Shown one piece after another: positions 1 to 64,000 of a stretch of 64,000 bases of DNA. The position numbers and the translations under genes were made by a program. Each line of letters opens with the position of its first letter. The stretch's first letter is position 1. Source of the DNA: an uncultured bacterium. Its GTDB lineage: Bacteria; Bacillota; Clostridia; Lachnospirales; Lachnospiraceae. The stretch lies in contig CANRWP010000010.1 in assembly GCA_947643595.1 (NCBI GenBank), positions 1-64,000 on the forward strand. Reading direction: 5' to 3'. The notes below the pieces were generated by a model. The model was not told the DNA's origin and did no database searches. It worked only from the letters and a program-made list of their open reading frames with translations.

Positions 1-26
1 TAATTGTGTAAAATATCCGTATTGTA

Positions 27-78
27 AATCTGCCGTACAACGGCAAAAGAAAAAAAGCCGTTGTATAGCAGACATTTG
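27..78. repeat. Long hairpin in mobile-element remnant
   Basis: The arm TACAACGGC pairs with GCCGTTGTA. After a 2-nt internal mismatch, TCTGC pairs with GCAGA, around an A-rich loop of about 12 nt. No T-run follows on the plus strand, so it is not an obvious intrinsic terminator. It could be an RNA structure or a recombination site. Confidence 0.45.
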
Positions 79-89
79 GGTGCATTGAT

Positions 90-122
90 GCAGCAGCTTT
101 GGGAACCAGGGCTGCTGTTTTT
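90..122 (+). terminator. Rho-independent terminator
   Basis: CAGCAGC (91-97) pairs with GCTGCTG (111-117) and is followed directly by five T residues. It probably ends a plus-strand transcript coming from upstream of the window. Confidence 0.6.
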
Positions 123-190
123 GCTGTAAGTTTTGTTGGAGTGATAGGAGAAAATGAAACGATAGTTTAAAGACAAGGAGATGTAGAACG

Positions 191-334
191 ATGAGACTAA
201 AGCGAAAAATACTTAAGGACAGGATAAGGACGTTCATCAAAAATATTGGCATATTGCACACATCAAGGTGTACCGCAAGGAAGAAAGAAACTTCACTGCG
301 GCACACCTTTTTTAATGGTGCGAAATTTGTCTGA
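191..334 (+). CDS. Doubtful small basic peptide ORF (47 aa)
   Basis: An ATG preceded by AAGGAG opens a 47-codon frame beginning MRLKRKILKDRIRTF, rich in Lys and Arg. A terminator-like hairpin (267-313) lies inside its 3' half. This suggests either a leader ORF whose transcript is attenuated or a chance frame. I do not recognise the product. It is absent from the ORF track because it is under 60 codons. Confidence 0.25.
   Translation: MRLKRKILKDRIRTFIKNIGILHTSRCTARKKETSLRHTFFNGAKFV
267..313 (+). terminator. Terminator/attenuator-like hairpin
   Basis: GGTGTACCGCA (267-277) pairs with TGCGGCACACC (297-307) with one mismatch, followed by TTTTTT (308-313). It is a convincing intrinsic terminator for plus-strand transcription and may be an attenuator because it overlaps the small ORF at 191-334. 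Confidence 0.65.
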
Positions 335-425
335 TTTTGGCTTTTGTTGCCGTTTATCCGTTGCGTATTTGTGTGCAAAATGTGGCTGGAACTATTCCGC
401 TTTTGGAGGGGGATTCCGCTTGGGT

Positions 426-767
426 TTACTGCTTCATGGTGGGCTGTTTTGAGAGCATGGATTTTTGTGTATCCCACACCTGTTTCATCAGCTTTTTCAC
501 TTCCTCCACATCGGCTTTATAGACGTTGCCTGTGGCGTTCATTCGCTTGGCGATCTGGTTTAAGTTGCCGCTGATTTTTCCAAGCGTGTAGTTGTATTCC
601 CGCAGGTCTGAATAGTCAATGTCATAGACAAAGCCGTACAAAATCAGGCGGCGGAGGAAAGTGGACTTGCTTTTCATGCCAGAGATTTTTACTTTCTGCT
701 CCAGTATGTATTGCTCCTTGTCACTTAGATATATTTTCAGCTCATTTTTGCGCTCACGGTTTGCCAT
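426..767 (-). CDS. mobC: MobC-like mobilization accessory protein
   Basis: The 113-aa basic protein has the pattern of plasmid and transposon MobC relaxosome proteins. An N-terminal part resembling a ribbon-helix-helix (KNELKIYLSDKEQYILEQK) is followed by a region with GKISGNLNQIAKRMN, the conserved NLNQIAK block. MobC proteins bind oriT DNA and help the relaxase nick it. The start is supported by GGAGATAAT upstream on the minus strand. A relaxase is expected just downstream (towards position 1), but no frame of 60 codons or more is present there, so the gene is orphaned or the element has decayed. Family assignment is good; function in this strain is doubtful. Confidence 0.75.
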   Translation of the reverse strand: MANRERKNELKIYLSDKEQYILEQKVKISGMKSKSTFLRRLILYGFVYDIDYSDLREYNYTLGKISGNLNQIAKRMNATGNVYKADVEEVKKLMKQVWDTQKSMLSKQPTMKQ

Positions 768-798
768 TTATTATCTCCTTTCCGTGTTGGATTTTTGA

Positions 799-1817
799 AA
801 GGATTTTACACAGGCAAAAGGGGAGTTTGTGGATACGCTGCTCCAGATCGTGGCGTTGGATGATGTAGTATGCCTGTTAGCATACAGTATCGTATCTGCT
901 ATTGCGAACGTCAGGGCGTCAGGCGGCGTCAGTGCAAACGATATTGTGATGCCGCTGGTATATAATTTTATCGCCATTTTGTTTGGATTTTTCTGCGGAT
1001 ATTTTTTAAGCAGACTACTGATCCCGACAAGGAGCAAGGACAACAGACTGATCCTCGCCATTGCCATGCTGCTCGGTATTTCCGGATTGTGCGCGGCAGT
1101 GAATATTTCTCCGCTGCTGTCCTGTATGGTATTTGGAGCGGCATATATCAATTTGACGGAGGCAAAAAACTTTTTCGGCAGATCAACAACTTTACTCCAC
1201 CGATCATGTCCATATTTTTTATTGTGTCGGGGATGAATCTTGATCTGCGGGCCCTCGAGACGGTCGGTATCATTGGCATCAGTTATTTTGCGGTGCGGAT
1301 CGTCGGAAAATATGCGGGAACTTATGTGGGCTGCCTGCTGACAGGGAGCAGCCGGGAGATGAGAAATTATATGGGGCTTGCATTGATCCCGCAGGCCGGT
1401 GTGGCAATAGGCCTTGCCTTTTTGGGGCAGAGGCTGTTGCCGACGGAAACAGGAAATCTGATGCTGGCAATCATTCTGTCCTCCTCCGTACTGTATGAAA
1501 TGATAGGACCGATCAGCGCGAAACTTGCGTTGGTATTTTCGGGAAGCATTCCCTTCGGGCATACGGAATTGCCTGAGGCAGAATCCAGGGAGAGAGAGGA
1601 AAAAGAGATGCTGCTTTGTCCGGAGGAAGGAGAAAGCAGAGGCAGCCAGTCCAGGGAACCACAGGATACAAATAGGAGTATCGAAGAATTGATGGAAGAG
1701 ATGAGTGCCGGTGTAGACGAGCGAGATGATGATGATATTGAAAAGAGCGTTATCGGGGAATCGGAAAAAGAAAAAAAGAAGAAAACAAAAGCAAAGACAA
1801 AAAAGAAAGCTTCATAA
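799..1817 (+). pseudogene. Na+/H+ antiporter (CPA family), 5'-truncated and frameshifted
   Basis: Translation from about 799 gives a KGEFVDTLLQIVALDDVVC segment, the conserved TM5-6 region of KefB/NhaP-like cation:proton antiporters, with the catalytic-type DD pair. Everything N-terminal is missing: an in-frame TGA lies at 796-798 and the mobile-element remnant lies beyond. The frame then breaks at 1168-1180, where GCA AAA AAC leaves the frame that continues as LFRQINNFTPPIMSIFF. One extra A, or a -1 slip on A-AAA-AAC, would restore it. The second part carries further membrane segments and a long charged tail ending KKKKTKAKTKKKAS. It would be a membrane protein exchanging Na+ or K+ for H+. 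With the 5' half lost it is very probably non-functional unless the rest lies beyond the element. Confidence 0.8.
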
Positions 1818-1821
1818 CCAG

Positions 1822-1860
1822 ACAACCCTGTCATATACTGACAGGGTTGTTGACTTTTTT
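1822..1860 (+). terminator. Rho-independent terminator after antiporter
   Basis: ACAACCCTGTCA (1822-1833) and TGACAGGGTTGT (1839-1850) form a perfect 12-bp stem with a 5-nt loop, followed after TGAC by a T-run. It separates the antiporter remnant from trmB. Confidence 0.9.
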
Positions 1861-1877
1861 CTTCAAAAGAGTAAAAT
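1850..1877 (+). promoter_or_regulatory. Promoter of the trmB-mrp operon
   Basis: A TTGACT -35 box (1850-1855), a 16-bp spacer and a TAAAAT -10 box (1872-1877) lie 36 bp before the trmB start. The -35 box overlaps the distal edge of the preceding terminator hairpin. Confidence 0.55.
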
Positions 1878-1913
1878 AGGGAAAAATCGGTAATGACAGA
1901 AAGGGAGCTTTTT

Positions 1914-2558
1914 ATGCGTTTACGAAATATTCCCGGGGCCAGAGAGGCGATCGGAACCAGCGAATATGTGATTCCGGAGGAGAATGAGTGTGCCGGAAAG
2001 TGGAGGGAAATTTTCGGAGAGGAAAAGCCGGTTCATATAGAGATAGGCACAGGCAAAGGGCGGTTTTTGACGGAGCTTGCTGTGGCGAATCCGGGAATCA
2101 GCTATGTGGGGATAGAGAAGTATTCCAGCGTACTTTTCCGGGCAATTCAGAAGATGGAGGAAAATCCTCTTCCCAATGTTCGATTTATCCGCATGGAGGC
2201 GGAACATATCCTGCGCTATTTTGCGGAGGGGGAGGTGGAGCGGGTCTACCTGAACTTTTCCGATCCCTGGCCGAAGGAACGCCACGCGAAGAGAAGGCTG
2301 GTCTCGAGGGAATTTCTCGACCGTTACAGGGTGCTGCTGAAAGCCGGCGGCCATCTGGAGTTTAAGACGGACAACAGAGATCTGTTTGAGTTCGGTGTGG
2401 AGGAGACGGAGCCGGCGAAGTGGGAGATCCTGGAGATCACCCGCGATCTCCACCACGATGCGAAAATGAATCAGGGAAATATAATGACGGAGTATGAGGA
2501 GAGGTTTTCCTCGAAGGGAAATCCGATCTGCAAGTATATCATCCGCCCGGTAGTCTGA
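1914..2558 (+). CDS. trmB: tRNA (guanine-N7)-methyltransferase TrmB
   Basis: TrmB uses S-adenosylmethionine to methylate G46 of tRNA to m7G in the cytoplasm. The SAM-binding motif IEIGTGKGRFL lies near residue 45, and the family signature FSDPWPKERHAKRRL lies in the middle of the protein. The length of 214 aa is normal. The ORF track starts at 1893, but the ATG at 1914 gives the usual family N-terminus MRLRNIPGARE and has AGGGAG at proper spacing, so I chose it. mrpE begins 15 bp after the stop with no terminator between, so trmB is the first cistron of the Mrp operon. That looks like a positional rather than a functional link. Confidence 0.95.
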   Translation: MRLRNIPGAREAIGTSEYVIPEENECAGKWREIFGEEKPVHIEIGTGKGRFLTELAVANPGISYVGIEKYSSVLFRAIQKMEENPLPNVRFIRMEAEHILRYFAEGEVERVYLNFSDPWPKERHAKRRLVSREFLDRYRVLLKAGGHLEFKTDNRDLFEFGVEETEPAKWEILEITRDLHHDAKMNQGNIMTEYEERFSSKGNPICKYIIRPVV

Positions 2559-2573
2559 CAGGAGAAAAAGCAA

Positions 2574-3032
2574 ATGTTTATTTTACTGTTACTGATCTGG
2601 TTTGTATTCAACGGAAAGATCACACTGGAAATTGCGATGCTGGGGATCATCCTCTGCTTTTGCATCTACCTGTTTATGTGCAAATTTATGGGCTACAGTG
2701 TGAGGAAAGATATTGCGCTGATAAAAAAGAGTGTTTATTTCTTTTATTATATCGTCGTGCTGATCGTGGAGATCATAAAAGCGAATATTCAGGTGATACA
2801 TTTCGTGTTGAATGACAGGGAAATTGTGGAGCCGGTTATTGTGGAGCACAGGACGCGGTTAAGGACAAACCTTGGCAGGGTGATTCTGGCGAATTCGATT
2901 ACGCTCACGCCGGGAACTATCACGGTATCCCTGGAGGGGAATGAGCTGGTAATCCACTGTCTGGACAGTACGATGGCGGAGGGAATCGAGAATACCATCT
3001 TTGAGAGGCTGTTAGAAAAGATGGAGGCATAG
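2574..3032 (+). CDS. mrpE: Mrp antiporter subunit E (MnhE family)
   Basis: The 152-aa protein has two closely spaced N-terminal hydrophobic segments, a further hydrophobic helix (IVVLIVEIIKANIQV), and the MnhE signature around LRTNLGRVILANSITLTPGTITV. MrpE is a small membrane subunit of multisubunit cation/proton antiporters and is also found in membrane-bound hydrogenase modules. Its start follows AGGAGAAAAAGCAA. It is followed at about 20 bp by mrpF in the same transcript. Confidence 0.93.
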   Translation: MFILLLLIWFVFNGKITLEIAMLGIILCFCIYLFMCKFMGYSVRKDIALIKKSVYFFYYIVVLIVEIIKANIQVIHFVLNDREIVEPVIVEHRTRLRTNLGRVILANSITLTPGTITVSLEGNELVIHCLDSTMAEGIENTIFERLLEKMEA

Positions 3033-3052
3033 AGCAGGGAGCGAGGCGGAGG

Positions 3053-3379
3053 ATGGAACTGGTACAACAATATTCCGGAGTTTTTCATATTTTTATAGTG
3101 ATATTGGCGCTGTTGACAATACTTTGTCTGATCAGGGCAGTGAAGGGGCCGACGATCGCTGACAGACTGGTTGCGGTAAACATGATGGGGACGATCGTAA
3201 TGGTCATTATAGCGATACTGGCGCTGCTGATGAAGGAGGATTATCTGGTGGATATCTGCCTGATCTATGCGATGATCAGTTTCCTCGCAGTGGTGGTGTT
3301 GACAAAGGTATATACAGGAGTATATATCGAACACAGAGAATTGCAGGAAAAGAGAGAAAGAGGGGATCAGGCGTTATGA
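3053..3379 (+). CDS. mrpF: Mrp antiporter subunit F
   Basis: The 108-aa protein has three hydrophobic helices and the MrpF core RAVKGPTIADRLVAVN. It is a small integral membrane subunit of the Mrp complex. The start ATG follows GGAGG closely, and the stop overlaps the mrpG start (ATGA), indicating translational coupling. The last 20 residues are charged and cytoplasmic. Confidence 0.93.
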   Translation: MELVQQYSGVFHIFIVILALLTILCLIRAVKGPTIADRLVAVNMMGTIVMVIIAILALLMKEDYLVDICLIYAMISFLAVVVLTKVYTGVYIEHRELQEKRERGDQAL

Positions 3380-3702
3380 TATTTGAAAGGATAAGATTTA
3401 TTTTGGGAGTGGGCCTTCTGGCGATCGGTGTAGTCACTTTTGCGCTGGAAGTTCTGGGTGTCTTCCGGTTTAAATATGTTCTGAACAGAATGCATGCGGC
3501 GGCGATGGGCGATACGCTGGGAATCGGCTCCTCGCTGGCAGGCCTGATGATTTTGTTCGGCTTTCAATTCGTCACGCTGAAACTGGTTCTTGTGGTTATT
3601 TTTCTTTGGTGCGCGTCGCCCGTGTCCTCCCATCTGATCTCAAGGCTGGAATGTACGGTCAACGAAGATCTGAAGAAATACTGTGAAGTAAAATCGAAAT
3701 AA
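3376..3702 (+). CDS. mrpG: Mrp antiporter subunit G
   Basis: The 108-aa, three-helix protein has the PhaG/MnhG pattern: GVFRFKYVLNRMHAAAMGDTLG followed by hydrophobic helices and SSHLISRL. It overlaps mrpF by 4 nt. MrpG contributes to assembly of the antiporter complex in studied Mrp systems. Confidence 0.92.
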   Translation: MIFERIRFILGVGLLAIGVVTFALEVLGVFRFKYVLNRMHAAAMGDTLGIGSSLAGLMILFGFQFVTLKLVLVVIFLWCASPVSSHLISRLECTVNEDLKKYCEVKSK

Positions 3703-3711
3703 AAGGGAGAG

Positions 3712-3978
3712 ATGAAAATGCAGATTTTTCAATATATTCTGCTTGCATTTTTAGTGATCTGCGCCGTGTCGGTAAGTTTTTCAAAACGGCTTTTAAACTC
3801 CATTTTAATATTTATGTCCTACAGCCTGATCATGTCGATCATATGGATTTTGCTGGAGTCTCCGGATCTCGCCATCACGGAGGCGGCGGTGGGCGCCGGC
3901 GTCACGAGCGTGCTGTTTTTTGCGACGTTAAAAAAGATTCATGCCATGAGGGAGGAGGACGAGGATAGCGATGAGTAG
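3712..3978 (+). CDS. MbhD/DUF4040-like Mrp subunit
   Basis: This 88-aa, three-helix protein ends in PDLAITEAAVGAGVTSVLFFATLK, the hallmark of the DUF4040/MbhD domain. In Bacillus that domain is the penultimate part of MrpA; in archaeal Mbh and Mbs complexes it is a separate subunit. It lies on the ion path of these complexes. An ATG at 3718 (MQIF) has better spacing to AAGGGAG than the ATG at 3712, so the first two residues are uncertain. The stop overlaps the next gene by 8 nt. Confidence 0.88.
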   Translation: MKMQIFQYILLAFLVICAVSVSFSKRLLNSILIFMSYSLIMSIIWILLESPDLAITEAAVGAGVTSVLFFATLKKIHAMREEDEDSDE

Positions 3979-4945
3979 ACTGATTCCCGAGGAGGAATAC
4001 GGAAAAAGGCCAATAGGGGCCCTCAGGCAGTGGATGAGCGGTGTCAGAGATCCCTACCTCAACAACGTTGAGGCGAAAGAGAAAACGGGACAGGGCGAGG
4101 AGAGCGAGGAACAGCTGGAAGAATATCAGAGAGAAGTGCTCAGCGTTATCCGCAAAGCACAAGATACCGCAAATAATAGCCAGTACACTCTGTTTCGAAA
4201 ATTTTACAGGTCAGCTGCGCTGATCTGTTGTCTGACACTGACGCTGATGCTGCTGATAACGGTGGCTTACCTGCCGCCGGTGGGCAATGCCGGAAATCCG
4301 GCGCACAACGAGGTTGCCGCGAAATATATCAAGGACGGGATGCAGGACACCGGGGCGGTAAATATTGTCACGGGAATGATTCTGGACTACCGCGCTTTCG
4401 ATACATTCGGGGAGTCCAACGTTCTGTTTATCGCCACCTGTACCGTGCTGATCCTGATGCGGAACGACAAAAAGAAGGGCAGAGGCAGCGCGGAGGAAGA
4501 GGAGCGGCGGGACAGCTTTTATGAGCCGAAGAGCGACAAGATTTTGCAGACGTCGGCGATGATACTGGTGCCGTTTATTATACTGTTCGGAATCTATGTG
4601 ATACTTAACGGGCATCTCTCGCCGGGCGGCGGCTTTTCCGGCGGCGCCATCATCGGGGCAGGGCTGATCTTATATCTGAACGCTTTCGGCATTGAGAAAA
4701 CGGAAAAGTTTTTTACCGCAAAGACATACAAGTGGATCAGCTTCTGTTCGCTCAGTTTTTACTGCATTGCGAAAAGTTATTCTTTCTACACGGGGGCGCA
4801 TCACTTAGAGAGCGGGATACCGCTGGGAATACCGGGGAATATCCTGAGCAGCGGGCTGATCCTGCCGCTCAATATCTGTGTCGGTCTGGTGGTGGCATGC
4901 ACGATGTATGCGTTCTTTGTGTTGTTCCGCAAGGGAGGGTTTTAG
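3971..4945 (+). CDS. Fused MbhE-MrpB antiporter subunit
   Basis: The 324-aa protein has a hydrophilic N-terminus (about 1-75) and one membrane helix. An MbhE/MrpA-tail segment with GAVNIVTGMILDYRAFDTFG follows, then a polar linker, then an MnhB domain with ILNGHLSPGGGFSGGAIIGAG and four helices. In Bacillus the first part is the C-terminus of MrpA and the second is MrpB; here they form one chain. The long N-terminal cytoplasmic extension is unusual and I cannot assign it a role. It overlaps the upstream gene by 8 nt, and mrpC follows at once. Confidence 0.88.
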   Translation: MSRLIPEEEYGKRPIGALRQWMSGVRDPYLNNVEAKEKTGQGEESEEQLEEYQREVLSVIRKAQDTANNSQYTLFRKFYRSAALICCLTLTLMLLITVAYLPPVGNAGNPAHNEVAAKYIKDGMQDTGAVNIVTGMILDYRAFDTFGESNVLFIATCTVLILMRNDKKKGRGSAEEEERRDSFYEPKSDKILQTSAMILVPFIILFGIYVILNGHLSPGGGFSGGAIIGAGLILYLNAFGIEKTEKFFTAKTYKWISFCSLSFYCIAKSYSFYTGAHHLESGIPLGIPGNILSSGLILPLNICVGLVVACTMYAFFVLFRKGGF

Positions 4946-4947
4946 AT

Positions 4948-5325
4948 ATGCCTGAGACAAATTTTCTGGTAAACTACGGGGAAGAGGTTGCAATACTGCT
5001 GTTCGGTATCGGTTTTGCAAATCTTCTGATTCAGAAAAACCTGATCAAAAAGGTTATCGGCCTGAATATTATGGATACGGCAGTATATCTGTTTCTGGCG
5101 GAAAAGGGATATATTGCCGGCAGAGCTGCTCCGATCGTGGTGGACGGGGTGCAGGAAGTGGAGGCCTACATCAACCCCATTCCCAGCGGTCTTGTGCTGA
5201 CAGGAATCGTGGTATCGGTGTCGGTGACGGCGCTGATGCTCTCGCTGACAGTGCGCTTATACCAGAGATACCATACGTTGGATCTGGATGAGATATCCAT
5301 GCAGCTGAGGAAGGAGGGACTTTGA
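4948..5325 (+). CDS. mrpC: Mrp antiporter subunit C (NuoK-like)
   Basis: The 125-aa protein has three membrane helices and the NuoK/MrpC pattern (LIQKNLIKKVIGLNIMDTAV, and PSGLVLTGIVVSVSVTALMLSL). The ORF track extends it upstream to 4732 inside the previous gene. The ATG at 4948, preceded by GGGAGGG, is the credible start. MrpC is homologous to complex I subunit NuoK. The stop overlaps the next ATG (TGATG). Confidence 0.93.
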   Translation: MPETNFLVNYGEEVAILLFGIGFANLLIQKNLIKKVIGLNIMDTAVYLFLAEKGYIAGRAAPIVVDGVQEVEAYINPIPSGLVLTGIVVSVSVTALMLSLTVRLYQRYHTLDLDEISMQLRKEGL

Positions 5326-6839
5326 TGGATTTTATACAGAATGTGCCCTTTTTCTCGATTATGATCTCCATGTTTTCGGGTATTATCTCCTCGATCCTCT
5401 CCGAGAAATGGGCAAAACGGCTGAATACGGCGGCGATCCTTGTGGTCGGCATAATGTCCGGTGCACTGCTTCTTTACCTCTGCAGGACGGGAATCGGCAG
5501 CTATATCTTTATGATGGGGCATTTCCCTGCACCCTGGGGAAATGAGATTCGTGCCGGAGTGCTGGAGGCAGGTATGGCGATGTTTTTCTGCATCGTGATG
5601 CTGCTGTCCATGACCGGCGGCAGAAAGAAACTGTTCGACGAGGTGGAATATACTAAACACAATATTTATTATATTCTGGTAGATATGATGCTCAGTTCTC
5701 TGCTGGCGCTTATTTATACCAACGACCTTTTTACGGCGTATGTCTTTGTGGAGATCAATACGATCGCGGCCTGCGGTCTGATCATGATTCGGCAGAACGG
5801 CAGAACGATAGAGGCGGCAGTCCGCTATATGATCATGAGCCTTTTAGGTTCCGGTCTTCTGCTGATGGGCATATGTATGCTTTATGACCTGACCGGGCAT
5901 CTGCTGATGAGCAACATAAAGGAGGTCATGGCGGAGATCATGGCAAACGGCACTTACCGGATACCGATGTTAGTGACGGTAGGCATTATGACGATCGGGC
6001 TTGCAATCAAAAGCGCCCTGTTTCCCTGTCACGCCTGGCTGCCGGACGCATACGGGTACTCCACGGTATCCTCGGCGGCGATGCTCTCCTCCTTAGTGTC
6101 GAAAGGCTACATTTTTCTGCTGATCAAGATTTTTTACAGAGTCATCGGTCTGGACATTATTTACAGCAGTCATATTATCGGTATACTTTTTATATTTGGA
6201 CTGTGCGGTATGCTGTTCGGTTCTTTCAGCGCGATCGGCGAGAAGGATATCCGGAGGATGATCGCGTTTTCCTCGGTGGCGCAGATCGGTTATATTTACA
6301 TGGGCTTCGGTCTGGGGATGAAAGAGGGCATGGTTGCCAGCGTCTACCACATTCTTGTGCATGCAGCGACAAAATCGCTGCTGTTTATCAGTGCCATCGG
6401 ACTGACGGATGTGTCTGCCGGCAGCAGGAGTTTCTTTGCGCTGAACGGCTCGGGGTACCGCAACAGGATCGCGGGTATCGGTTTTGCGGTGGGCTCTCTG
6501 TCCATGGTCGGTATTCCGATCTTTTCCGGTTTTGTCAGCAAGCTGTTGTTTGCGAAGGCCGCAATCATCAATCCGACCTGGAAGATGTTTCCGACGGTGA
6601 TAGTACTGGCGATCAGCACGATCCTGAACGCGATCTATTTCCTGAAGACGGTGATCCGTATCTATACGCCGGAGGATCTGACGGTGGAAAAAGAGAAAGG
6701 TTCCTACTCTATCCGTTGGGATGAGCAGAAGCTGTACGCAGCGACGATCATTCTGTTTGTGGTTCTGAACCTGATTTTGGGGATGAATTCCAGGCCGGTC
6801 ATCCATCTGATAGAGACCGGACTTGCCAATTTTGCATAG
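5325..6839 (+). CDS. mrpD: Mrp antiporter-like subunit 1 (MrpD/NuoN-like)
   Basis: This 504-aa protein with about 14 helices belongs to the proton-conducting transporter family shared with NuoL/M/N. The key charged residues are present: Glu in helix 5 (YVFVEINTIAACG) and Lys in helix 7 (GLAIKSALFPCHAWLPDAY). The ORF track uses a TTG at 5322; the ATG at 5325, coupled to the mrpC stop, is more likely. It is the first of four such subunits in this operon. Confidence 0.92.
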   Translation: MDFIQNVPFFSIMISMFSGIISSILSEKWAKRLNTAAILVVGIMSGALLLYLCRTGIGSYIFMMGHFPAPWGNEIRAGVLEAGMAMFFCIVMLLSMTGGRKKLFDEVEYTKHNIYYILVDMMLSSLLALIYTNDLFTAYVFVEINTIAACGLIMIRQNGRTIEAAVRYMIMSLLGSGLLLMGICMLYDLTGHLLMSNIKEVMAEIMANGTYRIPMLVTVGIMTIGLAIKSALFPCHAWLPDAYGYSTVSSAAMLSSLVSKGYIFLLIKIFYRVIGLDIIYSSHIIGILFIFGLCGMLFGSFSAIGEKDIRRMIAFSSVAQIGYIYMGFGLGMKEGMVASVYHILVHAATKSLLFISAIGLTDVSAGSRSFFALNGSGYRNRIAGIGFAVGSLSMVGIPIFSGFVSKLLFAKAAIINPTWKMFPTVIVLAISTILNAIYFLKTVIRIYTPEDLTVEKEKGSYSIRWDEQKLYAATIILFVVLNLILGMNSRPVIHLIETGLANFA

Positions 6840-6856
6840 AGGAGAAACAAAGTACT

Positions 6857-8335
6857 GTGAATGTTTCAATAATCATTTTAGCAACGATATTTTTTCCCAT
6901 ATTTTTCGGAGCCGCTATCCTGTCCGTGCCGGAGTTTCGTTCCAGGAACCATTTGCTTGTCGCGGAGGGGGCGGGGCTTGTGATCACTGCTGTTCTGGCG
7001 GGATGTACGCTGGGAAGCGCTGAGACGGAGCTTTTTTTATTCCGGCTGGGAGATAAGCTGGATATCTATTTTCATCCGGACAGTCTAGGGCGGATATTCG
7101 CCGCCGTTGTGACCATCGTCTGGGTGTTTGCGGGTTTCTATTCCTTTGAATATATGAAGCATGAGAGGGAGGAGAAGCGGTATTTCGGCTTTTATCTGAT
7201 GGCCTTTGGCGTGGTGCTGGCGCTTAGCTTCGCGGGCAATATTGTAACCTATTACCTGTTTTATGAACTGATGACGTTGTTCTCCGTGCCTCTTGTGCTG
7301 CATTCCCGGACAAAGGAGGCGGTCATGGGCGGTCTGAAGTATCTGTTTTATTCCCTGTGCGGCGCGTACATGGTGCTGCTGGGTATATACTTTTTAAATA
7401 AGTACGCGGATACCTTAAACTTTACGGCGGGGGGAGCGCTGAACAGGGAGCTGGCAGCGGGAAATGAGAAGACGCTGCTTATCATCGTATTCTTTATGAT
7501 TCTGGGTTTCGGTGTGAAGGCGGGCATGTTTCCGATGCACGCATGGCTTCCCACGGCCCATCCGGTGGCGCCCGCGCCTGCCAGCGCGATACTCTCCGGA
7601 CTGATCGTGAAGGCGGGTGTGTTGGGAATTGTTCGCACAGTATACTTTTTATTTGGAGAATCCTTCATCAGAGGAACCTGGGTGCAGACTGCGTGGCTGA
7701 CGTTGACATTGATTACGATCTTCATGGGTTCCATGCTGGCATACCGGGAAAAAGTTATGAAAAAAAGGCTGGCCTATTCCACGGTAAGCCAGGTTTCCTA
7801 TATCCTCTTCGGACTTGCACTGTTGGAGCCCTCCGCCATGACCGGCGCGCTGCTCCACATGGTGTTCCATGCGTTTATCAAAGTGACGCTGTTTCTGTCT
7901 GCGGGGGCGATCATCTACAGGACCGGGAGGACAAACGTGGATGATATGGCGGGGAGCGGCAAGGAGATGCCCGTCACGATATGGTGTTATACATTTGCCT
8001 CGCTGGCGCTGATCGGCATTCCTCCTGCCAGCGGCTTTATCAGCAAATGGCATCTCGCAGTCGGCGCCCTGCAGTCCGGCACCGGTATCTTCACCTGGCT
8101 CGGGCCTGCGGTTCTGCTGATCTCCGCGCTGCTGACCGCGGGATATCTGCTTCCCGTCACGGTAAAAGGGTTTCTGCCGGGGGATGATTTTGACTGTGGG
8201 AATCTGCAGAAAAAGGAGCCGAACCTGTGGATGGTTGTTCCGCTTATCATATTTGCGGCGATGTCGATACTGCTCGGGGTATTCCCGAATCCCTTGACGG
8301 AGTATATTCAGACGATCGTCAGTGCGGTGCTATAG
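6857..8335 (+). CDS. Mrp antiporter-like subunit 2
   Basis: A 492-aa polytopic protein of the NuoL/M/N family. Glu in helix 5 (YYLFYELMTLFSVPLV), Lys in helix 7 (GFGVKAGMFPMHAWLP) and the HPVAPAPASAILSG loop are intact. The start is GTG, preceded by GAGGAG at rather long spacing. It lies 17 bp after subunit 1. Family membership is certain; which cation it moves cannot be read from the sequence. Confidence 0.9.
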   Translation: MNVSIIILATIFFPIFFGAAILSVPEFRSRNHLLVAEGAGLVITAVLAGCTLGSAETELFLFRLGDKLDIYFHPDSLGRIFAAVVTIVWVFAGFYSFEYMKHEREEKRYFGFYLMAFGVVLALSFAGNIVTYYLFYELMTLFSVPLVLHSRTKEAVMGGLKYLFYSLCGAYMVLLGIYFLNKYADTLNFTAGGALNRELAAGNEKTLLIIVFFMILGFGVKAGMFPMHAWLPTAHPVAPAPASAILSGLIVKAGVLGIVRTVYFLFGESFIRGTWVQTAWLTLTLITIFMGSMLAYREKVMKKRLAYSTVSQVSYILFGLALLEPSAMTGALLHMVFHAFIKVTLFLSAGAIIYRTGRTNVDDMAGSGKEMPVTIWCYTFASLALIGIPPASGFISKWHLAVGALQSGTGIFTWLGPAVLLISALLTAGYLLPVTVKGFLPGDDFDCGNLQKKEPNLWMVVPLIIFAAMSILLGVFPNPLTEYIQTIVSAVL

Positions 8336-8347
8336 GAGAGATTGACT

Positions 8348-9823
8348 ATGAGCGAATACTGGATTTTGGCGGCCATCCTCCTGCCGGTCATCGGCGGGGT
8401 GCTGACGCCGCTTCTCCCTTTTAAAAACAGAAAAATAATGATGTGGTATCTGGAGGCAGTCATGTTGGCTGCTTCGGCGATCGTCTGGAAGCTGATCTTA
8501 AGCGGGACGACGGAAGTGTTTCATATCGTTCACTTTGTGGAAGATCTGTCGATCTCCTTCAAGATCGACGGCATGTCGATGATCTTCGCGGGGTTAGTAT
8601 CTCTGCTGTGGCCGCCGGCGGTGCTTTACTCCTTTGAGTATATGGAGAGGGAGGAGCGGGAAAAGATCTTTTTCATGTTCTACAGTACGACATACGGCAT
8701 TACGCTGGGCATCGCTTTCGCATCGGATCTGCTGTCCATGTATTTTTTTTATGAACTTTTGACCTTGTCCACGGTGCCGCTGGTGCTGCACACTCTGAAG
8801 AGGGAAGCGGTTCTGGCGTCGAGGAAGTATCTGTACTATTCGATCGGCGGCGCGGCGTTCGCGATGATAGGACTGGTGTTTGTCATCATCTATGGCGTGA
8901 CCTGCGAGTTCCGGATGGGCGGCGTTCTGAATATGGCGCTGATCGGGGACCGGAAGAATCTGCTGCTTTGGGTTTATCTGCTCGCCTTTATGGGGTTTGG
9001 CGTGAAGGCGGCGATGTGGCCGATGGGTTCCTGGCTGCCGGATGCCGGTGTGGCGCCGACGCCGGTGACGGCTCTGCTGCACGCGGTGGCTGTTGTGAAG
9101 GCAGGGGTTTTCGCGATGATCCGGCTGACCTACTACAGTTTCGGCACTTCCTTTCTGCGGGGGACTTGGGTGCAGAGCGTGGTGATGGGTTTCGCGATGT
9201 TCACAATCCTCTACGGCTGCAGTATGGCGGTGAAGGAGACGCATTTCAAGAGGCGGCTGGCCTATTCCACAATCAGCAATCTGTCGTATGTCATTTTCGG
9301 CATCACGTTGTTGACGCCGCTCGGTCTGGCGGGGGCACTCTGCCATCTGGTGTGCCATGCGGTGATGAAGATCAACGCCTTCTTCTGTGCCGGGGCGTTT
9401 ATGCAGAAGACGGGGAAAAGCTATATCTATGAGGTGGAGGGCGTCGGCAGAAAGATGCCGGTCGTGTTCGGCTGTTTCATGGTCTCGGCGCTCGGCCTGA
9501 TGGGTACGCCGGGGCTTGCGGGTTTTATCAGCAAGTGGAATCTGGCGGCTGCTGCGGTGGAGAGTATGAATGTACAGGCGTATTTTGGCATCGGCTGCAT
9601 TCTGGTATCGGCGCTTTTGACGGCGATCTATATGATGGGTACGGTGATTCACGCCTTCTTCCCGGAGAAGAATTTTGACTACGGCATGCTTGCGGGCGTG
9701 ACGGATCCGGGCTGGAGGATGTGTGTGCCGCTTCTTGTATTCTCGGTCAGTACTGTGGCGCTGGGGATGTTCGCCGGACCGCTTGTGGAATTTTTCCGGG
9801 CTGTTGCGGCGGGGGTTTGCTGA
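8348..9823 (+). CDS. Mrp antiporter-like subunit 3
   Basis: A 491-aa polytopic protein of the NuoL/M/N family. Helix 5 Glu (FFYELLTLSTVPLV) and helix 7 Lys (GFGVKAAMWPMGSWLPDAG) are kept. The usual HAWLP motif reads GSWLP, so the conserved His is missing, and the following loop is shortened to GVAPTPVTALLHA. The ATG at 8348 after AGGAGA is preferred over the TTG at 8342 in the track. It may be a specialised or less proton-active copy. Confidence 0.9.
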   Translation: MSEYWILAAILLPVIGGVLTPLLPFKNRKIMMWYLEAVMLAASAIVWKLILSGTTEVFHIVHFVEDLSISFKIDGMSMIFAGLVSLLWPPAVLYSFEYMEREEREKIFFMFYSTTYGITLGIAFASDLLSMYFFYELLTLSTVPLVLHTLKREAVLASRKYLYYSIGGAAFAMIGLVFVIIYGVTCEFRMGGVLNMALIGDRKNLLLWVYLLAFMGFGVKAAMWPMGSWLPDAGVAPTPVTALLHAVAVVKAGVFAMIRLTYYSFGTSFLRGTWVQSVVMGFAMFTILYGCSMAVKETHFKRRLAYSTISNLSYVIFGITLLTPLGLAGALCHLVCHAVMKINAFFCAGAFMQKTGKSYIYEVEGVGRKMPVVFGCFMVSALGLMGTPGLAGFISKWNLAAAAVESMNVQAYFGIGCILVSALLTAIYMMGTVIHAFFPEKNFDYGMLAGVTDPGWRMCVPLLVFSVSTVALGMFAGPLVEFFRAVAAGVC

Positions 9824-9839
9824 AAGGGGGGAGGTCTCC

Positions 9840-11930
9840 ATGGTGAGTTATCTGGTATATGGGCTTGTCTTTTGGCCGATGGCGGGGGCGTTTTTGTCCT
9901 GTGTGTTGGGCAGGAGACATAAAAAATACAGGGATTATTTTGTCGGCGGCGCTGCCGTCCTGGAATTCGGACTGGCGTCGGCTTTGCTGTATCAGCGCAT
10001 CACAGGCGGGATGATAGGAGGGATCATAGGGCAGCCCGGCATCTGCGGTATGGGGCTTTCCTTTACGGTGGACGGATTTCGGGCTGTCTATGTCTGCATC
10101 GCGGCGTTTATGTGGATGGGGGCTTCTCTGTTTTCGATAGAGTATTTTGCGCATTACCGGAACAGGAACCGGTATTATCTGTTCTGGCTTGTCACGCTGG
10201 GAGCGACGGAGGCGGTCTTTCTGTCGGCTGATCTGCTTACGACGTTTGTTTTTTTTGAGATCATGTCCTTTGCATCCTACGTCTGGGTGGCGCAGGATGA
10301 GAGACAGGAGTCTTTGCGGGCGGCGGCGACCTATCTGGCGGTGGCGGTGATAGGAGGCCTTGTGATGCTGATGGGGCTGTTTCTTCTGTATCATCAGGCG
10401 GGAACGCTGGAGATCGATAAGCTCCGGGAAGCCTGCCGGGGAAAGGATGTCTATGCGTCGGCGTTTTGCATGTTGTTCGGTTTCGGCGCGAAGGCAGGGA
10501 TATTTCCGCTGCACATCTGGCTGCCGAAGGCGCATCCGGTGGCGCCCGCCCCTGCAAGCGCGCTGCTTTCGGGCATTCTGACAAAGACGGGTATCTTCGG
10601 TGTGCTGGTGATCAGCTGCAAGATCCTTCTGCACGACGCACTCTGGGGTTCGCTCATTCTGGCGCTGGGCGTGCTGACAATGGTGATCGGCGCGGTGCTT
10701 GCGCTGTTTTCGATCGATTTCAAGAGGACGCTCGCCTGCTCCTCAGTCTCTCAGATCGGTTTTATCCTGGTGGGGATCGGTATGCAGGGACTGTTGGGGG
10801 AGGAAAACGCTACGGCGGTGCGGGGAAGCTTTCTCCATATGGTGAATCATTCGCTGTTCAAGCTGGTTTTATTTATGATAGCAGGTGTTATTTATATGAA
10901 TCTGCACAGGCTGGACCTGAATGAGATCAGGGGCTTTGGCAGAAAGAAACCTCTTCTTGCCTTTCTCTATCTGATGGGAGCCCTGGGCATCGGCGGTGTG
11001 CCGTTATGGAGCGGTTATATCAGCAAAACGCTGCTGCATGAAAGTGTCGTGGAATATTCGAGAAAGTTGTCAGAGGGAATAATAACGCCTGTGTTTTTTT
11101 CTGCGGGTGGAATGAAAGTCGTAGAATGGGCGTTTCTGATCAGCGGCGGCCTGACTGTGGCGTACATGACGAAGCTGTTCGCGGCGGTCTTTGTGGAGAA
11201 AAATAACGACGCGGCACTGCAGGAGAAGTATGACGCTCAAAAAAATTATATGAGTCCGCTGAGCGCCGGGGTATTGCTTTTGGGAGGCCTGCTGTTCCCG
11301 GTCATGGGGATGTTGCCGGGGATAACGATGAACAGGCTGGCGGATCTGGGACAGGGATTTATGGGGCTTGCGAAGGCCGGCGAGAGGGTTTCCTATTTCA
11401 GTCCCGGCAATCTGAAGGGAGGCCTGATTTCCATTGCGATCGGCGTGGTTCTCTATCTTCTGGCGGTACGCGGATGGATGATGAAGCGCGGCGGGAACAG
11501 TGTCTATATAGACAGATGGCCGAAGGTTTTGGATCTGGAGGAGTATCTCTACAGGCCGGTTCTGCTTGTCATGCTGCCGAAGGTCTGCTGCGGCGTCTGC
11601 GGCGCCCTGGATATGCTGGTGGATGCGGTGGTGGTGCTTCTGCGGAAGACAGTCTACAGGGACCACACGAAGATGAGCGAGCTGAAGGAAGGAAACTGGT
11701 TTACGTATATTCTGGGAAGCGCGATGAACAATATCTGCGGGATCATGAATTGCATCTTCTGGAAAAAGCATCCGAATAAAATAAATTATAAACACAAACT
11801 GGCGCTCGACTACTGGGGGTTACGGGAGACGATCTATATGATCACAAGGAGCCTTTCCTATGGGCTGATCCTCTTCTCCATCGGGCTTTGCGCGACGTTG
11901 ATCTATCTGTTGGTGGGGGCGGTGAAATGA
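9840..11930 (+). CDS. Mrp antiporter-like subunit 4, long form (MrpA/NuoL-like)
   Basis: A 696-aa protein starting MVSYLVYGLVFW at an ATG behind AGGGGGGAGG; the track extends it 39 codons too far. The first ~480 residues form the antiporter module with helix 5 Glu (FVFFEIMSFASYVW), helix 7 Lys (GFGAKAGIFPLHIWLPKAH) and HPVAPAPASALLSG. The C-terminal ~200 residues add a helix, a long hydrophilic stretch and a last helix (LSYGLILFSIGLCATLIYLLVG). This matches NuoL/MrpA-type subunits with a lateral C-terminal arm, without the MbhD and MbhE tails of Bacillus MrpA, which are separate genes upstream. It is the last cistron of the operon. Confidence 0.9.
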   Translation: MVSYLVYGLVFWPMAGAFLSCVLGRRHKKYRDYFVGGAAVLEFGLASALLYQRITGGMIGGIIGQPGICGMGLSFTVDGFRAVYVCIAAFMWMGASLFSIEYFAHYRNRNRYYLFWLVTLGATEAVFLSADLLTTFVFFEIMSFASYVWVAQDERQESLRAAATYLAVAVIGGLVMLMGLFLLYHQAGTLEIDKLREACRGKDVYASAFCMLFGFGAKAGIFPLHIWLPKAHPVAPAPASALLSGILTKTGIFGVLVISCKILLHDALWGSLILALGVLTMVIGAVLALFSIDFKRTLACSSVSQIGFILVGIGMQGLLGEENATAVRGSFLHMVNHSLFKLVLFMIAGVIYMNLHRLDLNEIRGFGRKKPLLAFLYLMGALGIGGVPLWSGYISKTLLHESVVEYSRKLSEGIITPVFFSAGGMKVVEWAFLISGGLTVAYMTKLFAAVFVEKNNDAALQEKYDAQKNYMSPLSAGVLLLGGLLFPVMGMLPGITMNRLADLGQGFMGLAKAGERVSYFSPGNLKGGLISIAIGVVLYLLAVRGWMMKRGGNSVYIDRWPKVLDLEEYLYRPVLLVMLPKVCCGVCGALDMLVDAVVVLLRKTVYRDHTKMSELKEGNWFTYILGSAMNNICGIMNCIFWKKHPNKINYKHKLALDYWGLRETIYMITRSLSYGLILFSIGLCATLIYLLVGAVK

Positions 11931-11938
11931 CCGCCCTT
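11916..11938 (+). terminator. Weak hairpin at end of mrp operon
   Basis: GGGCGGT pairs with ACCGCCC across the stop codon of the last mrp gene with a 6-nt loop. No T-run follows, so at most it is a 3'-end stabiliser or a factor-dependent stop. Confidence 0.35.
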
Positions 11939-11972
11939 AAACAGTGGGGAATACTTGCACTGCATATTTTTT

Positions 11973-12034
11973 GTAAAATATACTTGACAAAATGAAAACA
12001 ATGGAATATGATAAACATGTAAGATATATTTTAC
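11973..12034. promoter_or_regulatory. Candidate autoregulatory operator
   Basis: GTAAGATATATTTTAC (12019-12034) is a 16-bp dyad with a single mismatch pair, placed at the expected transcription start. A half-copy, GTAAAATATAC (11973-11983), abuts the -35 box. Such sites flanking the promoter suit repression by the XRE protein encoded just downstream. This is inference from position and symmetry. Confidence 0.5.
11984..12012 (+). promoter_or_regulatory. Strong sigma-A promoter of the XRE operon
   Basis: A consensus TTGACA (11984-11989), an exact 17-bp spacer and TATGAT (12007-12012) lie 58 bp before the regulator's ATG. Confidence 0.85.
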
Positions 12035-12069
12035 GTAATGTCAGATGAGAAAGCTCAAAAGAGGTGAAA

Positions 12070-12291
12070 ATGAAAAATCTGAGATTAAAGTCCGCGAGAG
12101 CGGCACTCGATATGTCCCAGCAACAGCTTGCGGAAGCGGTGGGTGTGTCGAGGCAGACAATAAATGCTATAGAAAAGGGGGATTATAATCCCACGATCAA
12201 ACTGTGCAGGGCGATCTGCAGGGCGCTTGGAAAAACGCTGGATGATCTGTTCTGGGAGGAGGAAGAAGAAAATGAAGAAACAGAAAAATAA
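12070..12291 (+). CDS. XRE-family small transcriptional regulator
   Basis: A 73-aa protein that is essentially one Cro/C1 helix-turn-helix (MSQQQLAEAVGVSRQTINAIEKGDYNP), ending in an acidic tail. Such stand-alone regulators are usually paired with a membrane protein of the next cistron, as here (20-nt overlap with the downstream gene). I take the ATG at 12070 behind GAGGTG rather than the in-frame GTG at 12064, which is part of that ribosome binding site. It probably represses its own operon through the dyad at its promoter. Confidence 0.9.
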   Translation: MKNLRLKSARAALDMSQQQLAEAVGVSRQTINAIEKGDYNPTIKLCRAICRALGKTLDDLFWEEEEENEETEK

Positions 12292-12745
12292 TCTGGACGA
12301 GAGGCAGGAACTTGATGCGCTGAAAGTGGAGAGCAGAGGCTTAATGCTCATGTATCTGGGGCTGACGGCATCGATTATAATACAGATGTTTTTATACGGG
12401 CAGAATGCCCTCAGATATGTGGCGGGAGAGACGATCGTGCTGTGTATGGGGAGTATCTACAGTGTGGCGGCCAGTCTCAGAAAGGGCATATGGGACAGGA
12501 GGCTGGCGGCGTCAGCGAAATCAAATCTGGATGTCAGCTTTATTATCTCGGGACTGTTCGCGCTGCTGTTTGGTATCCTCAGCTATGTGAGGTTCGGCAT
12601 GGGCAAGGTTGCGTTTGAGAGCGCGTTGATCTTTTTCGTTTCCATGTTTCTGGTGTGTTATGCGGTGTTGATGGGTATGCTGATCGTCTACAAAAGAAGA
12701 CAGAAAAAGATGAATGAGGCGGAGGAAGAGGAGGAAAGATTATGA
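12272..12745 (+). CDS. DUF6773-like membrane protein
   Basis: A 157-aa protein with four hydrophobic helices in two pairs and charged ends. It starts MKKQKNNLDERQELDALKVESRG and ends in an acidic EAEEEEERL. The start at 12272 follows GGAGGAGG; the track start at 12227 lies in the regulator's coding frame and lacks support. The pattern (small XRE regulator followed by a four-helix membrane protein) recurs in Firmicutes, but the biochemical role is unknown. Its stop overlaps the lipid kinase start (ATGA), so the three genes are translationally coupled. Confidence 0.75.
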   Translation: MKKQKNNLDERQELDALKVESRGLMLMYLGLTASIIIQMFLYGQNALRYVAGETIVLCMGSIYSVAASLRKGIWDRRLAASAKSNLDVSFIISGLFALLFGILSYVRFGMGKVAFESALIFFVSMFLVCYAVLMGMLIVYKRRQKKMNEAEEEEERL

Positions 12746-13623
12746 AAAAACTTCTGTTGGTCTACAATCCCGTATCCGGTATGACAAAGACAAGGCTCAG
12801 TTTGCAGAAGGCGGTGGAGTTCTATGACAGCCATGACTATCTTGTCACAGTATGTCTTGTCAGGCGGCTGGAGGATTTTGAAAAAGTTATCGATTTTAAA
12901 TCCTTCGACAGGATCGTGTGCAGCGGCGGAGACGGGACTCTGAATATTACGGTCTCTTTCCTGATTCGGAAGAATCTGCCGGCACAGATCGCCTATATCC
13001 CGTCCGGTTCCACCAACGATTTTGCCTACAGTCTGGGGATTTCCGGGGACGTCGATGCGCTGCTGCAAAACACTGTGGAGGGAACCCCCAGGTGGATCGA
13101 CGTGGGGCGCTTTAACACATCCAGATATTTTCTGTATGTGGCGGCCTTCGGACTTTTCACGAAGGTTTCCTATACGACCTCCCAGAAGGCGAAAAATCTG
13201 CTGGGACATGCCGCCTATATTCTGGAGGGGATCAAGAGTCTTGCCGATCTGAAGAGCTATCATATGACAGCGCAGCTGGAGGAAGAGGAGGTGGAAGGCG
13301 ACTACATTCTCGGCATGGTCACAAACTCTCTGTCCATCGGCGGGTTTAAAAATATCCTGCCCGTCGATACCGCGCTGGATGACGGATTGTTTGAGATAGT
13401 GTTAGTCAGGATGCCAAAGAGCCTTGGGGCATTGAATGAGATCGTTCTTTCCCTGCTTAGTGAAAAACCGGAGGAGAACCAGCACATTTTTTACAGAAAG
13501 ACTTCCAGAGCAATACTGCGGTCGGAAGAAAGGATATCCTGGGCGCTGGACGGAGAGTTCGGCGGGGAGGAGGATGTCGTGCGGATCGAGAACAGGAGGA
13601 AGCTGCTCTCGATCATATGCTGA
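12742..13623 (+). CDS. Diacylglycerol/lipid kinase family protein (YegS/DgkB-like)
   Basis: A 293-aa cytoplasmic kinase with the DAGK catalytic domain: an N-terminal LLVYNPVSG, the nucleotide-binding CSGGDGTLN near residue 60, and PSGSTNDFA near residue 95. Members phosphorylate diacylglycerol or related lipids with ATP, feeding phospholipid recycling. It is the third cistron of the XRE operon. Exact substrate preference cannot be read; a standard DgkB role is most likely. Confidence 0.9.
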   Translation: MKKLLLVYNPVSGMTKTRLSLQKAVEFYDSHDYLVTVCLVRRLEDFEKVIDFKSFDRIVCSGGDGTLNITVSFLIRKNLPAQIAYIPSGSTNDFAYSLGISGDVDALLQNTVEGTPRWIDVGRFNTSRYFLYVAAFGLFTKVSYTTSQKAKNLLGHAAYILEGIKSLADLKSYHMTAQLEEEEVEGDYILGMVTNSLSIGGFKNILPVDTALDDGLFEIVLVRMPKSLGALNEIVLSLLSEKPEENQHIFYRKTSRAILRSEERISWALDGEFGGEEDVVRIENRRKLLSIIC

Positions 13624-13628
13624 GCTGC

Positions 13629-15248
13629 TTAATTGTACTGGGGAACGTTTCCATCCGGCACCGGCATCTGCACATCCGGAGAGATGGTTCCCTCCTGGGG
13701 CGGGATCTGCACATCGGGAGAGGCAGTTCCGCCCGGTACCGGAATCTGTGCATCAGGAAGCGGAGGAAGTGCGATCGCAGGCTCCTGTTCTGCAGGCGTG
13801 ATACTTACCGGTACTTCTTCGCCGGAAAGATTGGTCGCATGGGGTTGTTCTGTTCCGCTTAAATGGTAGCACAAAACCGGAATCCCCTGCTCAATGTTTT
13901 CGTAGATCGTTGCGGCGACGGCGGGCGGCAGGTTGATGCAGCCGTGGGAGCCGTTCGTCTTGTAGATGGATCCGCCGAACGTGGAACGCCAGGAACTGTC
14001 ATGCATGCCGACATTCCCGTTAAAGGGCATCCAGTAAGAGACCGGCGTCCGATAATTTTGTCCTTTCAGAGTAGCGTTCCGCTCTTTGTAGGTAAGGGAG
14101 TACGCGCCGTCCGGCGTAGCGTTTCCTCTGGAGGGATTCCCGGAAACAAAGTCCGATTCGATGACCAGCTCGCCGTCCTTGTAAAAAAACAGGTGTTGAG
14201 CGGTGAGATTGATCTCCACATAAGTATCGCCGTAGTCCGGATCGCCATGACTTGCCGCTTCCATGAGATAGACAGGCTCCCTGTCCGTGCTTTCGCCTCT
14301 GCCGATGATCTCCATCAGCTTATCCACTTCCGTCTCCTTGTCGAGCATCCACCCGTAATAGCCGTTTTTGATCGTGACTGTTTCGCCGTATGAAGTTTTC
14401 AATGTTTTGGAGGAGTAAGCCGTATTGTATTTTTTGGCAAGTTCTTTTATGTATTCTGCCACGGCCTCCCGGTCTATCTTTCTTCTTCCGCTCCTGCTCA
14501 CGGAGATCCACCTGGAGAGCGTATCGCCATCGAGCACTTCCGTCTGATCGCCGAACTTATAAGTGACAGTCATGTCAGAATAAGACTGTACAAGAGCCAG
14601 CTGCTCCTTCAGGGCGTTGTCCTCCGCGGAAATTTCGGGTGCCCTGTAGATGCCGGCCTCCCGGAAAGAAAGGGTATTCTCCATACGGCAGACCGCGTCC
14701 GCCACAGCTTCAAAGAGCCTGTCTTCCGATATTTCATTGCCCGGTACTTCCGGAACGATCTGATAACCGATGCCGTTTTCATAGATGACAAAGGCATTTT
14801 CGGGGGAGATCCATTTGCTTTTATCCATGCAGGACAGAGAATCAATAACGGAACGAAGTTTTTCCTCATCGTAGGAGACAGAGATAGAATATTCTTTTTC
14901 GCGGAAGGCTTCGAGTCCCCAGGTAATCATGTTCTGGCCGCTCAGGATGAGCTGAAGATTGTCGTCATTTTCAACGTGCAGACCGATATCGCTGCCGGAG
15001 ATAGTTTCCGTGTTCTCCCCGTCGTCCTCGATCAAAGTCAAAGTGTATGTGGAAGCGCCGGCGTTTACGGCCTCCTGCGCCTGCGCGCAGTTAAGCCCGG
15101 ACACATTGATTCCGTTGACAATAGTGCCGGGGAAAAATACGTTCCGGTAGGTGGAGCCGATCAGGAGATACAGGATAATTATCGCACCGAGAGCGATACC
15201 CAGGATCAAAGGTGATTTGGAGGATGCTTTTTTCTTTTCTTTCCGCAT
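13629..15248 (-). CDS. L,D-transpeptidase with YkuD domain
   Basis: A 539-aa protein anchored by one N-terminal helix (residues about 13-33: SPLILGIALGAIIILYLLIG) with the rest outside. Two peptidoglycan-binding-like domains (PG_binding_4 type, about 45-320) precede a YkuD catalytic domain (about 325-450) with the active-site signature SHGCINLP. YkuD enzymes cross-link peptidoglycan stems 3-3 or attach proteins to them. The C-terminal ~75 residues are a Pro-rich tail with three near-repeats of the PDVQIP..G type. It lies convergent to the lipid kinase with only 5 bp between them. I see no intrinsic terminator there. Confidence 0.92.
   Translation of the reverse strand: MRKEKKKASSKSPLILGIALGAIIILYLLIGSTYRNVFFPGTIVNGINVSGLNCAQAQEAVNAGASTYTLTLIEDDGENTETISGSDIGLHVENDDNLQLILSGQNMITWGLEAFREKEYSISVSYDEEKLRSVIDSLSCMDKSKWISPENAFVIYENGIGYQIVPEVPGNEISEDRLFEAVADAVCRMENTLSFREAGIYRAPEISAEDNALKEQLALVQSYSDMTVTYKFGDQTEVLDGDTLSRWISVSRSGRRKIDREAVAEYIKELAKKYNTAYSSKTLKTSYGETVTIKNGYYGWMLDKETEVDKLMEIIGRGESTDREPVYLMEAASHGDPDYGDTYVEINLTAQHLFFYKDGELVIESDFVSGNPSRGNATPDGAYSLTYKERNATLKGQNYRTPVSYWMPFNGNVGMHDSSWRSTFGGSIYKTNGSHGCINLPPAVAATIYENIEQGIPVLCYHLSGTEQPHATNLSGEEVPVSITPAEQEPAIALPPLPDAQIPVPGGTASPDVQIPPQEGTISPDVQMPVPDGNVPQYN
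13640..13770. repeat. In-frame tandem repeats in L,D-transpeptidase tail
   Basis: Three imperfect copies of about 39 bp encode PDAQIPVPGGTAS, PDVQIPPQEGTIS and PDVQMPVPDGNV. Copy number in such Pro-rich tails often varies between strains. Confidence 0.7.
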
Positions 15249-15367
15249 ATGTAAAATAGCCTTCCCTTGTTATGTCTATATCATTATCTTATGAAAAGTT
15301 GCTTCAATTTTTACTCCTTTTATTATAAAACAATGTATTGGAAAAAGCAAAGGCATATAATGACAAA

Positions 15368-15405
15368 GAGCGCCGCTCGATCACTTTCCGGATCAGGCGG
15401 CGCTC
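15368..15405 (-). terminator. Terminator after rubredoxin
   Basis: GAGCGCCGC (15368-15376) pairs with GCGGCGCTC (15397-15405), a perfect 9-bp stem. Read on the minus strand it is followed by TTTGTCATTAT. It closes the perR-rbr-rubredoxin block before the L,D-transpeptidase gene. Confidence 0.7.
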
Positions 15406-15419
15406 AAAGCGACTTTTAC

Positions 15420-15590
15420 TTAAGGCGTCTCAACAACCTTCTTAAACATGGATTTGTCGATACCGCAGATCGGGCATCTCCAGTCATCGGGAATATCTGT
15501 GAAAGCTGTGCCGGGAGCGATACCGTGCTCCGGATCACCTTTCGCGGGATCATAAGTGTAACCACAGGGATTGCAAAAATATTTGTCCAT
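15420..15590 (-). CDS. rd: Rubredoxin
   Basis: A 56-aa rubredoxin missed by the ORF track for its size. It starts [20 protein letters not shown] and has both metal-binding pairs, CNPC near residues 6-9 and CPIC near residues 39-42, plus the conserved DDWRCP. Rubredoxins carry one electron on an Fe(Cys)4 site in the cytoplasm. It follows rubrerythrin on the minus strand by 36 bp with GGAGAC upstream, so it is the likely electron donor to that enzyme. Confidence 0.95.
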
Positions 15591-15626
15591 AATAAAGTCT
15601 CCTTATCATTTGTTTTTATTTATAGG

Positions 15627-16166
15627 TTAACCAAAGTATCTCTCAAGCAGGCCCTTGAATGCTTTGCCGTGTCTTGCCTCGTCTCTTGCCATCTCATGAA
15701 CGGTGTCATGAATCGCGTCGAGGTTGGCAGCTTTCGCCCTCTTAGCGAGATCAAACTTACCGGCTGTAGCGCCGTTCTCAGCTTCCACTCTCATCTCAAG
15801 ATTCTTCTTTGTGGAATCTGTCACAACTTCTCCGAGCAGTTCAGCAAATTTAGCAGCGTGCTCTGCCTCTTCGTAAGCTGCTTTCTCCCAGTAGAGACCG
15901 ATCTCCGGATAACCTTCTCTGTGAGCTACTCTTGCCATAGCGAGGTACATACCAACCTCGGAGCACTCGCCGTTGAAGTTGGCTCTCAGATCTTCCAGAA
16001 TATCCTCGGAAACACCCTGTGCCACTCCTACAACATGCTCTGCAGCCCATGTCATCTCTCCGCTTTGAGCAGTGAACTTCTCAGCGGGAGCATTACACTG
16101 AGGACATTTCTCAGGAGCCTGATCTCCCTCATGAACGTAACCGCATACCTGACATACAAATTTCAT
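15627..16166 (-). CDS. Reverse rubrerythrin (peroxide reductase)
   Basis: A 179-aa protein with domains in the reverse order. A rubredoxin-like Fe(Cys)4 domain comes first ([10 protein letters not shown] and CPQCNAP, residues 5-25), then a four-helix di-iron domain with Glu/His ligands ([28 protein letters not shown]). In Clostridium, reverse rubrerythrins reduce H2O2 and O2 with electrons from rubredoxin and are strongly PerR-controlled. It stands between perR upstream and rubredoxin downstream on the same strand, which fits that role. Confidence 0.95.
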
Positions 16167-16245
16167 TGTTTTTCTCCTTTTCTCTTTTATGATATATTAT
16201 TGTTTATTCAAACCGGGAAAATCCCCGATTGTAACCACTTTTCTA

Positions 16246-16638
16246 TCAGGCCTCCGCCCTTTTGCAGCAGTTGCCGCATACCCCGTAAAAATAAGTGATA
16301 TGCCCCGCGATCTGTCCGTCGAAATTGACGCCCGCTATGTCTTTTATAGTGTCGATATTCTGCATCTGCAGATCGATCACGCTGCCGCATTCCTTACAGA
16401 TAAAATGATAATGCGGAAAAGTTTTCGCGTCGAAATGATCCACGCCGTCCCCCACGTTCAGCTTTTGAATCTCGCCGAGATCCGTCAAAAGCTGAAGGTT
16501 CCGATAGACGGTGCCGAGGCTTATATTCGGAAAAGTCTCCCGGACTTCCATATAGACCATATCTGCGGTCGGATGGTCTTCTCTGTTTATAAGGCAGTCC
16601 TTGATCACTTCCCGCTGCCGGCTGTATTTCAGTGCCAT
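16246..16638 (-). CDS. perR: Fur-family repressor, probably PerR
   Basis: A 130-aa Fur-family metal-dependent repressor. A winged helix (YSRQREVIKDCLINREDHPTADMVY... ISLGTVYRNLQLL) is followed by a dimerisation domain with two Cys pairs (CKEC, CGNC) for structural zinc and His-rich regulatory ligands (HFDAKTFPHYHF). The start at 16638 is set by AAGGAG six bases upstream; the track's 10-residue extension lacks this. Placement directly upstream of reverse rubrerythrin and rubredoxin argues for the peroxide sensor PerR rather than Fur or Zur. Confidence 0.85.
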   Translation of the reverse strand: MALKYSRQREVIKDCLINREDHPTADMVYMEVRETFPNISLGTVYRNLQLLTDLGEIQKLNVGDGVDHFDAKTFPHYHFICKECGSVIDLQMQNIDTIKDIAGVNFDGQIAGHITYFYGVCGNCCKRAEA

Positions 16639-16654
16639 GTCATCTCCTTGTATA

Positions 16655-16677
16655 AAAATAGGAATCATTACTATTTT
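16655..16677. promoter_or_regulatory. Candidate PerR/Fur operator at perR
   Basis: AAAATAG and CTATTTT arms flank a 9-nt centre containing AATGATT on the minus strand, just before the perR start. The core resembles PerR boxes only in part, but its symmetry and place fit autoregulation. Confidence 0.4.
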
Positions 16678-16776
16678 AATATAACATAATTTTTTACCTT
16701 GTCAACACTCTGTACTCATTTTTATATTTTTTTAAGAAGATTATTCTTCTCTTTTTACAAAAAAAAGGCGGGAATG

Positions 16777-16785
16777 TGCTATACT
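16777..16785 (+). promoter_or_regulatory. Extended -10 promoter of the two-component operon
   Basis: TGCTATACT is an extended -10 element (TGn plus TATACT) 28 bp before the kinase start. The only -35-like box (TTTACA) sits 20 bp away, too far to count on. Confidence 0.45.
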
Positions 16786-16813
16786 ATTTACAAAATTCGG
16801 GGAAACGGTAACT

Positions 16814-18013
16814 ATGAAATTAAAGACGAGGTTATTAATTGCATTTCTGGTCATGATATTTGTTCCGATGATCCTGACATGCGTTGCGTTCTGGCTGATC
16901 GGTACATCGATCAGAGGGCAGCAGATACAGTTTTCGATGGATCCAGAGGCATTTCTCTATTTCAGGGATCTGATCGCGCCGGATTTTCTCATTTCCATGG
17001 CGATAGCCATTGCGATCATTCTCATATTTACGGCGTTGATCCTGAGTTTTTGGATCTATTCCAGCGTGTTTAATCCGGTGCAGGAACTGAATATAGCCAT
17101 GAAAAATATAGCGGAAGGCAATCTGGAGTATCAGGTGCCCCCGCCGGAGCATAGACAGAAGGGCGAGATGGCGGAACTTGCGATCAACTATGAGGATATG
17201 CGCCTCCGATTGAAGGAGTCCACGGAGGAAAAACTCCAGCGCGAAAACCAGAATAAGGAGCTGATCACAAATATTTCCCATGACCTGAAAACGCCGATCA
17301 CTGCGATCAAAGGCTATGTGGAGGGAATCATGGACGGCATCGCCAACACGCCGGAGAAGATGGACAAATATATCCGGACGATATACAATAAGGCCAATGA
17401 CATGGATCGTCTGATCAACGAACTGTCCCTCTACTCCGGGATTGATTCCAACCGGATCCCCTACAACTTTCATCGGCTGAATGTGGCGGATTATTTTCAG
17501 GATTGTCTGGAGGAAGTGGGCCTGGATCTGGAGTCGGAAGATATTGAGTTGAGTTATTCTAATCTGGTGTCGCCGGAAGTGATGGTGATAGCCGATCCGG
17601 AACAGCTGAAACGGGTGATCAACAACATCATCAGCAACAGCGTAAAGTATCAGGATAAAAAGCCGGGCAGTATCGATATCCGTATTCTGGATGAGATAGA
17701 TTCCATCCGCATTGAGATAGAGGACAACGGCAGAGGCATCGCGCAGAGGGATCTGCCCAAGATATTTGAAAGATTTTACCGTACGGACGCTTCCCGCAAC
17801 TCCACGAAGGGCGGCAGCGGTATCGGGCTCTCCATCGTAAAGAAAATCGTGGAAGATCATGGCGGTTATATCTGGGCCACCAGCAGAGAGGGAGAGGGAA
17901 CCTGTATGCATATTGTGCTCAGGAAATATGAGGAAGTAAAACAGGACGTGAATAGTGTTGACATAGATGAGACTGCGCCGGAAAACGGACGAAAAAGAAA
18001 TCAGAGCAAATAA
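16814..18013 (+). CDS. Sensor histidine kinase
   Basis: A 399-aa membrane kinase with two N-terminal helices (about 7-30 and 57-85) around a short extracytoplasmic loop, then a HAMP linker. The HisKA box ITNISHDLKTPITAIKGYVEG and a HATPase_c domain (NNIISNSVKYQ, DNGRGI, GGSGIGLSIVKKI) follow. It autophosphorylates on the His of the SHDLKTP motif and passes phosphate to the response regulator encoded 20 bp downstream. The stimulus is unknown; the small sensor loop suggests an intramembrane or envelope signal. Confidence 0.94.
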   Translation: MKLKTRLLIAFLVMIFVPMILTCVAFWLIGTSIRGQQIQFSMDPEAFLYFRDLIAPDFLISMAIAIAIILIFTALILSFWIYSSVFNPVQELNIAMKNIAEGNLEYQVPPPEHRQKGEMAELAINYEDMRLRLKESTEEKLQRENQNKELITNISHDLKTPITAIKGYVEGIMDGIANTPEKMDKYIRTIYNKANDMDRLINELSLYSGIDSNRIPYNFHRLNVADYFQDCLEEVGLDLESEDIELSYSNLVSPEVMVIADPEQLKRVINNIISNSVKYQDKKPGSIDIRILDEIDSIRIEIEDNGRGIAQRDLPKIFERFYRTDASRNSTKGGSGIGLSIVKKIVEDHGGYIWATSREGEGTCMHIVLRKYEEVKQDVNSVDIDETAPENGRKRNQSK

Positions 18014-18033
18014 TTGGAAAGGCAGGGCATGTT

Positions 18034-18723
18034 ATGAGCAGAATACTGATTATTGAAGATGAAGAATCCATCGCGGATCTGGAGAAGGATTATCTGGAAC
18101 TGAGTGATTTTCAGGTGCATATCGAAAACAGCGGGGATAAAGGACTGGAAGCGGCATTGGAGGAAGACTTTGATCTGGTCATTTTGGATTTGATGCTGCC
18201 GGGCATGGATGGATTTGACGTCTGCAAGAGGATCCGCGAGAAAAAAAATATTCCTATCCTGATGGTGTCGGCCAAAAAGGATGATATCGATAAGATCAGA
18301 GGGCTTGGTCTGGGGGCGGATGATTACATGACGAAGCCGTTCAGCCCCAGTGAGCTTGTGGCCCGCGTGAAAGCGCATATGGCGCGGTATGACAGACTGG
18401 TGGGCTCCGCCCAGAAGACCAACGATATCGTGGAGATCCGTGGAATCAAGATCGACAAAACCGCCCGCCGGGTCTGGATAGACGGGGAGGAGAAGACTTT
18501 TACCACAAAGGAATTTGACCTGCTCACCTTCCTCGCGGAGAACCCCAATCATGTCTACACAAAGGAAGAACTGTTCCGCGAGATATGGGATATGGACTCC
18601 ATCGGCGATATCGCTACTGTGACGGTCCATATCAAGAAGATCCGCGAAAAGATAGAGTTCGATACCTCGAAACCGCAGTATATTGAGACGATCTGGGGGG
18701 TTGGGTATCGGTTTAAGGTATGA
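18034..18723 (+). CDS. OmpR/PhoB-family response regulator
   Basis: A 229-aa response regulator. The receiver domain carries the acidic pocket (IIEDEE) and phospho-acceptor Asp52 (VILDLMLPGMDG), plus Lys in MTKPFSP. A C-terminal winged-helix DNA-binding domain follows (TTKEFDLLTFLAENPNHVYTKEEL ... TVTVHIKKIREKIE). It is encoded with its kinase. Nothing in the local DNA tells which genes it controls. Confidence 0.95.
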   Translation: MSRILIIEDEESIADLEKDYLELSDFQVHIENSGDKGLEAALEEDFDLVILDLMLPGMDGFDVCKRIREKKNIPILMVSAKKDDIDKIRGLGLGADDYMTKPFSPSELVARVKAHMARYDRLVGSAQKTNDIVEIRGIKIDKTARRVWIDGEEKTFTTKEFDLLTFLAENPNHVYTKEELFREIWDMDSIGDIATVTVHIKKIREKIEFDTSKPQYIETIWGVGYRFKV

Positions 18724-18737
18724 CGGTATATCATAAT

Positions 18738-19952
18738 CTATCCATTTTCTGTGCCATATCGGCTGCGGTATTGGCGGAGAGTACTGCCGGTGATTTTTTT
18801 AAACTGTGCGCCGAGATGGCTCTGGGAGGAAAAACCCAGATAAGTTGCTATTTCGATATAGGAGTAGTCTGAATAGGTGAGCAGATTTTTTGCACGCTCA
18901 ATTTTTTCATGGAGAATATATCGGGATAAAGTGATACCCTCATATTTTCGGAACAGTTCGGACAGATAATTGGCATTGATATCCAAAGCCGTGGCAAGGG
19001 ACTGGACGGTCAATTTATCATGCAGATGAGAATAAATATAGTTTTTACATCGCCGGATATGAGGATTCTTTTCTTTTACCGGCTTTCCTTTTTGCTGCTC
19101 TTTCAGTTCATGGACCATGGCGGTATAGTGAAATTCCGCATCCCGGGCGAGCTGCATGGCGGACGTGGGATTACGGCACTCCTCGATTTTCTGGATATAG
19201 CTGTCCGAGAAAGAGTAGGCGATTTCGTGGGAGAGCCCGCCGCGGATGGCGGAGCGGCTTGCCAGCGTGATCAGCACGATGGCGTGGTTTTTTGCCTGCC
19301 GCAGAGGATCTTTGGCAAGGGTGCCGATGGAACCGATGTAATCTTCTGCAAGACTCTCGCGGAGTTCTGCGATATTGCCGTTTTCAATACTTTTCTGCTC
19401 CCGGAATTCCTGGTCGTAGGGATTGTGGGGCTGATCTGTCTCGTTTCTTTCAAAAGTCATTTCCGTATAGGCTTTTCGTATATTCTGGGTCATGGCGGAT
19501 TCCAGACAGTTTTCCTGAATAATATCTGTTTCACCCTCCGGCTTTTCTTCCCGCAGATGATATAGTAACAGCAGAATACGTACATAGTCTGACAGCTCGC
19601 ATTCATACAGAGGAATGCGGGCTGTTTCCGGCCTGGGCAGATCGCAAAGGCGATGATTCAGATGAACAGTATCCTGCAAAATATTTGGGCCGATCATATA
19701 GAAATCATTTTGAAAAGGAACAATGCTGTAAATCATATTTCCATCCACGGATACGATCCGGGGAAGCGGCGTGGAGGATTCTGTGATAAGCGGTTTTATC
19801 AGATATTCCGGCTGCAGCGCAGAAATCGAAAAATCTTTGCGGGCACAGCAGGAAGAGACCAGGCCACAGCTGCCGTCATATCTGCAGATGCATGTGTGCA
19901 GATAATGGGAGATGTAATTCATCAGAGACATTTCGTTCATGGTGATTTTCAT
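18738..19952 (-). CDS. AraC-family regulator of the GH5/GH42/GH43 locus
   Basis: A 404-aa protein with a long N-terminal sensory region (about 1-290, no recognised domain) and a C-terminal double helix-turn-helix of the AraC type (TVQSLATALDINANYLSELFRKYEGITLSRYI ... IATYLGFSSQSHLGAQFKKITGSTLRQYR). It is divergent from the glycan operon across 181 bp, so it is the natural activator of that operon. The start is set by GGAGGA on the minus strand. It ends 15 bp from the convergent response regulator. Confidence 0.88.
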   Translation of the reverse strand: MKITMNEMSLMNYISHYLHTCICRYDGSCGLVSSCCARKDFSISALQPEYLIKPLITESSTPLPRIVSVDGNMIYSIVPFQNDFYMIGPNILQDTVHLNHRLCDLPRPETARIPLYECELSDYVRILLLLYHLREEKPEGETDIIQENCLESAMTQNIRKAYTEMTFERNETDQPHNPYDQEFREQKSIENGNIAELRESLAEDYIGSIGTLAKDPLRQAKNHAIVLITLASRSAIRGGLSHEIAYSFSDSYIQKIEECRNPTSAMQLARDAEFHYTAMVHELKEQQKGKPVKEKNPHIRRCKNYIYSHLHDKLTVQSLATALDINANYLSELFRKYEGITLSRYILHEKIERAKNLLTYSDYSYIEIATYLGFSSQSHLGAQFKKITGSTLRQYRSRYGTENG

Positions 19953-20133
19953 TTTCGGATTCCTCCGGTGTATAACCTGTTGTTTTTACCAACATCATAA
20001 CACATAATCTGTGAAATATGTTAAGAAACAGTGATTTTTGATATAGAATACTCAGTTTTCTTCATACAATGTACAGGTAAATAAGAGAAAACGGACGTTT
20101 TAGGAAAAACAATGATAAGAAGGAGACAAAGGA

Positions 20134-21306
20134 ATGAAAGTAAAAGGAGTGAATCTGGGGAACTGGCTTGTGCTGGAAAAATGGATGAGTCCGGCTCTGT
20201 TTGAAGGGACGACGGCAGAAGATGAATATTATTTGCCTGCCCAGCTGTCGCCGGAAGTTTACGAGGCGCGTATCAAAATACACCGGAGTGAATATATCAC
20301 GGAGCGCGATTTTGCGACGATAAAGAGGATCGGACTGAATACTGTCCGCATTCCGGTGCCGTACTTTATTTTTGGTGACAGACCGCCATTTATCGGGTGT
20401 ATCGAGGAGCTGGATAAAGCCTTTGCCTGGGCGGAAAAATATGGTATTCAGGTGCTCATAGACTTACATACGGCACCTTTCAGTCAGAATGGATTTGACA
20501 ACGGTGGGATATGTGGTGTATGCAGGTGGAGTCAAAAGCCGGAGGAAGTGGAATTTGTACTGAATGTGCTGGAGAAACTTGCAAAACGATATGGTAAACG
20601 CAGGGGATTGTTTGGCATCACGCCGATCAATGAGCCGATCACGGAACCGATGTGGTCCATGATGGATGTGCCGAACCGCTACAAACCTGTAGATAAAGAA
20701 CTGGCGGCAGGCAGCGCTCCCAATACACTTGAATTTCTGAGAAAGTTCTATCAGGACGCCTATGACCGGATCCGTCCGAATATAGAGGGAGATAAATATG
20801 TGGTATTCCATGATGCGTTTCAGATCCATGCATGGAAAGAGTTTATCACACAGCCAGGATTTAAAAATGTCATGCTGGATACGCATCAGTATCTGATGGT
20901 GGCGGAGGCAATGGGCTGTGAGCAGACACTGAACGGATATATAAAATATATTCAGGAGGAATATGCAAAAGATATTGCAGCGATACAGAAATATGTTCCC
21001 ATTGTCTGCGGAGAGTGGTGCCTGTTCAATTCCTACGCGGTGGGAGTGGATACAAAGGGCGGCCAGACCGTGCTGAATGGAATGGACTTTGATGAAAAGG
21101 AACAGGTGATGGACGAGGAGACAAAAAAACATCTTTACGCGCAGCTCGCCAACGCACAACTTGCGGCATGGGATCGGGGTACCGGATATTTCTACTGGAG
21201 CTATAAGTTGCTGCTCGACACAGTGAATGAGAAAAATTGGGCAGGATGGGATTGCTGGGATCTGGCTAAGAGCGTAGATCTGGGATGGTTTCCGGCGACA
21301 GTATAA
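20134..21306 (+). CDS. Glycoside hydrolase family 5 (glucanase-like)
   Basis: A 390-aa clan-A barrel enzyme without signal peptide, hence cytoplasmic. The acid/base Glu167 sits in ITPINEPITEP and the nucleophile Glu294 in VCGEWCLFNS. The N-terminal GVNLGNWLVLEKWMSP and the RIPVPYFIFG block resemble the exo-beta-1,3-glucanase branch of GH5. It probably trims a short beta-glucoside imported by the transporter encoded next. It is the first gene of a four-gene operon with GGAGACAAAGGA before the ATG. The exact linkage specificity is uncertain. Confidence 0.85.
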   Translation: MKVKGVNLGNWLVLEKWMSPALFEGTTAEDEYYLPAQLSPEVYEARIKIHRSEYITERDFATIKRIGLNTVRIPVPYFIFGDRPPFIGCIEELDKAFAWAEKYGIQVLIDLHTAPFSQNGFDNGGICGVCRWSQKPEEVEFVLNVLEKLAKRYGKRRGLFGITPINEPITEPMWSMMDVPNRYKPVDKELAAGSAPNTLEFLRKFYQDAYDRIRPNIEGDKYVVFHDAFQIHAWKEFITQPGFKNVMLDTHQYLMVAEAMGCEQTLNGYIKYIQEEYAKDIAAIQKYVPIVCGEWCLFNSYAVGVDTKGGQTVLNGMDFDEKEQVMDEETKKHLYAQLANAQLAAWDRGTGYFYWSYKLLLDTVNEKNWAGWDCWDLAKSVDLGWFPATV

Positions 21307-21327
21307 AAATTAAGGAGAAAAGAAAAA

Positions 21328-22725
21328 ATGAGTGATCAGACAAAAAAATTGGATCCCAATGAAAAGTTATCTTTTCTGGAGCGTATTGCCTACGGTCTGG
21401 GGGATTATTCGGGGAATTTGGTGTATTCGGCAATATCGGCATTTCTGCTGGTATATTATACAAATGTGCTGGGGGTTGCAGCGGCGACGGCAGCTTCCAT
21501 TATGGCAATATCAAAGATTTTTGACGGTGTATCGGATCTGATTATGGGACGCATCGTTGATAAGACAAAGAGCAAATGGGGAAAAGCGCGCCCCTGGATC
21601 TTCAGAATGTGCTTTCCGCTGGCGGTGTGTACCGTGCTGATGTTTTCCGTGCCAGCAAGCCTTGCCGGTTCTGCGCAGGTGGCGTATATGTTTCTTACCT
21701 ACAATTTGGTTTCCACTATTTTTTACACCGGCCTCAATGTTCCCTATGCGACACTGCAGGGGCTGATGACGACAAACCAGTATGAGCGGGGACTGCTCGG
21801 CAATTTCCGTATGCTGCTTGCCACCGCCGGTACGATGACGATAAACACGGTTGTGTTGAAGCTGTGTGCCTTTTTCGGCAGCGGAGATCAGTATAGCCAG
21901 AAAGGCTGGACGTTGACTTTTGTGGTATTGATGATCGTGTTCGTATTCCTAAACCTGGTTACGTTCTTTTTCTGCAAAGAGCGTGTGGTGGAGAACAGCG
22001 CGGAAGGGCAGGAGAATGCAAAAGAGCCTTCACTGATTGAGTGCCTGAAGAGTCTTGTTGTCAACAAGTACTGGCTGATCATGGTGGTATTTTTATTCAG
22101 TCTGTACTTTATGATGTCAACCTTTTTCGGGGGGGCAGCTTATTACGCACAGTATGTGCTGGGGGATGTGAATCTTTATGCGACGATCTCCAACCCGCTG
22201 TCCACAGCGCAGATCGTGATGATGTTTGCGACACCATTTATTATGAAAAAGATCGGAAAACGCTATACGGCGATGATGGGTATGGCGGTGGCGGCGATAG
22301 CCTTTGTGCTGACATCTCTTGCCGGGACAAACGTGACAATGGTCATCGCATGTAATATACTGAAGGGGGCAGCATTCGGATGCGGAGCAGCAACCATGTT
22401 CGGTCTGCTGCAGGACTCTATTACATACGGCTCCTGGCTTACCGGCGTGCAGGCGATGGGTATGGGAAATGCGGCGTCCTCCTTCTGTATGAAAGTAGGA
22501 TCCGGTATCGGAACAGCGGCTCTGGGCTGGATTCTGACGGCGGGCAGCTTTGACACAAATCCCACCGGTGAGGCAGCGCTTGCAGCTATTAAAACGGGCT
22601 ATATATGGGTTCCGGTGATCACCTGTGTCATCGGTGTCGTATGTATGCTGCTGTTTGATCTGGATAAGTATTATGAGAATGCTGTGAAGGATCTGGAGGC
22701 AGGAAGATGGAAGGGAAGTAACTAA
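21328..22725 (+). CDS. GPH-family glycoside:cation symporter (MFS)
   Basis: A 465-aa, 12-helix transporter of the MelB/XynB-type GPH family. It shows the N-terminal YGLGDYSGNLVYSAISAFLLVYYTN and the loop MGRIVDKTKSKWGKARPWI, both hallmarks. Such carriers bring in oligosaccharides with Na+ or H+. It sits between the GH5 and GH42 genes, so it supplies their substrate. Confidence 0.92.
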   Translation: MSDQTKKLDPNEKLSFLERIAYGLGDYSGNLVYSAISAFLLVYYTNVLGVAAATAASIMAISKIFDGVSDLIMGRIVDKTKSKWGKARPWIFRMCFPLAVCTVLMFSVPASLAGSAQVAYMFLTYNLVSTIFYTGLNVPYATLQGLMTTNQYERGLLGNFRMLLATAGTMTINTVVLKLCAFFGSGDQYSQKGWTLTFVVLMIVFVFLNLVTFFFCKERVVENSAEGQENAKEPSLIECLKSLVVNKYWLIMVVFLFSLYFMMSTFFGGAAYYAQYVLGDVNLYATISNPLSTAQIVMMFATPFIMKKIGKRYTAMMGMAVAAIAFVLTSLAGTNVTMVIACNILKGAAFGCGAATMFGLLQDSITYGSWLTGVQAMGMGNAASSFCMKVGSGIGTAALGWILTAGSFDTNPTGEAALAAIKTGYIWVPVITCVIGVVCMLLFDLDKYYENAVKDLEAGRWKGSN

Positions 22726-22749
22726 AGTATATTATTAGGAGAGACTGCT

Positions 22750-24750
22750 ATGAAGGATTTATTGTTCGGAGCGGCATATTATCCGGAGTATATGCCTTAT
22801 GACAGACTGGAAAAAGACATGGAGATGATGAAGAAAGCGGGAATGAATACGCTGCGAATCGCGGAATCCACCTGGAGCAGTCTGGAACCCGAGGATGGAA
22901 AATTTGATTTTTCCTGTATTGACAGAGTTTTGGAGGCGGCGAAGAGGGAGGGAATGTCCGTGATCATAGGGACACCGACCTACGCGCTGCCCCCATGGCT
23001 TGTGAAAAAAGAGCCGGGAATCATGGTGGAGCGGAAATACGGACGGGCGCTTTACGGAGCGAGACAGCTTATGGATATTGTACACCCTGTATTCCGGTTT
23101 CACGCGGAGCGTATGATTCGGAAACTTGCCGCTCATACGGCGGGCCATAAGGCGGTTATTGGATTTCAGATAGACAATGAAACGAAACATTACGGAAATT
23201 ACGGCAGGTATGCACAGAAGCTGTTTGCGAAATATCTGCGGGAAAAGTTTGTGACAACAGACGCCCTCAATCGGGCGTTCTGTCTGAATTATTGGAGCAA
23301 TGCGGTTCACAGCTGGGAGGAGTTTCCTGATATCAGAGGGTGCTGTAATGCGGGGCTCGCATGTTATTATGAAACTTTTCTGCGCAGTCTTGTCGCAGAG
23401 TACCTGAAATGGCAGGCCGGGCTTGTGGGGGAATATAAGAAAGAGGATCAGTTTATCACCCACAATTTTGATTTTGAGTGGAAAAAATTCGGGGCGGATA
23501 TTGCTCAGGATGGATATTCGTATGGAATCCAGCCGGATATAAATCATGCGGAAGCCTCTGCGGTGGTGAGCATGGCCGGAACAGATATCTACCATCCGAC
23601 ACAGGATGAGCTGACAGGCGCGGAGATCGCCTTCGGCGGAGACGAGATCCGCTGTCTGAAACAGAATAATTATCTGGTGCTGGAAACGCAGGCGCAGGGA
23701 TTTAAAAACTGGACGCCTTATCCGGGACAGCTGCGGCTTCATGCCTACAGTCATCTGGCCGCCGGAGCAAACGGCCTGCTGTACTGGAACTGGCATTCCA
23801 TCCATAACGGATATGAAGCATACTGGATGGGACTGCTGGGACATGATCTGGAAGAAAATGAGACTTACCGCGAAGCCTGTCTGATCGGCGAGGAATGGCA
23901 GAGTATTGGAAAACGACTCTGTCATATGAAAAAGGAAAACAGGGTGGCTGTCGTGGTGGACAATAGTTCGCTGGATGCACTGAAATGGTATCCGGTGGAT
24001 AGAGATCTGAGTTATAATGATATTGTGCGCTGGGTATATGACAGCTTATATGAGTTGAATATAGAATGCGATATTGTGGATGTGAATGCGCTTGCGCCGG
24101 AGCGGTATCGGATGATCGTGACGCCTGCCCTCTACAGCGTTTCAAAAGAGACAGTGGAGGCGTTGGAAAAGTTTGTGCGGCAGGGAGGTGTGCTTGTCAG
24201 CACTTTCAGAAGTTTTGTGGCGGACAGGAATCTGAGTATCTATCCGGAGAGAAAGCCTTATGGGCTTTCGGAATGTTTTGGCATGATGTACCGGCAGTTC
24301 ACGGAGCCAGGCCGGGCCTCGGTGGAGGGAAAGAAAGTCCGATATTTCGCGGAGCTGCTGCAGGCGCAGAAAGCGGAGACACTGGCGTCTTATGAGCATA
24401 GATACTGGGGAAATTACAGCGCCGTGACAAAAAACAGATATGGGGAAGGTTTTGCATATTATGTGGGGACCTGTCTGGAAAAAGAGCAGTTAAAGAAATA
24501 TGTGCTTTTGGCGGCGGCGGATGCGGGAGTTGAGGTGCCGGAGGAGAGATGGCCGGTTATCATAAAAAACGGTACTGTCAATGACAGAAAGCTTCATTAT
24601 TTTTTGCATTACAGCGAGACGTACCGGGAGACCGTCTGCCCCTACGAAAAGGCAACGGAACTTTTTTCGGGAAAAATCTACCGAAAGGGGGAGAATATCC
24701 CGCTGAAGGACTGGGATGTAAAAATATTGGAGGAAAAAGAAAGGGAGTAA
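22750..24750 (+). CDS. Glycoside hydrolase family 42 (beta-galactosidase-like)
   Basis: A 666-aa cytoplasmic enzyme of GH42. It starts LFGAAYYPEYMPYDRLEKDM, has acid/base Glu144 in FQIDNETKHYG and nucleophile Glu312 in YLVLETQAQG. These positions match characterised GH42 beta-galactosidases. Behind the barrel (to about 390) comes a trimerisation-type beta/alpha domain and a short C-terminal beta domain. GH42 members release beta-galactose, and some act on alpha-arabinosides. It lies between the GPH transporter and GH43 genes. Confidence 0.9.
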   Translation: MKDLLFGAAYYPEYMPYDRLEKDMEMMKKAGMNTLRIAESTWSSLEPEDGKFDFSCIDRVLEAAKREGMSVIIGTPTYALPPWLVKKEPGIMVERKYGRALYGARQLMDIVHPVFRFHAERMIRKLAAHTAGHKAVIGFQIDNETKHYGNYGRYAQKLFAKYLREKFVTTDALNRAFCLNYWSNAVHSWEEFPDIRGCCNAGLACYYETFLRSLVAEYLKWQAGLVGEYKKEDQFITHNFDFEWKKFGADIAQDGYSYGIQPDINHAEASAVVSMAGTDIYHPTQDELTGAEIAFGGDEIRCLKQNNYLVLETQAQGFKNWTPYPGQLRLHAYSHLAAGANGLLYWNWHSIHNGYEAYWMGLLGHDLEENETYREACLIGEEWQSIGKRLCHMKKENRVAVVVDNSSLDALKWYPVDRDLSYNDIVRWVYDSLYELNIECDIVDVNALAPERYRMIVTPALYSVSKETVEALEKFVRQGGVLVSTFRSFVADRNLSIYPERKPYGLSECFGMMYRQFTEPGRASVEGKKVRYFAELLQAQKAETLASYEHRYWGNYSAVTKNRYGEGFAYYVGTCLEKEQLKKYVLLAAADAGVEVPEERWPVIIKNGTVNDRKLHYFLHYSETYRETVCPYEKATELFSGKIYRKGENIPLKDWDVKILEEKERE

Positions 24751-24754
24751 TATT

Positions 24755-26386
24755 ATGATCACAAATCCGATATTGCCGGGATTTAACCCGGATCCCTGTA
24801 TTTGCAGAAAAGGAGAGGACTATTATCTGGCGGTGTCCACTTTTGAATGGCTGCCGGGTATTCCGATCTATCATTCAAAAGATCTGAAAAACTGGGAGAT
24901 ATACAGTCATGTGTTCTCGGAGGGACACAGCATTGATCTGCGCAGACTTCCCTCCGCAAAAGGGATCTGGGCCCCCTGCCTGACTTATTGTGAGGAAGAG
25001 GATCTGTTTTATGTTGTCTACGGCGTGATGAATTCCATGAACGCAAGGTATTTTGATGTGGACAATTACCTGATTACGGCGAAAGATCTGCGGGGACCGT
25101 GGAGCGATCCGGTCTACCTGCATTCCGCCGGGTTTGATGCCTCTTTGCTTCATGACAGAGACGGAAGGAAGTATGTGGTTTCTCTTGACTGGGAAACAAG
25201 AGCGGGATATGAGAAGCCGGGCGTGATCTGCCTGGCGGAGTACGATCCGGAAAAGAAAGAGATTATCGGCTACCCGAAACGGATCTGGAAAGGCGGCACG
25301 GACAGAGGCTGTATCGAAGCGCCGCATTTGTACCGCAGAGGAGATTATTATTATATTATGTGCGCGGAAGGAGGCACCGGCTATAATCATTGTGTAACGA
25401 TGGGACGCGCGGAAAATATCTGGGGACCCTATGAGAGAGATCCGGAAAATCCTATCCTCACATCTGCGCCGGGAGATTCGAATGAACGTCGGGACCCGGA
25501 TCATCTGAAACCAAAATACTATAATCCAGATTGTGAACTGCAGAAGGCGGGACACGGGAGTGTGATCGACACCGGGAACGGAGAGACATGGATGGTGTAC
25601 CTCTGCGCGAGACCTTTTGTTCCGGAATTGTGCTGCACGATGGGGAGGGAGACAGCGATTCAGCGGATGAGATGGACGGAGGAGGGCTGGCTTCGCACCA
25701 TAGACGGTTGCAATCTGGCGAGACGGGAAGCGGGCGAAAGTGATCTGCCGGAATACCCGATGAAGAAGATTCCTTCTTTTGACGATTTTGACAGTCCGGA
25801 GATCGGGAACTGGTATTATGCGCCGCGGATCCTGCCGCAGACTTTTGTGGATCTGAAAGCGAGACCCGGCTACGCCAGGATCAGAGGACAGGAATCCCGG
25901 ACTTCACTAAACCAGGTCAGTATTCTGGCGAGGAAGCTGACATCCGTCCACGCGAGGATCACAACAAAAATGGAGTTTGTGCCTGAGGTGCATCAGCACA
26001 GCGCAGGGCTGATCATGTATTATGACAACATGAATTACATCAATCTGCGGAAATACTACAGCGAAACTTTAGGGCGGAGCGCCATCTCGGTAATTCACCT
26101 GGAAAACGGAGAAAAGACGGAATTTCTGAATACCCGAACCCCGGTGGAGGACTGTCCGATCTATTTCCGGCTGACGATCCAGGGCAGGGAATCGGTTTTT
26201 TCCTGGAGCTATGACGGAGAAAATTATCAGAGGATCGGCAGAGTATTCAACACATCCAAATTCTCGGACGAGTACTGCAAATACGGTGAGTTCACCGGAA
26301 CGATGGTGGGGATCACCTGTGCGGATAAGATGAAACGGCAGCATTACGCGGATTTTGACTTTTTTGAGTATGAGGAGGATTTTTAG
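24755..26386 (+). CDS. Glycoside hydrolase family 43 (beta-xylosidase-like)
   Basis: A 543-aa enzyme with a five-bladed propeller (1-320) and a C-terminal beta-sandwich (345-543). The catalytic trio is visible: Asp13 in GFNPDPCI, Asp128 in SAGFDASLL and Glu188 in GCIEAPHLY, the spacing of XynB-type beta-xylosidases. It has no signal peptide. It is encoded 4 bp after the GH42 stop and closes the operon. Xylosidase is the best guess; arabinofuranosidase activity is possible. Confidence 0.92.
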   Translation: MITNPILPGFNPDPCICRKGEDYYLAVSTFEWLPGIPIYHSKDLKNWEIYSHVFSEGHSIDLRRLPSAKGIWAPCLTYCEEEDLFYVVYGVMNSMNARYFDVDNYLITAKDLRGPWSDPVYLHSAGFDASLLHDRDGRKYVVSLDWETRAGYEKPGVICLAEYDPEKKEIIGYPKRIWKGGTDRGCIEAPHLYRRGDYYYIMCAEGGTGYNHCVTMGRAENIWGPYERDPENPILTSAPGDSNERRDPDHLKPKYYNPDCELQKAGHGSVIDTGNGETWMVYLCARPFVPELCCTMGRETAIQRMRWTEEGWLRTIDGCNLARREAGESDLPEYPMKKIPSFDDFDSPEIGNWYYAPRILPQTFVDLKARPGYARIRGQESRTSLNQVSILARKLTSVHARITTKMEFVPEVHQHSAGLIMYYDNMNYINLRKYYSETLGRSAISVIHLENGEKTEFLNTRTPVEDCPIYFRLTIQGRESVFSWSYDGENYQRIGRVFNTSKFSDEYCKYGEFTGTMVGITCADKMKRQHYADFDFFEYEEDF

Positions 26387-26397
26387 GGACAATTATC

Positions 26398-27261
26398 CTA
26401 ATCATTCGGCCTCTGATAAAACCGCCCCGTAAGCTGCTGCGTATTCATCGTATTGATAAAGGCGCCTGGATCAATCTGCCGGATCTTCTTTGTAATCGTT
26501 TTGATCTCATCCCGCCCCACGACGGAGTACAGCATATTGCACTCCTGCTTTTTGTAACAGCCGATCCCCTTGAAGAGAGTGGCGTCATGGTTCGTGTCTC
26601 TCCGGATCTCCTGATAGATTTCGTCCGGTCTGGAGGTGATGATGAGCAGAGTCTGCTTCTGGTATCGCTTGTATAAAAGATGCAGGACCTGGGTGGAGGT
26701 AAACTGAAATATGATGGAATACAGCGCCTCATTCCAGCCGAACAGATACCCGGCGATCAGAAGGATGATGCAGTTTCCGGCAAAGATATAGTTCCATGTC
26801 TCTATACCAAACTTTTCCGAAAAGAAAATGGCGATAAAATCGGTTCCGCCGCTGGTGGCGTTGGCGTACAGGCACAGGGAGATGGCACAGGCGTTTAAAA
26901 TGCCGCCGAATACTGCCACCAGCAGAATATCGTCCGTCATCTGGAAGCCGGAGAGAATATCTGTAAAAACGCCCGTCAGAACGATCATCAGGCAGGAATA
27001 TCCGGTGAATTTTCTGCCGATATACTTAAAACTGATAAAGACCGGGACAGCGTTTAAGGAAAAATTGATCAGGGAATAGGAGAGATCAAGATTCCAGAAA
27101 TGTCTGGCTATCTGCTGGATCAGCAGTGTGAGGCCGCTGAAGCCGCCCGGGAGAAGATCCCCCGCCCGGACAAAACTTTTGATATTCATGGCCATCAAAA
27201 AAGCGGCGACAATAATGAATACGGTCCTTTTTGTATCGTCTAAAACTTTATTTTTTTTCAT
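26398..27261 (-). CDS. YitT/DUF2179 family membrane protein
   Basis: A 287-aa protein with five to six membrane helices (VFIIVAAFLMAMNIKSF ... SGGTDFIAIFFSEKFG) and a C-terminal cytoplasmic DUF2179 domain (about 205-287: LLIITSRPDEIYQEI, TLFKGIGCYKKQECNMLYSVV). YitT proteins are widespread in Firmicutes and their transport substrate is unknown. It is convergent with GH43, with 11 bp between the two genes. Confidence 0.9.
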   Translation of the reverse strand: MKKNKVLDDTKRTVFIIVAAFLMAMNIKSFVRAGDLLPGGFSGLTLLIQQIARHFWNLDLSYSLINFSLNAVPVFISFKYIGRKFTGYSCLMIVLTGVFTDILSGFQMTDDILLVAVFGGILNACAISLCLYANATSGGTDFIAIFFSEKFGIETWNYIFAGNCIILLIAGYLFGWNEALYSIIFQFTSTQVLHLLYKRYQKQTLLIITSRPDEIYQEIRRDTNHDATLFKGIGCYKKQECNMLYSVVGRDEIKTITKKIRQIDPGAFINTMNTQQLTGRFYQRPND

Positions 27262-27336
27262 AGTGATTTATGCCTTCTTTCTGTAGTCCCTTTGTATACC
27301 GGAGTATCTTCCTATTTATCTTATTATTTTTCCGCG

Positions 27337-27990
27337 TTATCGCCCCTGATGCCATGCCAGACGAACGCTGGCAGGGTGGTAATCTCCCGTAAGCCAGTCC
27401 ACATCGTTTGTGATCCAGTCCATGATCTCCAGCTGCCTGGTCTCCCAGGAGACGGTCGCCATATGGGCTTCGGGAGTTTCCTCCACTTCCATGGAAGTAT
27501 CGATCTCATCATAACCGAAGATATATCCGCCTGCGCTCCAGATGCTGAAATTGCTGTCCGGGCCGGGATCGGGAACGCCGCCCCTTTTTTCGACAAGTAC
27601 ATCATGGCGGGCTTTGTATTCCTCCTCGCATCCGGGCTTTAATTTTGTCATAAACATTCTGTGGCGTATCAGTTCTTTATTCTCTCTCACGATGCCGAAA
27701 TTATGATACATCAGACGCATATTCTGTCCGGGCGTGGAGATCCAGGTGAAAGTATCCTCCATTTTAGCGAGCAGTGAACCGATCTGCTCAACGGCTTTCG
27801 CGTACAGGTCTTTTTTTTCAGCTGTCTCGCAATAGCCGAAAATCAGGGAAGAACAGTTCCAGATACTGAAATTGCGCACTTCGTTCTGATCCAGAAATGC
27901 GACAAGTTCCGGCCAGATCTCCCCGAGATTTTTGCGGTAGAGATTCATCTGGCCTTTTTTAATTTCCATGGCGAAGCTGTGACGTTCCAT
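27337..27990 (-). CDS. Tandem L-rhamnose-mutarotase-like protein
   Basis: A 217-aa protein made of two RhaM-like ferredoxin-fold domains. Domain 1 (about 1-104) reads MERHSFAMEIKKGQMNLYRK ... IWPELVAFL; domain 2 (about 117-217) reads IRHRMFMTKLKPGCEEEYKARHD. Single-domain RhaM (about 104 aa) interconverts alpha- and beta-L-rhamnose using Tyr and His in a Y..RH motif. Here domain 1 keeps the Tyr and the IWPEL segment but has Leu at the His position, while domain 2 keeps Tyr and His but lacks IWPEL. Both end in a similar RL..H block. It is divergent from yesN across 226 bp. Mutarotase activity is plausible but not assured. Confidence 0.8.
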   Translation of the reverse strand: MERHSFAMEIKKGQMNLYRKNLGEIWPELVAFLDQNEVRNFSIWNCSSLIFGYCETAEKKDLYAKAVEQIGSLLAKMEDTFTWISTPGQNMRLMYHNFGIVRENKELIRHRMFMTKLKPGCEEEYKARHDVLVEKRGGVPDPGPDSNFSIWSAGGYIFGYDEIDTSMEVEETPEAHMATVSWETRQLEIMDWITNDVDWLTGDYHPASVRLAWHQGR

Positions 27991-28216
27991 AAAATATCCT
28001 CCTGATATTGTGTGAGTGTAAACAGCATTTATTCGCGTCCATTATAGCATATAAAACCATAAATATCCTGAAAAATTTACAATGAAAATAAAAAGATTTG
28101 TGGAGAGCAAAATGATAATCAGTTTCGGCATATTGCCCTTTTATCAGAATTATTATAAGATAATACAAAAGACACTATACAATTAACGGACTGATAACAG
28201 TACAACGAGGACAGAA

Positions 28217-29767
28217 ATGTATACAATACTGATCGTGGACGATGAGCGGAATGAGCGGGACGGCATAGAAAAACTGATCAAAAGATACCAGTACGATCTG
28301 CGCGTTTTACAGGCGGCGAACGGCGAAGAAGCTTTGAAAATTTTTGAGGATCAGGAGATCGATATATTGCTCACAGACATAAAAATGCCCTTTATGACAG
28401 GAATGGAACTGATCGAGCAGGTACATAAGGGGGGCTGGGAACCTGTATGCATTATCTACAGCGCCTACGGAGAGTTTGAGTATGCCCAGAATGCGATTAT
28501 GCTGGGGGTACTCCAGTATCTTCTGAAACCGATCCGACTTGAGGAATTTCAGAAACTGTTTCGGAAAGTATTTAAGGTATGCGATGAGAGAAAGCGCGTA
28601 GAACAGGAAAATATCCAGATAAGAAAAAGACAGGAGCAGTCTGCGAGGGAGAAGGCGGGCAGGGAGATCATTCGCTATCTGGAATCCGAGACGGAAGATG
28701 AGGGCGGCGCCTTTATAGAAATTTTTGCGGGAAATGAAGTGTTCCCGGTGATACTTTCCAACAACCTGTACCTGTTTTCCAGACATTGGGACGAGTATTT
28801 CCATAAAATAAAAGAATTGTTTACGGAGAATGTCCTCGCGATAAGCAGGGACGATGCGCAGGTGCTTCTATTGATCCCTTCCACAGGAAAATTTCAGAAA
28901 AAGGAGATCCATGCGGCATGTCAGAGTCTGATTGAGATCTCGCGCGACAGATACCAGTCGGATCTCTTTATTATTGTCGGGCAGCAGTGCGCCGATGCAA
29001 AACAGTTAAGAGCCGAATATGAGAAGATGAAAGATCAGGTTGACTATCAGTTTTTTATTTCCGGGAGCAGATGCTTGACAGATGATCAGGGAGCCTTTCT
29101 GAAAAAGGAAAAGGATATGCTGCCAGTCTATTTCAAAAAGATCCTCACCTGCGTGAAACTGAAAGATTTTCAGGCGATGCGGGAGGAATTCGGAAAGGCT
29201 TTTGAGTATGTGGAGGAGAATGTGGGATTCAGCTCCATCTACATAAAATATAATTTTTCCGAGATCATCAAAAAGTGTTATGAATGCCTCGGAAAAGAAA
29301 ACAGGATGATGAAGAGTCTTGAGAATATTTATGAAGCCCGAACGCTGGAAAAGATCAAAGAGATCGTGGAAGAGATCATACAGGAATTTACCGGGGAGGA
29401 AAAGGAATCCGGATCGGAAAACAGGGTGGTGGGACTGACAATAGACATGATCAGACGGGAGTATGGAAACAGCACGCTTTCGGTGGCGCTGCTTGCGGAG
29501 AAGCTGGGGATATCGGCGGCCTATCTCAGTTCCCTGTTCAAGCTGGAAACGGGGGAGAATCTCGCCAAATATATATCCAGATACCGGATGGAAAAGGCAA
29601 AAGAGTTTTTGGATACAACCAATTTAAAAATAGGGGATATTGCGGAGCGTGTCGGATATTTTAACGTCTCTTATTTTATTTCACTGTTTCATATAAATGT
29701 GGGCTGCAGTCCCGCGAAGTACCGGGAGAAGATAAAAGAAAATGAACAGAGAGAAGAAATCCTTTGA
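28217..29767 (+). CDS. YesN-type response regulator (AraC output)
   Basis: A 516-aa regulator with a receiver domain (1-120; acidic pocket VDDE, phospho-acceptor Asp54 in LLTDIKMPF, Lys in LLKPIRLEE). A long middle region follows, then a C-terminal AraC-type double helix-turn-helix (STLSVALLAEKLGISAAYLSSLF ... IGDIAERVGYFNVSYFISLF). Proteins of this class pair with YesM kinases to induce sugar ABC importers. It overlaps the kinase gene by 26 nt and probably controls both the downstream importer and the divergent mutarotase-like gene. Confidence 0.93.
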   Translation: MYTILIVDDERNERDGIEKLIKRYQYDLRVLQAANGEEALKIFEDQEIDILLTDIKMPFMTGMELIEQVHKGGWEPVCIIYSAYGEFEYAQNAIMLGVLQYLLKPIRLEEFQKLFRKVFKVCDERKRVEQENIQIRKRQEQSAREKAGREIIRYLESETEDEGGAFIEIFAGNEVFPVILSNNLYLFSRHWDEYFHKIKELFTENVLAISRDDAQVLLLIPSTGKFQKKEIHAACQSLIEISRDRYQSDLFIIVGQQCADAKQLRAEYEKMKDQVDYQFFISGSRCLTDDQGAFLKKEKDMLPVYFKKILTCVKLKDFQAMREEFGKAFEYVEENVGFSSIYIKYNFSEIIKKCYECLGKENRMMKSLENIYEARTLEKIKEIVEEIIQEFTGEEKESGSENRVVGLTIDMIRREYGNSTLSVALLAEKLGISAAYLSSLFKLETGENLAKYISRYRMEKAKEFLDTTNLKIGDIAERVGYFNVSYFISLFHINVGCSPAKYREKIKENEQREEIL

Positions 29768-31391
29768 GAGACAGCTGAAAAAGAGTTTTGTGCTGATCAT
29801 CATGATACCGGTACTCCTTTTGGGAACGTTTATCCTGTTTTCTTCTTTCAGATATGTGCAGAAGGAGAGGCTGGTGGAGCTGAACAACCGTATAGACCAG
29901 AATGAGATCGATCTGGAAAACAGGATGGAACAGAGCAAGAAATCTCTTGTCTATGCGGTCAGCAATTATACACTGCAGGATTTTCTGGAAATCGATACCG
30001 GAAATTTTATGAAATTGAATGAAGCTTCCAAAAATGTGAGTCCGTTGCTGTATAATACGGTACTCTCCAATCAATATTACAGGAAACTGAGGATCTATAC
30101 GGATAAAAATTATACGATGATGGACGACCTGCTCCGCTCCTCGGAGGAAGTACAGGGGGAAGCGTGGTATGCTGAGACCGGAGAGACGGACGAAATAGGA
30201 TGGTGGTTTCAGGGAGAGGAACTATTTATTACGAAACGGATCAGAACATCCTATCCGGTAAAAACGTTGGGGGTTATGAAAGTGGATCTGGATACGGATC
30301 TCTTTCGGGAGAGCTTCGGCGTTTTGGAAAAGGTGCCGTTATATGTCCGGATATTGGATCAGAACGGGACTGTCTATGAATATGGAAATGCAGAATACGC
30401 TCAGACAGCCGGGTTTGTCAGGACAGATCCGCTTGGAGATTCCGGGTGGAATATCCGGTATACGGTGGACAAAAGCTATTTCCATCAGGAGGTTGCAGGA
30501 CTGTTGCTGCCGATGTTGATCATCGCGGCGGTGCTCTGTATCGTCTGGATCTCCATACGCATGATCTCCAAAGTATTGTTGAGGGATATTGTTACTTTAG
30601 TACAGGAAGTAAATGAGATCCAGAGAGGGAACCTTGATGTGGAGATCAGGGAATCTGAGATAGAGGATGTGGATATTCTGGCGAGAAGTTTACAGAGCAT
30701 GATGAATCGGATCAAACAGCTGATACGGCAGGTATATGTAAAAGAGATCGAACGCCAGCATATGGAGCTGGATCTGTTGCAGGCAAAGATCAATCCGCAT
30801 TTTCTGTATAATAATCTGTCGGCAATCAACTGGCTGGCGCTTGACTGTGGCCAGGACAGGATATATGAGATCACCACAGAGATGGCCGCTTTTTATAGAA
30901 CGGCGTTAAATAAAGGAAAAAATATTGATAAACTTTCCGTGGAGATCATGAATATCCGAGCCTATGTCAGACTGCTTTCGATAGCGCATGAAGAGTCCTT
31001 TGATGTGGAATATCAGATAGATGAGAAACTGCTGGAATACAAAATTCCGATCTTTATCTTACAGCCACTGGTGGAGAACGCGATGGAGCATGGGATCGAT
31101 GAACTGCGGAATCGGAGGGGTTTTCTCAGGATCTCGGTTTATAAGGCAGATGAAAAATATATGGAGCTCTCTGTGTATGACAATGGGATGTCGCTGTATG
31201 AAAAGACAGGAGGAGGGGTAATGCCCGTTACAGATTACGGGTATGGAACGGGAAACGTGCATAAGCGGATACAGATTTTGTGTGGAGAGGATTGTGGCCT
31301 TACCATATCTGCGAATGAGACGGGCACGACTGCTGTCGTGAGACTGAAAGAAGTCAGAGCGGTAGAGATGCTGTCAGAAAAGGAATCCTGA
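29742..31391 (+). CDS. YesM-type sensor histidine kinase
   Basis: A 549-aa kinase with two membrane helices (about 15-35 and 248-270) bracketing a large extracytoplasmic sensing domain, then HAMP. The LytS/YesM-type His_kinase box is QAKINPHFLYNNLSAINWLA with the phospho-His, and an ATPase domain follows (LVENAMEHGID). The reading frame starts inside the yesN 3' end, indicating coupled translation. It likely senses an extracellular sugar, perhaps together with the binding protein encoded next. Confidence 0.93.
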   Translation: MNREKKSFERQLKKSFVLIIMIPVLLLGTFILFSSFRYVQKERLVELNNRIDQNEIDLENRMEQSKKSLVYAVSNYTLQDFLEIDTGNFMKLNEASKNVSPLLYNTVLSNQYYRKLRIYTDKNYTMMDDLLRSSEEVQGEAWYAETGETDEIGWWFQGEELFITKRIRTSYPVKTLGVMKVDLDTDLFRESFGVLEKVPLYVRILDQNGTVYEYGNAEYAQTAGFVRTDPLGDSGWNIRYTVDKSYFHQEVAGLLLPMLIIAAVLCIVWISIRMISKVLLRDIVTLVQEVNEIQRGNLDVEIRESEIEDVDILARSLQSMMNRIKQLIRQVYVKEIERQHMELDLLQAKINPHFLYNNLSAINWLALDCGQDRIYEITTEMAAFYRTALNKGKNIDKLSVEIMNIRAYVRLLSIAHEESFDVEYQIDEKLLEYKIPIFILQPLVENAMEHGIDELRNRRGFLRISVYKADEKYMELSVYDNGMSLYEKTGGGVMPVTDYGYGTGNVHKRIQILCGEDCGLTISANETGTTAVVRLKEVRAVEMLSEKES

Positions 31392-31407
31392 GGGGGTTCT
31401 TTTTTTG
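31376..31407 (+). terminator. Possible partial terminator after yesM
   Basis: AAAAGGAATCC can pair with GGGTTCTTTTT with two G-T wobbles around TGAGG, followed by more T residues. It may separate expression of the regulators from the importer operon. Confidence 0.4.
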
Positions 31408-31512
31408 AGTTAAAAAATCCGATATTTATATAAAAATTTTTGGATAGAATTTGAAATATACCGTATTTAAAATAAAGATATCACTAAAAAACATATGGAA
31501 AAGGAGAAGACT

Positions 31513-32853
31513 ATGAAAAAGAAAATCGTGAGTTTGTTGACGGCAGCAATCGTAACGGCATCCCTGATCGTGGGATGCGGCAATACAGCACAGGATTCGA
31601 CAGGCGGGGAGACGGCGTCCGCCTCTGAGACGGACGCGGCGGGGGAAACCGCTCCTGCGGAAAGCGAGAGTGAAGGATGGGGCGATGCGCAGAAAGTGAC
31701 TTTCGCGTGCTGGTATGATGAAGACGATATGGTTCCCATTATCGCGGCCATCAACGAGAAGCTGGGCGGGGAGTATGTAGTGGAATATACCTACATAGCG
31801 AGAAACGATTATAACAATGTGCTGGGAACGCAGCTGGCGGCAGGGGAAGGGCCGGACATCGTTGCGGATGGCACGAACTTCCCGGCGAGAATAAAGGCGG
31901 GAAATGTAAAGGAGATAACAGGGGCGGCTTACCTGAAGGGCATCAATGAAGCGGGATTTGCGCTCTGCAAGGATGGAGACAAAATATACGGCATTCCCTC
32001 CTACGGCTGGTTTTCCGGCGTGTGGTACAACAAAGACATCTTTGAGCAGAATAAGGTTGCCGTACCGACAACTTTTGATGAACTGGTAGCAGCCTGCGAT
32101 GCGTTGTCCGCAAACGGCGTGCAGCCGATGGGCTTTGGACTTGCTGACGGCGATACCGGCGTGCATTCTCTGCTGGGGTATATCGAGAACAATTTTTATG
32201 AGGCTTCCGAGGAGGGAAAGAGCTTTGACGAGGAGTTCGCAAAAGGCTTAAAGACAATGGACGGCACATTAAACCAGTATGTGAAAGAGTGGAGCGTGTT
32301 GGTCGAGAAAGGCTACATCAACGACACCATGGTGGGTATTTCCAATGAGCAGGCGTTGAGCGACTTTATTGCGGGTAAAACGGCGATCTTCAACGGCGGC
32401 CCTTGGCAGTATTCCAATCTCCAGGATGCGGGAATGAATTTCGGCATGATTCCAAATCTTGGAAGTTCCACAGAGAATCAGTACTTAAACGGCGGCCCTG
32501 CAGTAAACTTTGGCATCAATGTGAACACCAAAAACGAGAGCGGTGCGGAAAAGCTTATGGAAGCGCTTGCCTCTGTCGAAGTGCAGCAGGCTTTCGTAGA
32601 CGCAAATGTGGGCGGTTTCAGCTATAAGGAAGGCGTAAAGGTAGATATTCCGGATGAATATGAGGCGGTAAAGGATATTCTGGAAAACGGCAACGTTGCC
32701 TGCTGCTGGGACAGATGGAGCGTCAATATGCCGTCACAGTCCCTGTTCGACGAGGCGGTATCACAGATGCAGGGTCTTGCCGCAGGAAGCATCACGCCGG
32801 ATGATTTTGTGAAGGCGCTGGATGCAAAGGCTGAGTCCATCAGATACGAATAA
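31513..32853 (+). CDS. Sugar ABC transporter substrate-binding lipoprotein
   Basis: A 446-aa extracellular binding protein with a lipoprotein signal (AAIVTASLIVGCG, Cys22). An acidic Ser/Thr/Glu linker leads to a family-1 solute-binding fold (VTFACWYDEDDMVPII ... GIPSYGWFSGVWYNKDIFEQ). The start at 31513 follows AAGGAG; the track start six codons upstream is less likely. It feeds the two permeases encoded downstream. No ATPase gene is linked, as is usual for these loci, where a shared MsmK-type ATPase serves several importers. Confidence 0.93.
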   Translation: MKKKIVSLLTAAIVTASLIVGCGNTAQDSTGGETASASETDAAGETAPAESESEGWGDAQKVTFACWYDEDDMVPIIAAINEKLGGEYVVEYTYIARNDYNNVLGTQLAAGEGPDIVADGTNFPARIKAGNVKEITGAAYLKGINEAGFALCKDGDKIYGIPSYGWFSGVWYNKDIFEQNKVAVPTTFDELVAACDALSANGVQPMGFGLADGDTGVHSLLGYIENNFYEASEEGKSFDEEFAKGLKTMDGTLNQYVKEWSVLVEKGYINDTMVGISNEQALSDFIAGKTAIFNGGPWQYSNLQDAGMNFGMIPNLGSSTENQYLNGGPAVNFGINVNTKNESGAEKLMEALASVEVQQAFVDANVGGFSYKEGVKVDIPDEYEAVKDILENGNVACCWDRWSVNMPSQSLFDEAVSQMQGLAAGSITPDDFVKALDAKAESIRYE

Positions 32854-32890
32854 GACAGAAAATAAGAAGTTGAAAAGACAGGAATGATTC

Positions 32891-32919
32891 ATAAGGGGCT
32901 GCCGGAAACAGCCCCTTAT
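32891..32919 (+). promoter_or_regulatory. Intercistronic stem-loop between binding protein and permease
   Basis: ATAAGGGGCTG and CAGCCCCTTAT form a perfect 11-bp stem with a 7-nt loop (CCGGAAA) and no T-run. Such structures behind binding-protein genes protect the upstream mRNA and lower permease expression. The role here is inferred. Confidence 0.7.
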
Positions 32920-32949
32920 GTAAAATCAGAGATCAGAGGGGAACAGGTT

Positions 32950-33840
32950 ATGCAGAAAAAGACGAAACTGAAAAATGAACTTCCGTATATATTGATGGTC
33001 ATACCTGCATTGGCTATATTTATCACATTTTTTATTTTGCCGCTCATCTATACTTTTAAATATAGTTTTTACAACTGGACCAGCTATTCGCCGGATATTG
33101 TTTTTAAGGGACTGGAAAATTATAAGAAATTACTGGCGGACAGGACAGTGGTGGTAGGAATCAAAAATTCACTGATCTATGCCATTGTAAACGTACTGCT
33201 GCAGAATATTATCGCGCTGCCGGTGGCGGTAGTATTAAACACAAAATTCCGCGGGCGAAATATATACAGAGCGGTCTTCTTCTGCCCGGCGGTTCTGAGC
33301 ACGCTGGTAGTGGGCTATCTCTGGAAATTTCTGCTGTCCGCCAGCGATTACGGATTTGTGAACCAGTGTCTGGGGAGGCTTGGAGTGGAACCGGTCAACT
33401 TTCTGGGAAACGGGGAGATCGCGCTTGCGGCGATCATCCTGACGCAGGTCTGGCAGTGGTTCGGCTGGGCGATGGTCATTTATCTCGGAAATCTTCAGAG
33501 TATAAGCGACGATTTGTATGAGGCGGCATCCATCGACGGTGCGGGGATATTTGACAAATTCTGGCATATCACGATCCCCGGACTGGCGCCGGCGATCAAG
33601 ATCAATCTGGTGACGGGAATGATATCGGGATTGAAGGTATTTGATATTGTCATGTCTCTGACAAACGGTGGTCCGGCGCACCAGACGGAGACGATTCTGA
33701 CATTGATGTTCCAGAAATTTTCGGAGGGAAATTATGGCTATGCCTCTTCCTTCGGCATTGCGTTTCTGGCGATCAGTATGCTGCTTGCATGTATTTTATT
33801 AGGCTCTTTCAATAAATGGGAAAGGAGGCTCGGACAATGA
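32950..33840 (+). CDS. Sugar ABC transporter permease (MalF/UgpA-like)
   Basis: A 296-aa protein with six membrane helices and the EAA loop (YEAASIDGAGIFDKFWHITIPGL) that docks the ATPase. The start ATG at 32950 (MQKKTKLKNELPYI) has GAGGGG upstream; the track start at 32884 would place the hairpin inside the gene and is rejected. It overlaps the next permease gene by 4 nt. Confidence 0.92.
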   Translation: MQKKTKLKNELPYILMVIPALAIFITFFILPLIYTFKYSFYNWTSYSPDIVFKGLENYKKLLADRTVVVGIKNSLIYAIVNVLLQNIIALPVAVVLNTKFRGRNIYRAVFFCPAVLSTLVVGYLWKFLLSASDYGFVNQCLGRLGVEPVNFLGNGEIALAAIILTQVWQWFGWAMVIYLGNLQSISDDLYEAASIDGAGIFDKFWHITIPGLAPAIKINLVTGMISGLKVFDIVMSLTNGGPAHQTETILTLMFQKFSEGNYGYASSFGIAFLAISMLLACILLGSFNKWERRLGQ

Positions 33841-34670
33841 AAAAGAAGACGGTGTTTGTGACTGGTCTGAAATATGTTTTTCTGTCGCTGCTTGCGCTGG
33901 TTGTACTGATTCCGATCTATTATCTGGTCGTAACGACATTCAAGAGTTCTACGGAGGCGGCGGTTGCCCCGATGGCATTGCCCTCCTCATGGGATTTCAG
34001 CGGTTATGTGGATGCGTTTCAGGCGATGCAGTATCCGCAGGCGTTTAAGAATACATTTCTTATTACCTTCATCTCGGTGGCCGGGCTGATTCTGGTGTCG
34101 TCCATGTGCGGGTATGTGCTGAACAGAAGAGAAAAATTCAAAATTACAAAGGTGATCTTTCTTTTGATTTTATCTGGGATCATGTTTCCCTATCAGATGT
34201 CCATTCTGGGACTTTATAAGGTGATCAGAGGGCTGCATCTGATGAACTCCCTGACGGGCGTGATTCTGGTGGATATTGCGATCAATATTCCGTTTGCGAC
34301 ATTTTTGATCAAAAGCTTTGTCAGTACGATTCCGATAGAGCTGGAGGAAGCGGCTAAAATAGACGGAGCAGGCGTTTCCCGCACTTTCTGGACTATCACG
34401 TTTCCACTGATGAAACCGATGATTGCCACGGTTGCGATCCTGAACACGCTGACGATCTGGAATGATTTCATCGGGCCGTTATACTTTTTGCAGTCGAGGG
34501 AAAAGGACGTGATACTGCAGGAAGTATACAGGAATATCGGGCAGTTTTCCACGGACTGGAGCAGTCTGTTCCCGATGATGGTTTTAGGGGTGCTTCCGTT
34601 AGTATTATTCTATCTGTTCATGCAGAGATATATTATTGGAGGCGTGATGAGTGGTTCCGTAAAAGGGTAA
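33837..34670 (+). CDS. Sugar ABC transporter permease (MalG/UgpE-like)
   Basis: A 277-aa, six-helix permease partner with the EAA loop EEAAKIDGAGVSRTFWTITFPLM. It starts at the ATGA overlap with the upstream permease, behind AAAGGAGG. Together with that gene and the binding protein it forms an importer for an oligosaccharide handled by the downstream enzymes. Confidence 0.92.
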   Translation: MKKKTVFVTGLKYVFLSLLALVVLIPIYYLVVTTFKSSTEAAVAPMALPSSWDFSGYVDAFQAMQYPQAFKNTFLITFISVAGLILVSSMCGYVLNRREKFKITKVIFLLILSGIMFPYQMSILGLYKVIRGLHLMNSLTGVILVDIAINIPFATFLIKSFVSTIPIELEEAAKIDGAGVSRTFWTITFPLMKPMIATVAILNTLTIWNDFIGPLYFLQSREKDVILQEVYRNIGQFSTDWSSLFPMMVLGVLPLVLFYLFMQRYIIGGVMSGSVKG

Positions 34671-34690
34671 AATCAGCAGGGGGATGAAAT

Positions 34691-36613
34691 ATGAGTGCAG
34701 AGAAAAAACGGTATGAGTTTGTGATAAAAGAGGATTCGGAAAAAAGGCTGGATTTTCTGGGGAGCAAAGGCGATCCGGCAAAAATGAACTGGGTGCAGGG
34801 AAATCGGAAATGGGGCACGGTGATCTGCCCGGATACGCTTGCCGTAAAAACGGAAAGAGCGGTGACGGGAAGCGGCAGGCTGTATGAGAGTTACCGGTTT
34901 ACAAATATCACCGCTTTCCCTGTGGTTTTGCAGGAGACGGATGTGGGAATCTACGTCACCTTTCATGATAATTATGAGGCGGCTTCGGAATGTATGGAGA
35001 GAAGATGTCATACGCATCTTTTCTGCGGAGAGGAAGCCGCTTATATTCAGGCCTTTCGAATGGGAGGGCGTCCGCCGCACCTGGGACTGCAGCTGACGAA
35101 GGGGAGTGTCATCTCCTACAGTGTTGAGCGAGATGAAGAAAAAAGAAGCGATGACCGGGGAGACTTTATCCTGCATCCGTCTTTTCCGCTGATGGAGCCG
35201 GGGGAGACTGTGGAGATAGCATGGGAACTTTTCTGGTTTGAGGATCAGAAGGATTTTGAGGATCAGTTATCAGAGAAAGGCGAATTCCCGTTTGTCAAAG
35301 CAGAGAATGTGACTTTTTTCCCGGGGGAACAGATGAAATTTGAGGTCCATATACGTGAGAAGGCGGATGGGGCGGAAGTTTACGCGGAACATAACGGGGA
35401 GAAAATCCCCTGCCGGATACGGGTGGAGAAGGAGACGATTACGGCGAAAACAGCCGGGGACACACAGGAGGAAGGCGAATACAGATTCCATATAAACATT
35501 GACGGAAAAAAGACGTATGCCCTTCTGTATCAATGTGCGCATCTGGACAGAATGGTTCATAGGCGCTGCCGCTTTATTGCGGCAAAACAGCAGTATCTGA
35601 TGGATGGAAGCCCTTTGGACGGAGCCTATCTGATTTACGATAAGGAAGAGAACAGAATATATTACAGCCATCTGGACGATCACAACGGAGGGCGGGAACG
35701 CCTGGGAATGGGTGCGCTTGCCGCATTGTACCTTCAAAGAAATGAGGACAGAAAAGTATATGACAGCCTGATGCATTATCAGAGATATGTCTATCGGGAA
35801 CTGTATGACCGAAATTCAGGGACAGTGTACAATGATATCTGTCATAATAACGACTGGCACCGTCTGTATAATTATCCGTGGATGGCGGTATTCCAACTGG
35901 AAGTTTATCGGCTGACGAGGGATAGAAGCTGCCTGTCTGATGCATTTCAGACAATGTATCACTATTACCGGCTGGGAGGAGATAAGTTTTATGCGATCGG
36001 AATTCCGATGACGGAACTGCTCGATGAACTGGAGAAAGCGGAACTGCAAAAAGAGCGGGATTTATTAAAAGAGTGCTTTCTGAAACATGCGGATACGGTT
36101 TGGCAGACGGGGACAAATTATCCTGCATCGGAAGTTTCGTATGAGCAGAGTATTGTTGCGCCGGCGGTCAGTATTCTGTTGCAGGCGGAGAAAATAGAGG
36201 GAAAAGGAATCTATTTGAAAGAAGCTAAAAGACAGATGAAAGTGCTGGAATTATTCGGCGGGAGACAGCCGGATTATCACCTGTATGGTAACGCGGTCAG
36301 ACACTGGGACGGGTACTGGTTCGGGAAGAGGCGCATGTACGGAGATACATTTCCGCATTACTGGAGCGTACTGTCCGGCGTAGCCTATGCGCAGATGTAT
36401 GAAGTGACGGGGGAGGAAAATTATCGGCGAAAGGCGTCGTCGTCATTCAGGGGGTGCCTGAACCTGTTTGGCCGGGACGGATCCGCCTCCTGTGCCATGG
36501 TATTTCCAAAGTCGGTGAACGGGAGAGAGGCGGGTTACTATGATCCCTGGGCAAACGATCAGGACTGGGCCTTATATTATGCCTTAAAATACAGGGAGAT
36601 TACGGAGGGATAA
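34691..36613 (+). CDS. Unrecognised 640-aa six-hairpin-glycosidase-like protein
   Basis: I do not recognise a named family. The first ~270 residues look like beta-sandwich domains. The remaining ~350 are alpha-helical with aromatic-rich repeats typical of alpha/alpha-barrel sugar enzymes (HNDWHRLYNYPWMAVFQLEVY, HWDGYWFGKRRMYGDTFPHYW, YYDPWANDQDWALYYAL). Several Asp residues in these blocks (DGYWFG, YGDTF, NDQDW) could be catalytic. There is no signal peptide, so it acts in the cytoplasm. It lies between the importer and the GH112 phosphorylase, close to both, so it probably processes the imported glycan before phosphorolysis. Hydrolase or lyase activity cannot be decided from the sequence. 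Confidence 0.6.
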   Translation: MSAEKKRYEFVIKEDSEKRLDFLGSKGDPAKMNWVQGNRKWGTVICPDTLAVKTERAVTGSGRLYESYRFTNITAFPVVLQETDVGIYVTFHDNYEAASECMERRCHTHLFCGEEAAYIQAFRMGGRPPHLGLQLTKGSVISYSVERDEEKRSDDRGDFILHPSFPLMEPGETVEIAWELFWFEDQKDFEDQLSEKGEFPFVKAENVTFFPGEQMKFEVHIREKADGAEVYAEHNGEKIPCRIRVEKETITAKTAGDTQEEGEYRFHINIDGKKTYALLYQCAHLDRMVHRRCRFIAAKQQYLMDGSPLDGAYLIYDKEENRIYYSHLDDHNGGRERLGMGALAALYLQRNEDRKVYDSLMHYQRYVYRELYDRNSGTVYNDICHNNDWHRLYNYPWMAVFQLEVYRLTRDRSCLSDAFQTMYHYYRLGGDKFYAIGIPMTELLDELEKAELQKERDLLKECFLKHADTVWQTGTNYPASEVSYEQSIVAPAVSILLQAEKIEGKGIYLKEAKRQMKVLELFGGRQPDYHLYGNAVRHWDGYWFGKRRMYGDTFPHYWSVLSGVAYAQMYEVTGEENYRRKASSSFRGCLNLFGRDGSASCAMVFPKSVNGREAGYYDPWANDQDWALYYALKYREITEG

Positions 36614-36617
36614 GACT

Positions 36618-38819
36618 TTGTGTGCAGCTTGCAGAAAGGATGCGGTTATTGATATGAGAGGTGATTTTACGCTTCCGGGGGAATCCGGATATGAGAAGCT
36701 GACATTGGAGCTTGCCGAAAAATGGGGAGCCGATATGATCAGGGACAGCGACGGAACGAAATTGTCGGACGAACTTTTAAATGCCGGATACGGCATCTAT
36801 TCGACGGTCTGTGTGATCAGAGACCACAATGAGTGGGCGAAAAACAATCAGGACAAACTGCAGCAGACTTTCCTGATGGCAGGACCGGTTATGGCAGTGG
36901 AGCAGTCGGTGCGGATCGACCTGTTAAAAGAATATTTTGAAGAACAGTTTCGGATCAATGAGTCTCCGGAAAGTATAAAACTGTGGCAGGTTTTTGATCG
37001 GACAACGGAGGAGATTGTATCGGAAGATCAGTGGCGTTACGAGGCGGAACAGAAAACGGTGATGATTGAAGACTGCGTGCCCTGGCACAGCTACAGCGTG
37101 AATTTTCTGGCATACCGGATATGGGAAGAAATTTCCATGTACAACCATGTGACGAACGGATGGGAAAAAGAACATCTGATGCAGATCGATCCGCGCTATG
37201 AGGAAACGCAGCGTTATCTGCTCGACTGGATGAAAAAATGGTGCGAAGAACATCCGGCCACAAAGGTGGTTCGTTTTACGTCGATGTTTTATAATTTTGT
37301 CTGGATCTGGGGCAGCAGTGAAGAGCGCAGAAATATATTTACCGACTGGGGTTCCTATGATTTTACGGTAAGCCCTTATGCTCTGGCGCTTTTTGAAAAA
37401 AAATTCGGTTATAAATTGACGTCGGAGGATTTTGTCAATCAGGGTAAACTGCATGTGACGCATATGCCCTGCGATGGTAAAAAGAAAGATTGGATAGAGT
37501 TTGTCAATGACTTTGTGATAAATTTCGGAAAACAGCTGATAGAGATCGTACACAGCTTTGGAAAGCAGGCGTATGTTTTTTATGATGACAGCTGGGTGGG
37601 AGTTGAGCCCTATAATGGGAGATTTGAGGAGTTTGGATTTGATGGAATTATAAAATGTGTGTTTTCCGGATATGAGGTACGGATGTGTGCCGGCGTCCCG
37701 GTAAAGACTCATGAGATTCGCCTGCATCCCTATCTGTTCCCAACGGGTTTAGGCGGAGCGCCGACCTTTTCAGAGGGAGGGGATCCCACAGAGGATGCAA
37801 AAAATTACTGGCTTCATGTGCGCAGGGCTCTGCTGTGGCAGAAAATTGACCGGATAGGACTTGGTGGATATTTGCATCTGACGCAGGGGTATCCGGATTT
37901 CTGTGATTATATAGCACAGACTGCGGATGAGTTCCGAAAGATAAAAGAGCTTCATGCGCACGGAAAGCCACTCACGGCAAAAACAAGGGTGGCGGTTCTT
38001 CACAGCTGGGGAAGCATGCGTCCCTGGACGCTTTCAGGACATTTCCACGAAAGTGATGCACATGACCTGATCCACATCAACGAAGCTCTGGCAGGTATGC
38101 CGATAAAAGTTGACTTTTTGGACTTTGAAGATATCCGTGCGGGAAAATTGAAGGACTATGAGGTGTTGATCAACGCCGGAAGGAGCGGCGATGCCTGGAG
38201 TGGCGGGGCGGCATGGAAGGATGAGAAGATCGTATCGGAAATAACACGTTGGGCGTATGAAGGGGGAACTTTCATAGGAGTAAATGAACCATCTGCTGTT
38301 TCTGGCTTTGCTGCATTTTTCAGAATGGCGCATGTACTCGGGGTGGATATGGATAACGGGGACTATGTAAATCACGGAAAGTGGAAAGGAACCAAAAAAG
38401 AGGATACTTATTTTACAGAGGATAACATTTCGCTGTCCTGCAAAGAAGATATTTATGTCTGCTGCCGGGACACGGAAATTTTCTTAGAAGAGGATGGCTA
38501 TATAAAACTTTCCATGCACCAATTTGGCAAAGGAAAAGGCATCTATATGCCGGGATTCCGGTTTAGTGCAGAAAACAACAGATTGCTTTTAAAATTAATT
38601 TTATCATCGGGTAGAGAAACCTTAAAAGATTTGTATCAGGATGAAAATCCTTACATAGAAAGTGCATATTATCCAACGGATAAGATACGGATATTACTGA
38701 ACAATTCATCGAATGAACAAATAATTGCTAACTGCCCGGGAAAGAAAGGGAATATAATTTTAAAAGCATACGAGACGAAGATCATGGAAAATAATGTATC
38801 AGATGTTAAGCTATTATAG
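36618..38819 (+). CDS. GH112 beta-galactoside phosphorylase
   Basis: A 733-aa member of the GH112 family, which cleaves beta-galactosides with phosphate to give alpha-galactose 1-phosphate. Known members act on galacto-N-biose/lacto-N-biose or on galactosyl-beta-1,4-L-rhamnose. Family blocks: GDFTLPGESG ... WGADMIRDSDGT near the N-terminus, FDRTTEE, VPWHSYSVNFLAYRIW, and the proton-donor Asp324 in FYDDSWVGVEPYNG. The TTG at 36618 behind GGAGGG is a plausible start; ATG at 36654 (MRGDFTLP) matches relatives better but has a distant ribosome binding site. The rhamnose-mutarotase-like neighbour tips the guess towards the rhamnoside substrate. A terminator follows. Confidence 0.88.
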   Translation: MCAACRKDAVIDMRGDFTLPGESGYEKLTLELAEKWGADMIRDSDGTKLSDELLNAGYGIYSTVCVIRDHNEWAKNNQDKLQQTFLMAGPVMAVEQSVRIDLLKEYFEEQFRINESPESIKLWQVFDRTTEEIVSEDQWRYEAEQKTVMIEDCVPWHSYSVNFLAYRIWEEISMYNHVTNGWEKEHLMQIDPRYEETQRYLLDWMKKWCEEHPATKVVRFTSMFYNFVWIWGSSEERRNIFTDWGSYDFTVSPYALALFEKKFGYKLTSEDFVNQGKLHVTHMPCDGKKKDWIEFVNDFVINFGKQLIEIVHSFGKQAYVFYDDSWVGVEPYNGRFEEFGFDGIIKCVFSGYEVRMCAGVPVKTHEIRLHPYLFPTGLGGAPTFSEGGDPTEDAKNYWLHVRRALLWQKIDRIGLGGYLHLTQGYPDFCDYIAQTADEFRKIKELHAHGKPLTAKTRVAVLHSWGSMRPWTLSGHFHESDAHDLIHINEALAGMPIKVDFLDFEDIRAGKLKDYEVLINAGRSGDAWSGGAAWKDEKIVSEITRWAYEGGTFIGVNEPSAVSGFAAFFRMAHVLGVDMDNGDYVNHGKWKGTKKEDTYFTEDNISLSCKEDIYVCCRDTEIFLEEDGYIKLSMHQFGKGKGIYMPGFRFSAENNRLLLKLILSSGRETLKDLYQDENPYIESAYYPTDKIRILLNNSSNEQIIANCPGKKGNIILKAYETKIMENNVSDVKLL

Positions 38820-38850
38820 ATGTTTCTCAAAATAACATAACAGGTTTAGC

Positions 38851-38891
38851 AGGCTTTACTATACTCTATCTTGTAGTAAGGCCTTTTTTTT
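38851..38891 (+). terminator. Rho-independent terminator after GH112
   Basis: AGGCTTTACTA (38851-38861) pairs with TAGTAAGGCCT (38874-38884) with one wobble, followed by a run of eight T. It ends the importer/GH112 operon. Confidence 0.88.
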
Positions 38892-38939
38892 GATAACATG
38901 ATATAAGATCAGGTATCAATGATACTTTTCAGAGAAAAC

Positions 38940-38968
38940 TTGGAATATTTGGTAACAGGGGATATAAA
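38940..38968 (+). promoter_or_regulatory. Promoter of the RluA/ligase-like pair
   Basis: TTGGAA (38940-38945), a 17-bp spacer and TATAAA (38963-38968) lie about 30 bp before the pseudouridine synthase start. Confidence 0.6.
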
Positions 38969-38998
38969 ATAAAGAAAACAGTAGAGGAATAAAAATAT

Positions 38999-39679
38999 TT
39001 GAGAAAAGACGTTTCTATTATTTATGAAGATAAAGACATCCTTGTCTGCCGGAAACCGGCCGGGCTGCCGACACAGAGCGCGAAAGTTTCCGTGCCGGAT
39101 CTGGTCAGCGAACTGAAAAGTTATCTGGCGGAGAAGAAAGAAACCTACCTGGGGGTAGTGCACCGACTGGATCAGCCCGTGGAAGGGCTTCTCGTCTTTG
39201 CCAAAAATAAGGCGGCAGCAAAAAACCTGAGCGAACAGCTGAAGATCAGCTCTTTTGACAAAGTATATTATGCGGTGGCGTTTAACCAGCCGCCGGTGCA
39301 GGAGGGTATGCTGGAAGATTACATGATAAAAGACGGTTCGAGGGCTAAAATTGTCCCTGCGGATACGCCCGGCGCGAAAAAGGCAGTGCTTCACTACAGG
39401 CTTATCGCTATGAAGAAGGGGAGGGCGCTCTACGAAGTCCGCCTGGAGACCGGAAGATTTCATCAGATCAGGGCGCAGATGGCGCATGCGGGGATGCCGC
39501 TTCTGGGGGATAAAAAGTATGCGGATGCGGCAATCAATATTTACTCGGAGGCGCACGGTATTAAAAATGTGGCGCTCTGCGCTTTCAAATTGAAACTCAT
39601 ACATCCGGGAACGGGGGAGGAGATGCTTTTTATCAGCAAGCCTGCGGGGGAAGTGTTTCAGGATTTTAAAAAGGAGTGA
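38999..39679 (+). CDS. RluA-family pseudouridine synthase
   Basis: A 226-aa pseudouridine synthase with the catalytic Asp in VVHRLDQPVEGLLVFAK and the family blocks ILVCRKPAGLPTQ and YEVRLETGRFHQIRAQMAHAG. It converts uridine in rRNA or tRNA to pseudouridine. It starts at TTG behind GAGGAA. No S4 domain is present, unlike RluD, so it resembles the short RluA/YjbO type. Conventional RluA enzymes read HRLDRxTSG; here it is HRLDQPVEG, a variant seen in a Firmicute subgroup. It is followed 4 bp later by the O-antigen-ligase-like gene. Confidence 0.9.
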   Translation: MRKDVSIIYEDKDILVCRKPAGLPTQSAKVSVPDLVSELKSYLAEKKETYLGVVHRLDQPVEGLLVFAKNKAAAKNLSEQLKISSFDKVYYAVAFNQPPVQEGMLEDYMIKDGSRAKIVPADTPGAKKAVLHYRLIAMKKGRALYEVRLETGRFHQIRAQMAHAGMPLLGDKKYADAAINIYSEAHGIKNVALCAFKLKLIHPGTGEEMLFISKPAGEVFQDFKKE

Positions 39680-39683
39680 GAAT

Positions 39684-41249
39684 ATGAAGAATATTCTGCG
39701 GCTTTTCTGCGGCGCGGGAGTTTATGTTTTCCTGTTTTTTCTGGTTCTTGTCTATTCTCTTTATGCGCCGGAGGGTTACATCCAGATCGCCACAAACAAA
39801 TATTTGTTTTACAGGAAGCTGTGCCTGATCACAGCAGCGGTGATGATACCGTCCGTTCTTCTGTATTATATGGCGCCGCACCGCAAAGGTGTGCGGAGAG
39901 TGGTGGACAATATTTCCGCCACAGATATTTTTGTACTTCTGTATTTGCTGGTGAATATCATTTCTTTTGTCGGCACGGAATACAGGGAGGAGGCACTCTG
40001 GGGTACAAGCGGCTGGTATATGGGATTTGGGATGCAGCTTTTTTTTATCGGGACATATTTTCTGGTGTCCCGGTTCTACGACGGCAGGATCGATGTACTT
40101 CCTTTTTTTATGACAGCAACCTTTGTGGTATTTCTGTGGGGGCTTTTGAACCGGTTTTCCATCTATCCGATCGATATGCACTATGACAGTGAACAGTTTA
40201 TTTCCAGCATGGGGAATATCAACTGGTTCTGCGGCTTCTGGTCGATCTTTTTCGTGATTGGCGTTGTGCTGTATCTGATAACGACAAAACCGTGGATGCG
40301 GGCTGCCGCCGGAATTTACAGCCTGGTGGCGTTGGGGCTTGGCGCGGTGGAGGGAAGCGACAGCGCATTTTTATCCATGTGTGTTGTCTTCTATTTTCTA
40401 TTTCTGATCTCTTTTCAAAAGGCGGAATATATGAAAAGATGGCTGGAACTGGGGATCTTTTACTGCGCTGCCTGTCAGGTGATGCGTATTATTGTGACGA
40501 TTGATAAAAAAAGCCTCAGCATGGATACGACAACGATGTGGATCATGCTGGGGAATCTGACGTTGGCGGCGTTAATTCTTTTGTGCGCGCTGCGGATATA
40601 CATAGGAAAAGCAAATGAAAAATACGATGAAGACGAACAATGGATCCGGAAATGGATCTGGCTGAAATATGCGGTGATCGGATTGACGACAGGGGTTTTA
40701 ATCGTTTATCTCATACTGCTGATCTGCAATACGAGAGCGCCGGGAAGCCTGGGCGCACTGTCGAAATATTCCATATTTTTGTTTGACGGCCACTGGGGAA
40801 GCGCCAGGGGGGCCACCTGGCGGGACGGTTTTGCCATCTATCGGACTTTTTCTTTCAGAGAACGGCTTTTTGGAGTGGGACAGGACTGTTTTGCCATCCA
40901 TGGTTATGGTATACCGGAGCTGGCGGCAAGGCTGAAGGAGGAATGGCCCGGATCGAGACTCACCAATGCGCATAACGAGTGTATCACTCATCTGGTCAAT
41001 GTCGGTATCTTCGGGATGCTCTCCTTCATCGGTATTTTCTGGAGCAGCTTTAAACGGCTTTTGGAGAGGGCGGCTAAGGAGCCGCTGTGCTATGTGTTTG
41101 CGGCGAGTATTTTGTCATACTTTATACATAACCAGTTCAGCTTTGCGCAGGTACTCAACACACCCTATATTTATATGATGCTGGGGCTGGGGGAGAGTCT
41201 GATGAGGCGAATGGATGACAGAGACGCTTCTGCAAAGCCGTCGTCATAG
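39684..41249 (+). CDS. O-antigen ligase/polymerase-like membrane protein
   Basis: A 521-aa protein with about 12 hydrophobic helices. A large outer loop (about 355-430) leads to the Wzy_C-type motif LTNAHNECITHLVNVGIFGML. Proteins of this fold join or polymerise lipid-linked glycans. No glycosyltransferase or flippase gene is nearby, so its substrate is unknown. It is coupled to the RluA gene and followed by a terminator. Confidence 0.8.
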   Translation: MKNILRLFCGAGVYVFLFFLVLVYSLYAPEGYIQIATNKYLFYRKLCLITAAVMIPSVLLYYMAPHRKGVRRVVDNISATDIFVLLYLLVNIISFVGTEYREEALWGTSGWYMGFGMQLFFIGTYFLVSRFYDGRIDVLPFFMTATFVVFLWGLLNRFSIYPIDMHYDSEQFISSMGNINWFCGFWSIFFVIGVVLYLITTKPWMRAAAGIYSLVALGLGAVEGSDSAFLSMCVVFYFLFLISFQKAEYMKRWLELGIFYCAACQVMRIIVTIDKKSLSMDTTTMWIMLGNLTLAALILLCALRIYIGKANEKYDEDEQWIRKWIWLKYAVIGLTTGVLIVYLILLICNTRAPGSLGALSKYSIFLFDGHWGSARGATWRDGFAIYRTFSFRERLFGVGQDCFAIHGYGIPELAARLKEEWPGSRLTNAHNECITHLVNVGIFGMLSFIGIFWSSFKRLLERAAKEPLCYVFAASILSYFIHNQFSFAQVLNTPYIYMMLGLGESLMRRMDDRDASAKPSS

Positions 41250-41278
41250 ACATTTCAACTTTTTAATACCGTTGCATG

Positions 41279-41318
41279 GACATCTGCTTAACATTAGAAA
41301 AAAGCAGATGTCTTTTTT
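41279..41318 (+). terminator. Rho-independent terminator
   Basis: GACATCTGCTT (41279-41289) pairs perfectly with AAGCAGATGTC (41302-41312), followed by six T. Confidence 0.92.
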
Positions 41319-41361
41319 GTGCATTATTTACGGAAAGAATTGTGCGCATTTATTTTTTTTG

Positions 41362-41390
41362 TTGACAAATATGAGATATGATTGTATGAT
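41362..41390 (+). promoter_or_regulatory. Strong promoter of the malic-enzyme/TRAP operon
   Basis: Consensus TTGACA (41362-41367), an exact 17-bp spacer and TATGAT (41385-41390) lie 38 bp before the malic enzyme start. Confidence 0.88.
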
Positions 41391-41409
41391 AACCATATAA
41401 TCATACAAT
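41381..41409. promoter_or_regulatory. Perfect palindromic operator over -10 and +1
   Basis: ATTGTATGAT (41381-41390) and ATCATACAAT (41400-41409) are perfect inverted arms with a 9-nt spacer, covering the -10 box and the start of transcription. A repressor bound here would block RNA polymerase. The FadR-type GntR regulator at the far end of the operon is the best candidate. Confidence 0.75.
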
Positions 41410-41428
41410 ATAACATGGGAGGTTTACA

Positions 41429-42604
41429 ATGGATCATGCAAAAGAATCCCTGCGTCTGCACAGAGAGTGGCAGGGAAAAATTGAAGTGATTTCACGAGTG
41501 CCGGTGTCTTCCGGGGAAGATTTGTCCCTCGCCTACACGCCTGGAGTGGCGCAACCCTGTCTGGAAATTCAGAAAGACGTAGATAAGAGCTACGAACTGA
41601 CGAGAAGACATAATATGTGCCTCGTGGTGACGGACGGTTCGGCGGTGCTGGGACTGGGAGACATCGGACCGGAGGCCGGAATGCCGGTGATGGAGGGGAA
41701 ATGTGTTCTGTTCAAAGCATTTGGCGATGTGGATGCTTTTCCGCTCTGTGTGAAAACGAAGGATGTGGATGAGTTTGTCAATGCGGTGTATCTGATATCG
41801 GGCAGTTTCGGCGGAGTAAATCTGGAGGATATTGCGGCTCCGAGATGCTTTGAGATAGAGAAAAAATTGAAAGAAAAATGTGACATCCCCATTTTCCATG
41901 ACGACCAGCACGGGACAGCAGTCATCACGCTGGCGGGCCTGATCAATGCGCTGAAGGTGACCGGAAAGAAAAGAGAGCAGGTGAAGATTGTCGTAAGCGG
42001 CGCCGGTGCGGCGGCGATCTCCATCACAAAATTATTGCTGTCGGACGGATTCCAGGATATTACTCTCTGCGACCGCAAAGGAGCTATTTATGATGGTCGT
42101 GAAGAGGGCATGAATAAAATAAAAGAGGAGATGGCCCTCGTCACAAACAGAGAAAAGCGCAGAGGGAATCTCAAAGATGTCATCGTCGGAGCGGATATCT
42201 TTATCGGGGTGAGTGCGCCGGGAATGATGACACCAGAGATGGTGCGGACTATGAATAAAGACGCGATCATCTTCGCATGCGCCAATCCGACGCCGGAGAT
42301 TTTCCCGGAGGATGCAAAGGCAGGCGGAGCCCGGATTTGTGCGACAGGGCGCAGCGATTATCCCAACCAGATCAACAACGTACTTGCCTTTCCGGGAATC
42401 TTTCGTGGGACATTCGACGTGAGGGCGAACGATATCAACGACGAGATGAAGATCGCGGCTGCCTATGCACTGGCGGGTCTGATCACGGATGAGGAGCTGA
42501 ACGAAGAGTATATTATCCCGAAAGCTTTTGACCCGCAAGTCGGTAAGGCCGTGGCAAAAGCTGTGGCGGAGGCAGCCCACAGGACCGGGACAGCCAGGAT
42601 CTGA
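41429..42604 (+). CDS. Malic enzyme (NAD(P)-dependent)
   Basis: A 391-aa short-form malic enzyme that oxidatively decarboxylates malate to pyruvate. The catalytic N-domain shows LAYTPGVAQPC, VVTDGSAVLGLGDIGPEAGMPVMEGK and IFHDDQHGTAVI, with the Asp pair for the divalent metal. A Rossmann domain follows (VVSGAGAAAISITKLLL). GGGAGG precedes the ATG. It is the first gene of an eight-gene operon including a TRAP importer, where it may turn a malate intermediate into pyruvate. Confidence 0.95.
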   Translation: MDHAKESLRLHREWQGKIEVISRVPVSSGEDLSLAYTPGVAQPCLEIQKDVDKSYELTRRHNMCLVVTDGSAVLGLGDIGPEAGMPVMEGKCVLFKAFGDVDAFPLCVKTKDVDEFVNAVYLISGSFGGVNLEDIAAPRCFEIEKKLKEKCDIPIFHDDQHGTAVITLAGLINALKVTGKKREQVKIVVSGAGAAAISITKLLLSDGFQDITLCDRKGAIYDGREEGMNKIKEEMALVTNREKRRGNLKDVIVGADIFIGVSAPGMMTPEMVRTMNKDAIIFACANPTPEIFPEDAKAGGARICATGRSDYPNQINNVLAFPGIFRGTFDVRANDINDEMKIAAAYALAGLITDEELNEEYIIPKAFDPQVGKAVAKAVAEAAHRTGTARI

Positions 42605-42640
42605 TAAAAATATTACATGCGAAGGAAGAGAGGTAGCGCT

Positions 42641-43738
42641 ATGGGTTACAGAAAATTTGACTATGAAAAATTGAGGATGCTGGCGGAACTTGTCTTTGAA
42701 AAACATGGCTATTCCCCGGAGGATGCGGGGATTATCACGGATGTGCTTCTGAAAGCGGATCTGATGGGAATAGAATCTCACGGCGTGCAGCGCCTGACTC
42801 TCTATCCCTTCGGCATCAGCATCGGCAGGATCAGGGTAGATGCAAAGCCGGAGATCGTTAAGGAGACACCCCTCTCGGCTGTGATAGACGCTCACGATGG
42901 CATGGGGCAGCTGGCCGGTGTGAAGGCGATGAACCTTACGATCGATAAGGCAAAACAACACGGAATGGGCTTTACCGTGGTGAGAAATTCAAACCATTAC
43001 GGTATCGCGGGCTACTATTCCCTGATGGCGGCACAGGAAGGTCTGGCAGGTATCTCCATGACCAACACGCAGGCCCTTGTCGTGCCGACTTTCGGCAGGA
43101 AACCGCTTTTGGGGACAAATCCGATTGCCTTCACGGTGCCGGCAAAGCCTTATCCCTTCCATCTCGATATGTCAACCAGTGTGGTGACGGCGGGAAAGAT
43201 GGAAGTGTATGCCAAGAACAAAAAGCCATGCCCGGAGGGCTGGCTGGTGGATGAGAACGGCGCGGTCAACACGGACGCGGGTGTGTTTGTGAAAAATCGG
43301 GGGACAGGGCTGGGAGGTCTGCTTCCGGTGGGCGGAGCGGGAGAACTCTACAGCGGACATAAAGGATATGGAATGTCCATGATGGTGGAGATCATGACCG
43401 GAATCTTTGCGGGCGGTGTGACCAGCTCCGGCGTGAGAGCCGTGCCGGAGAAGGAGCTCTGCTGTCATATGTTCTGGGCGATGGATCCGGGGATGTTCTG
43501 CGACGACAGGGAAGAACTTTTCGGGCAGCTGTCCGAATTTTTACAGATGCTGAGAAATTCGGATAAAGCGGAAGGACACGAGCGGATCTATACGCACGGA
43601 GAGAAAGAATTTGAAAATATGGAGAAGGTGAAAAACTCCGGCGTGTCGATGAACGATGCGACATATGAGGAGATTGTTAAGCTGAGCGAGAAAATTGGGA
43701 TTTGTGCGGAAGATTATCTGAAGGAGGTGAAAGCGTAA
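42641..43738 (+). CDS. Ldh2-family 2-hydroxyacid dehydrogenase
   Basis: A 365-aa enzyme of the malate/L-lactate/ureidoglycolate dehydrogenase (Ldh2) family, which uses a non-Rossmann NAD(P) fold. Family blocks: LMGIESHGVQRL, DAHDGMGQLAGVKAMN, VRNSNHYGIAGYYSLMA with the catalytic His, and GTNPIAFTVPA. Members oxidise malate, sulfolactate, 2,3-diketogulonate partners and similar 2-hydroxy acids. The start at 42641 (MGYRKFDYEKL) has AGAGAGG upstream; the track start eight codons earlier is less likely. In this operon it probably oxidises the hydroxy acid that enters through the TRAP transporter. Confidence 0.92.
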   Translation: MGYRKFDYEKLRMLAELVFEKHGYSPEDAGIITDVLLKADLMGIESHGVQRLTLYPFGISIGRIRVDAKPEIVKETPLSAVIDAHDGMGQLAGVKAMNLTIDKAKQHGMGFTVVRNSNHYGIAGYYSLMAAQEGLAGISMTNTQALVVPTFGRKPLLGTNPIAFTVPAKPYPFHLDMSTSVVTAGKMEVYAKNKKPCPEGWLVDENGAVNTDAGVFVKNRGTGLGGLLPVGGAGELYSGHKGYGMSMMVEIMTGIFAGGVTSSGVRAVPEKELCCHMFWAMDPGMFCDDREELFGQLSEFLQMLRNSDKAEGHERIYTHGEKEFENMEKVKNSGVSMNDATYEEIVKLSEKIGICAEDYLKEVKA

Positions 43739-43850
43739 AAAAATGAATTAGGGAAAAGCTTATACAGGAGGTGGTGCCGAAGAAGAAAAGTTATGATTTG
43801 AAGTTTTTCAGTTATTTAGAGAAGGCAATGAAACAGAAGGGAGCATTAGA

Positions 43851-44897
43851 ATGAATAAAAGAGAAAAAATAATGGTTGCTATATTGATGTCTATGATTAT
43901 GCTGGCGGGTTGCGGAAGTCAGGCAGTGGCTCCGGAGAATACAGTCGAGAGTACTCAGGAGGAGACAAAAGAAGATGAGAAAAATGATCCGGAGATTACA
44001 ATTACAGCTGTTACGGTATTTGACAGTGGTACGGCTATCGCACAGGGTATGGAAAAAATGAAGGAGCTTTTGGAGGAAAAGACAGATGGTAAAGTGACAA
44101 TGGAAATCTTTCCTTCCGGAACAACAGGAGGAGAAAAGGAACAGGCAGAAGCTCTTGTATTGGGAGAGGTTGATATGGCGGCATTCGGAACATTGCCCAT
44201 TTCCATATATGCGCCGGAATATTCTTTTTTCGATTCACCGTTTGTATTTCGTGACAGGGAACATTTTATGAATGTCTGGAACAGTGAACTGGGTGAGGGG
44301 ATGCGGGAATCCATGTTGGAGAATAACGGACTTAAGACGATAGGAGTTATGGGACGCGGATACAGGCATATTACCTCTAATACACCGATAAACAGCATTG
44401 ATGATATTGCAAAACTTACGATCAGGACGCCGGAATCCGCGTTGTTTACGGATACATTTGGAGCGCTTGGGGCAACCTGTGTACCTATCGCATTGACAGA
44501 ACTTTTTACATCTCTTCAGACAGGCGTAGTAAATGCATCGGAAGGACCCTTTGACCAGATCGTGACAAATAAGTTATATGAGGTACAGGATTATATTACT
44601 CTGTCTAAGTATTATTACTCGATTTCCATGTGGCAGATGAACGCTGACTTTTTTGATGAGCTCTCGGAGGAATATCAGAATGCCGTAATGGAAGCTGCGC
44701 AGGAAGCGACGGAATATGCGACTGCTCTCGGGGAGGAAAGTGAGGAAGAATTAAAGAAAGTATGTGAAGACGCGGGATGCACGATCTTGGAGATGGAAAA
44801 TATGACGCCGTATCTGGAAAAGGTGCAGAGTGTGATGGACAAGTTTTTTGAAGAAAAATGGCCGGTGACATCTGCAGAGGAGATAGCTTCATATTAA
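43851..44897 (+). CDS. dctP: TRAP transporter substrate-binding protein (DctP)
   Basis: A 348-aa lipoprotein (signal MSMIMLAGCG, Cys21) of the DctP fold. FPSGTTGGEKEQAEALVLGEVDM, the TIRTPESALFTDTFGALGATCVPIALTELFTSLQTGVV block and the following NASEG segment are typical. It binds an organic acid outside and hands it to the DctQM membrane pair. Most DctP ligands are bound through a conserved Arg, here probably in KLTIRTPES. Confidence 0.95.
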   Translation: MNKREKIMVAILMSMIMLAGCGSQAVAPENTVESTQEETKEDEKNDPEITITAVTVFDSGTAIAQGMEKMKELLEEKTDGKVTMEIFPSGTTGGEKEQAEALVLGEVDMAAFGTLPISIYAPEYSFFDSPFVFRDREHFMNVWNSELGEGMRESMLENNGLKTIGVMGRGYRHITSNTPINSIDDIAKLTIRTPESALFTDTFGALGATCVPIALTELFTSLQTGVVNASEGPFDQIVTNKLYEVQDYITLSKYYYSISMWQMNADFFDELSEEYQNAVMEAAQEATEYATALGEESEEELKKVCEDAGCTILEMENMTPYLEKVQSVMDKFFEEKWPVTSAEEIASY

Positions 44898-44915
44898 AGA
44901 GAACGGAGGGATACC

Positions 44916-45386
44916 TTGAAAAAACTGTATAAGATTTTTGATGGGATTACAATGGCTATTTTTGTAGCAATGGTTCTGGTCGTGGTATTGCAGATTATTT
45001 TCCGGTTTATTTTAAGGATAAGCGTTCCGTGGACCGAGGAGTTGAGCAGGCTGCTCTTTATTTACATTGGTTTTTTTGGAACGGCAATAGCTGTGCGTGA
45101 GAAAGAACTGATCGTGATTGACCTGTTGCTGCAGAGGACACCGACAAAGGTACAGAAGGTTTTAAATGTATGCATTTACATTCTGAGCTTTGCTTTTTTT
45201 ACCATCCTGCTGATAGGAGGGATTGGAGTATTCAGGAAAGTAAAAGATACTTATTTTGCCACAATGAGTTTTGTCAGCAACGGATGGATTTATATAGCGC
45301 TTATCATCGGTATGGGGATGACTCTGTTGGACATGGTCTATTCTGTGATCATAAAAATCAGGAGAGGGGTGAGGGATGAACAATGA
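44916..45386 (+). CDS. dctQ: TRAP transporter small membrane subunit (DctQ)
   Basis: A 156-aa, four-helix subunit with the DctQ signature RISVPWTEELSRLLFIYIGFFGTAIA. It starts at TTG behind GGAGGG. The stop overlaps dctM by 4 nt. It forms the membrane complex with DctM. Confidence 0.93.
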   Translation: MKKLYKIFDGITMAIFVAMVLVVVLQIIFRFILRISVPWTEELSRLLFIYIGFFGTAIAVREKELIVIDLLLQRTPTKVQKVLNVCIYILSFAFFTILLIGGIGVFRKVKDTYFATMSFVSNGWIYIALIIGMGMTLLDMVYSVIIKIRRGVRDEQ

Positions 45387-46663
45387 TAAAATATTTTGCG
45401 ATATTAGTGGCCGCCTTTCTTCTGGGGTTGCCGGTGGCTGTTGCAATGGGAGGATCTGCGGTTGTCCTAATGATCCTGGAGAGAGGTATAACGGCATTCA
45501 GGCCGGAAGTTGTCGCCCAGAAGTCGGCATACGGATTAAATAATTTTCTGCTTTTATCGATACCACTGTTCCTGTATGCAGGTAAGATCATGAATACGGG
45601 AAGTATCACAAAAAGGATCTTTGAATTTGCAAAATCGTTAGTGGGATGGCTCCACGGCGGTCTTGGGCATGTCAATATTGTGGCGAGTGTGATATTTGCG
45701 GGAATGACAGGAACAGCTACTTCGGATGCAGCCGGATTGGGAGCGATAGAAATTGAAGCGATGAGGGAAGCGGGATATGACGATGATTTTACTTTTGCAG
45801 TTACGGGAGCCTCCTCTCTGATTGGTCCGATTATCCCACCGAGTATTCCGCTTGTTATCTACGGATTGATGACCAGTGTATCCATCGGGAAATTGCTGAT
45901 AGCGGGGATCGTCCCGGGTATCATTCTTGCGGGAGCTCTGATGACATATGTGGAAATTTACGCGGTCAGGCATCATTATCCAAAGGGGGAACGCTTTCAG
46001 ATAAAAAAACTCTGGAATGACTTCAAGCGGTCCGTTTTATCGTTGTTGACGCCTGTTATTATTATCGGAGGTATTTTAAGCGGTATTTTTACACCGACAG
46101 AAGCGGCGGCGATCGCATCAGTTTATGCAACAATTCTGACAGTTTTTATTTATAAAGAAGTAGACTGGAAAGCGCTGAAAAATATCCTGTTTGAGACGGT
46201 AAGAGACTCCGGGACTATCATGATGATCTGCTATTGTGCCTCTGTCTACGGATATGTTATTACAAGGTCGCAGTTAGCCGTAAAGCTGGCAGGAGCAGTT
46301 CTTGAAATATCAAATAATCCGTATGTCGTGTGTTTTTTACTGGTTGGATTTTTGCTGATAGTAGGTTGTTTCATGGAAAATCTGGCAACGATAACGATTT
46401 TGGCGCCGGTATTTTTACCAGTAATGGAAGCTGTTGGGATAGATCCTCTGGCATTTGGGATCATCATGATCCTGACGTTGATGGTAGGTTTGCTTACCCC
46501 GCCTTTTGGTATGGTTCTGTTTGTATTATGTAAGGTAGGGAATTTCCCGTTGACGCGAATGATAAAAGCGGTCGTACCGTTTATTATTCCGGTGCTGATA
46601 GTTATCGCGATCATGATCATGTGTCCCCAGATTATCACATTTTTACCGAATTTAGTATTGTAA
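45383..46663 (+). CDS. dctM: TRAP transporter large membrane subunit (DctM)
   Basis: A 426-aa subunit with about 12 helices. Family blocks: ASVIFAGMTGTATSDAAGLGAIEIEAM, GASSLIGPIIPPSIPLVIYG and TPTEAAAIASVYA. It is the Na+-driven translocation subunit of the TRAP importer. It overlaps dctQ and is followed by the two DapA-family genes. Confidence 0.95.
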   Translation: MIKYFAILVAAFLLGLPVAVAMGGSAVVLMILERGITAFRPEVVAQKSAYGLNNFLLLSIPLFLYAGKIMNTGSITKRIFEFAKSLVGWLHGGLGHVNIVASVIFAGMTGTATSDAAGLGAIEIEAMREAGYDDDFTFAVTGASSLIGPIIPPSIPLVIYGLMTSVSIGKLLIAGIVPGIILAGALMTYVEIYAVRHHYPKGERFQIKKLWNDFKRSVLSLLTPVIIIGGILSGIFTPTEAAAIASVYATILTVFIYKEVDWKALKNILFETVRDSGTIMMICYCASVYGYVITRSQLAVKLAGAVLEISNNPYVVCFLLVGFLLIVGCFMENLATITILAPVFLPVMEAVGIDPLAFGIIMILTLMVGLLTPPFGMVLFVLCKVGNFPLTRMIKAVVPFIIPVLIVIAIMIMCPQIITFLPNLVL

Positions 46664-46724
46664 ACATACAGCAAAGAGTTTCTGGTTGAGAGCCGAATGA
46701 CTGAAAAAAATAGGAGGTGAGATT

Positions 46725-47603
46725 GTGGCAAAAGAAATAAAAGGGATCATCCCGCCCATCGTGACGCCCTTTGATGCGGACGGTGCAATCAACAGCCGGC
46801 TGATCGAGAAAGAGATGAAGATATGCATAGAAGCCGGTGTGCATGGTCTGAGCGTGGGTGGCAGCACAGGCGAGGGGCCTACGCTGCGCGACGAGGAACT
46901 GGTTGAGCTGATCCACATTGCGAAAGGGTACCTGAGGGAAGACCAAAGCCTTGTGTGCGGGGTCATGAGAACCTGTACGAGGGACGCGGTGCGAGCGGGA
47001 CTTGCGGCGAAGGAGGCGGGAGCGGACGCCATCATGGTGACGCCGACGGCCTACAATGTACTTGTGCCGAACGAGCAGGGCATGTTCGATTTCTACAGCA
47101 CCATCTCAAGAGAAGTACAGATGCCGGTCATTATCTATAATGTGATTCCGCAGAACACTATTTCTCCGGGATTGTTTAAGAGACTGGTGGAGGAGACGGA
47201 GTATGTACGCGGCGTAAAACAGAGTGTTGGCGGCGTGCAGGCACTTTATGCCATGAGAATGGCAGTTGGAGACAGAGGAAATATTTATGCGGCGACAGAT
47301 GATATGCTGTACACCTGCTACGAACTGGGCGCATGCGGAGCGATCTCCGCGATTCTCTCCATATTTCCTGAAGAGTGCGTGGAGATGTGGAACTGCCAGC
47401 AGAGTGGAAAAAGAGAGAGGGCCTTTGAGATTCAAAATCAGCTCTATGATAAATGGCAGTGTCTGGGTGGAAATCAGTTCCCGATTCGCCTGAAATATGC
47501 GCTGGAGGTTTTGGGTAGGGAACCGGGATACTGCAGGAGTCCGATCACTTATCTCCCGGAGGATGAAAAAGCGAGAATTCGGGAAGCATTTGCAGAGAAG
47601 TAA
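46725..47603 (+). CDS. DapA-family aldolase/lyase 1
   Basis: A 292-aa class I lyase of the DHDPS/N-acetylneuraminate lyase family. The Schiff-base Lys lies in VRGVKQSVGG and the catalytic Tyr in IIYNVIPQ. The usual GTTGE loop is GGSTGEG, so one of the two hydroxyl residues of the DHDPS relay is Ser and the loop resembles non-DHDPS members. It starts at GTG behind AGGAGG. In this operon it is more likely a catabolic pyruvate-releasing aldolase or dehydratase than a lysine-pathway enzyme. Confidence 0.85.
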   Translation: MAKEIKGIIPPIVTPFDADGAINSRLIEKEMKICIEAGVHGLSVGGSTGEGPTLRDEELVELIHIAKGYLREDQSLVCGVMRTCTRDAVRAGLAAKEAGADAIMVTPTAYNVLVPNEQGMFDFYSTISREVQMPVIIYNVIPQNTISPGLFKRLVEETEYVRGVKQSVGGVQALYAMRMAVGDRGNIYAATDDMLYTCYELGACGAISAILSIFPEECVEMWNCQQSGKRERAFEIQNQLYDKWQCLGGNQFPIRLKYALEVLGREPGYCRSPITYLPEDEKARIREAFAEK

Positions 47604-47643
47604 GAAGAACAAAATAATGAAAAGAAAGAAAGAGGAGAATACC

Positions 47644-48564
47644 ATGAATTTTAAAGAAAAATACGGGCAGATATTACTGCCCCTGATCACACCCTACGAT
47701 AATAATGAAGAGGTAAATTACGATACATATGCGGAGCTGATAGAGTACCTGATCAGAGAAGACCTGTGCGATACGCTGATCGTGACTGGGACTACGGGTG
47801 AGGCGTCCCTTCTGACTTTCGATGAGAGAGTAAAACTGATGGAGACGGCGCTGAAAGCGGCGAACGGAAGAAAACCGGTCATCGCGGGCACCGGATGCGC
47901 CTCCACAAAGGAGACAATCGCGCTGACAAAGGAAGCGGAAAAACGGGGAATAGAGGTGTGCATGATTGTTGCACCGTTCTACAATAAACCGACTCAGGAA
48001 GGGCTGTATCTGCACTATAAAACGATCGCGGAAGCCTGCCCGAATACAAAGATTCTGCTCTACAATATTCCGATTTTTGTCGGTGTAAACCTGGAGCCGG
48101 AAACAGTGGGGCGTCTCGCAGAGATCGACAATATTATCGGCATCAAAGATGAAGCCGGCATCAATCCGACCCAGGTTACGGATTTCTTCCTGGCGACGAA
48201 AGAGGCGGATCCGAACTTTGTTATCTTCAACGGGGACGACATTATGCTGCTTCCGACCATCGTGCAGGGAGCGATGGGGTTAGTGAGCGGCGGCGCCCAT
48301 ATCTTCGGGCATGAGATTCGCGAAATATTTGCCGCTTTTGAGAGAGGGGATAACGAGAAAGCAAAAGAGCTTTTTGTTCCGATCTACCGCGTGTGCAAAT
48401 CGACGGGACAGAATGGAAGAATACTTCCGAACTCCATCCTGCGCCCGGCCATCGAGATGGTGACAGGGATTAAGCTCGGGGCAGCGAGACGGCCGCTGGC
48501 CCCGGCGACGGAAGAAGAGATGGCGGTTACATCCGCAATCTTAAAAGAGATCGGTAAAATATAA
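47644..48564 (+). CDS. DapA-family aldolase/lyase 2
   Basis: A 306-aa member of the same family with the canonical TGTTGEASLL loop, catalytic Tyr in LLYNIPIFVGV and Schiff-base Lys in GIKDEAG. It resembles DHDPS more than its neighbour does. The start is the ATG at 47644 (MNFKEKYGQILL) behind GAGGAG, 49 codons inside the track ORF. Two different DapA-type enzymes in a row suggest successive or alternative aldol steps on one substrate. Confidence 0.88.
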   Translation: MNFKEKYGQILLPLITPYDNNEEVNYDTYAELIEYLIREDLCDTLIVTGTTGEASLLTFDERVKLMETALKAANGRKPVIAGTGCASTKETIALTKEAEKRGIEVCMIVAPFYNKPTQEGLYLHYKTIAEACPNTKILLYNIPIFVGVNLEPETVGRLAEIDNIIGIKDEAGINPTQVTDFFLATKEADPNFVIFNGDDIMLLPTIVQGAMGLVSGGAHIFGHEIREIFAAFERGDNEKAKELFVPIYRVCKSTGQNGRILPNSILRPAIEMVTGIKLGAARRPLAPATEEEMAVTSAILKEIGKI

Positions 48565-48573
48565 TTTTTATGA

Positions 48574-48614
48574 AAGACCGTACGACTCTCAGGCGAGGGC
48601 TGTACGGTCTTTTG
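48574..48614 (+). terminator. Terminator of the TRAP/aldolase operon
   Basis: AAGACCGTAC (48574-48583) pairs with GTACGGTCTT (48602-48611), followed by T residues. It ends the eight-gene unit before the regulator gene. Confidence 0.85.
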
Positions 48615-48627
48615 CTTGAATGATTGA

Positions 48628-48656
48628 TTGCATTTTGTGGGAAATTCTGGTATGCT
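48628..48656 (+). promoter_or_regulatory. Promoter of the GntR regulator
   Basis: TTGCAT (48628-48633), a 17-bp spacer and TATGCT (48651-48656) lie 40 bp before the regulator start at 48697. Confidence 0.65.
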
Positions 48657-48696
48657 AAAAACCGATAGTATTGGCTTAAAGACTGGGAGATATGAG

Positions 48697-49389
48697 ATGA
48701 GAGAAATTCAGAGAATATCCATTACGGACATGGTGGTGGACAGTATCAGGGAGATGATCGAGACGGAAGAATACAAGGTGGGAGAAAAGCTTCCGGTCGA
48801 GGCTGAACTCTGTAGGATGCTGGGGGTGAGCCGTACAAGTGTGCGGGAGGCGATTCGTGTTCTGCGCGCGCAGGGATATATCGAGAGCAAGCCGGGAAGA
48901 GGAGCCTATGTGGCGGCGAAGCGAAGAATGGAGGAGACCCCGTGGTACGATGTGGAAAATCCCCAGTTTACTGATTTTATGGAAGTTCGGATGGCGATGG
49001 AAACCATGGCGGTACGCCTGGCGGTAGAAAGGGCCAGGGAAAAGGACATCAACAAGCTGGAGGAGATTCACCAGTCGTTTCTGGAGGCAAATGAAAAAAA
49101 GGAGATGACCAGACTGATCATGCTGGATGAACTGTACCACACCACGATTTTTGCCATCACGAAAAACCAGCTTCTGATCAATGTCAATGCACAGCTGCTG
49201 GAGGCATTCAGGCAATACCGTTCGGAATCTTTTATGAATGAGAATGTATACCAGAATGCCATCGAACCACACACCAGAATTTTGGAATGCTTCAGACGGC
49301 ATGACGCGGGGCAGGCGGTGGAGGAAATGCGCAAACATCTGGATATCACGACCAGTGATATGGAACGGATCCATAAAAAGCAGATGTAA
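48697..49389 (+). CDS. GntR/FadR-family transcriptional regulator
   Basis: A 230-aa regulator with an N-terminal winged helix (LPVEAELCRMLGVSRTSVREAIRVLRAQGYIESKPGRGAYV) and an all-helical FCD domain. The FCD domain has metal/acid-binding residues typical of the class (Asp in LDELYHTTI, His in EPHTRILE and MRKHLDI). FCD regulators respond to organic acids. The start at 48697 follows GGGAGA; the track start at 48628 lies within the promoter. It likely represses the preceding operon through the ATTGTATGAT palindrome. Confidence 0.92.
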   Translation: MREIQRISITDMVVDSIREMIETEEYKVGEKLPVEAELCRMLGVSRTSVREAIRVLRAQGYIESKPGRGAYVAAKRRMEETPWYDVENPQFTDFMEVRMAMETMAVRLAVERAREKDINKLEEIHQSFLEANEKKEMTRLIMLDELYHTTIFAITKNQLLINVNAQLLEAFRQYRSESFMNENVYQNAIEPHTRILECFRRHDAGQAVEEMRKHLDITTSDMERIHKKQM

Positions 49390-49411
49390 ATGATGGTATA
49401 AGGGAAGTAAA

Positions 49412-50986
49412 ATGGGGCGATATTTAAATGTGACCAACAAAGGATTTCAGGAAAGCCTGCAATCCCAAATATATGTGGATAAAACGGGAATTATTGCATT
49501 TTTAAACAGGCTGATCAATACTGAGCAAAAGTATGTCTGTGTCAGCAGGCCGAGAAGGTTTGGGAAATCCATGACGGTCAAGATGCTTTCCGCCTATTAT
49601 AATAACGGATATGACAGTGAAAACCTGTTTTGTAGCCTGAAAATTTCAAGGGACGATTCTTATCAGGAACATCGGAATAAATATGATGTGATCTGGATCA
49701 ATATGCAGGAGTTTCTGAGCGGCGATCCGGATATAGATACGGTGATAAGTCATCTGAATATAAGAATCTGTCGTGAACTGCAAAAGAAGTATGATGCGAT
49801 AGAGTATACGGCGCCGGACAGTCTGGTGGATACAATGTACGATATTTTCCTGGAGGAGGAGAAATCGTTTATCATTTTGATCGATGAATGGGACAGTATT
49901 TTCAGAGAGAGAAAGGGTGATATAAAAGCGCAGAAAAAATATCTTGATTTTCTGAGGAGCTGGATGAAAGATAAACCGTTTATCGGGCTCGCGTATATGA
50001 CAGGGATTTTACCAATCAAAAAATATGGAACGCATTCGGCATTGAATATGTTTGATGAGTATTCCATGACGGATCCGCGGGAGCTGGCTGAATTTGTCGG
50101 TTTTACGAGGGATGAGGTAGAAAGTCTCTGTGACAAGTACGGCATGGATTATGAGGAGACAAAATACTGGTATGACGGTTATACATTCCCTGATGTGGAG
50201 GAAATTTATTCTCCCAAGTCTCTGGTTTCTGCGATGATTGCTCATCGGTACAGCGATTACTGGAATCAGACGGAAACGTTTGAGGCTTTGAGTATTTACA
50301 TTCAAATGAATTATGATGGCCTGAAAGACAAAGTTGTGGAGATGATCGCAGGTGCCCATGTCAAAATAAATACCGGAAACTTTACAAACGATATGACAAC
50401 GTTTCATACGTCAGATGATATTTTAACGTTACTGATCCATCTGGGATATCTGGCCTATGATCTGAGAAATAGAGAAGTATATATTCCAAATAAAGAAATT
50501 GAGATGGAATTTTTAAATTCCGTGAATGCGATCGGTTGGAGTGAAGTGATTACTGCCGTGGAAAACTCCGAAAAACTTTTGCAGAATTTGTGGAATGGAG
50601 AAGAGGAAGCGGTTACGTCAGGAATTGAGAAAATACATCTGGAGAACAGTTCCATATTACAGTATCATGATGAAAATGCGCTCAGCTGTGTCATAAATCT
50701 GGCATTTTACGCGGCGCAGGAGTATTATATGACTGTCAGAGAGTTTCCGGCAGGCAAGGGCTATGCGGATATTGTATACCTTCCGAGAAAGAAATATGCG
50801 GACAAACCGGCGATGATCATCGAGTTAAAGTGGAATAAGGATGCAGAAAGCGCTGTCAGCCAGATATATGAAAAATGTTATCCGGCTGGGCTAAAAGGAT
50901 ATCGGGGGGAAGTACTGATCGTTGGAATCAATTATGACAGGAGGACAAAGGTGCATAATTGTAAGATTGAAAAGATGATGATATAG
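49412..50986 (+). CDS. AAA-ATPase-like protein with PD-(D/E)XK nuclease-fold domain
   Basis: A 524-aa protein of the PF09820-type family. The N-terminal ATPase has Walker A variant RPRRFGKSMTVKML and Walker B FIILIDEWD. The C-terminal PD-(D/E)XK-like domain has GYADIVYLP ... MIIELKWNKDAESAV. Such genes occur in many copies in Bacteroidetes and Lachnospiraceae genomes and their function is unknown; links to mobile DNA or defence have been suggested. It starts 22 bp after the GntR gene but is probably not part of that pathway. Confidence 0.88.
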   Translation: MGRYLNVTNKGFQESLQSQIYVDKTGIIAFLNRLINTEQKYVCVSRPRRFGKSMTVKMLSAYYNNGYDSENLFCSLKISRDDSYQEHRNKYDVIWINMQEFLSGDPDIDTVISHLNIRICRELQKKYDAIEYTAPDSLVDTMYDIFLEEEKSFIILIDEWDSIFRERKGDIKAQKKYLDFLRSWMKDKPFIGLAYMTGILPIKKYGTHSALNMFDEYSMTDPRELAEFVGFTRDEVESLCDKYGMDYEETKYWYDGYTFPDVEEIYSPKSLVSAMIAHRYSDYWNQTETFEALSIYIQMNYDGLKDKVVEMIAGAHVKINTGNFTNDMTTFHTSDDILTLLIHLGYLAYDLRNREVYIPNKEIEMEFLNSVNAIGWSEVITAVENSEKLLQNLWNGEEEAVTSGIEKIHLENSSILQYHDENALSCVINLAFYAAQEYYMTVREFPAGKGYADIVYLPRKKYADKPAMIIELKWNKDAESAVSQIYEKCYPAGLKGYRGEVLIVGINYDRRTKVHNCKIEKMMI

Positions 50987-51066
50987 CATATGTAAAATCA
51001 GTGAAATTTGTTATACTGTCAACAGATACAATCGACACAGAAAAATAGTGGTCAGAGGTGGCGGCT

Positions 51067-51909
51067 GTGAAAAACCATTTCCATGCGATATTTCCCAACG
51101 ATAAATTCCTTGATTTGAGACCATATCAGTATGGCTGGGAGGCTTGCGCGCCGCTCCATTCTTTCGGGCCGTTTATACGAAATCATTTTTTGTTTCACTA
51201 CATCATCGACGGTTATGGAACCTTATATTCCCATGCGGTAAACGGGGATATCCATGAGTACCGGCTGGGGCCGAATCAGGGCTTTCTGATCTGCCCCGGA
51301 CAGATCAATCTCTATACGGCGGACGAAGAACAGCCTTGGGAATATGTCTGGCTGGAGTTTGACGGGATGCGGGCAAAAGAATTTCTTTTAAAGGCCGGAC
51401 TTGAGCAGAACCAGCCAATTTATCAGCCGGGGAGTATGGAACAGGGAAATAAACTGCGGGATCATATGCTGTATTTTACAGAGAATGCTGCAAAATCGCC
51501 CTTGCATTTGGTGGGACATCTCTCCCTGTTTCTGGATGAACTGATAGAATTTTCGGCAGACCGCCGGAAAGCGGATGAAAAAAAGGGACAAGATTACTAT
51601 ATTCATGAAGCGGTTGTCTATATCCAGCAGAATTACCAGAGAGAGCTGACGGTGGATGAGGTGGCGGATTTTTGCAAATTGAACCGCAATTATTTCAGTC
51701 GTCGTTTTAAGGAACTGACAGGCAGTACGCCGCAGGAGTTTTTGATCAAACAGCGGCTTACAAGCGCCGCAGAGCTTCTGAGGATCACAGATCAGCCGAT
51801 CAAAAATATTGCGGATCAATGCGGTTATCCGAATCAGTTGCATTTTTCTCAGGCGTTTAAAAAATATTATGGACTTTCGCCGAGAGAGTGGCGAAGACAA
51901 AACAGCTGA
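51067..51909 (+). CDS. AraC-family regulator (cupin type)
   Basis: A 280-aa protein with an N-terminal AraC-binding cupin region (LHSFGPFIRNHFLFHYIIDGYGTLY) and a C-terminal double helix-turn-helix (LTVDEVADFCKLNRNYFSRRFKELTGSTPQEFL ... IKNIADQCGYPNQLHFSQAFKK). GTG at 51067 has AGAGGTG at ideal spacing, better than the track's GTG at 51058. It is convergent with the damaged alpha-galactoside locus and was probably its activator. Confidence 0.87.
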   Translation: MKNHFHAIFPNDKFLDLRPYQYGWEACAPLHSFGPFIRNHFLFHYIIDGYGTLYSHAVNGDIHEYRLGPNQGFLICPGQINLYTADEEQPWEYVWLEFDGMRAKEFLLKAGLEQNQPIYQPGSMEQGNKLRDHMLYFTENAAKSPLHLVGHLSLFLDELIEFSADRRKADEKKGQDYYIHEAVVYIQQNYQRELTVDEVADFCKLNRNYFSRRFKELTGSTPQEFLIKQRLTSAAELLRITDQPIKNIADQCGYPNQLHFSQAFKKYYGLSPREWRRQNS

Positions 51910-51941
51910 GCTGACAAAAGGTCGACTCAGCTGTTTTGTCT
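51895..51941. terminator. Bidirectional terminator
   Basis: AGACAAAACAGCTGAG (51895-51910) and CTCAGCTGTTTTGTCT (51926-51941) form a perfect 16-bp stem whose A/T ends give TTTTGTC on either strand. It serves both the AraC gene, whose last codons it includes, and the convergent GH36 remnant. Confidence 0.9.
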
Positions 51942-51946
51942 GCATG

Positions 51947-52408
51947 TTATTCTTTTGCTTCAAGATAAAACTGAAGAGACTGATAATCTTTCTGAATGAT
52001 GGGAAGCGGGTAGCCTGCCTGCATCAGCAGAGCGCCGGAGTAGAGTTTTTTCTTCCCATTGATCCGATATTGCAGAGAGGGATCGAGTCCTTTCAGACAG
52101 AGTTTATGGAATGGAGAAGCCGGCCGGATGTTATCAAAAACAACGGATACAAGGGCTTTTCGTCTGTCTGCCGACACATGCTCCCAGGCTGTAAACAGTT
52201 TGTGATCGAAGGGACTGGTCAGCCGGTAGTAGTCGCCCCGGGAGATCAGGTCATAGTGTGACTTGTAGAATGCGATCTGCCGGCGGATATTCTCCTTTTC
52301 TTCATCGGTGCATCTGCTCAGATCCATTTCGTATCCGAAAGTTCCGCTCATGGCGACAATGCCTCTGGTGTCCAGAGGAGTGATTCTTCCGTTCTGTTCA
52401 TTGGGAAC
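51947..52408 (-). pseudogene. GH36 alpha-galactosidase, C-terminal remnant
   Basis: The minus-strand frame reads VPNEQNGRITPLDTRG then MSGTFGYEMDLSRC, the conserved C-terminal part of GH36 alpha-galactosidases, and runs to a normal stop (134 residues after the internal Met). About 550 N-terminal residues, including both catalytic Asp residues, are missing. The upstream edge at about 52408-52411 joins directly to a truncated permease gene in another frame, the mark of a deletion. The remnant cannot be active. Confidence 0.78.
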
Positions 52409-52947
52409 CCGTCCAGATAGGCCGCCTCCCCTACTTCTTCGGGGATGCCCATATAAGCCTGCCGCAGGAAGAAGGTGCCGAACGCACTGACAAGACCCGG
52501 AAATACTAACGCTGCAATGGTATTGGCGAATCCCAGTTTTGCCACCATCTGATACTGCGGAATGATAAAGATCTGACTGGGCAGCATCATCTGCATCAAC
52601 ACGATACTGAACAGAAAATTTTTCCCTTTAAAATTCAGCTTGGCGAAAGCATACCCCGCCATGGAACTGAAAAGCACTGCAAAGAGTACCCGGAAGAGGA
52701 TCATCAGTATTGTGTTGGCGTACATATTTATGAAAGGCAGACTCTTAAGTGCCTCTGAAAAGTTGTCAGCCATCAGATGACTGGGAAATATGGTCGGAGG
52801 GATCTGCATGCTCTCTGATACGGTTTTGGAACTGGTCAGGATCATCCATACAAAGGGGAAGATCATGATGACGGAACCGAGAATGAGTGCCGCATATGTA
52901 ATGACTGTAGTAGTACGCTTAGAATTTTCCATAGATTTTTTTCGCAT
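52348..52947 (-). pseudogene. Sugar ABC permease (MalG-like), 3'-truncated by deletion
   Basis: The 199-residue frame starts well (GGAGGG before ATG, MRKKSMENSKRTTTV) and matches a MalG/LplC-type permease for about 178 residues. It reaches the EAA loop (MGIPEEVGEAAYLDG) and then changes to unrelated residues (FPMNRTEESLLW) read out of frame from a GH36 gene. The last two helices and the rest of the EAA motif are lost. The importer is therefore probably dead unless another permease stands in. Confidence 0.82.
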
Positions 52948-52961
52948 CGTTTTCCCTCCTG

Positions 52962-53852
52962 TTAAACTTCGTAATTAACCCATTTTTTCTGTCCTATAAA
53001 CTGAAAGACTGTGGCGATACCGATGATCAGCACTGTCCAGACAGCTATAGCGGAACCAGAACCTCGGCTGCCTGCCACGAAAGATTCGCGGTAGAACAGA
53101 TAGATCAGGCTCTGTACGCTGGTCAGCGCAGGGTTGGTCTCCTCCACCATCATGTAAATCAGGTCGTAGACTTTCAGAGAAGTCATGAGCCGCATGATCA
53201 TGGTCACGAATAACGTGGGTGATATCATGGGCAGAGTGATCTTAAAAAATTGCGTGATCTTACCGGCGCCGTCGATGGAGGAAGCTTCATAGTAGGATTT
53301 TGAAATATTCTGCAGGCCGGATAAGAGCAGGACTGCGTCATAACCGATGGCACTCCAGACTGCTACGATGGAACAGGAGATAAGAACCACATGGGGATCT
53401 GTAACCCATGCCACACGTGTTCCGAAAATCTGGTTGAGAATGCCGTACTCGCTGTTGAATATCCAGCGCCATACCATGGTGACAGCGGCAGGGGCGCAAA
53501 CCATGGGAAGGAAAAAGATGGTGCGGAAGCCGCTCTTAAATTTCACTTTAGTGTTGAGCAGTATCGCGACCAGCAGGGAGAGAAAGATCCCTACGGGGAC
53601 GGTCAGAACACAGAACAGTAAAGTATTGCCGGTTGCCCGCCAGAAGTCGGTGTTCTGAAACATATTGATATAATTGTCCAGACCGATAAATTTATAGTGT
53701 CCAAACCCAAGATGCTCACAGAAGCTGGCATAGATTGTCTGGATAAAAGGCCATACATTCAGTATGAGAAGCCCGATGATAGTGGGAGCAACCATAAGGT
53801 ATCTCCAGAATTGTTCGCCTTTGGCAGCGGCAGATGTTTTCCCGCTTTTCAT
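52962..53852 (-). CDS. Sugar ABC transporter permease (MalF/LplB-like)
   Basis: A 296-aa, six-helix permease with the EAA loop YEASSIDGAGKITQFFKITLPM. ATG at 53852 follows AGAGGAGG; the track's 47-residue extension overlaps the upstream binding-protein gene and is rejected. It sits between the binding protein and the truncated permease in what was an alpha-galactoside importer operon. Confidence 0.92.
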   Translation of the reverse strand: MKSGKTSAAAKGEQFWRYLMVAPTIIGLLILNVWPFIQTIYASFCEHLGFGHYKFIGLDNYINMFQNTDFWRATGNTLLFCVLTVPVGIFLSLLVAILLNTKVKFKSGFRTIFFLPMVCAPAAVTMVWRWIFNSEYGILNQIFGTRVAWVTDPHVVLISCSIVAVWSAIGYDAVLLLSGLQNISKSYYEASSIDGAGKITQFFKITLPMISPTLFVTMIMRLMTSLKVYDLIYMMVEETNPALTSVQSLIYLFYRESFVAGSRGSGSAIAVWTVLIIGIATVFQFIGQKKWVNYEV

Positions 53853-53866
53853 AGATGATCCTCCTC

Positions 53867-55168
53867 TCATTCGTCCGCCAGTTTTTTGGCGGTTTCCGTA
53901 TCTACGATCTGTTGCATGTTTTCCAACCCGGCCGTCAGATCCTGTTCCCCGGCGTAAACTTTCGTCAGCTGATCCAGAACCTGGCTTTTCCATTTGGGGC
54001 TTGCGGAGTTGTAAACTGCCTGGACAGCGTAATCAAACTGCTCGAAAATAATGTCCAGATCCAGTTTTTCATCGTAAGAGTCAAAAGCGCTGCGCCAGGT
54101 TTCCTCTGTGCCGAGGTAGGCGGGGATCGCCGCGCCGTTCTCCCCCTGAATACGCTGGGCTTCCTCTGTCCCGAAGAATTTGATCACATCCAGAGCCGCC
54201 TCCAGCTGTTTTCCGTGGGCTGCAGTAGAATAGCACAGACCGTTGGACATGGTGGCTCTGCCGTCGCCGTTCAGGGGATCAGGACATTTCGGGAGTTTCG
54301 CTATATCCCATTTGCCCCGCATTTCCGGATAGTTTTCCATCAGCTGCGGCAGATTCCAGTTGCCTTCCATATACATGGAACCGACCTCGGAGAAAAATGC
54401 CGTGGAAGGAGTAGTCTCTGTAAAATAGGTCTGTGAGGGACACCAGTCGTAGTCCTGCATTCCCACATAGAATCCAATGCCTTTGACTGAGCCGGGCTGC
54501 GTGTAACCAGCAGTGGTCTTATCTTCGCTCAGGATGTAGCCGCCTGCCTGGTAGGCGAAAGGCCAGTATCCGAGCTGGTCGTCGTTATAAGCCATAAAGC
54601 CGTATTTTCCGGTGGCGTTGTAGATCTGCTCGGATGCGCTGACCAGATCGTCCCAGGTCCAGTCGTCATCGGGATAATCTACTCCGGCGGCATCAAACAT
54701 TTCTTTATTGTAGACGAGATGTCCGTTATCCTTATCTTTGGGAACGCCATACAGGTTTCCGTCGCTGCCGCTGGCGTTATTGATAGATATCTCGGAAAAA
54801 TGTTTTTGGTAGTAATCCGGTTCTACGTCGTCATAAAGGTGAGTTACATCCGCGAGCATTCCGAAGTCGGCATAGTAAAGCAGCTGGTTGGTGTGCATCC
54901 AGAAAATGTCAGGCATGGTATTGCATTCTGCGGTTGCCTCGAGCTTTGTCCAGTATTCCCCCCAGCTGGTTGCCTGTACTTCGATCACTACATCGGGATG
55001 TTTGGCAGTGTAGGCATCGCACATGGCCTGCATGCCGGGACGCTGGTAGACATCCCAGATCTGGAATGTCAGGTGGGTTTTTCCATCCGAGGCGCCGCAT
55101 GCGGTCAAAGGAAGAATCAACAGCATGGAGACGAGAAGGATGGCGGTTGCACGGTAAATCTTTTTCAT
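53867..55168 (-). CDS. Sugar ABC transporter substrate-binding lipoprotein
   Basis: A 433-aa lipoprotein (ILLVSMLLILPLTACG, Cys24) with a family-1 solute-binding fold (LTFQIWDVYQRPGMQAMCDAY ... GVPKDKDNGHLVYNKEMFDAAG). It is the first gene of the degraded locus, with its own promoter upstream. The GH36 remnant suggests raffinose-type alpha-galactosides as ligand. It is intact but now lacks a complete permease pair in this window. Confidence 0.92.
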   Translation of the reverse strand: MKKIYRATAILLVSMLLILPLTACGASDGKTHLTFQIWDVYQRPGMQAMCDAYTAKHPDVVIEVQATSWGEYWTKLEATAECNTMPDIFWMHTNQLLYYADFGMLADVTHLYDDVEPDYYQKHFSEISINNASGSDGNLYGVPKDKDNGHLVYNKEMFDAAGVDYPDDDWTWDDLVSASEQIYNATGKYGFMAYNDDQLGYWPFAYQAGGYILSEDKTTAGYTQPGSVKGIGFYVGMQDYDWCPSQTYFTETTPSTAFFSEVGSMYMEGNWNLPQLMENYPEMRGKWDIAKLPKCPDPLNGDGRATMSNGLCYSTAAHGKQLEAALDVIKFFGTEEAQRIQGENGAAIPAYLGTEETWRSAFDSYDEKLDLDIIFEQFDYAVQAVYNSASPKWKSQVLDQLTKVYAGEQDLTAGLENMQQIVDTETAKKLADE

Positions 55169-55257
55169 ACGTTTTCCTCTTTTCTTTTATTTTTTATGCG
55201 ATATGCAGAAAGAGGGTCCGGACTCTGTTCCTATGTATCTCACATAAGTTATAAAAT

Positions 55258-55287
55258 ATTATAATTTGAAGAAAAGTTGTCTGTAAA
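55258..55287 (-). promoter_or_regulatory. Promoter of the binding-protein operon
   Basis: On the minus strand TTTACA (55287-55282), an 18-bp spacer and TATAAT (55263-55258) lie about 90 bp before the gene start. Confidence 0.55.
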
Positions 55288-55558
55288 TCAGACGGTGTGT
55301 CCAAAATATATCAGAATTTGATTAAAAGTCAAATTTTTGTATATATAGCATTGTATATATATATGATTCATTTTTTCTGTTGGAAAAGTTGTTGCCTTAC
55401 AGGCTGCGCGGCGAGCAGGAAATAAATTGTCAAAATGGATAATGGTACAAGTAATTGCTCAAATAATATATAAAAAAGTGCAAATAATAGAATTAAAATC
55501 TTGATAAAAAGTGTGAATTATGATATTTTGATATTATTTTGAAGTTATGGGGATTCTT
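55288..55558. other. AT-rich intergenic stretch
   Basis: This AT-rich region, with a run of TATATATA around 55340-55360, completes a gap of nearly 400 bp between the binding-protein gene and the broken ATPase. Apart from the minus-strand promoter beside it I see no gene, RNA or convincing repeat. Confidence 0.5.
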
Positions 55559-56810
55559 ATGGAACGAATTGCAGCGCAAAAACTGATGGAATGGAATAAC
55601 AGTAAACGCAGAAAACCTTTAATCATATGGGGTGCAAGACAGGTGGGGAAAACCTATCTTGTCAAAGATATTTTCGCAGAAACTTGCTATAAAGACAGCT
55701 ATATCTATATTGACTGTAAAGTGGAGGATGAAATCAGCAATTTCTGTTCAAAAACAGCAGATTCCGGTTATTGCCACTGGTTTGATGGTGCGTATTAAGA
55801 TTCAGAGAGAAACGCATAAACGGGGTGTCGGAAGTAACAGCGAATTTTTGTTTCCGGTGGGGAAGATAAATCAGGTCACAGTTTATCCAATGACTTTTGA
55901 TGAGTTTCTGATGAACAGCAACAGACTGTTGTATGATACGGTAAAAAAGGTATATGAAAACAGGACACCTCTTGATGCGGAGTTTAACGGGCTTGCTATG
56001 GAACAGATTTATAAATATCTGCTTGTGGGCGGTATGCCTGAGGTGGTAGATGCCTGCATCAATGAGGGCAATCTTTTTGAGGCCAGGGAAATTCTTGGGG
56101 AGCTGTATGACAACTATCTTTCCGATATGGAGCTGTATCAGGCAAGTCAGGAGGCGGTTTTGCAGTCCCGCACGCTGTTTTCCAATATTTATAAAGAACT
56201 CAATAAGGAGTCCAAAAACTTTTCACCGGGGCTTATTGAAGAGAAGAGCAAGACAAGAGATTTTGCCACTTCGATCCAGTGGCTTACCATGGCACATGTC
56301 ATAAATCAGTCATTCCAGTTAAAAGAGCATATCACGATGCCGCTGATACCGGATAATGAGAGCCATTTCTGTCTGTTTTTCGGCGATATAGGCATGTTTT
56401 CTTATCAAAGCGGAATTAACGCCGCTTCGTTTATATCAAGCGAGAGAGAAAATATGCTTTCCGGTATTTTCTTTGAAAATTTTGTGGCGGGAGAATTGAC
56501 TGCAAAAGGCCATAAGCTGTTTTACTGGAGAGAGAAGGCGTCGGCAAAGATTGAATTTATCGTTGAATCAAATAATGAATTGTATCCGATCGATGTGAAA
56601 AAGGGCAGGGGAACGCTTAATTCTCTTGAAAAATTTTCAGCTCATAACAGGTTTAAGTATGTTATAAAGGTTTCCAGGAACAATTACGGTTTCAATAAGG
56701 AACAAAGAATAATGACTATACCGTTTTATTTTTTCCCGTTTGTGGCCAGAGATCTTGCGGAGGGGAAGATGGAGAAAAATTCTTGTCTTACACCTTCTTT
56801 TAAAGTATAA
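55559..56810 (+). pseudogene. DUF4143 AAA ATPase with internal deletion
   Basis: The N-terminal frame (MERIAAQKLMEWNNSKRRKPL ... IIWGARQVGKTYLVKDIF) has Walker A and runs to KVEDEISNFCSK. The remainder continues in another frame from IPVIATGLMVRIKIQRE through FPVGKINQVTVYPMTFDEFL and a complete DUF4143 C-terminal domain. The segment that should hold Walker B (typically a LLIFDEIQ-like block, ~45 residues) is missing, and the frame shifts at about 55750-55775. The gene is thus broken by a small deletion. Confidence 0.82.
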
Positions 56811-56864
56811 TTGCCCTAAAGCAATACAGATGCAGAAAAAAGGAAAGAATAAAAGGAGAAAAAG

Positions 56865-58295
56865 ATGGGAGACAAAAAATTAGTGGAAGCGATCACCTCC
56901 ATGGAGGAGGATTTCGCGCAGTGGTATACAGACGTCGTGAAGAAGGCGGAACTGATCGATTATACGAGCGTCAAGGGCTGTATGGTGATCCGTCCGGCGG
57001 GATACGCGATCTGGGAACTGATCCAGAAGCAGCTCGACGATATGTTCAAGGAGACGGGAGTGCAGAACGCTTATCTGCCCATGTTCATCCCGGAGAGCCT
57101 TCTGCAGAAGGAGAAAGACCATGTGGAGGGATTTGCGCCGGAGGTGGCGTGGGTAACGCACGGCGGGCAGCAGGAGCTGCAGGAAAGACTCTGTGTGCGC
57201 CCCACATCCGAGACGTTGTTCTGTGATTACTATAAAAATGTGGTGCAGTCCTACCGGGACCTGCCGCAGGTATTGAACCAGTGGTGTTCCGTCGTGCGTT
57301 GGGAGAAGGAGACGAGGCCTTTCCTTCGCAGCCGCGAGTTTTTGTGGCAGGAGGGGCACACGGCGCATGCGACGGCGGAGGATGCGGAGGCAAGAACGCT
57401 GCAGATGCTCCATGTCTATGCGGAATTTCTGGAGAAGGTGCTGGCGATCCCCGTGATCAAAGGGCAGAAGACGGAGAAGGAGCGTTTCGCGGGAGCGGTG
57501 GCTACCTATACGGTGGAGGCGCTGATGCACGACGGAAAGGCATTGCAGTCCGGGACGAGCCATAATTTCGGGGACGGCTTTGCGCAGGCGTTCGGTATTC
57601 AGTTTACGGATAAAGATAACAAGTTAAAATATGTACACCAGACGTCCTGGGGCGTGTCCACCCGTATGATCGGCGGACTGATCATGGTGCACAGCGATAA
57701 TTCGGGGCTGGTATTGCCTCCCAGGGTTGCGCCGGTTCAGGTGGCGATCATTCCGATCCAGCAGAGGAAGGAAGGCGTGCTGGAGAAAGCCGCGGAGTTA
57801 AAAGAGATGTTGAAGGACTTCCGCGTGAAGGTGGATGACAGCGATAAGAGCCCGGGATGGAAGTTCTCCGAGCAGGAGATGCGTGGAATTCCTCTGCGCA
57901 TCGAGGTGGGACCGAAGGATATCGAGGCAGGAAAGTGTGTGATCTGCCGCCGCGATACGAGAGATAAGATGGAAGTGCCGTTCGGGGAACTTGCCGGAAA
58001 GGTGAGAGAGCTGCTCGAGAAGATGCAGAGGGAGATGCTGGAGCGCGCGAGGGCTCACAGGGATTCTCATACTTATGTCGCGAAGGACTATGAGGAGTTT
58101 AAGCAGATCTTTGGTGAGAAGGCAGGTTTTGTGAAAGCCATGTGGTGCGGATGTCAGGACTGCGAGGATAAGATCAAGGAAGAATTGTCTGTGACCAGCA
58201 GATGTATGCCTTTTGAACAGGAACAGTTGTCGGATGTGTGCGTCTGCTGCGGCAAACCCGCGAAGAAGATGGTTTACTGGGGCAGGGCCTATTAA
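56865..58295 (+). CDS. proS: Prolyl-tRNA synthetase (archaeal/eukaryotic-like type)
   Basis: A 476-aa class II synthetase charging tRNA-Pro with proline. It shows motif 2 ([34 protein letters not shown]) and motif 3 ([26 protein letters not shown]), an anticodon-binding domain, and a C-terminal Cys-rich zinc-binding region (CGCQDC ... CVCCG). The short form without the bacterial editing insertion is common in Clostridia. A good AGGAG precedes the ATG. Confidence 0.96.
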
Positions 58296-58316
58296 GTCCG
58301 GCCTGTCAAATAAAAT

Positions 58317-59669
58317 ATGAAAAAAGATATAAAAATTACTTTGCCTGAACAGGTAACATTTATTATCAATACACTGAACGGAGCGGGCTTTGAGGCTTAT
58401 GCGGTGGGCGGCTGTGTGCGGGATTCGATCATGGGGCGGGTGCCCGATGACTGGGATATCACCACATCCGCCGATCCGCAGCAGGTAAAAAAGCTGTTTC
58501 GGCGTACCATAGATACCGGCATTCAGCACGGGACCGTGACGGTGATGCTGCAGAAAACGGGATATGAGGTGACGACCTATCGGATCGACGGAGAGTACGA
58601 GGACAACAGGCATCCAAAAAATGTTGTGTTTACCAAATCTCTGGAGGAAGATCTGAAGCGCCGGGACTTTACGGTGAACGCGATGGCATATCATCCGGCG
58701 CAGGGCCTGATGGATCTCTTTGACGGCATCGGCGATATGGAGAGAAAGCTCATCCGCTGTGTAGGGGATGCGCAGGAGAGATTTTCGGAGGATGCCCTGC
58801 GCATAATGCGGGGCGTGCGCTTTTCAGCGCAGTTTGGCTATGAGATAGAGGAGCAGACGAAAAAGGCGGCCTGTAAGCTGGCGGGAAATTTAGAAGACGT
58901 CAGCGCGGAGCGGATCAGGGTGGAGCTGGTAAAACTGCTGGTCTCCCCGCATCCGGATTATCTGCGCAGGGCGTATGAACTGGGAATCACAAAGGTCTTT
59001 CTGCCGGAGTTTGATCTCTGTATGGAGACAGAGCAGAATAATCCCCATCACTGTTACAATGTCGGTGAGCACACTTTGCAGGCGATGAGGGCTGTCGGAG
59101 CCGACAGGGTGCTGCGGCTTGCCATGCTTTTGCATGATATCGGAAAGCCGCTGACGAAAACGACGGATGAAACAGGAAAAGATCACTTTAAAAAACATGC
59201 AAAGGAGAGCACAAGACTGGCAGAAGATATTTTGCGCAGGCTGAAGTTTGACAATGATACGATAAAAAAAGTCTGTCGTCTGGTGGAGTTCCACGACTGG
59301 TCCATCGACCTGGAGGAGAATGTGAAGATTTCCACGGTGCGTCGGCTGATCGCGAAGATCGGGGATGACGCGTTTCCGGACATGTTTGAGGTAAATCGGG
59401 CGGATCTTCTCGCGCAGAGCGAATATTTCCGGACAGAAAAGCTGGCAAAGCAGGAGCGGCTGGAGGAGATGTATCGGGAGATAAAGGAGAAGAAAGACTG
59501 CTTATCCCTGAGAGATCTGGCGGTGAGCGGAAAAGATCTTCTGGAAAAGGGACTGAAGCCAGGAAGGGAACTGGGAGAAATATTACAGAGAATGTTGACG
59601 GATGTTTTGGGAGATCCGACACATAATAAAAAAGAGTATTTATTAGAAAATTTGGACCAATATTTATAA
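58317..59669 (+). CDS. cca: CCA-adding tRNA nucleotidyltransferase
   Basis: A 450-aa class II nucleotidyltransferase that builds the CCA end of tRNA. Head-domain motif AVGGCVRDSIMGRVPDDWDITT carries the two catalytic Asp residues; KRRDFTVNAMA and EDALRIMRGVRFSAQFGY follow. An HD domain is present (LAMLLHDIGKP). The ribosome binding site is weak, so translation may depend on coupling to proS 21 bp upstream. Confidence 0.95.
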   Translation: MKKDIKITLPEQVTFIINTLNGAGFEAYAVGGCVRDSIMGRVPDDWDITTSADPQQVKKLFRRTIDTGIQHGTVTVMLQKTGYEVTTYRIDGEYEDNRHPKNVVFTKSLEEDLKRRDFTVNAMAYHPAQGLMDLFDGIGDMERKLIRCVGDAQERFSEDALRIMRGVRFSAQFGYEIEEQTKKAACKLAGNLEDVSAERIRVELVKLLVSPHPDYLRRAYELGITKVFLPEFDLCMETEQNNPHHCYNVGEHTLQAMRAVGADRVLRLAMLLHDIGKPLTKTTDETGKDHFKKHAKESTRLAEDILRRLKFDNDTIKKVCRLVEFHDWSIDLEENVKISTVRRLIAKIGDDAFPDMFEVNRADLLAQSEYFRTEKLAKQERLEEMYREIKEKKDCLSLRDLAVSGKDLLEKGLKPGRELGEILQRMLTDVLGDPTHNKKEYLLENLDQYL

Positions 59670-59728
59670 CATACTTCGCCTTTTTGTTTCATAAGATAGG
59701 TTATGAACAATTTCAGGAGGCTTGCATT

Positions 59729-60724
59729 GTGAAACCGAAGGCAGTAAATGTGTTGGAGAGGTATGACCTGGAAGTGCTTCGTACCTGGAAGGTGCGGGGC
59801 GCTATTCTTTGTGAGAGTGACAAAGGGCTTTTTATTTTAAAAGAATGTAACAGCAGTAAGGAGAAACTTCTGCTTCAGGACGCATTTCTGGCCTTTTTAA
59901 GAGAGAGGGGGTTTCTGCAGGCGGAGGAACTTTTCAGAAACAGGGACGGAGAGCTGCTGAGCCGGGACGTGGACGGTACGGGCTATATTGTGAAAACCTA
60001 TGTGGAGGGCAGAGAATGCAGTATCGGAGGGAGCAGAGAGGCTCTTTCGGACGGCTGTACCGCTATGCGGACACTGGCGAGACTGCACAGGCTGAGCGGC
60101 GATTTTATGGATTCTTTCGATGAGGAAGAGAGGAGAGTGCCTCTTGTTCTCCAGGAATTTGAAAAGCATAACCGGGAGTTGAAAAAAGTGAAGCGCTTTC
60201 TGAAAGAAAAAAGTCAGAAAAGTGATTTTGAGCATTTCCTGCAGCGGCATTACGATCTGTTCCTGGAGCAGGCGGTGACTGTCCTGGAGGAGCTGAAAAG
60301 AGAAACCGTGGGAGATGTATATCAAATTCTGTGCCATGGCGATTTCCAGTATCACAATGTATTGTTTTGCGGGAGCGATGTGCGGCTGATGAATTTTGAA
60401 AAGTGTGTCCGGGATGACAGGAGCAGGGATATCTATCACTTCAGTCGGAAAATGCTGGAAAAGAGTGACTGGCAGGCGGAGGTCGGGGAGGCTTTGCTCA
60501 ACGCTTATGAGAGGGAGTTGAAACTTACGCCGGAGGATGGCAGATGGCTCTATTACCGTTTCAGCTATCCGGAAAAATTCTGGAAGATAGTGAATTATTA
60601 TTATAACAGAGGAAAAGCTTTTATCCCTGATAAAAACAGAGAAAAGCTGGAGGTGCTTTTGGAGCAGGAGGCACGCAGAAAGAATTTTATCAGAAGTGTG
60701 ATCGGGGAAAGGTTCATGGTATAA
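59729..60724 (+). CDS. CotS-like spore coat kinase-fold protein
   Basis: A 331-aa aminoglycoside-phosphotransferase-fold protein with VLERYDLEVLRTWKVRGAILCESDKGLFILKE at the N-terminus and the catalytic loop ILCHGDFQYHNVLF. The pattern is that of CotS/YtaA spore-coat proteins. The GTG at 59729 behind TCAGGAGG is a better start than the track's 59684. It suggests the host makes spores. Confidence 0.85.
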   Translation: MKPKAVNVLERYDLEVLRTWKVRGAILCESDKGLFILKECNSSKEKLLLQDAFLAFLRERGFLQAEELFRNRDGELLSRDVDGTGYIVKTYVEGRECSIGGSREALSDGCTAMRTLARLHRLSGDFMDSFDEEERRVPLVLQEFEKHNRELKKVKRFLKEKSQKSDFEHFLQRHYDLFLEQAVTVLEELKRETVGDVYQILCHGDFQYHNVLFCGSDVRLMNFEKCVRDDRSRDIYHFSRKMLEKSDWQAEVGEALLNAYERELKLTPEDGRWLYYRFSYPEKFWKIVNYYYNRGKAFIPDKNREKLEVLLEQEARRKNFIRSVIGERFMV

Positions 60725-60775
60725 GCAGCGCGCATAAAGTATATATTCACGGAGAGAAGGCGCGAAAGGAGCAGA

Positions 60776-62260
60776 ATGGTGAAGAGACGAAGGAGAAAAC
60801 AGACAGCAGCAGGAATAGCGGTACTATTTTGCCTGCTGTTTTTGATGTCCTGTGGTCGTCAGGATAAAAATGGGGAGGAACAAAACGATACCGGGTTTGT
60901 GGCGGCGGATAAGGGGATCTTTGACTCGGCGGATACCGCCGTGGTGGCGCAGATCGATATGGATGAAAAGAATATCACGCTGAAAAATATGGAGAAAAAG
61001 CGTCAGTATACGCTGGGCTACGACGGAACGACTTTTTTTTACGACAAGTACGGCAAGGTCATTTCTGTCACCCAGCTGCAGAAAGGCGAAGTGGTCGATA
61101 TCACTTTCTTTAAAGAGAGAAAGCGCTTAAACACGCTGCAGATTTCAGGTGACGCCTGGGTTCACAAAAACATGGACGAGTACAAGCTGGACGAGGAAAA
61201 GTTTCAGGCTGAGGTGGGATCTGCCGTCTACGCTTATTCGGAGGATACGGTCGTCATAGCGGACGAGAAGCAGGGGGAGCTGATCGACATCAACCCTGTC
61301 GATATTCTGACATTCCGCGGCGTCGGATCGGATGTCTACAGCATTGTGGTGGAGAAAGGGCACGGCTATGTCCGGCTGAAAAACGAGGAATATTTCTATG
61401 ACGGCTGGATCGAGATCGGGAAGAAGACGATCCAGAGGGTGACGGAGAATATGCTGCTGACCGTGCCGGAGGGAAAGCACCAGGTCATCATCAGCAATAA
61501 GGGGACAAGCGGTGTAAAACAGATCGAGATACGCAGGAATATGGAGCTGGAGCTGGATGTGGGGGATCTGAAAGGCGAAGATCCCAAATACGGAACGGTG
61601 GTGTTTACGATCACGCCGGAGGATGCGACGCTCTACCTGGACGGGGATAAGACGGAGTACGGCTCGCCGGTGAGACTGGAGTACGGCATACATCAGATGA
61701 TCGTGATGGCGGACGGCTATGAGACGATAAGCCAGTATCTGAAAGTGGGGCAGGAATCAGCCGGTATCGAGGTGACCATGAAGGCGGATGCTTCCGACAG
61801 CGATGTCTCCGGCAACGATGTGTCAGGGAATGATGTGCTTTCCGACAGCGAGATACTGGAGGAAGTGAACCGGATCCTGAATGAGAGGGGTTACAGCGGC
61901 ATCACATCCTCGGATCTGGCGGGAAATAACAACAGCCAGAACGGGACTGCGGCGGATGGAAACAACAATAATACGGGGACGGACAACTCCGGAGCCGGCA
62001 ATGCGGGAAACGGCCAGACAAACACGCCGGTGACGAGTACGCTCTCCTACTATGTGACGGTGGACGCGCCGGTCGGAGTGGAGGTCTATCTGGACGGAAA
62101 CTATATCGGGATCGCGCCCTGCAGTTTCAAGAAAGATACGGGATCCCATACGCTCACACTGCGCAAGACAGGGTATGTGGCGAAATCCTACACGATACAG
62201 ATGGATGAAGAAGAGAAAAACGTGAGCTATTCGTTTTTGGATTTAGTGGAGATGGATTAG
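60776..62260 (+). CDS. PEGA-domain lipoprotein
   Basis: A 494-aa protein with a lipoprotein signal (FCLLFLMSCGRQ, Cys26) and an N-terminal region of unknown fold (about 45-265). A PEGA domain (about 270-340, YGTVVFTITPEDATLYLDGD), a Ser/Asp/Asn/Gly-rich linker (DSDVSGNDVSGNDV and NNNNTGTDNSG) and a second PEGA domain (about 420-490, VTVDAPVGVEVYLDGNYIG) follow. PEGA domains are surface beta-sandwich modules, often in wall-associated proteins. It is probably held on the outer face of the membrane. The stop codon directly abuts the mazG start. Confidence 0.85.
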   Translation: MVKRRRRKQTAAGIAVLFCLLFLMSCGRQDKNGEEQNDTGFVAADKGIFDSADTAVVAQIDMDEKNITLKNMEKKRQYTLGYDGTTFFYDKYGKVISVTQLQKGEVVDITFFKERKRLNTLQISGDAWVHKNMDEYKLDEEKFQAEVGSAVYAYSEDTVVIADEKQGELIDINPVDILTFRGVGSDVYSIVVEKGHGYVRLKNEEYFYDGWIEIGKKTIQRVTENMLLTVPEGKHQVIISNKGTSGVKQIEIRRNMELELDVGDLKGEDPKYGTVVFTITPEDATLYLDGDKTEYGSPVRLEYGIHQMIVMADGYETISQYLKVGQESAGIEVTMKADASDSDVSGNDVSGNDVLSDSEILEEVNRILNERGYSGITSSDLAGNNNSQNGTAADGNNNNTGTDNSGAGNAGNGQTNTPVTSTLSYYVTVDAPVGVEVYLDGNYIGIAPCSFKKDTGSHTLTLRKTGYVAKSYTIQMDEEEKNVSYSFLDLVEMD

Positions 62261-62977
62261 ATGAGTGACAAATACCGATTTGAAGATTTTGTAGAGATCA
62301 TAGAAAAACTTCGGGCGAAGGACGGCTGCCCCTGGGACAGAGAGCAGACCCACGACAGTCTGCGCCCCTGCATGATGGAGGAAGCAGCGGAGTTCGTCAG
62401 CTCGATTCGGATCTACCACGAGAGCGGCAGCGCGGAAAATATGCGGGAGGAGCTCGGAGATATTCTGCTGCAGGTGGTAATGCACAGTGTGATCGCGGAG
62501 GAAGAAGGGCTTTTTACGATGAAGGATGTGGTGGAGGAAGTCTCGGAAAAGATGATCAGACGGCATCCCCATATTTTCGGGACCGCGCAGGCGGACACCT
62601 CGGAGCAGGTGCTGCAAAACTGGGATGAGATCAAGAAAAAGGAGAAGGAGGGGAAGAGCTGGATCGCCTCGCCGCTTCGGGAGATCCCGGGCGAGCTTCC
62701 CTCCCTGACAAGGGGTCCGAAGGTCTTAAAGAAGATAGACAAGCTGTATGAGAAGGCGCCCTCCAGAGAGGAGACTTCGGACAGACTGCTCACGGCGGCG
62801 AGGGAACTCTCCGCCTGCGGGGAAGAGACGGAAAAAGGGCAGGTAGAAAAATGGCTTGGAGACGCGCTTCTCGCCCTGTGTGAGATCGCCAGAAGAGAGA
62901 AGATCCCGGCGGAACAGGTGCTGATGGACAGGATAGAAGAGCTGATAGAGGAAAAGGAAGGGGATCGGAAGATCTGA
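62261..62977 (+). CDS. mazG: MazG nucleoside triphosphate pyrophosphohydrolase
   Basis: A 238-aa protein with the MazG metal-binding motifs (LRAKDGCPWDREQTHDSLRPCMMEEAAEF ... EELGDILLQVVMHSVIAEEEGLF). It hydrolyses NTPs to NMP and pyrophosphate, cleaning non-canonical nucleotides. It starts one base after the PEGA gene stop. Its second half is a shorter, degenerate repeat. Confidence 0.94.
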   Translation: MSDKYRFEDFVEIIEKLRAKDGCPWDREQTHDSLRPCMMEEAAEFVSSIRIYHESGSAENMREELGDILLQVVMHSVIAEEEGLFTMKDVVEEVSEKMIRRHPHIFGTAQADTSEQVLQNWDEIKKKEKEGKSWIASPLREIPGELPSLTRGPKVLKKIDKLYEKAPSREETSDRLLTAARELSACGEETEKGQVEKWLGDALLALCEIARREKIPAEQVLMDRIEELIEEKEGDRKI

Positions 62978-63010
62978 GGAGAAAATAGAAGATAACCAAA
63001 GAATATTTTA

Positions 63011-63039
63011 TTGTAACCTGAGAGATAAAAAGATATAAT
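63011..63039 (+). promoter_or_regulatory. Promoter of the aldo/keto reductase gene
   Basis: TTGTAA (63011-63016), an exact 17-bp spacer and TATAAT (63034-63039) lie 23 bp before the start codon. Confidence 0.8.
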
Positions 63040-63061
63040 ATTCAAAAAGGAGGAGGAATGT

Positions 63062-63919
63062 ATGGAGTATAGAAAGCTGACGGACAGTTTTGTGATGCGT
63101 AACGGAAAGACGATCCCCTGTATCGGCTACGGGACTTACAAGACGTCTGAGGAGGAGGTTTACGACGCGGTGATCGCAGCCATAAAGGCGGGATATCGCC
63201 ATATCGATACGGCGGCTTTTTACAAAAATGAAGCTGGAGTCGGCAGAGCGGTCAGAGAGTGCGGCGTTCCAAGGGAAGAGATTTTTGTGACGAGCAAGGT
63301 CTGGAATACGGACAGAGGATATGAAAACACAAAGAAGGCCTTCGCGGAGAGCATGGAACGGCTCGGGCTTGAATACATGGATCTGTATCTGATCCACTGG
63401 CCCGCGAATAAAAAACAGTTCGGGGACGAGGCGAAAAAGATCAATGCGGAGACATGGAGAGCGCTGGAAGAGCTGTATGCGGAGGGAAAAGTAAGGGCGA
63501 TCGGCCTCAGCAATTTCCTGCCCCATCATATCGAAGAGCTGATGGAGGGAGCGAAGGTGAAACCGATGGTGGACCAGATCGAATTTCATCCGGGCTGGGC
63601 ACAGCTGGAAGTCAGCGAGTATTGCCTGAAAAATGACATTGTGGTGGAGGCGTGGAGTCCTCTGGGAAGAAAAGACGCGCTGGACAATGAGGTGCTGAGA
63701 GAGATCGGGGCTAAATACAGAAAGAGCGCCGCCCAGATCTGTGTCCGCTGGGTCATGCAGCACGGCATCCTGCCGCTGCCGAAGACGGTAAACCCGGGAC
63801 GTATGGCGGAGAACGCGGACGTCTTCGATTTTGAACTGACGGCGGAGGAGATGAGGACTATCGATGAGCTGAAAAATCTGGGCGGCCAGTGCGCGCTGCC
63901 GGATGAGGTGGATTTTTAG
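63062..63919 (+). CDS. Aldo/keto reductase
   Basis: A 285-aa NADPH-dependent aldo/keto reductase. The tetrad residues are seen in HIDTAAFYKNEAGVG (Asp, Tyr), a Lys in VTSKVWNTD and His in YLIHWPANK. A typical cofactor-binding end follows (LPLPKTVNPGRMAENADVFDFELTAEEM). It reduces aldehydes or ketones; the physiological substrate is unknown. It has its own promoter and AGGAGGAGG. Confidence 0.94.
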   Translation: MEYRKLTDSFVMRNGKTIPCIGYGTYKTSEEEVYDAVIAAIKAGYRHIDTAAFYKNEAGVGRAVRECGVPREEIFVTSKVWNTDRGYENTKKAFAESMERLGLEYMDLYLIHWPANKKQFGDEAKKINAETWRALEELYAEGKVRAIGLSNFLPHHIEELMEGAKVKPMVDQIEFHPGWAQLEVSEYCLKNDIVVEAWSPLGRKDALDNEVLREIGAKYRKSAAQICVRWVMQHGILPLPKTVNPGRMAENADVFDFELTAEEMRTIDELKNLGGQCALPDEVDF

Positions 63920-63948
63920 GGTAAAACAAAAAAGAATGGAGGGTGAAA

Positions 63949-64000
63949 ATGAAAGAGAAACTACGGAAGAAATTTGCGGAACTGTTTGGAGATGCGGAGG
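63949..64000 (+). CDS. Start of a gene cut by the window edge, possibly galactokinase
   Basis: An ATG behind GGAGGGTG opens a frame reading MKEKLRKKFAELFGDAE, open at the window end. The pattern resembles the N-terminus of galactokinases, but 17 residues are too few to be sure. Confidence 0.4.
   Translation, partial: MKEKLRKKFAELFGDAE

Follow-up and report, generated by a model that had tools for sequence, protein, structure and literature searches.

A PL27-family polysaccharide lyase encoded between an ABC importer and a GH112 phosphorylase in a Lachnospiraceae bacterium

Introduction

As of 2021, three enzymes of polysaccharide lyase family PL27 had been characterised, all from Bacteroides (BACCELL_00875, BACFIN_07013 and BT0263); they are L-rhamnose-α-1,4-D-glucuronate lyases, by which Rha is freed from gum arabic through β-elimination at GlcA (PMC8377490). 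The same reaction on Rha-GlcA is carried out by FoRham1 of PL42 (former GH145); unlike PL27, this enzyme is a seven-bladed β-propeller and has only 3–5% identity to PL27 (PMC8377490).

PL27 is poorly sampled, and the locus described here reveals a large Bacillota branch of the family with a conserved subclade that stands behind an ABC importer, often without the usual follow-on hydrolase. The locus lies in a stretch of 64,000 nucleotides (the window) from an uncultured Lachnospiraceae bacterium, the genome of which is 87% complete.

Results and Discussion

Gene and operon

The frame at 34691–36613 (+) is open from an ATG and encodes 640 aa; a ribosome-binding site rich in purines (AGGGGG) stands ahead of it. 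Along the locus, the genes are arranged as rhaM (−), response regulator, histidine kinase, SBP, permease, permease, PL27, GH112. The AraC-type response regulator (28217–29767, +; PF00072, PF12833) and the sensor histidine kinase (29742–31391, +; PF06580), both syntenic in related loci, are followed by the solute-binding lipoprotein of a carbohydrate ABC importer (31495–32853, +; PF01547/PF13416; lipobox-like IVGCG near the N-terminus), by ABC permease 1 (32884–33840, +; PF00528; syntenic in L002–L004, L006, L007, L016, L018, L049 and L068) and by ABC permease 2 (33816–34670, +; PF00528; syntenic). A gap of 20 bp separates the latter from the lyase frame; the GH112 gene begins at most about 40 bp 3' of it. 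A likely rho-independent terminator (38851–38884, +; 13-pair stem, then TTTTTTT) likely closes the SBP-ABC-PL27-GH112 operon. The reading frame, and its place between importer and phosphorylase, are as given in the original prediction.

No signal peptide-like or hydrophobic segment was found at the N-terminus of the 640-aa protein, in contrast to the SBP of the same operon; among the Bacillota relatives, such a segment was seen in L077 only (crude hydrophobicity measure).

Assignment to family PL27

The 640-aa protein looked unknown because no match to it was returned by Pfam or NCBIfam (Pfam: sub-threshold noise only), and it had been described as a sugar-processing protein that fits no family, a candidate for a new glycoside hydrolase or lyase. 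Against the PDB, the protein matched BACCELL_00875 (5no8, 5nok; phmmer, E = 2.7e-122, query residues 61–632), with 39.2% identity over 561 residues in the family alignment; a profile of 53 sequences gave E = 1.6e-183. The AlphaFold model was built from the 53-sequence alignment (pLDDT 91.7, pTM 0.92; a single-sequence model of pLDDT 38 was set aside) and was matched to 5no8 by Foldseek (TM 0.92/0.88, E = 2.4e-56); the next different protein followed at E = 2.7e-07, weaker by 49 orders of magnitude. The known family PL27 gains a new member in the 640-aa protein, whose novelty is modest. The claim that it fits no family falls with this match to a family of known activity, and a new family, for which the silence of Pfam and NCBIfam would speak, is ruled out for practical purposes by the full-length agreement with BACCELL_00875 in sequence and fold. 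What stands of the earlier description is a sugar-processing enzyme, possibly a lyase, of β plus α/α layout.

The N-terminal β-rich domain, of β-sandwich type, covers about residues 9–281 (34715–35533, +) according to the secondary structure of the model and the PL27 layout (PMC8377490); the C-terminal (α/α) barrel, about residues 285–640 (35543–36610, +), holds most of the invariant residues and is by homology the catalytic domain. Full-length homology, the β-sandwich plus (α/α)6 fold and nearly all invariant barrel residues are shared with BACCELL_00875; the differences are the identity of about 39%, the missing signal peptide, the ABC-linked Bacillota operon, nine changed conserved positions and a genome in which GH88/105 was not found.

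Other assignments were rejected. DUF5695 was returned by Pfam with E = 0.12, below the cut-off and not significant; neither PF07470 (GH88/GH105) nor PF10022 (GH154) was reported for the protein at E ≤ 1. The unsaturated glucuronyl hydrolases of GH88/GH105 share the (α/α)6 barrel, and a weak Foldseek match to 1vd5/2fv0 was obtained (E ~3e-4; TM only ~0.31 by query).

Conserved residues

The aromatic/Asp blocks noticed at the outset are conserved far beyond chance, in full-length homologues from dozens of genomes: RHWDGYWFGK, GD..PHYW and D618/NDQD do not vary among 53 sequences, and BACCELL_00875 shares almost all residues of these blocks. It likewise keeps most of the barrel residues invariant in Bacillota (R391, Y393, N394, E481, E485, Q486, R537–G541, H556, Y557, N622–D625). 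Munoz-Munoz et al. (2017), in the primary paper on PL27, reportedly proposed a tyrosine as the base and GH105 as the enzyme that takes off the unsaturated uronate. The barrel tyrosines Y393, Y434 and Y557 are invariant in the Bacillota relatives and kept in BACCELL_00875.

Nine positions, invariant or almost invariant in Bacillota, differ in BACCELL_00875 (family alignment; here/BACCELL_00875): S144/E201, H162/D221, N332/D390, R335/A393, D382/S439, Y426/F482, H466/T522, Y542/H598 and N610/D666. N332 and R335, both invariant in Bacillota, belong to the motif D330-x-N332-x-x-R335-E-R337 (35678–35701, +), and the Bacillota state is kept at all nine positions, these two included, in an alphaproteobacterial relative (Croceibacterium plasmid). 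Several of the nine lie in the model in barrel loops adjoining invariant residues, which suggests pocket differences from BACCELL_00875. The substrate may differ, since nine conserved positions are changed and the characterised members are all from Bacteroides; should it do so, PL27 would gain a specificity, and rhamnosyl-uronate sugars would have a cytosolic route through a lyase and a phosphorylase. No residue swap private to the ABC-linked subclade was found in the alignment with the other Bacillota PL27 sequences, so the sequences give no ground for setting it apart from them.

Relatives and synteny

Relatives were found encoded in 265 stretches, of which 80, nearly all from Bacillota, were kept; among 299 sampled genomes from the same taxonomic family, a match was obtained in six, one of these with weak partial hits only. 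The window protein falls into a clade of 11 rows (SH-aLRT 99), and the RR-HK-SBP-ABC-PL27 cluster, or part of it on truncated contigs, was found in nine of the 11; the SBP-ABC-PL27 cluster was found also at two Paenibacillus loci outside this clade. The PL27 protein is mostly ordinary; its apparently intracellular, ABC-linked setting is less usual.

Some loci deserve separate mention. The PL27 relative L085/L087 (G016:C17:15687-17544) is split in two, which may reflect either a broken gene or an error of assembly; that of L084 carries an in-frame TAA. The Gastranaerophilales (Melainabacteria) MAG of L078 has a PL27 nested among Bacillota sequences, which suggests transfer or contig misassignment. 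A distant GH42 (25–28% identity to the GH42 of the window) stands near PL27, mostly directly adjacent, at eight Bacillota loci (L010, L037, L062, L066, L069, L073, L075, L079); GH115, GH123, GH127 and GH28 were each seen near PL27 at a single locus.

Proposed pathway and follow-on enzymes

The locus is best read as encoding a cytosolic PL27 lyase that acts on imported short rhamnosyl-uronate oligosaccharides (probability about 0.72). The SBP/ABC importer would bring in a short oligosaccharide with α-L-rhamnosyl-1,4-uronate at its non-reducing end (D-glucuronate in the characterised PL27 enzymes); in the pocket of the (α/α) barrel, H5 of the uronate would be removed by the lyase and the 4-O-linked rhamnosyl group expelled by β-elimination, giving a 4,5-unsaturated uronate together with L-rhamnose or a sugar that ends in rhamnose. 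Rhamnose would pass onward through RhaM and RhaA. Besides the match to PL27 in sequence and fold, the kept barrel residues and the lack of a hydrophobic N-terminus, this reading is supported by the conserved RR-HK-SBP-ABC-PL27 synteny, by the sole rhaM locus found in the genome (27337–27990, −), 6.7 kb upstream of the lyase, and by the presence of RhaA in the genome. Against it count the patchy occurrence of RhaA across the clade and the textbook next steps GH88/105, GH154 and KduI, which were not found. The rhaM-like protein (PF05336, two stretches) is a tandem-duplicated L-rhamnose mutarotase-like chain of 217 aa with two rhaM domains; no homologue of it was found among the PL27 loci searched.

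A GH105 for the unsaturated product is the typical partner of a PL27 enzyme, not its defining feature. GH88/105 (PF07470) and GH154 (PF10022) were not found in the window's 87%-complete genome. GH88/105 is present in 36 of 40 other PL27 genomes; the four in which it was not found are G299 (L002), G300 (L003, Clostridium porci), G313 (L016) and G324 (L037), and GH154 was not found in these either. Both are missing in two isolate genomes of the window's clade. KduI was not found in the window's genome, G300 and G313. Absence of GH88/105 was commoner in the ABC-linked clade (4/10 vs 1/31; Fisher p = 0.009), an enrichment that is indicative only, the genomes being non-independent and some of them drafts.

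These five PL27 genomes without GH88/105 and GH154, of which four belong to the ABC-linked clade, could also be taken, together with the several conserved positions that differ from BACCELL_00875, as signs that the chemistry was lost or changed and that a hydrolase or other activity now sits on the PL27 scaffold. We hold this to be very improbable: the conserved Arg, Tyr, His and acidic residues of the barrel are intact, GH88/105 accompanies PL27 in most other genomes, and it is unnecessary for a free unsaturated uronate. With the rhamnosyl-uronate lyase, the missing GH88/105 would be explained if the substrate were a Rha-uronate disaccharide, because the free unsaturated uronate formed from it would open spontaneously and need no such enzyme.

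GH112 phosphorylase

The GH112 gene (36654–38819, +; PF09508, 6.5e-197) has a frame open from TTG 36618; its start is likely ATG 36654, because the region homologous to BlGLNBP begins there. In the tree, the window GH112 stands on a branch opposite BlGLNBP and the lacto-N-biose-type copies, among them the second GH112 of the genome at C5, and it carries a six-residue insertion in the loop that follows PYLFP, aligned to PYFFP-TF of BlGLNBP. The second activity known for GH112 is that of galactosyl-rhamnose phosphorylase (PMC8950772), and the window GH112, on a branch apart from the lacto-N-biose type, is probably of this kind.

In the window, as in L004 and L018, the gene directly 3' of PL27 is GH112, and a GH112 start stands just past PL27 at the contig end of L016. 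This adjacency would fit another substrate for the same PL27 chemistry: Gal-β-1,4-Rha would be released from Gal-Rha-uronate oligosaccharides, e.g. derived from rhamnogalacturonan I (RG-I), and converted by GH112 to Gal-1-P and rhamnose. The separation of the window GH112 from BlGLNBP and its loop insertion are consistent with such a role, as are other members of its branch that adjoin GH88/105 genes (G314, G301, G306, G305), as expected for pectin use, and the change of N332, R335, D382, Y426, H466 and Y542 in the Rha-GlcA lyase BACCELL_00875. We nevertheless regard it as unlikely. Of the 80 loci, only about 5 have GH112 next to PL27; the GH112 of L064 is only 34% identical to that of the window, like the lacto-N-biose-type copies; and Clostridium porci (L003/G300), which has the ABC-PL27 cluster, has only two GH112 genes, both of lacto-N-biose-type length. 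In RG-I, moreover, it is GalA and not GlcA that stands next to Rha, and a different stereochemistry of elimination would be needed. Still somewhat more doubtful is a fuller form of this scheme, in which a Bacillota PL27 branch with a changed pocket would act as an intracellular exo-lyase freeing galactosyl-rhamnose from imported Gal-Rha-uronate oligosaccharides, coupled to GH112, with the uronate leaving free and unsaturated and GH105 not needed.

Neighbouring clusters

Just upstream, at 20134–26386 (+), a separate glycan cluster encodes a GH5-like protein, an MFS_2 sugar transporter, a GH42 β-galactosidase and a GH43. A further cluster at 41429–48564 (+), with malic enzyme, Ldh_2 dehydrogenase, TRAP DctP/Q/M and two DHDPS-family aldolases, then a GntR regulator, probably serves sugar-acid or organic-acid catabolism.
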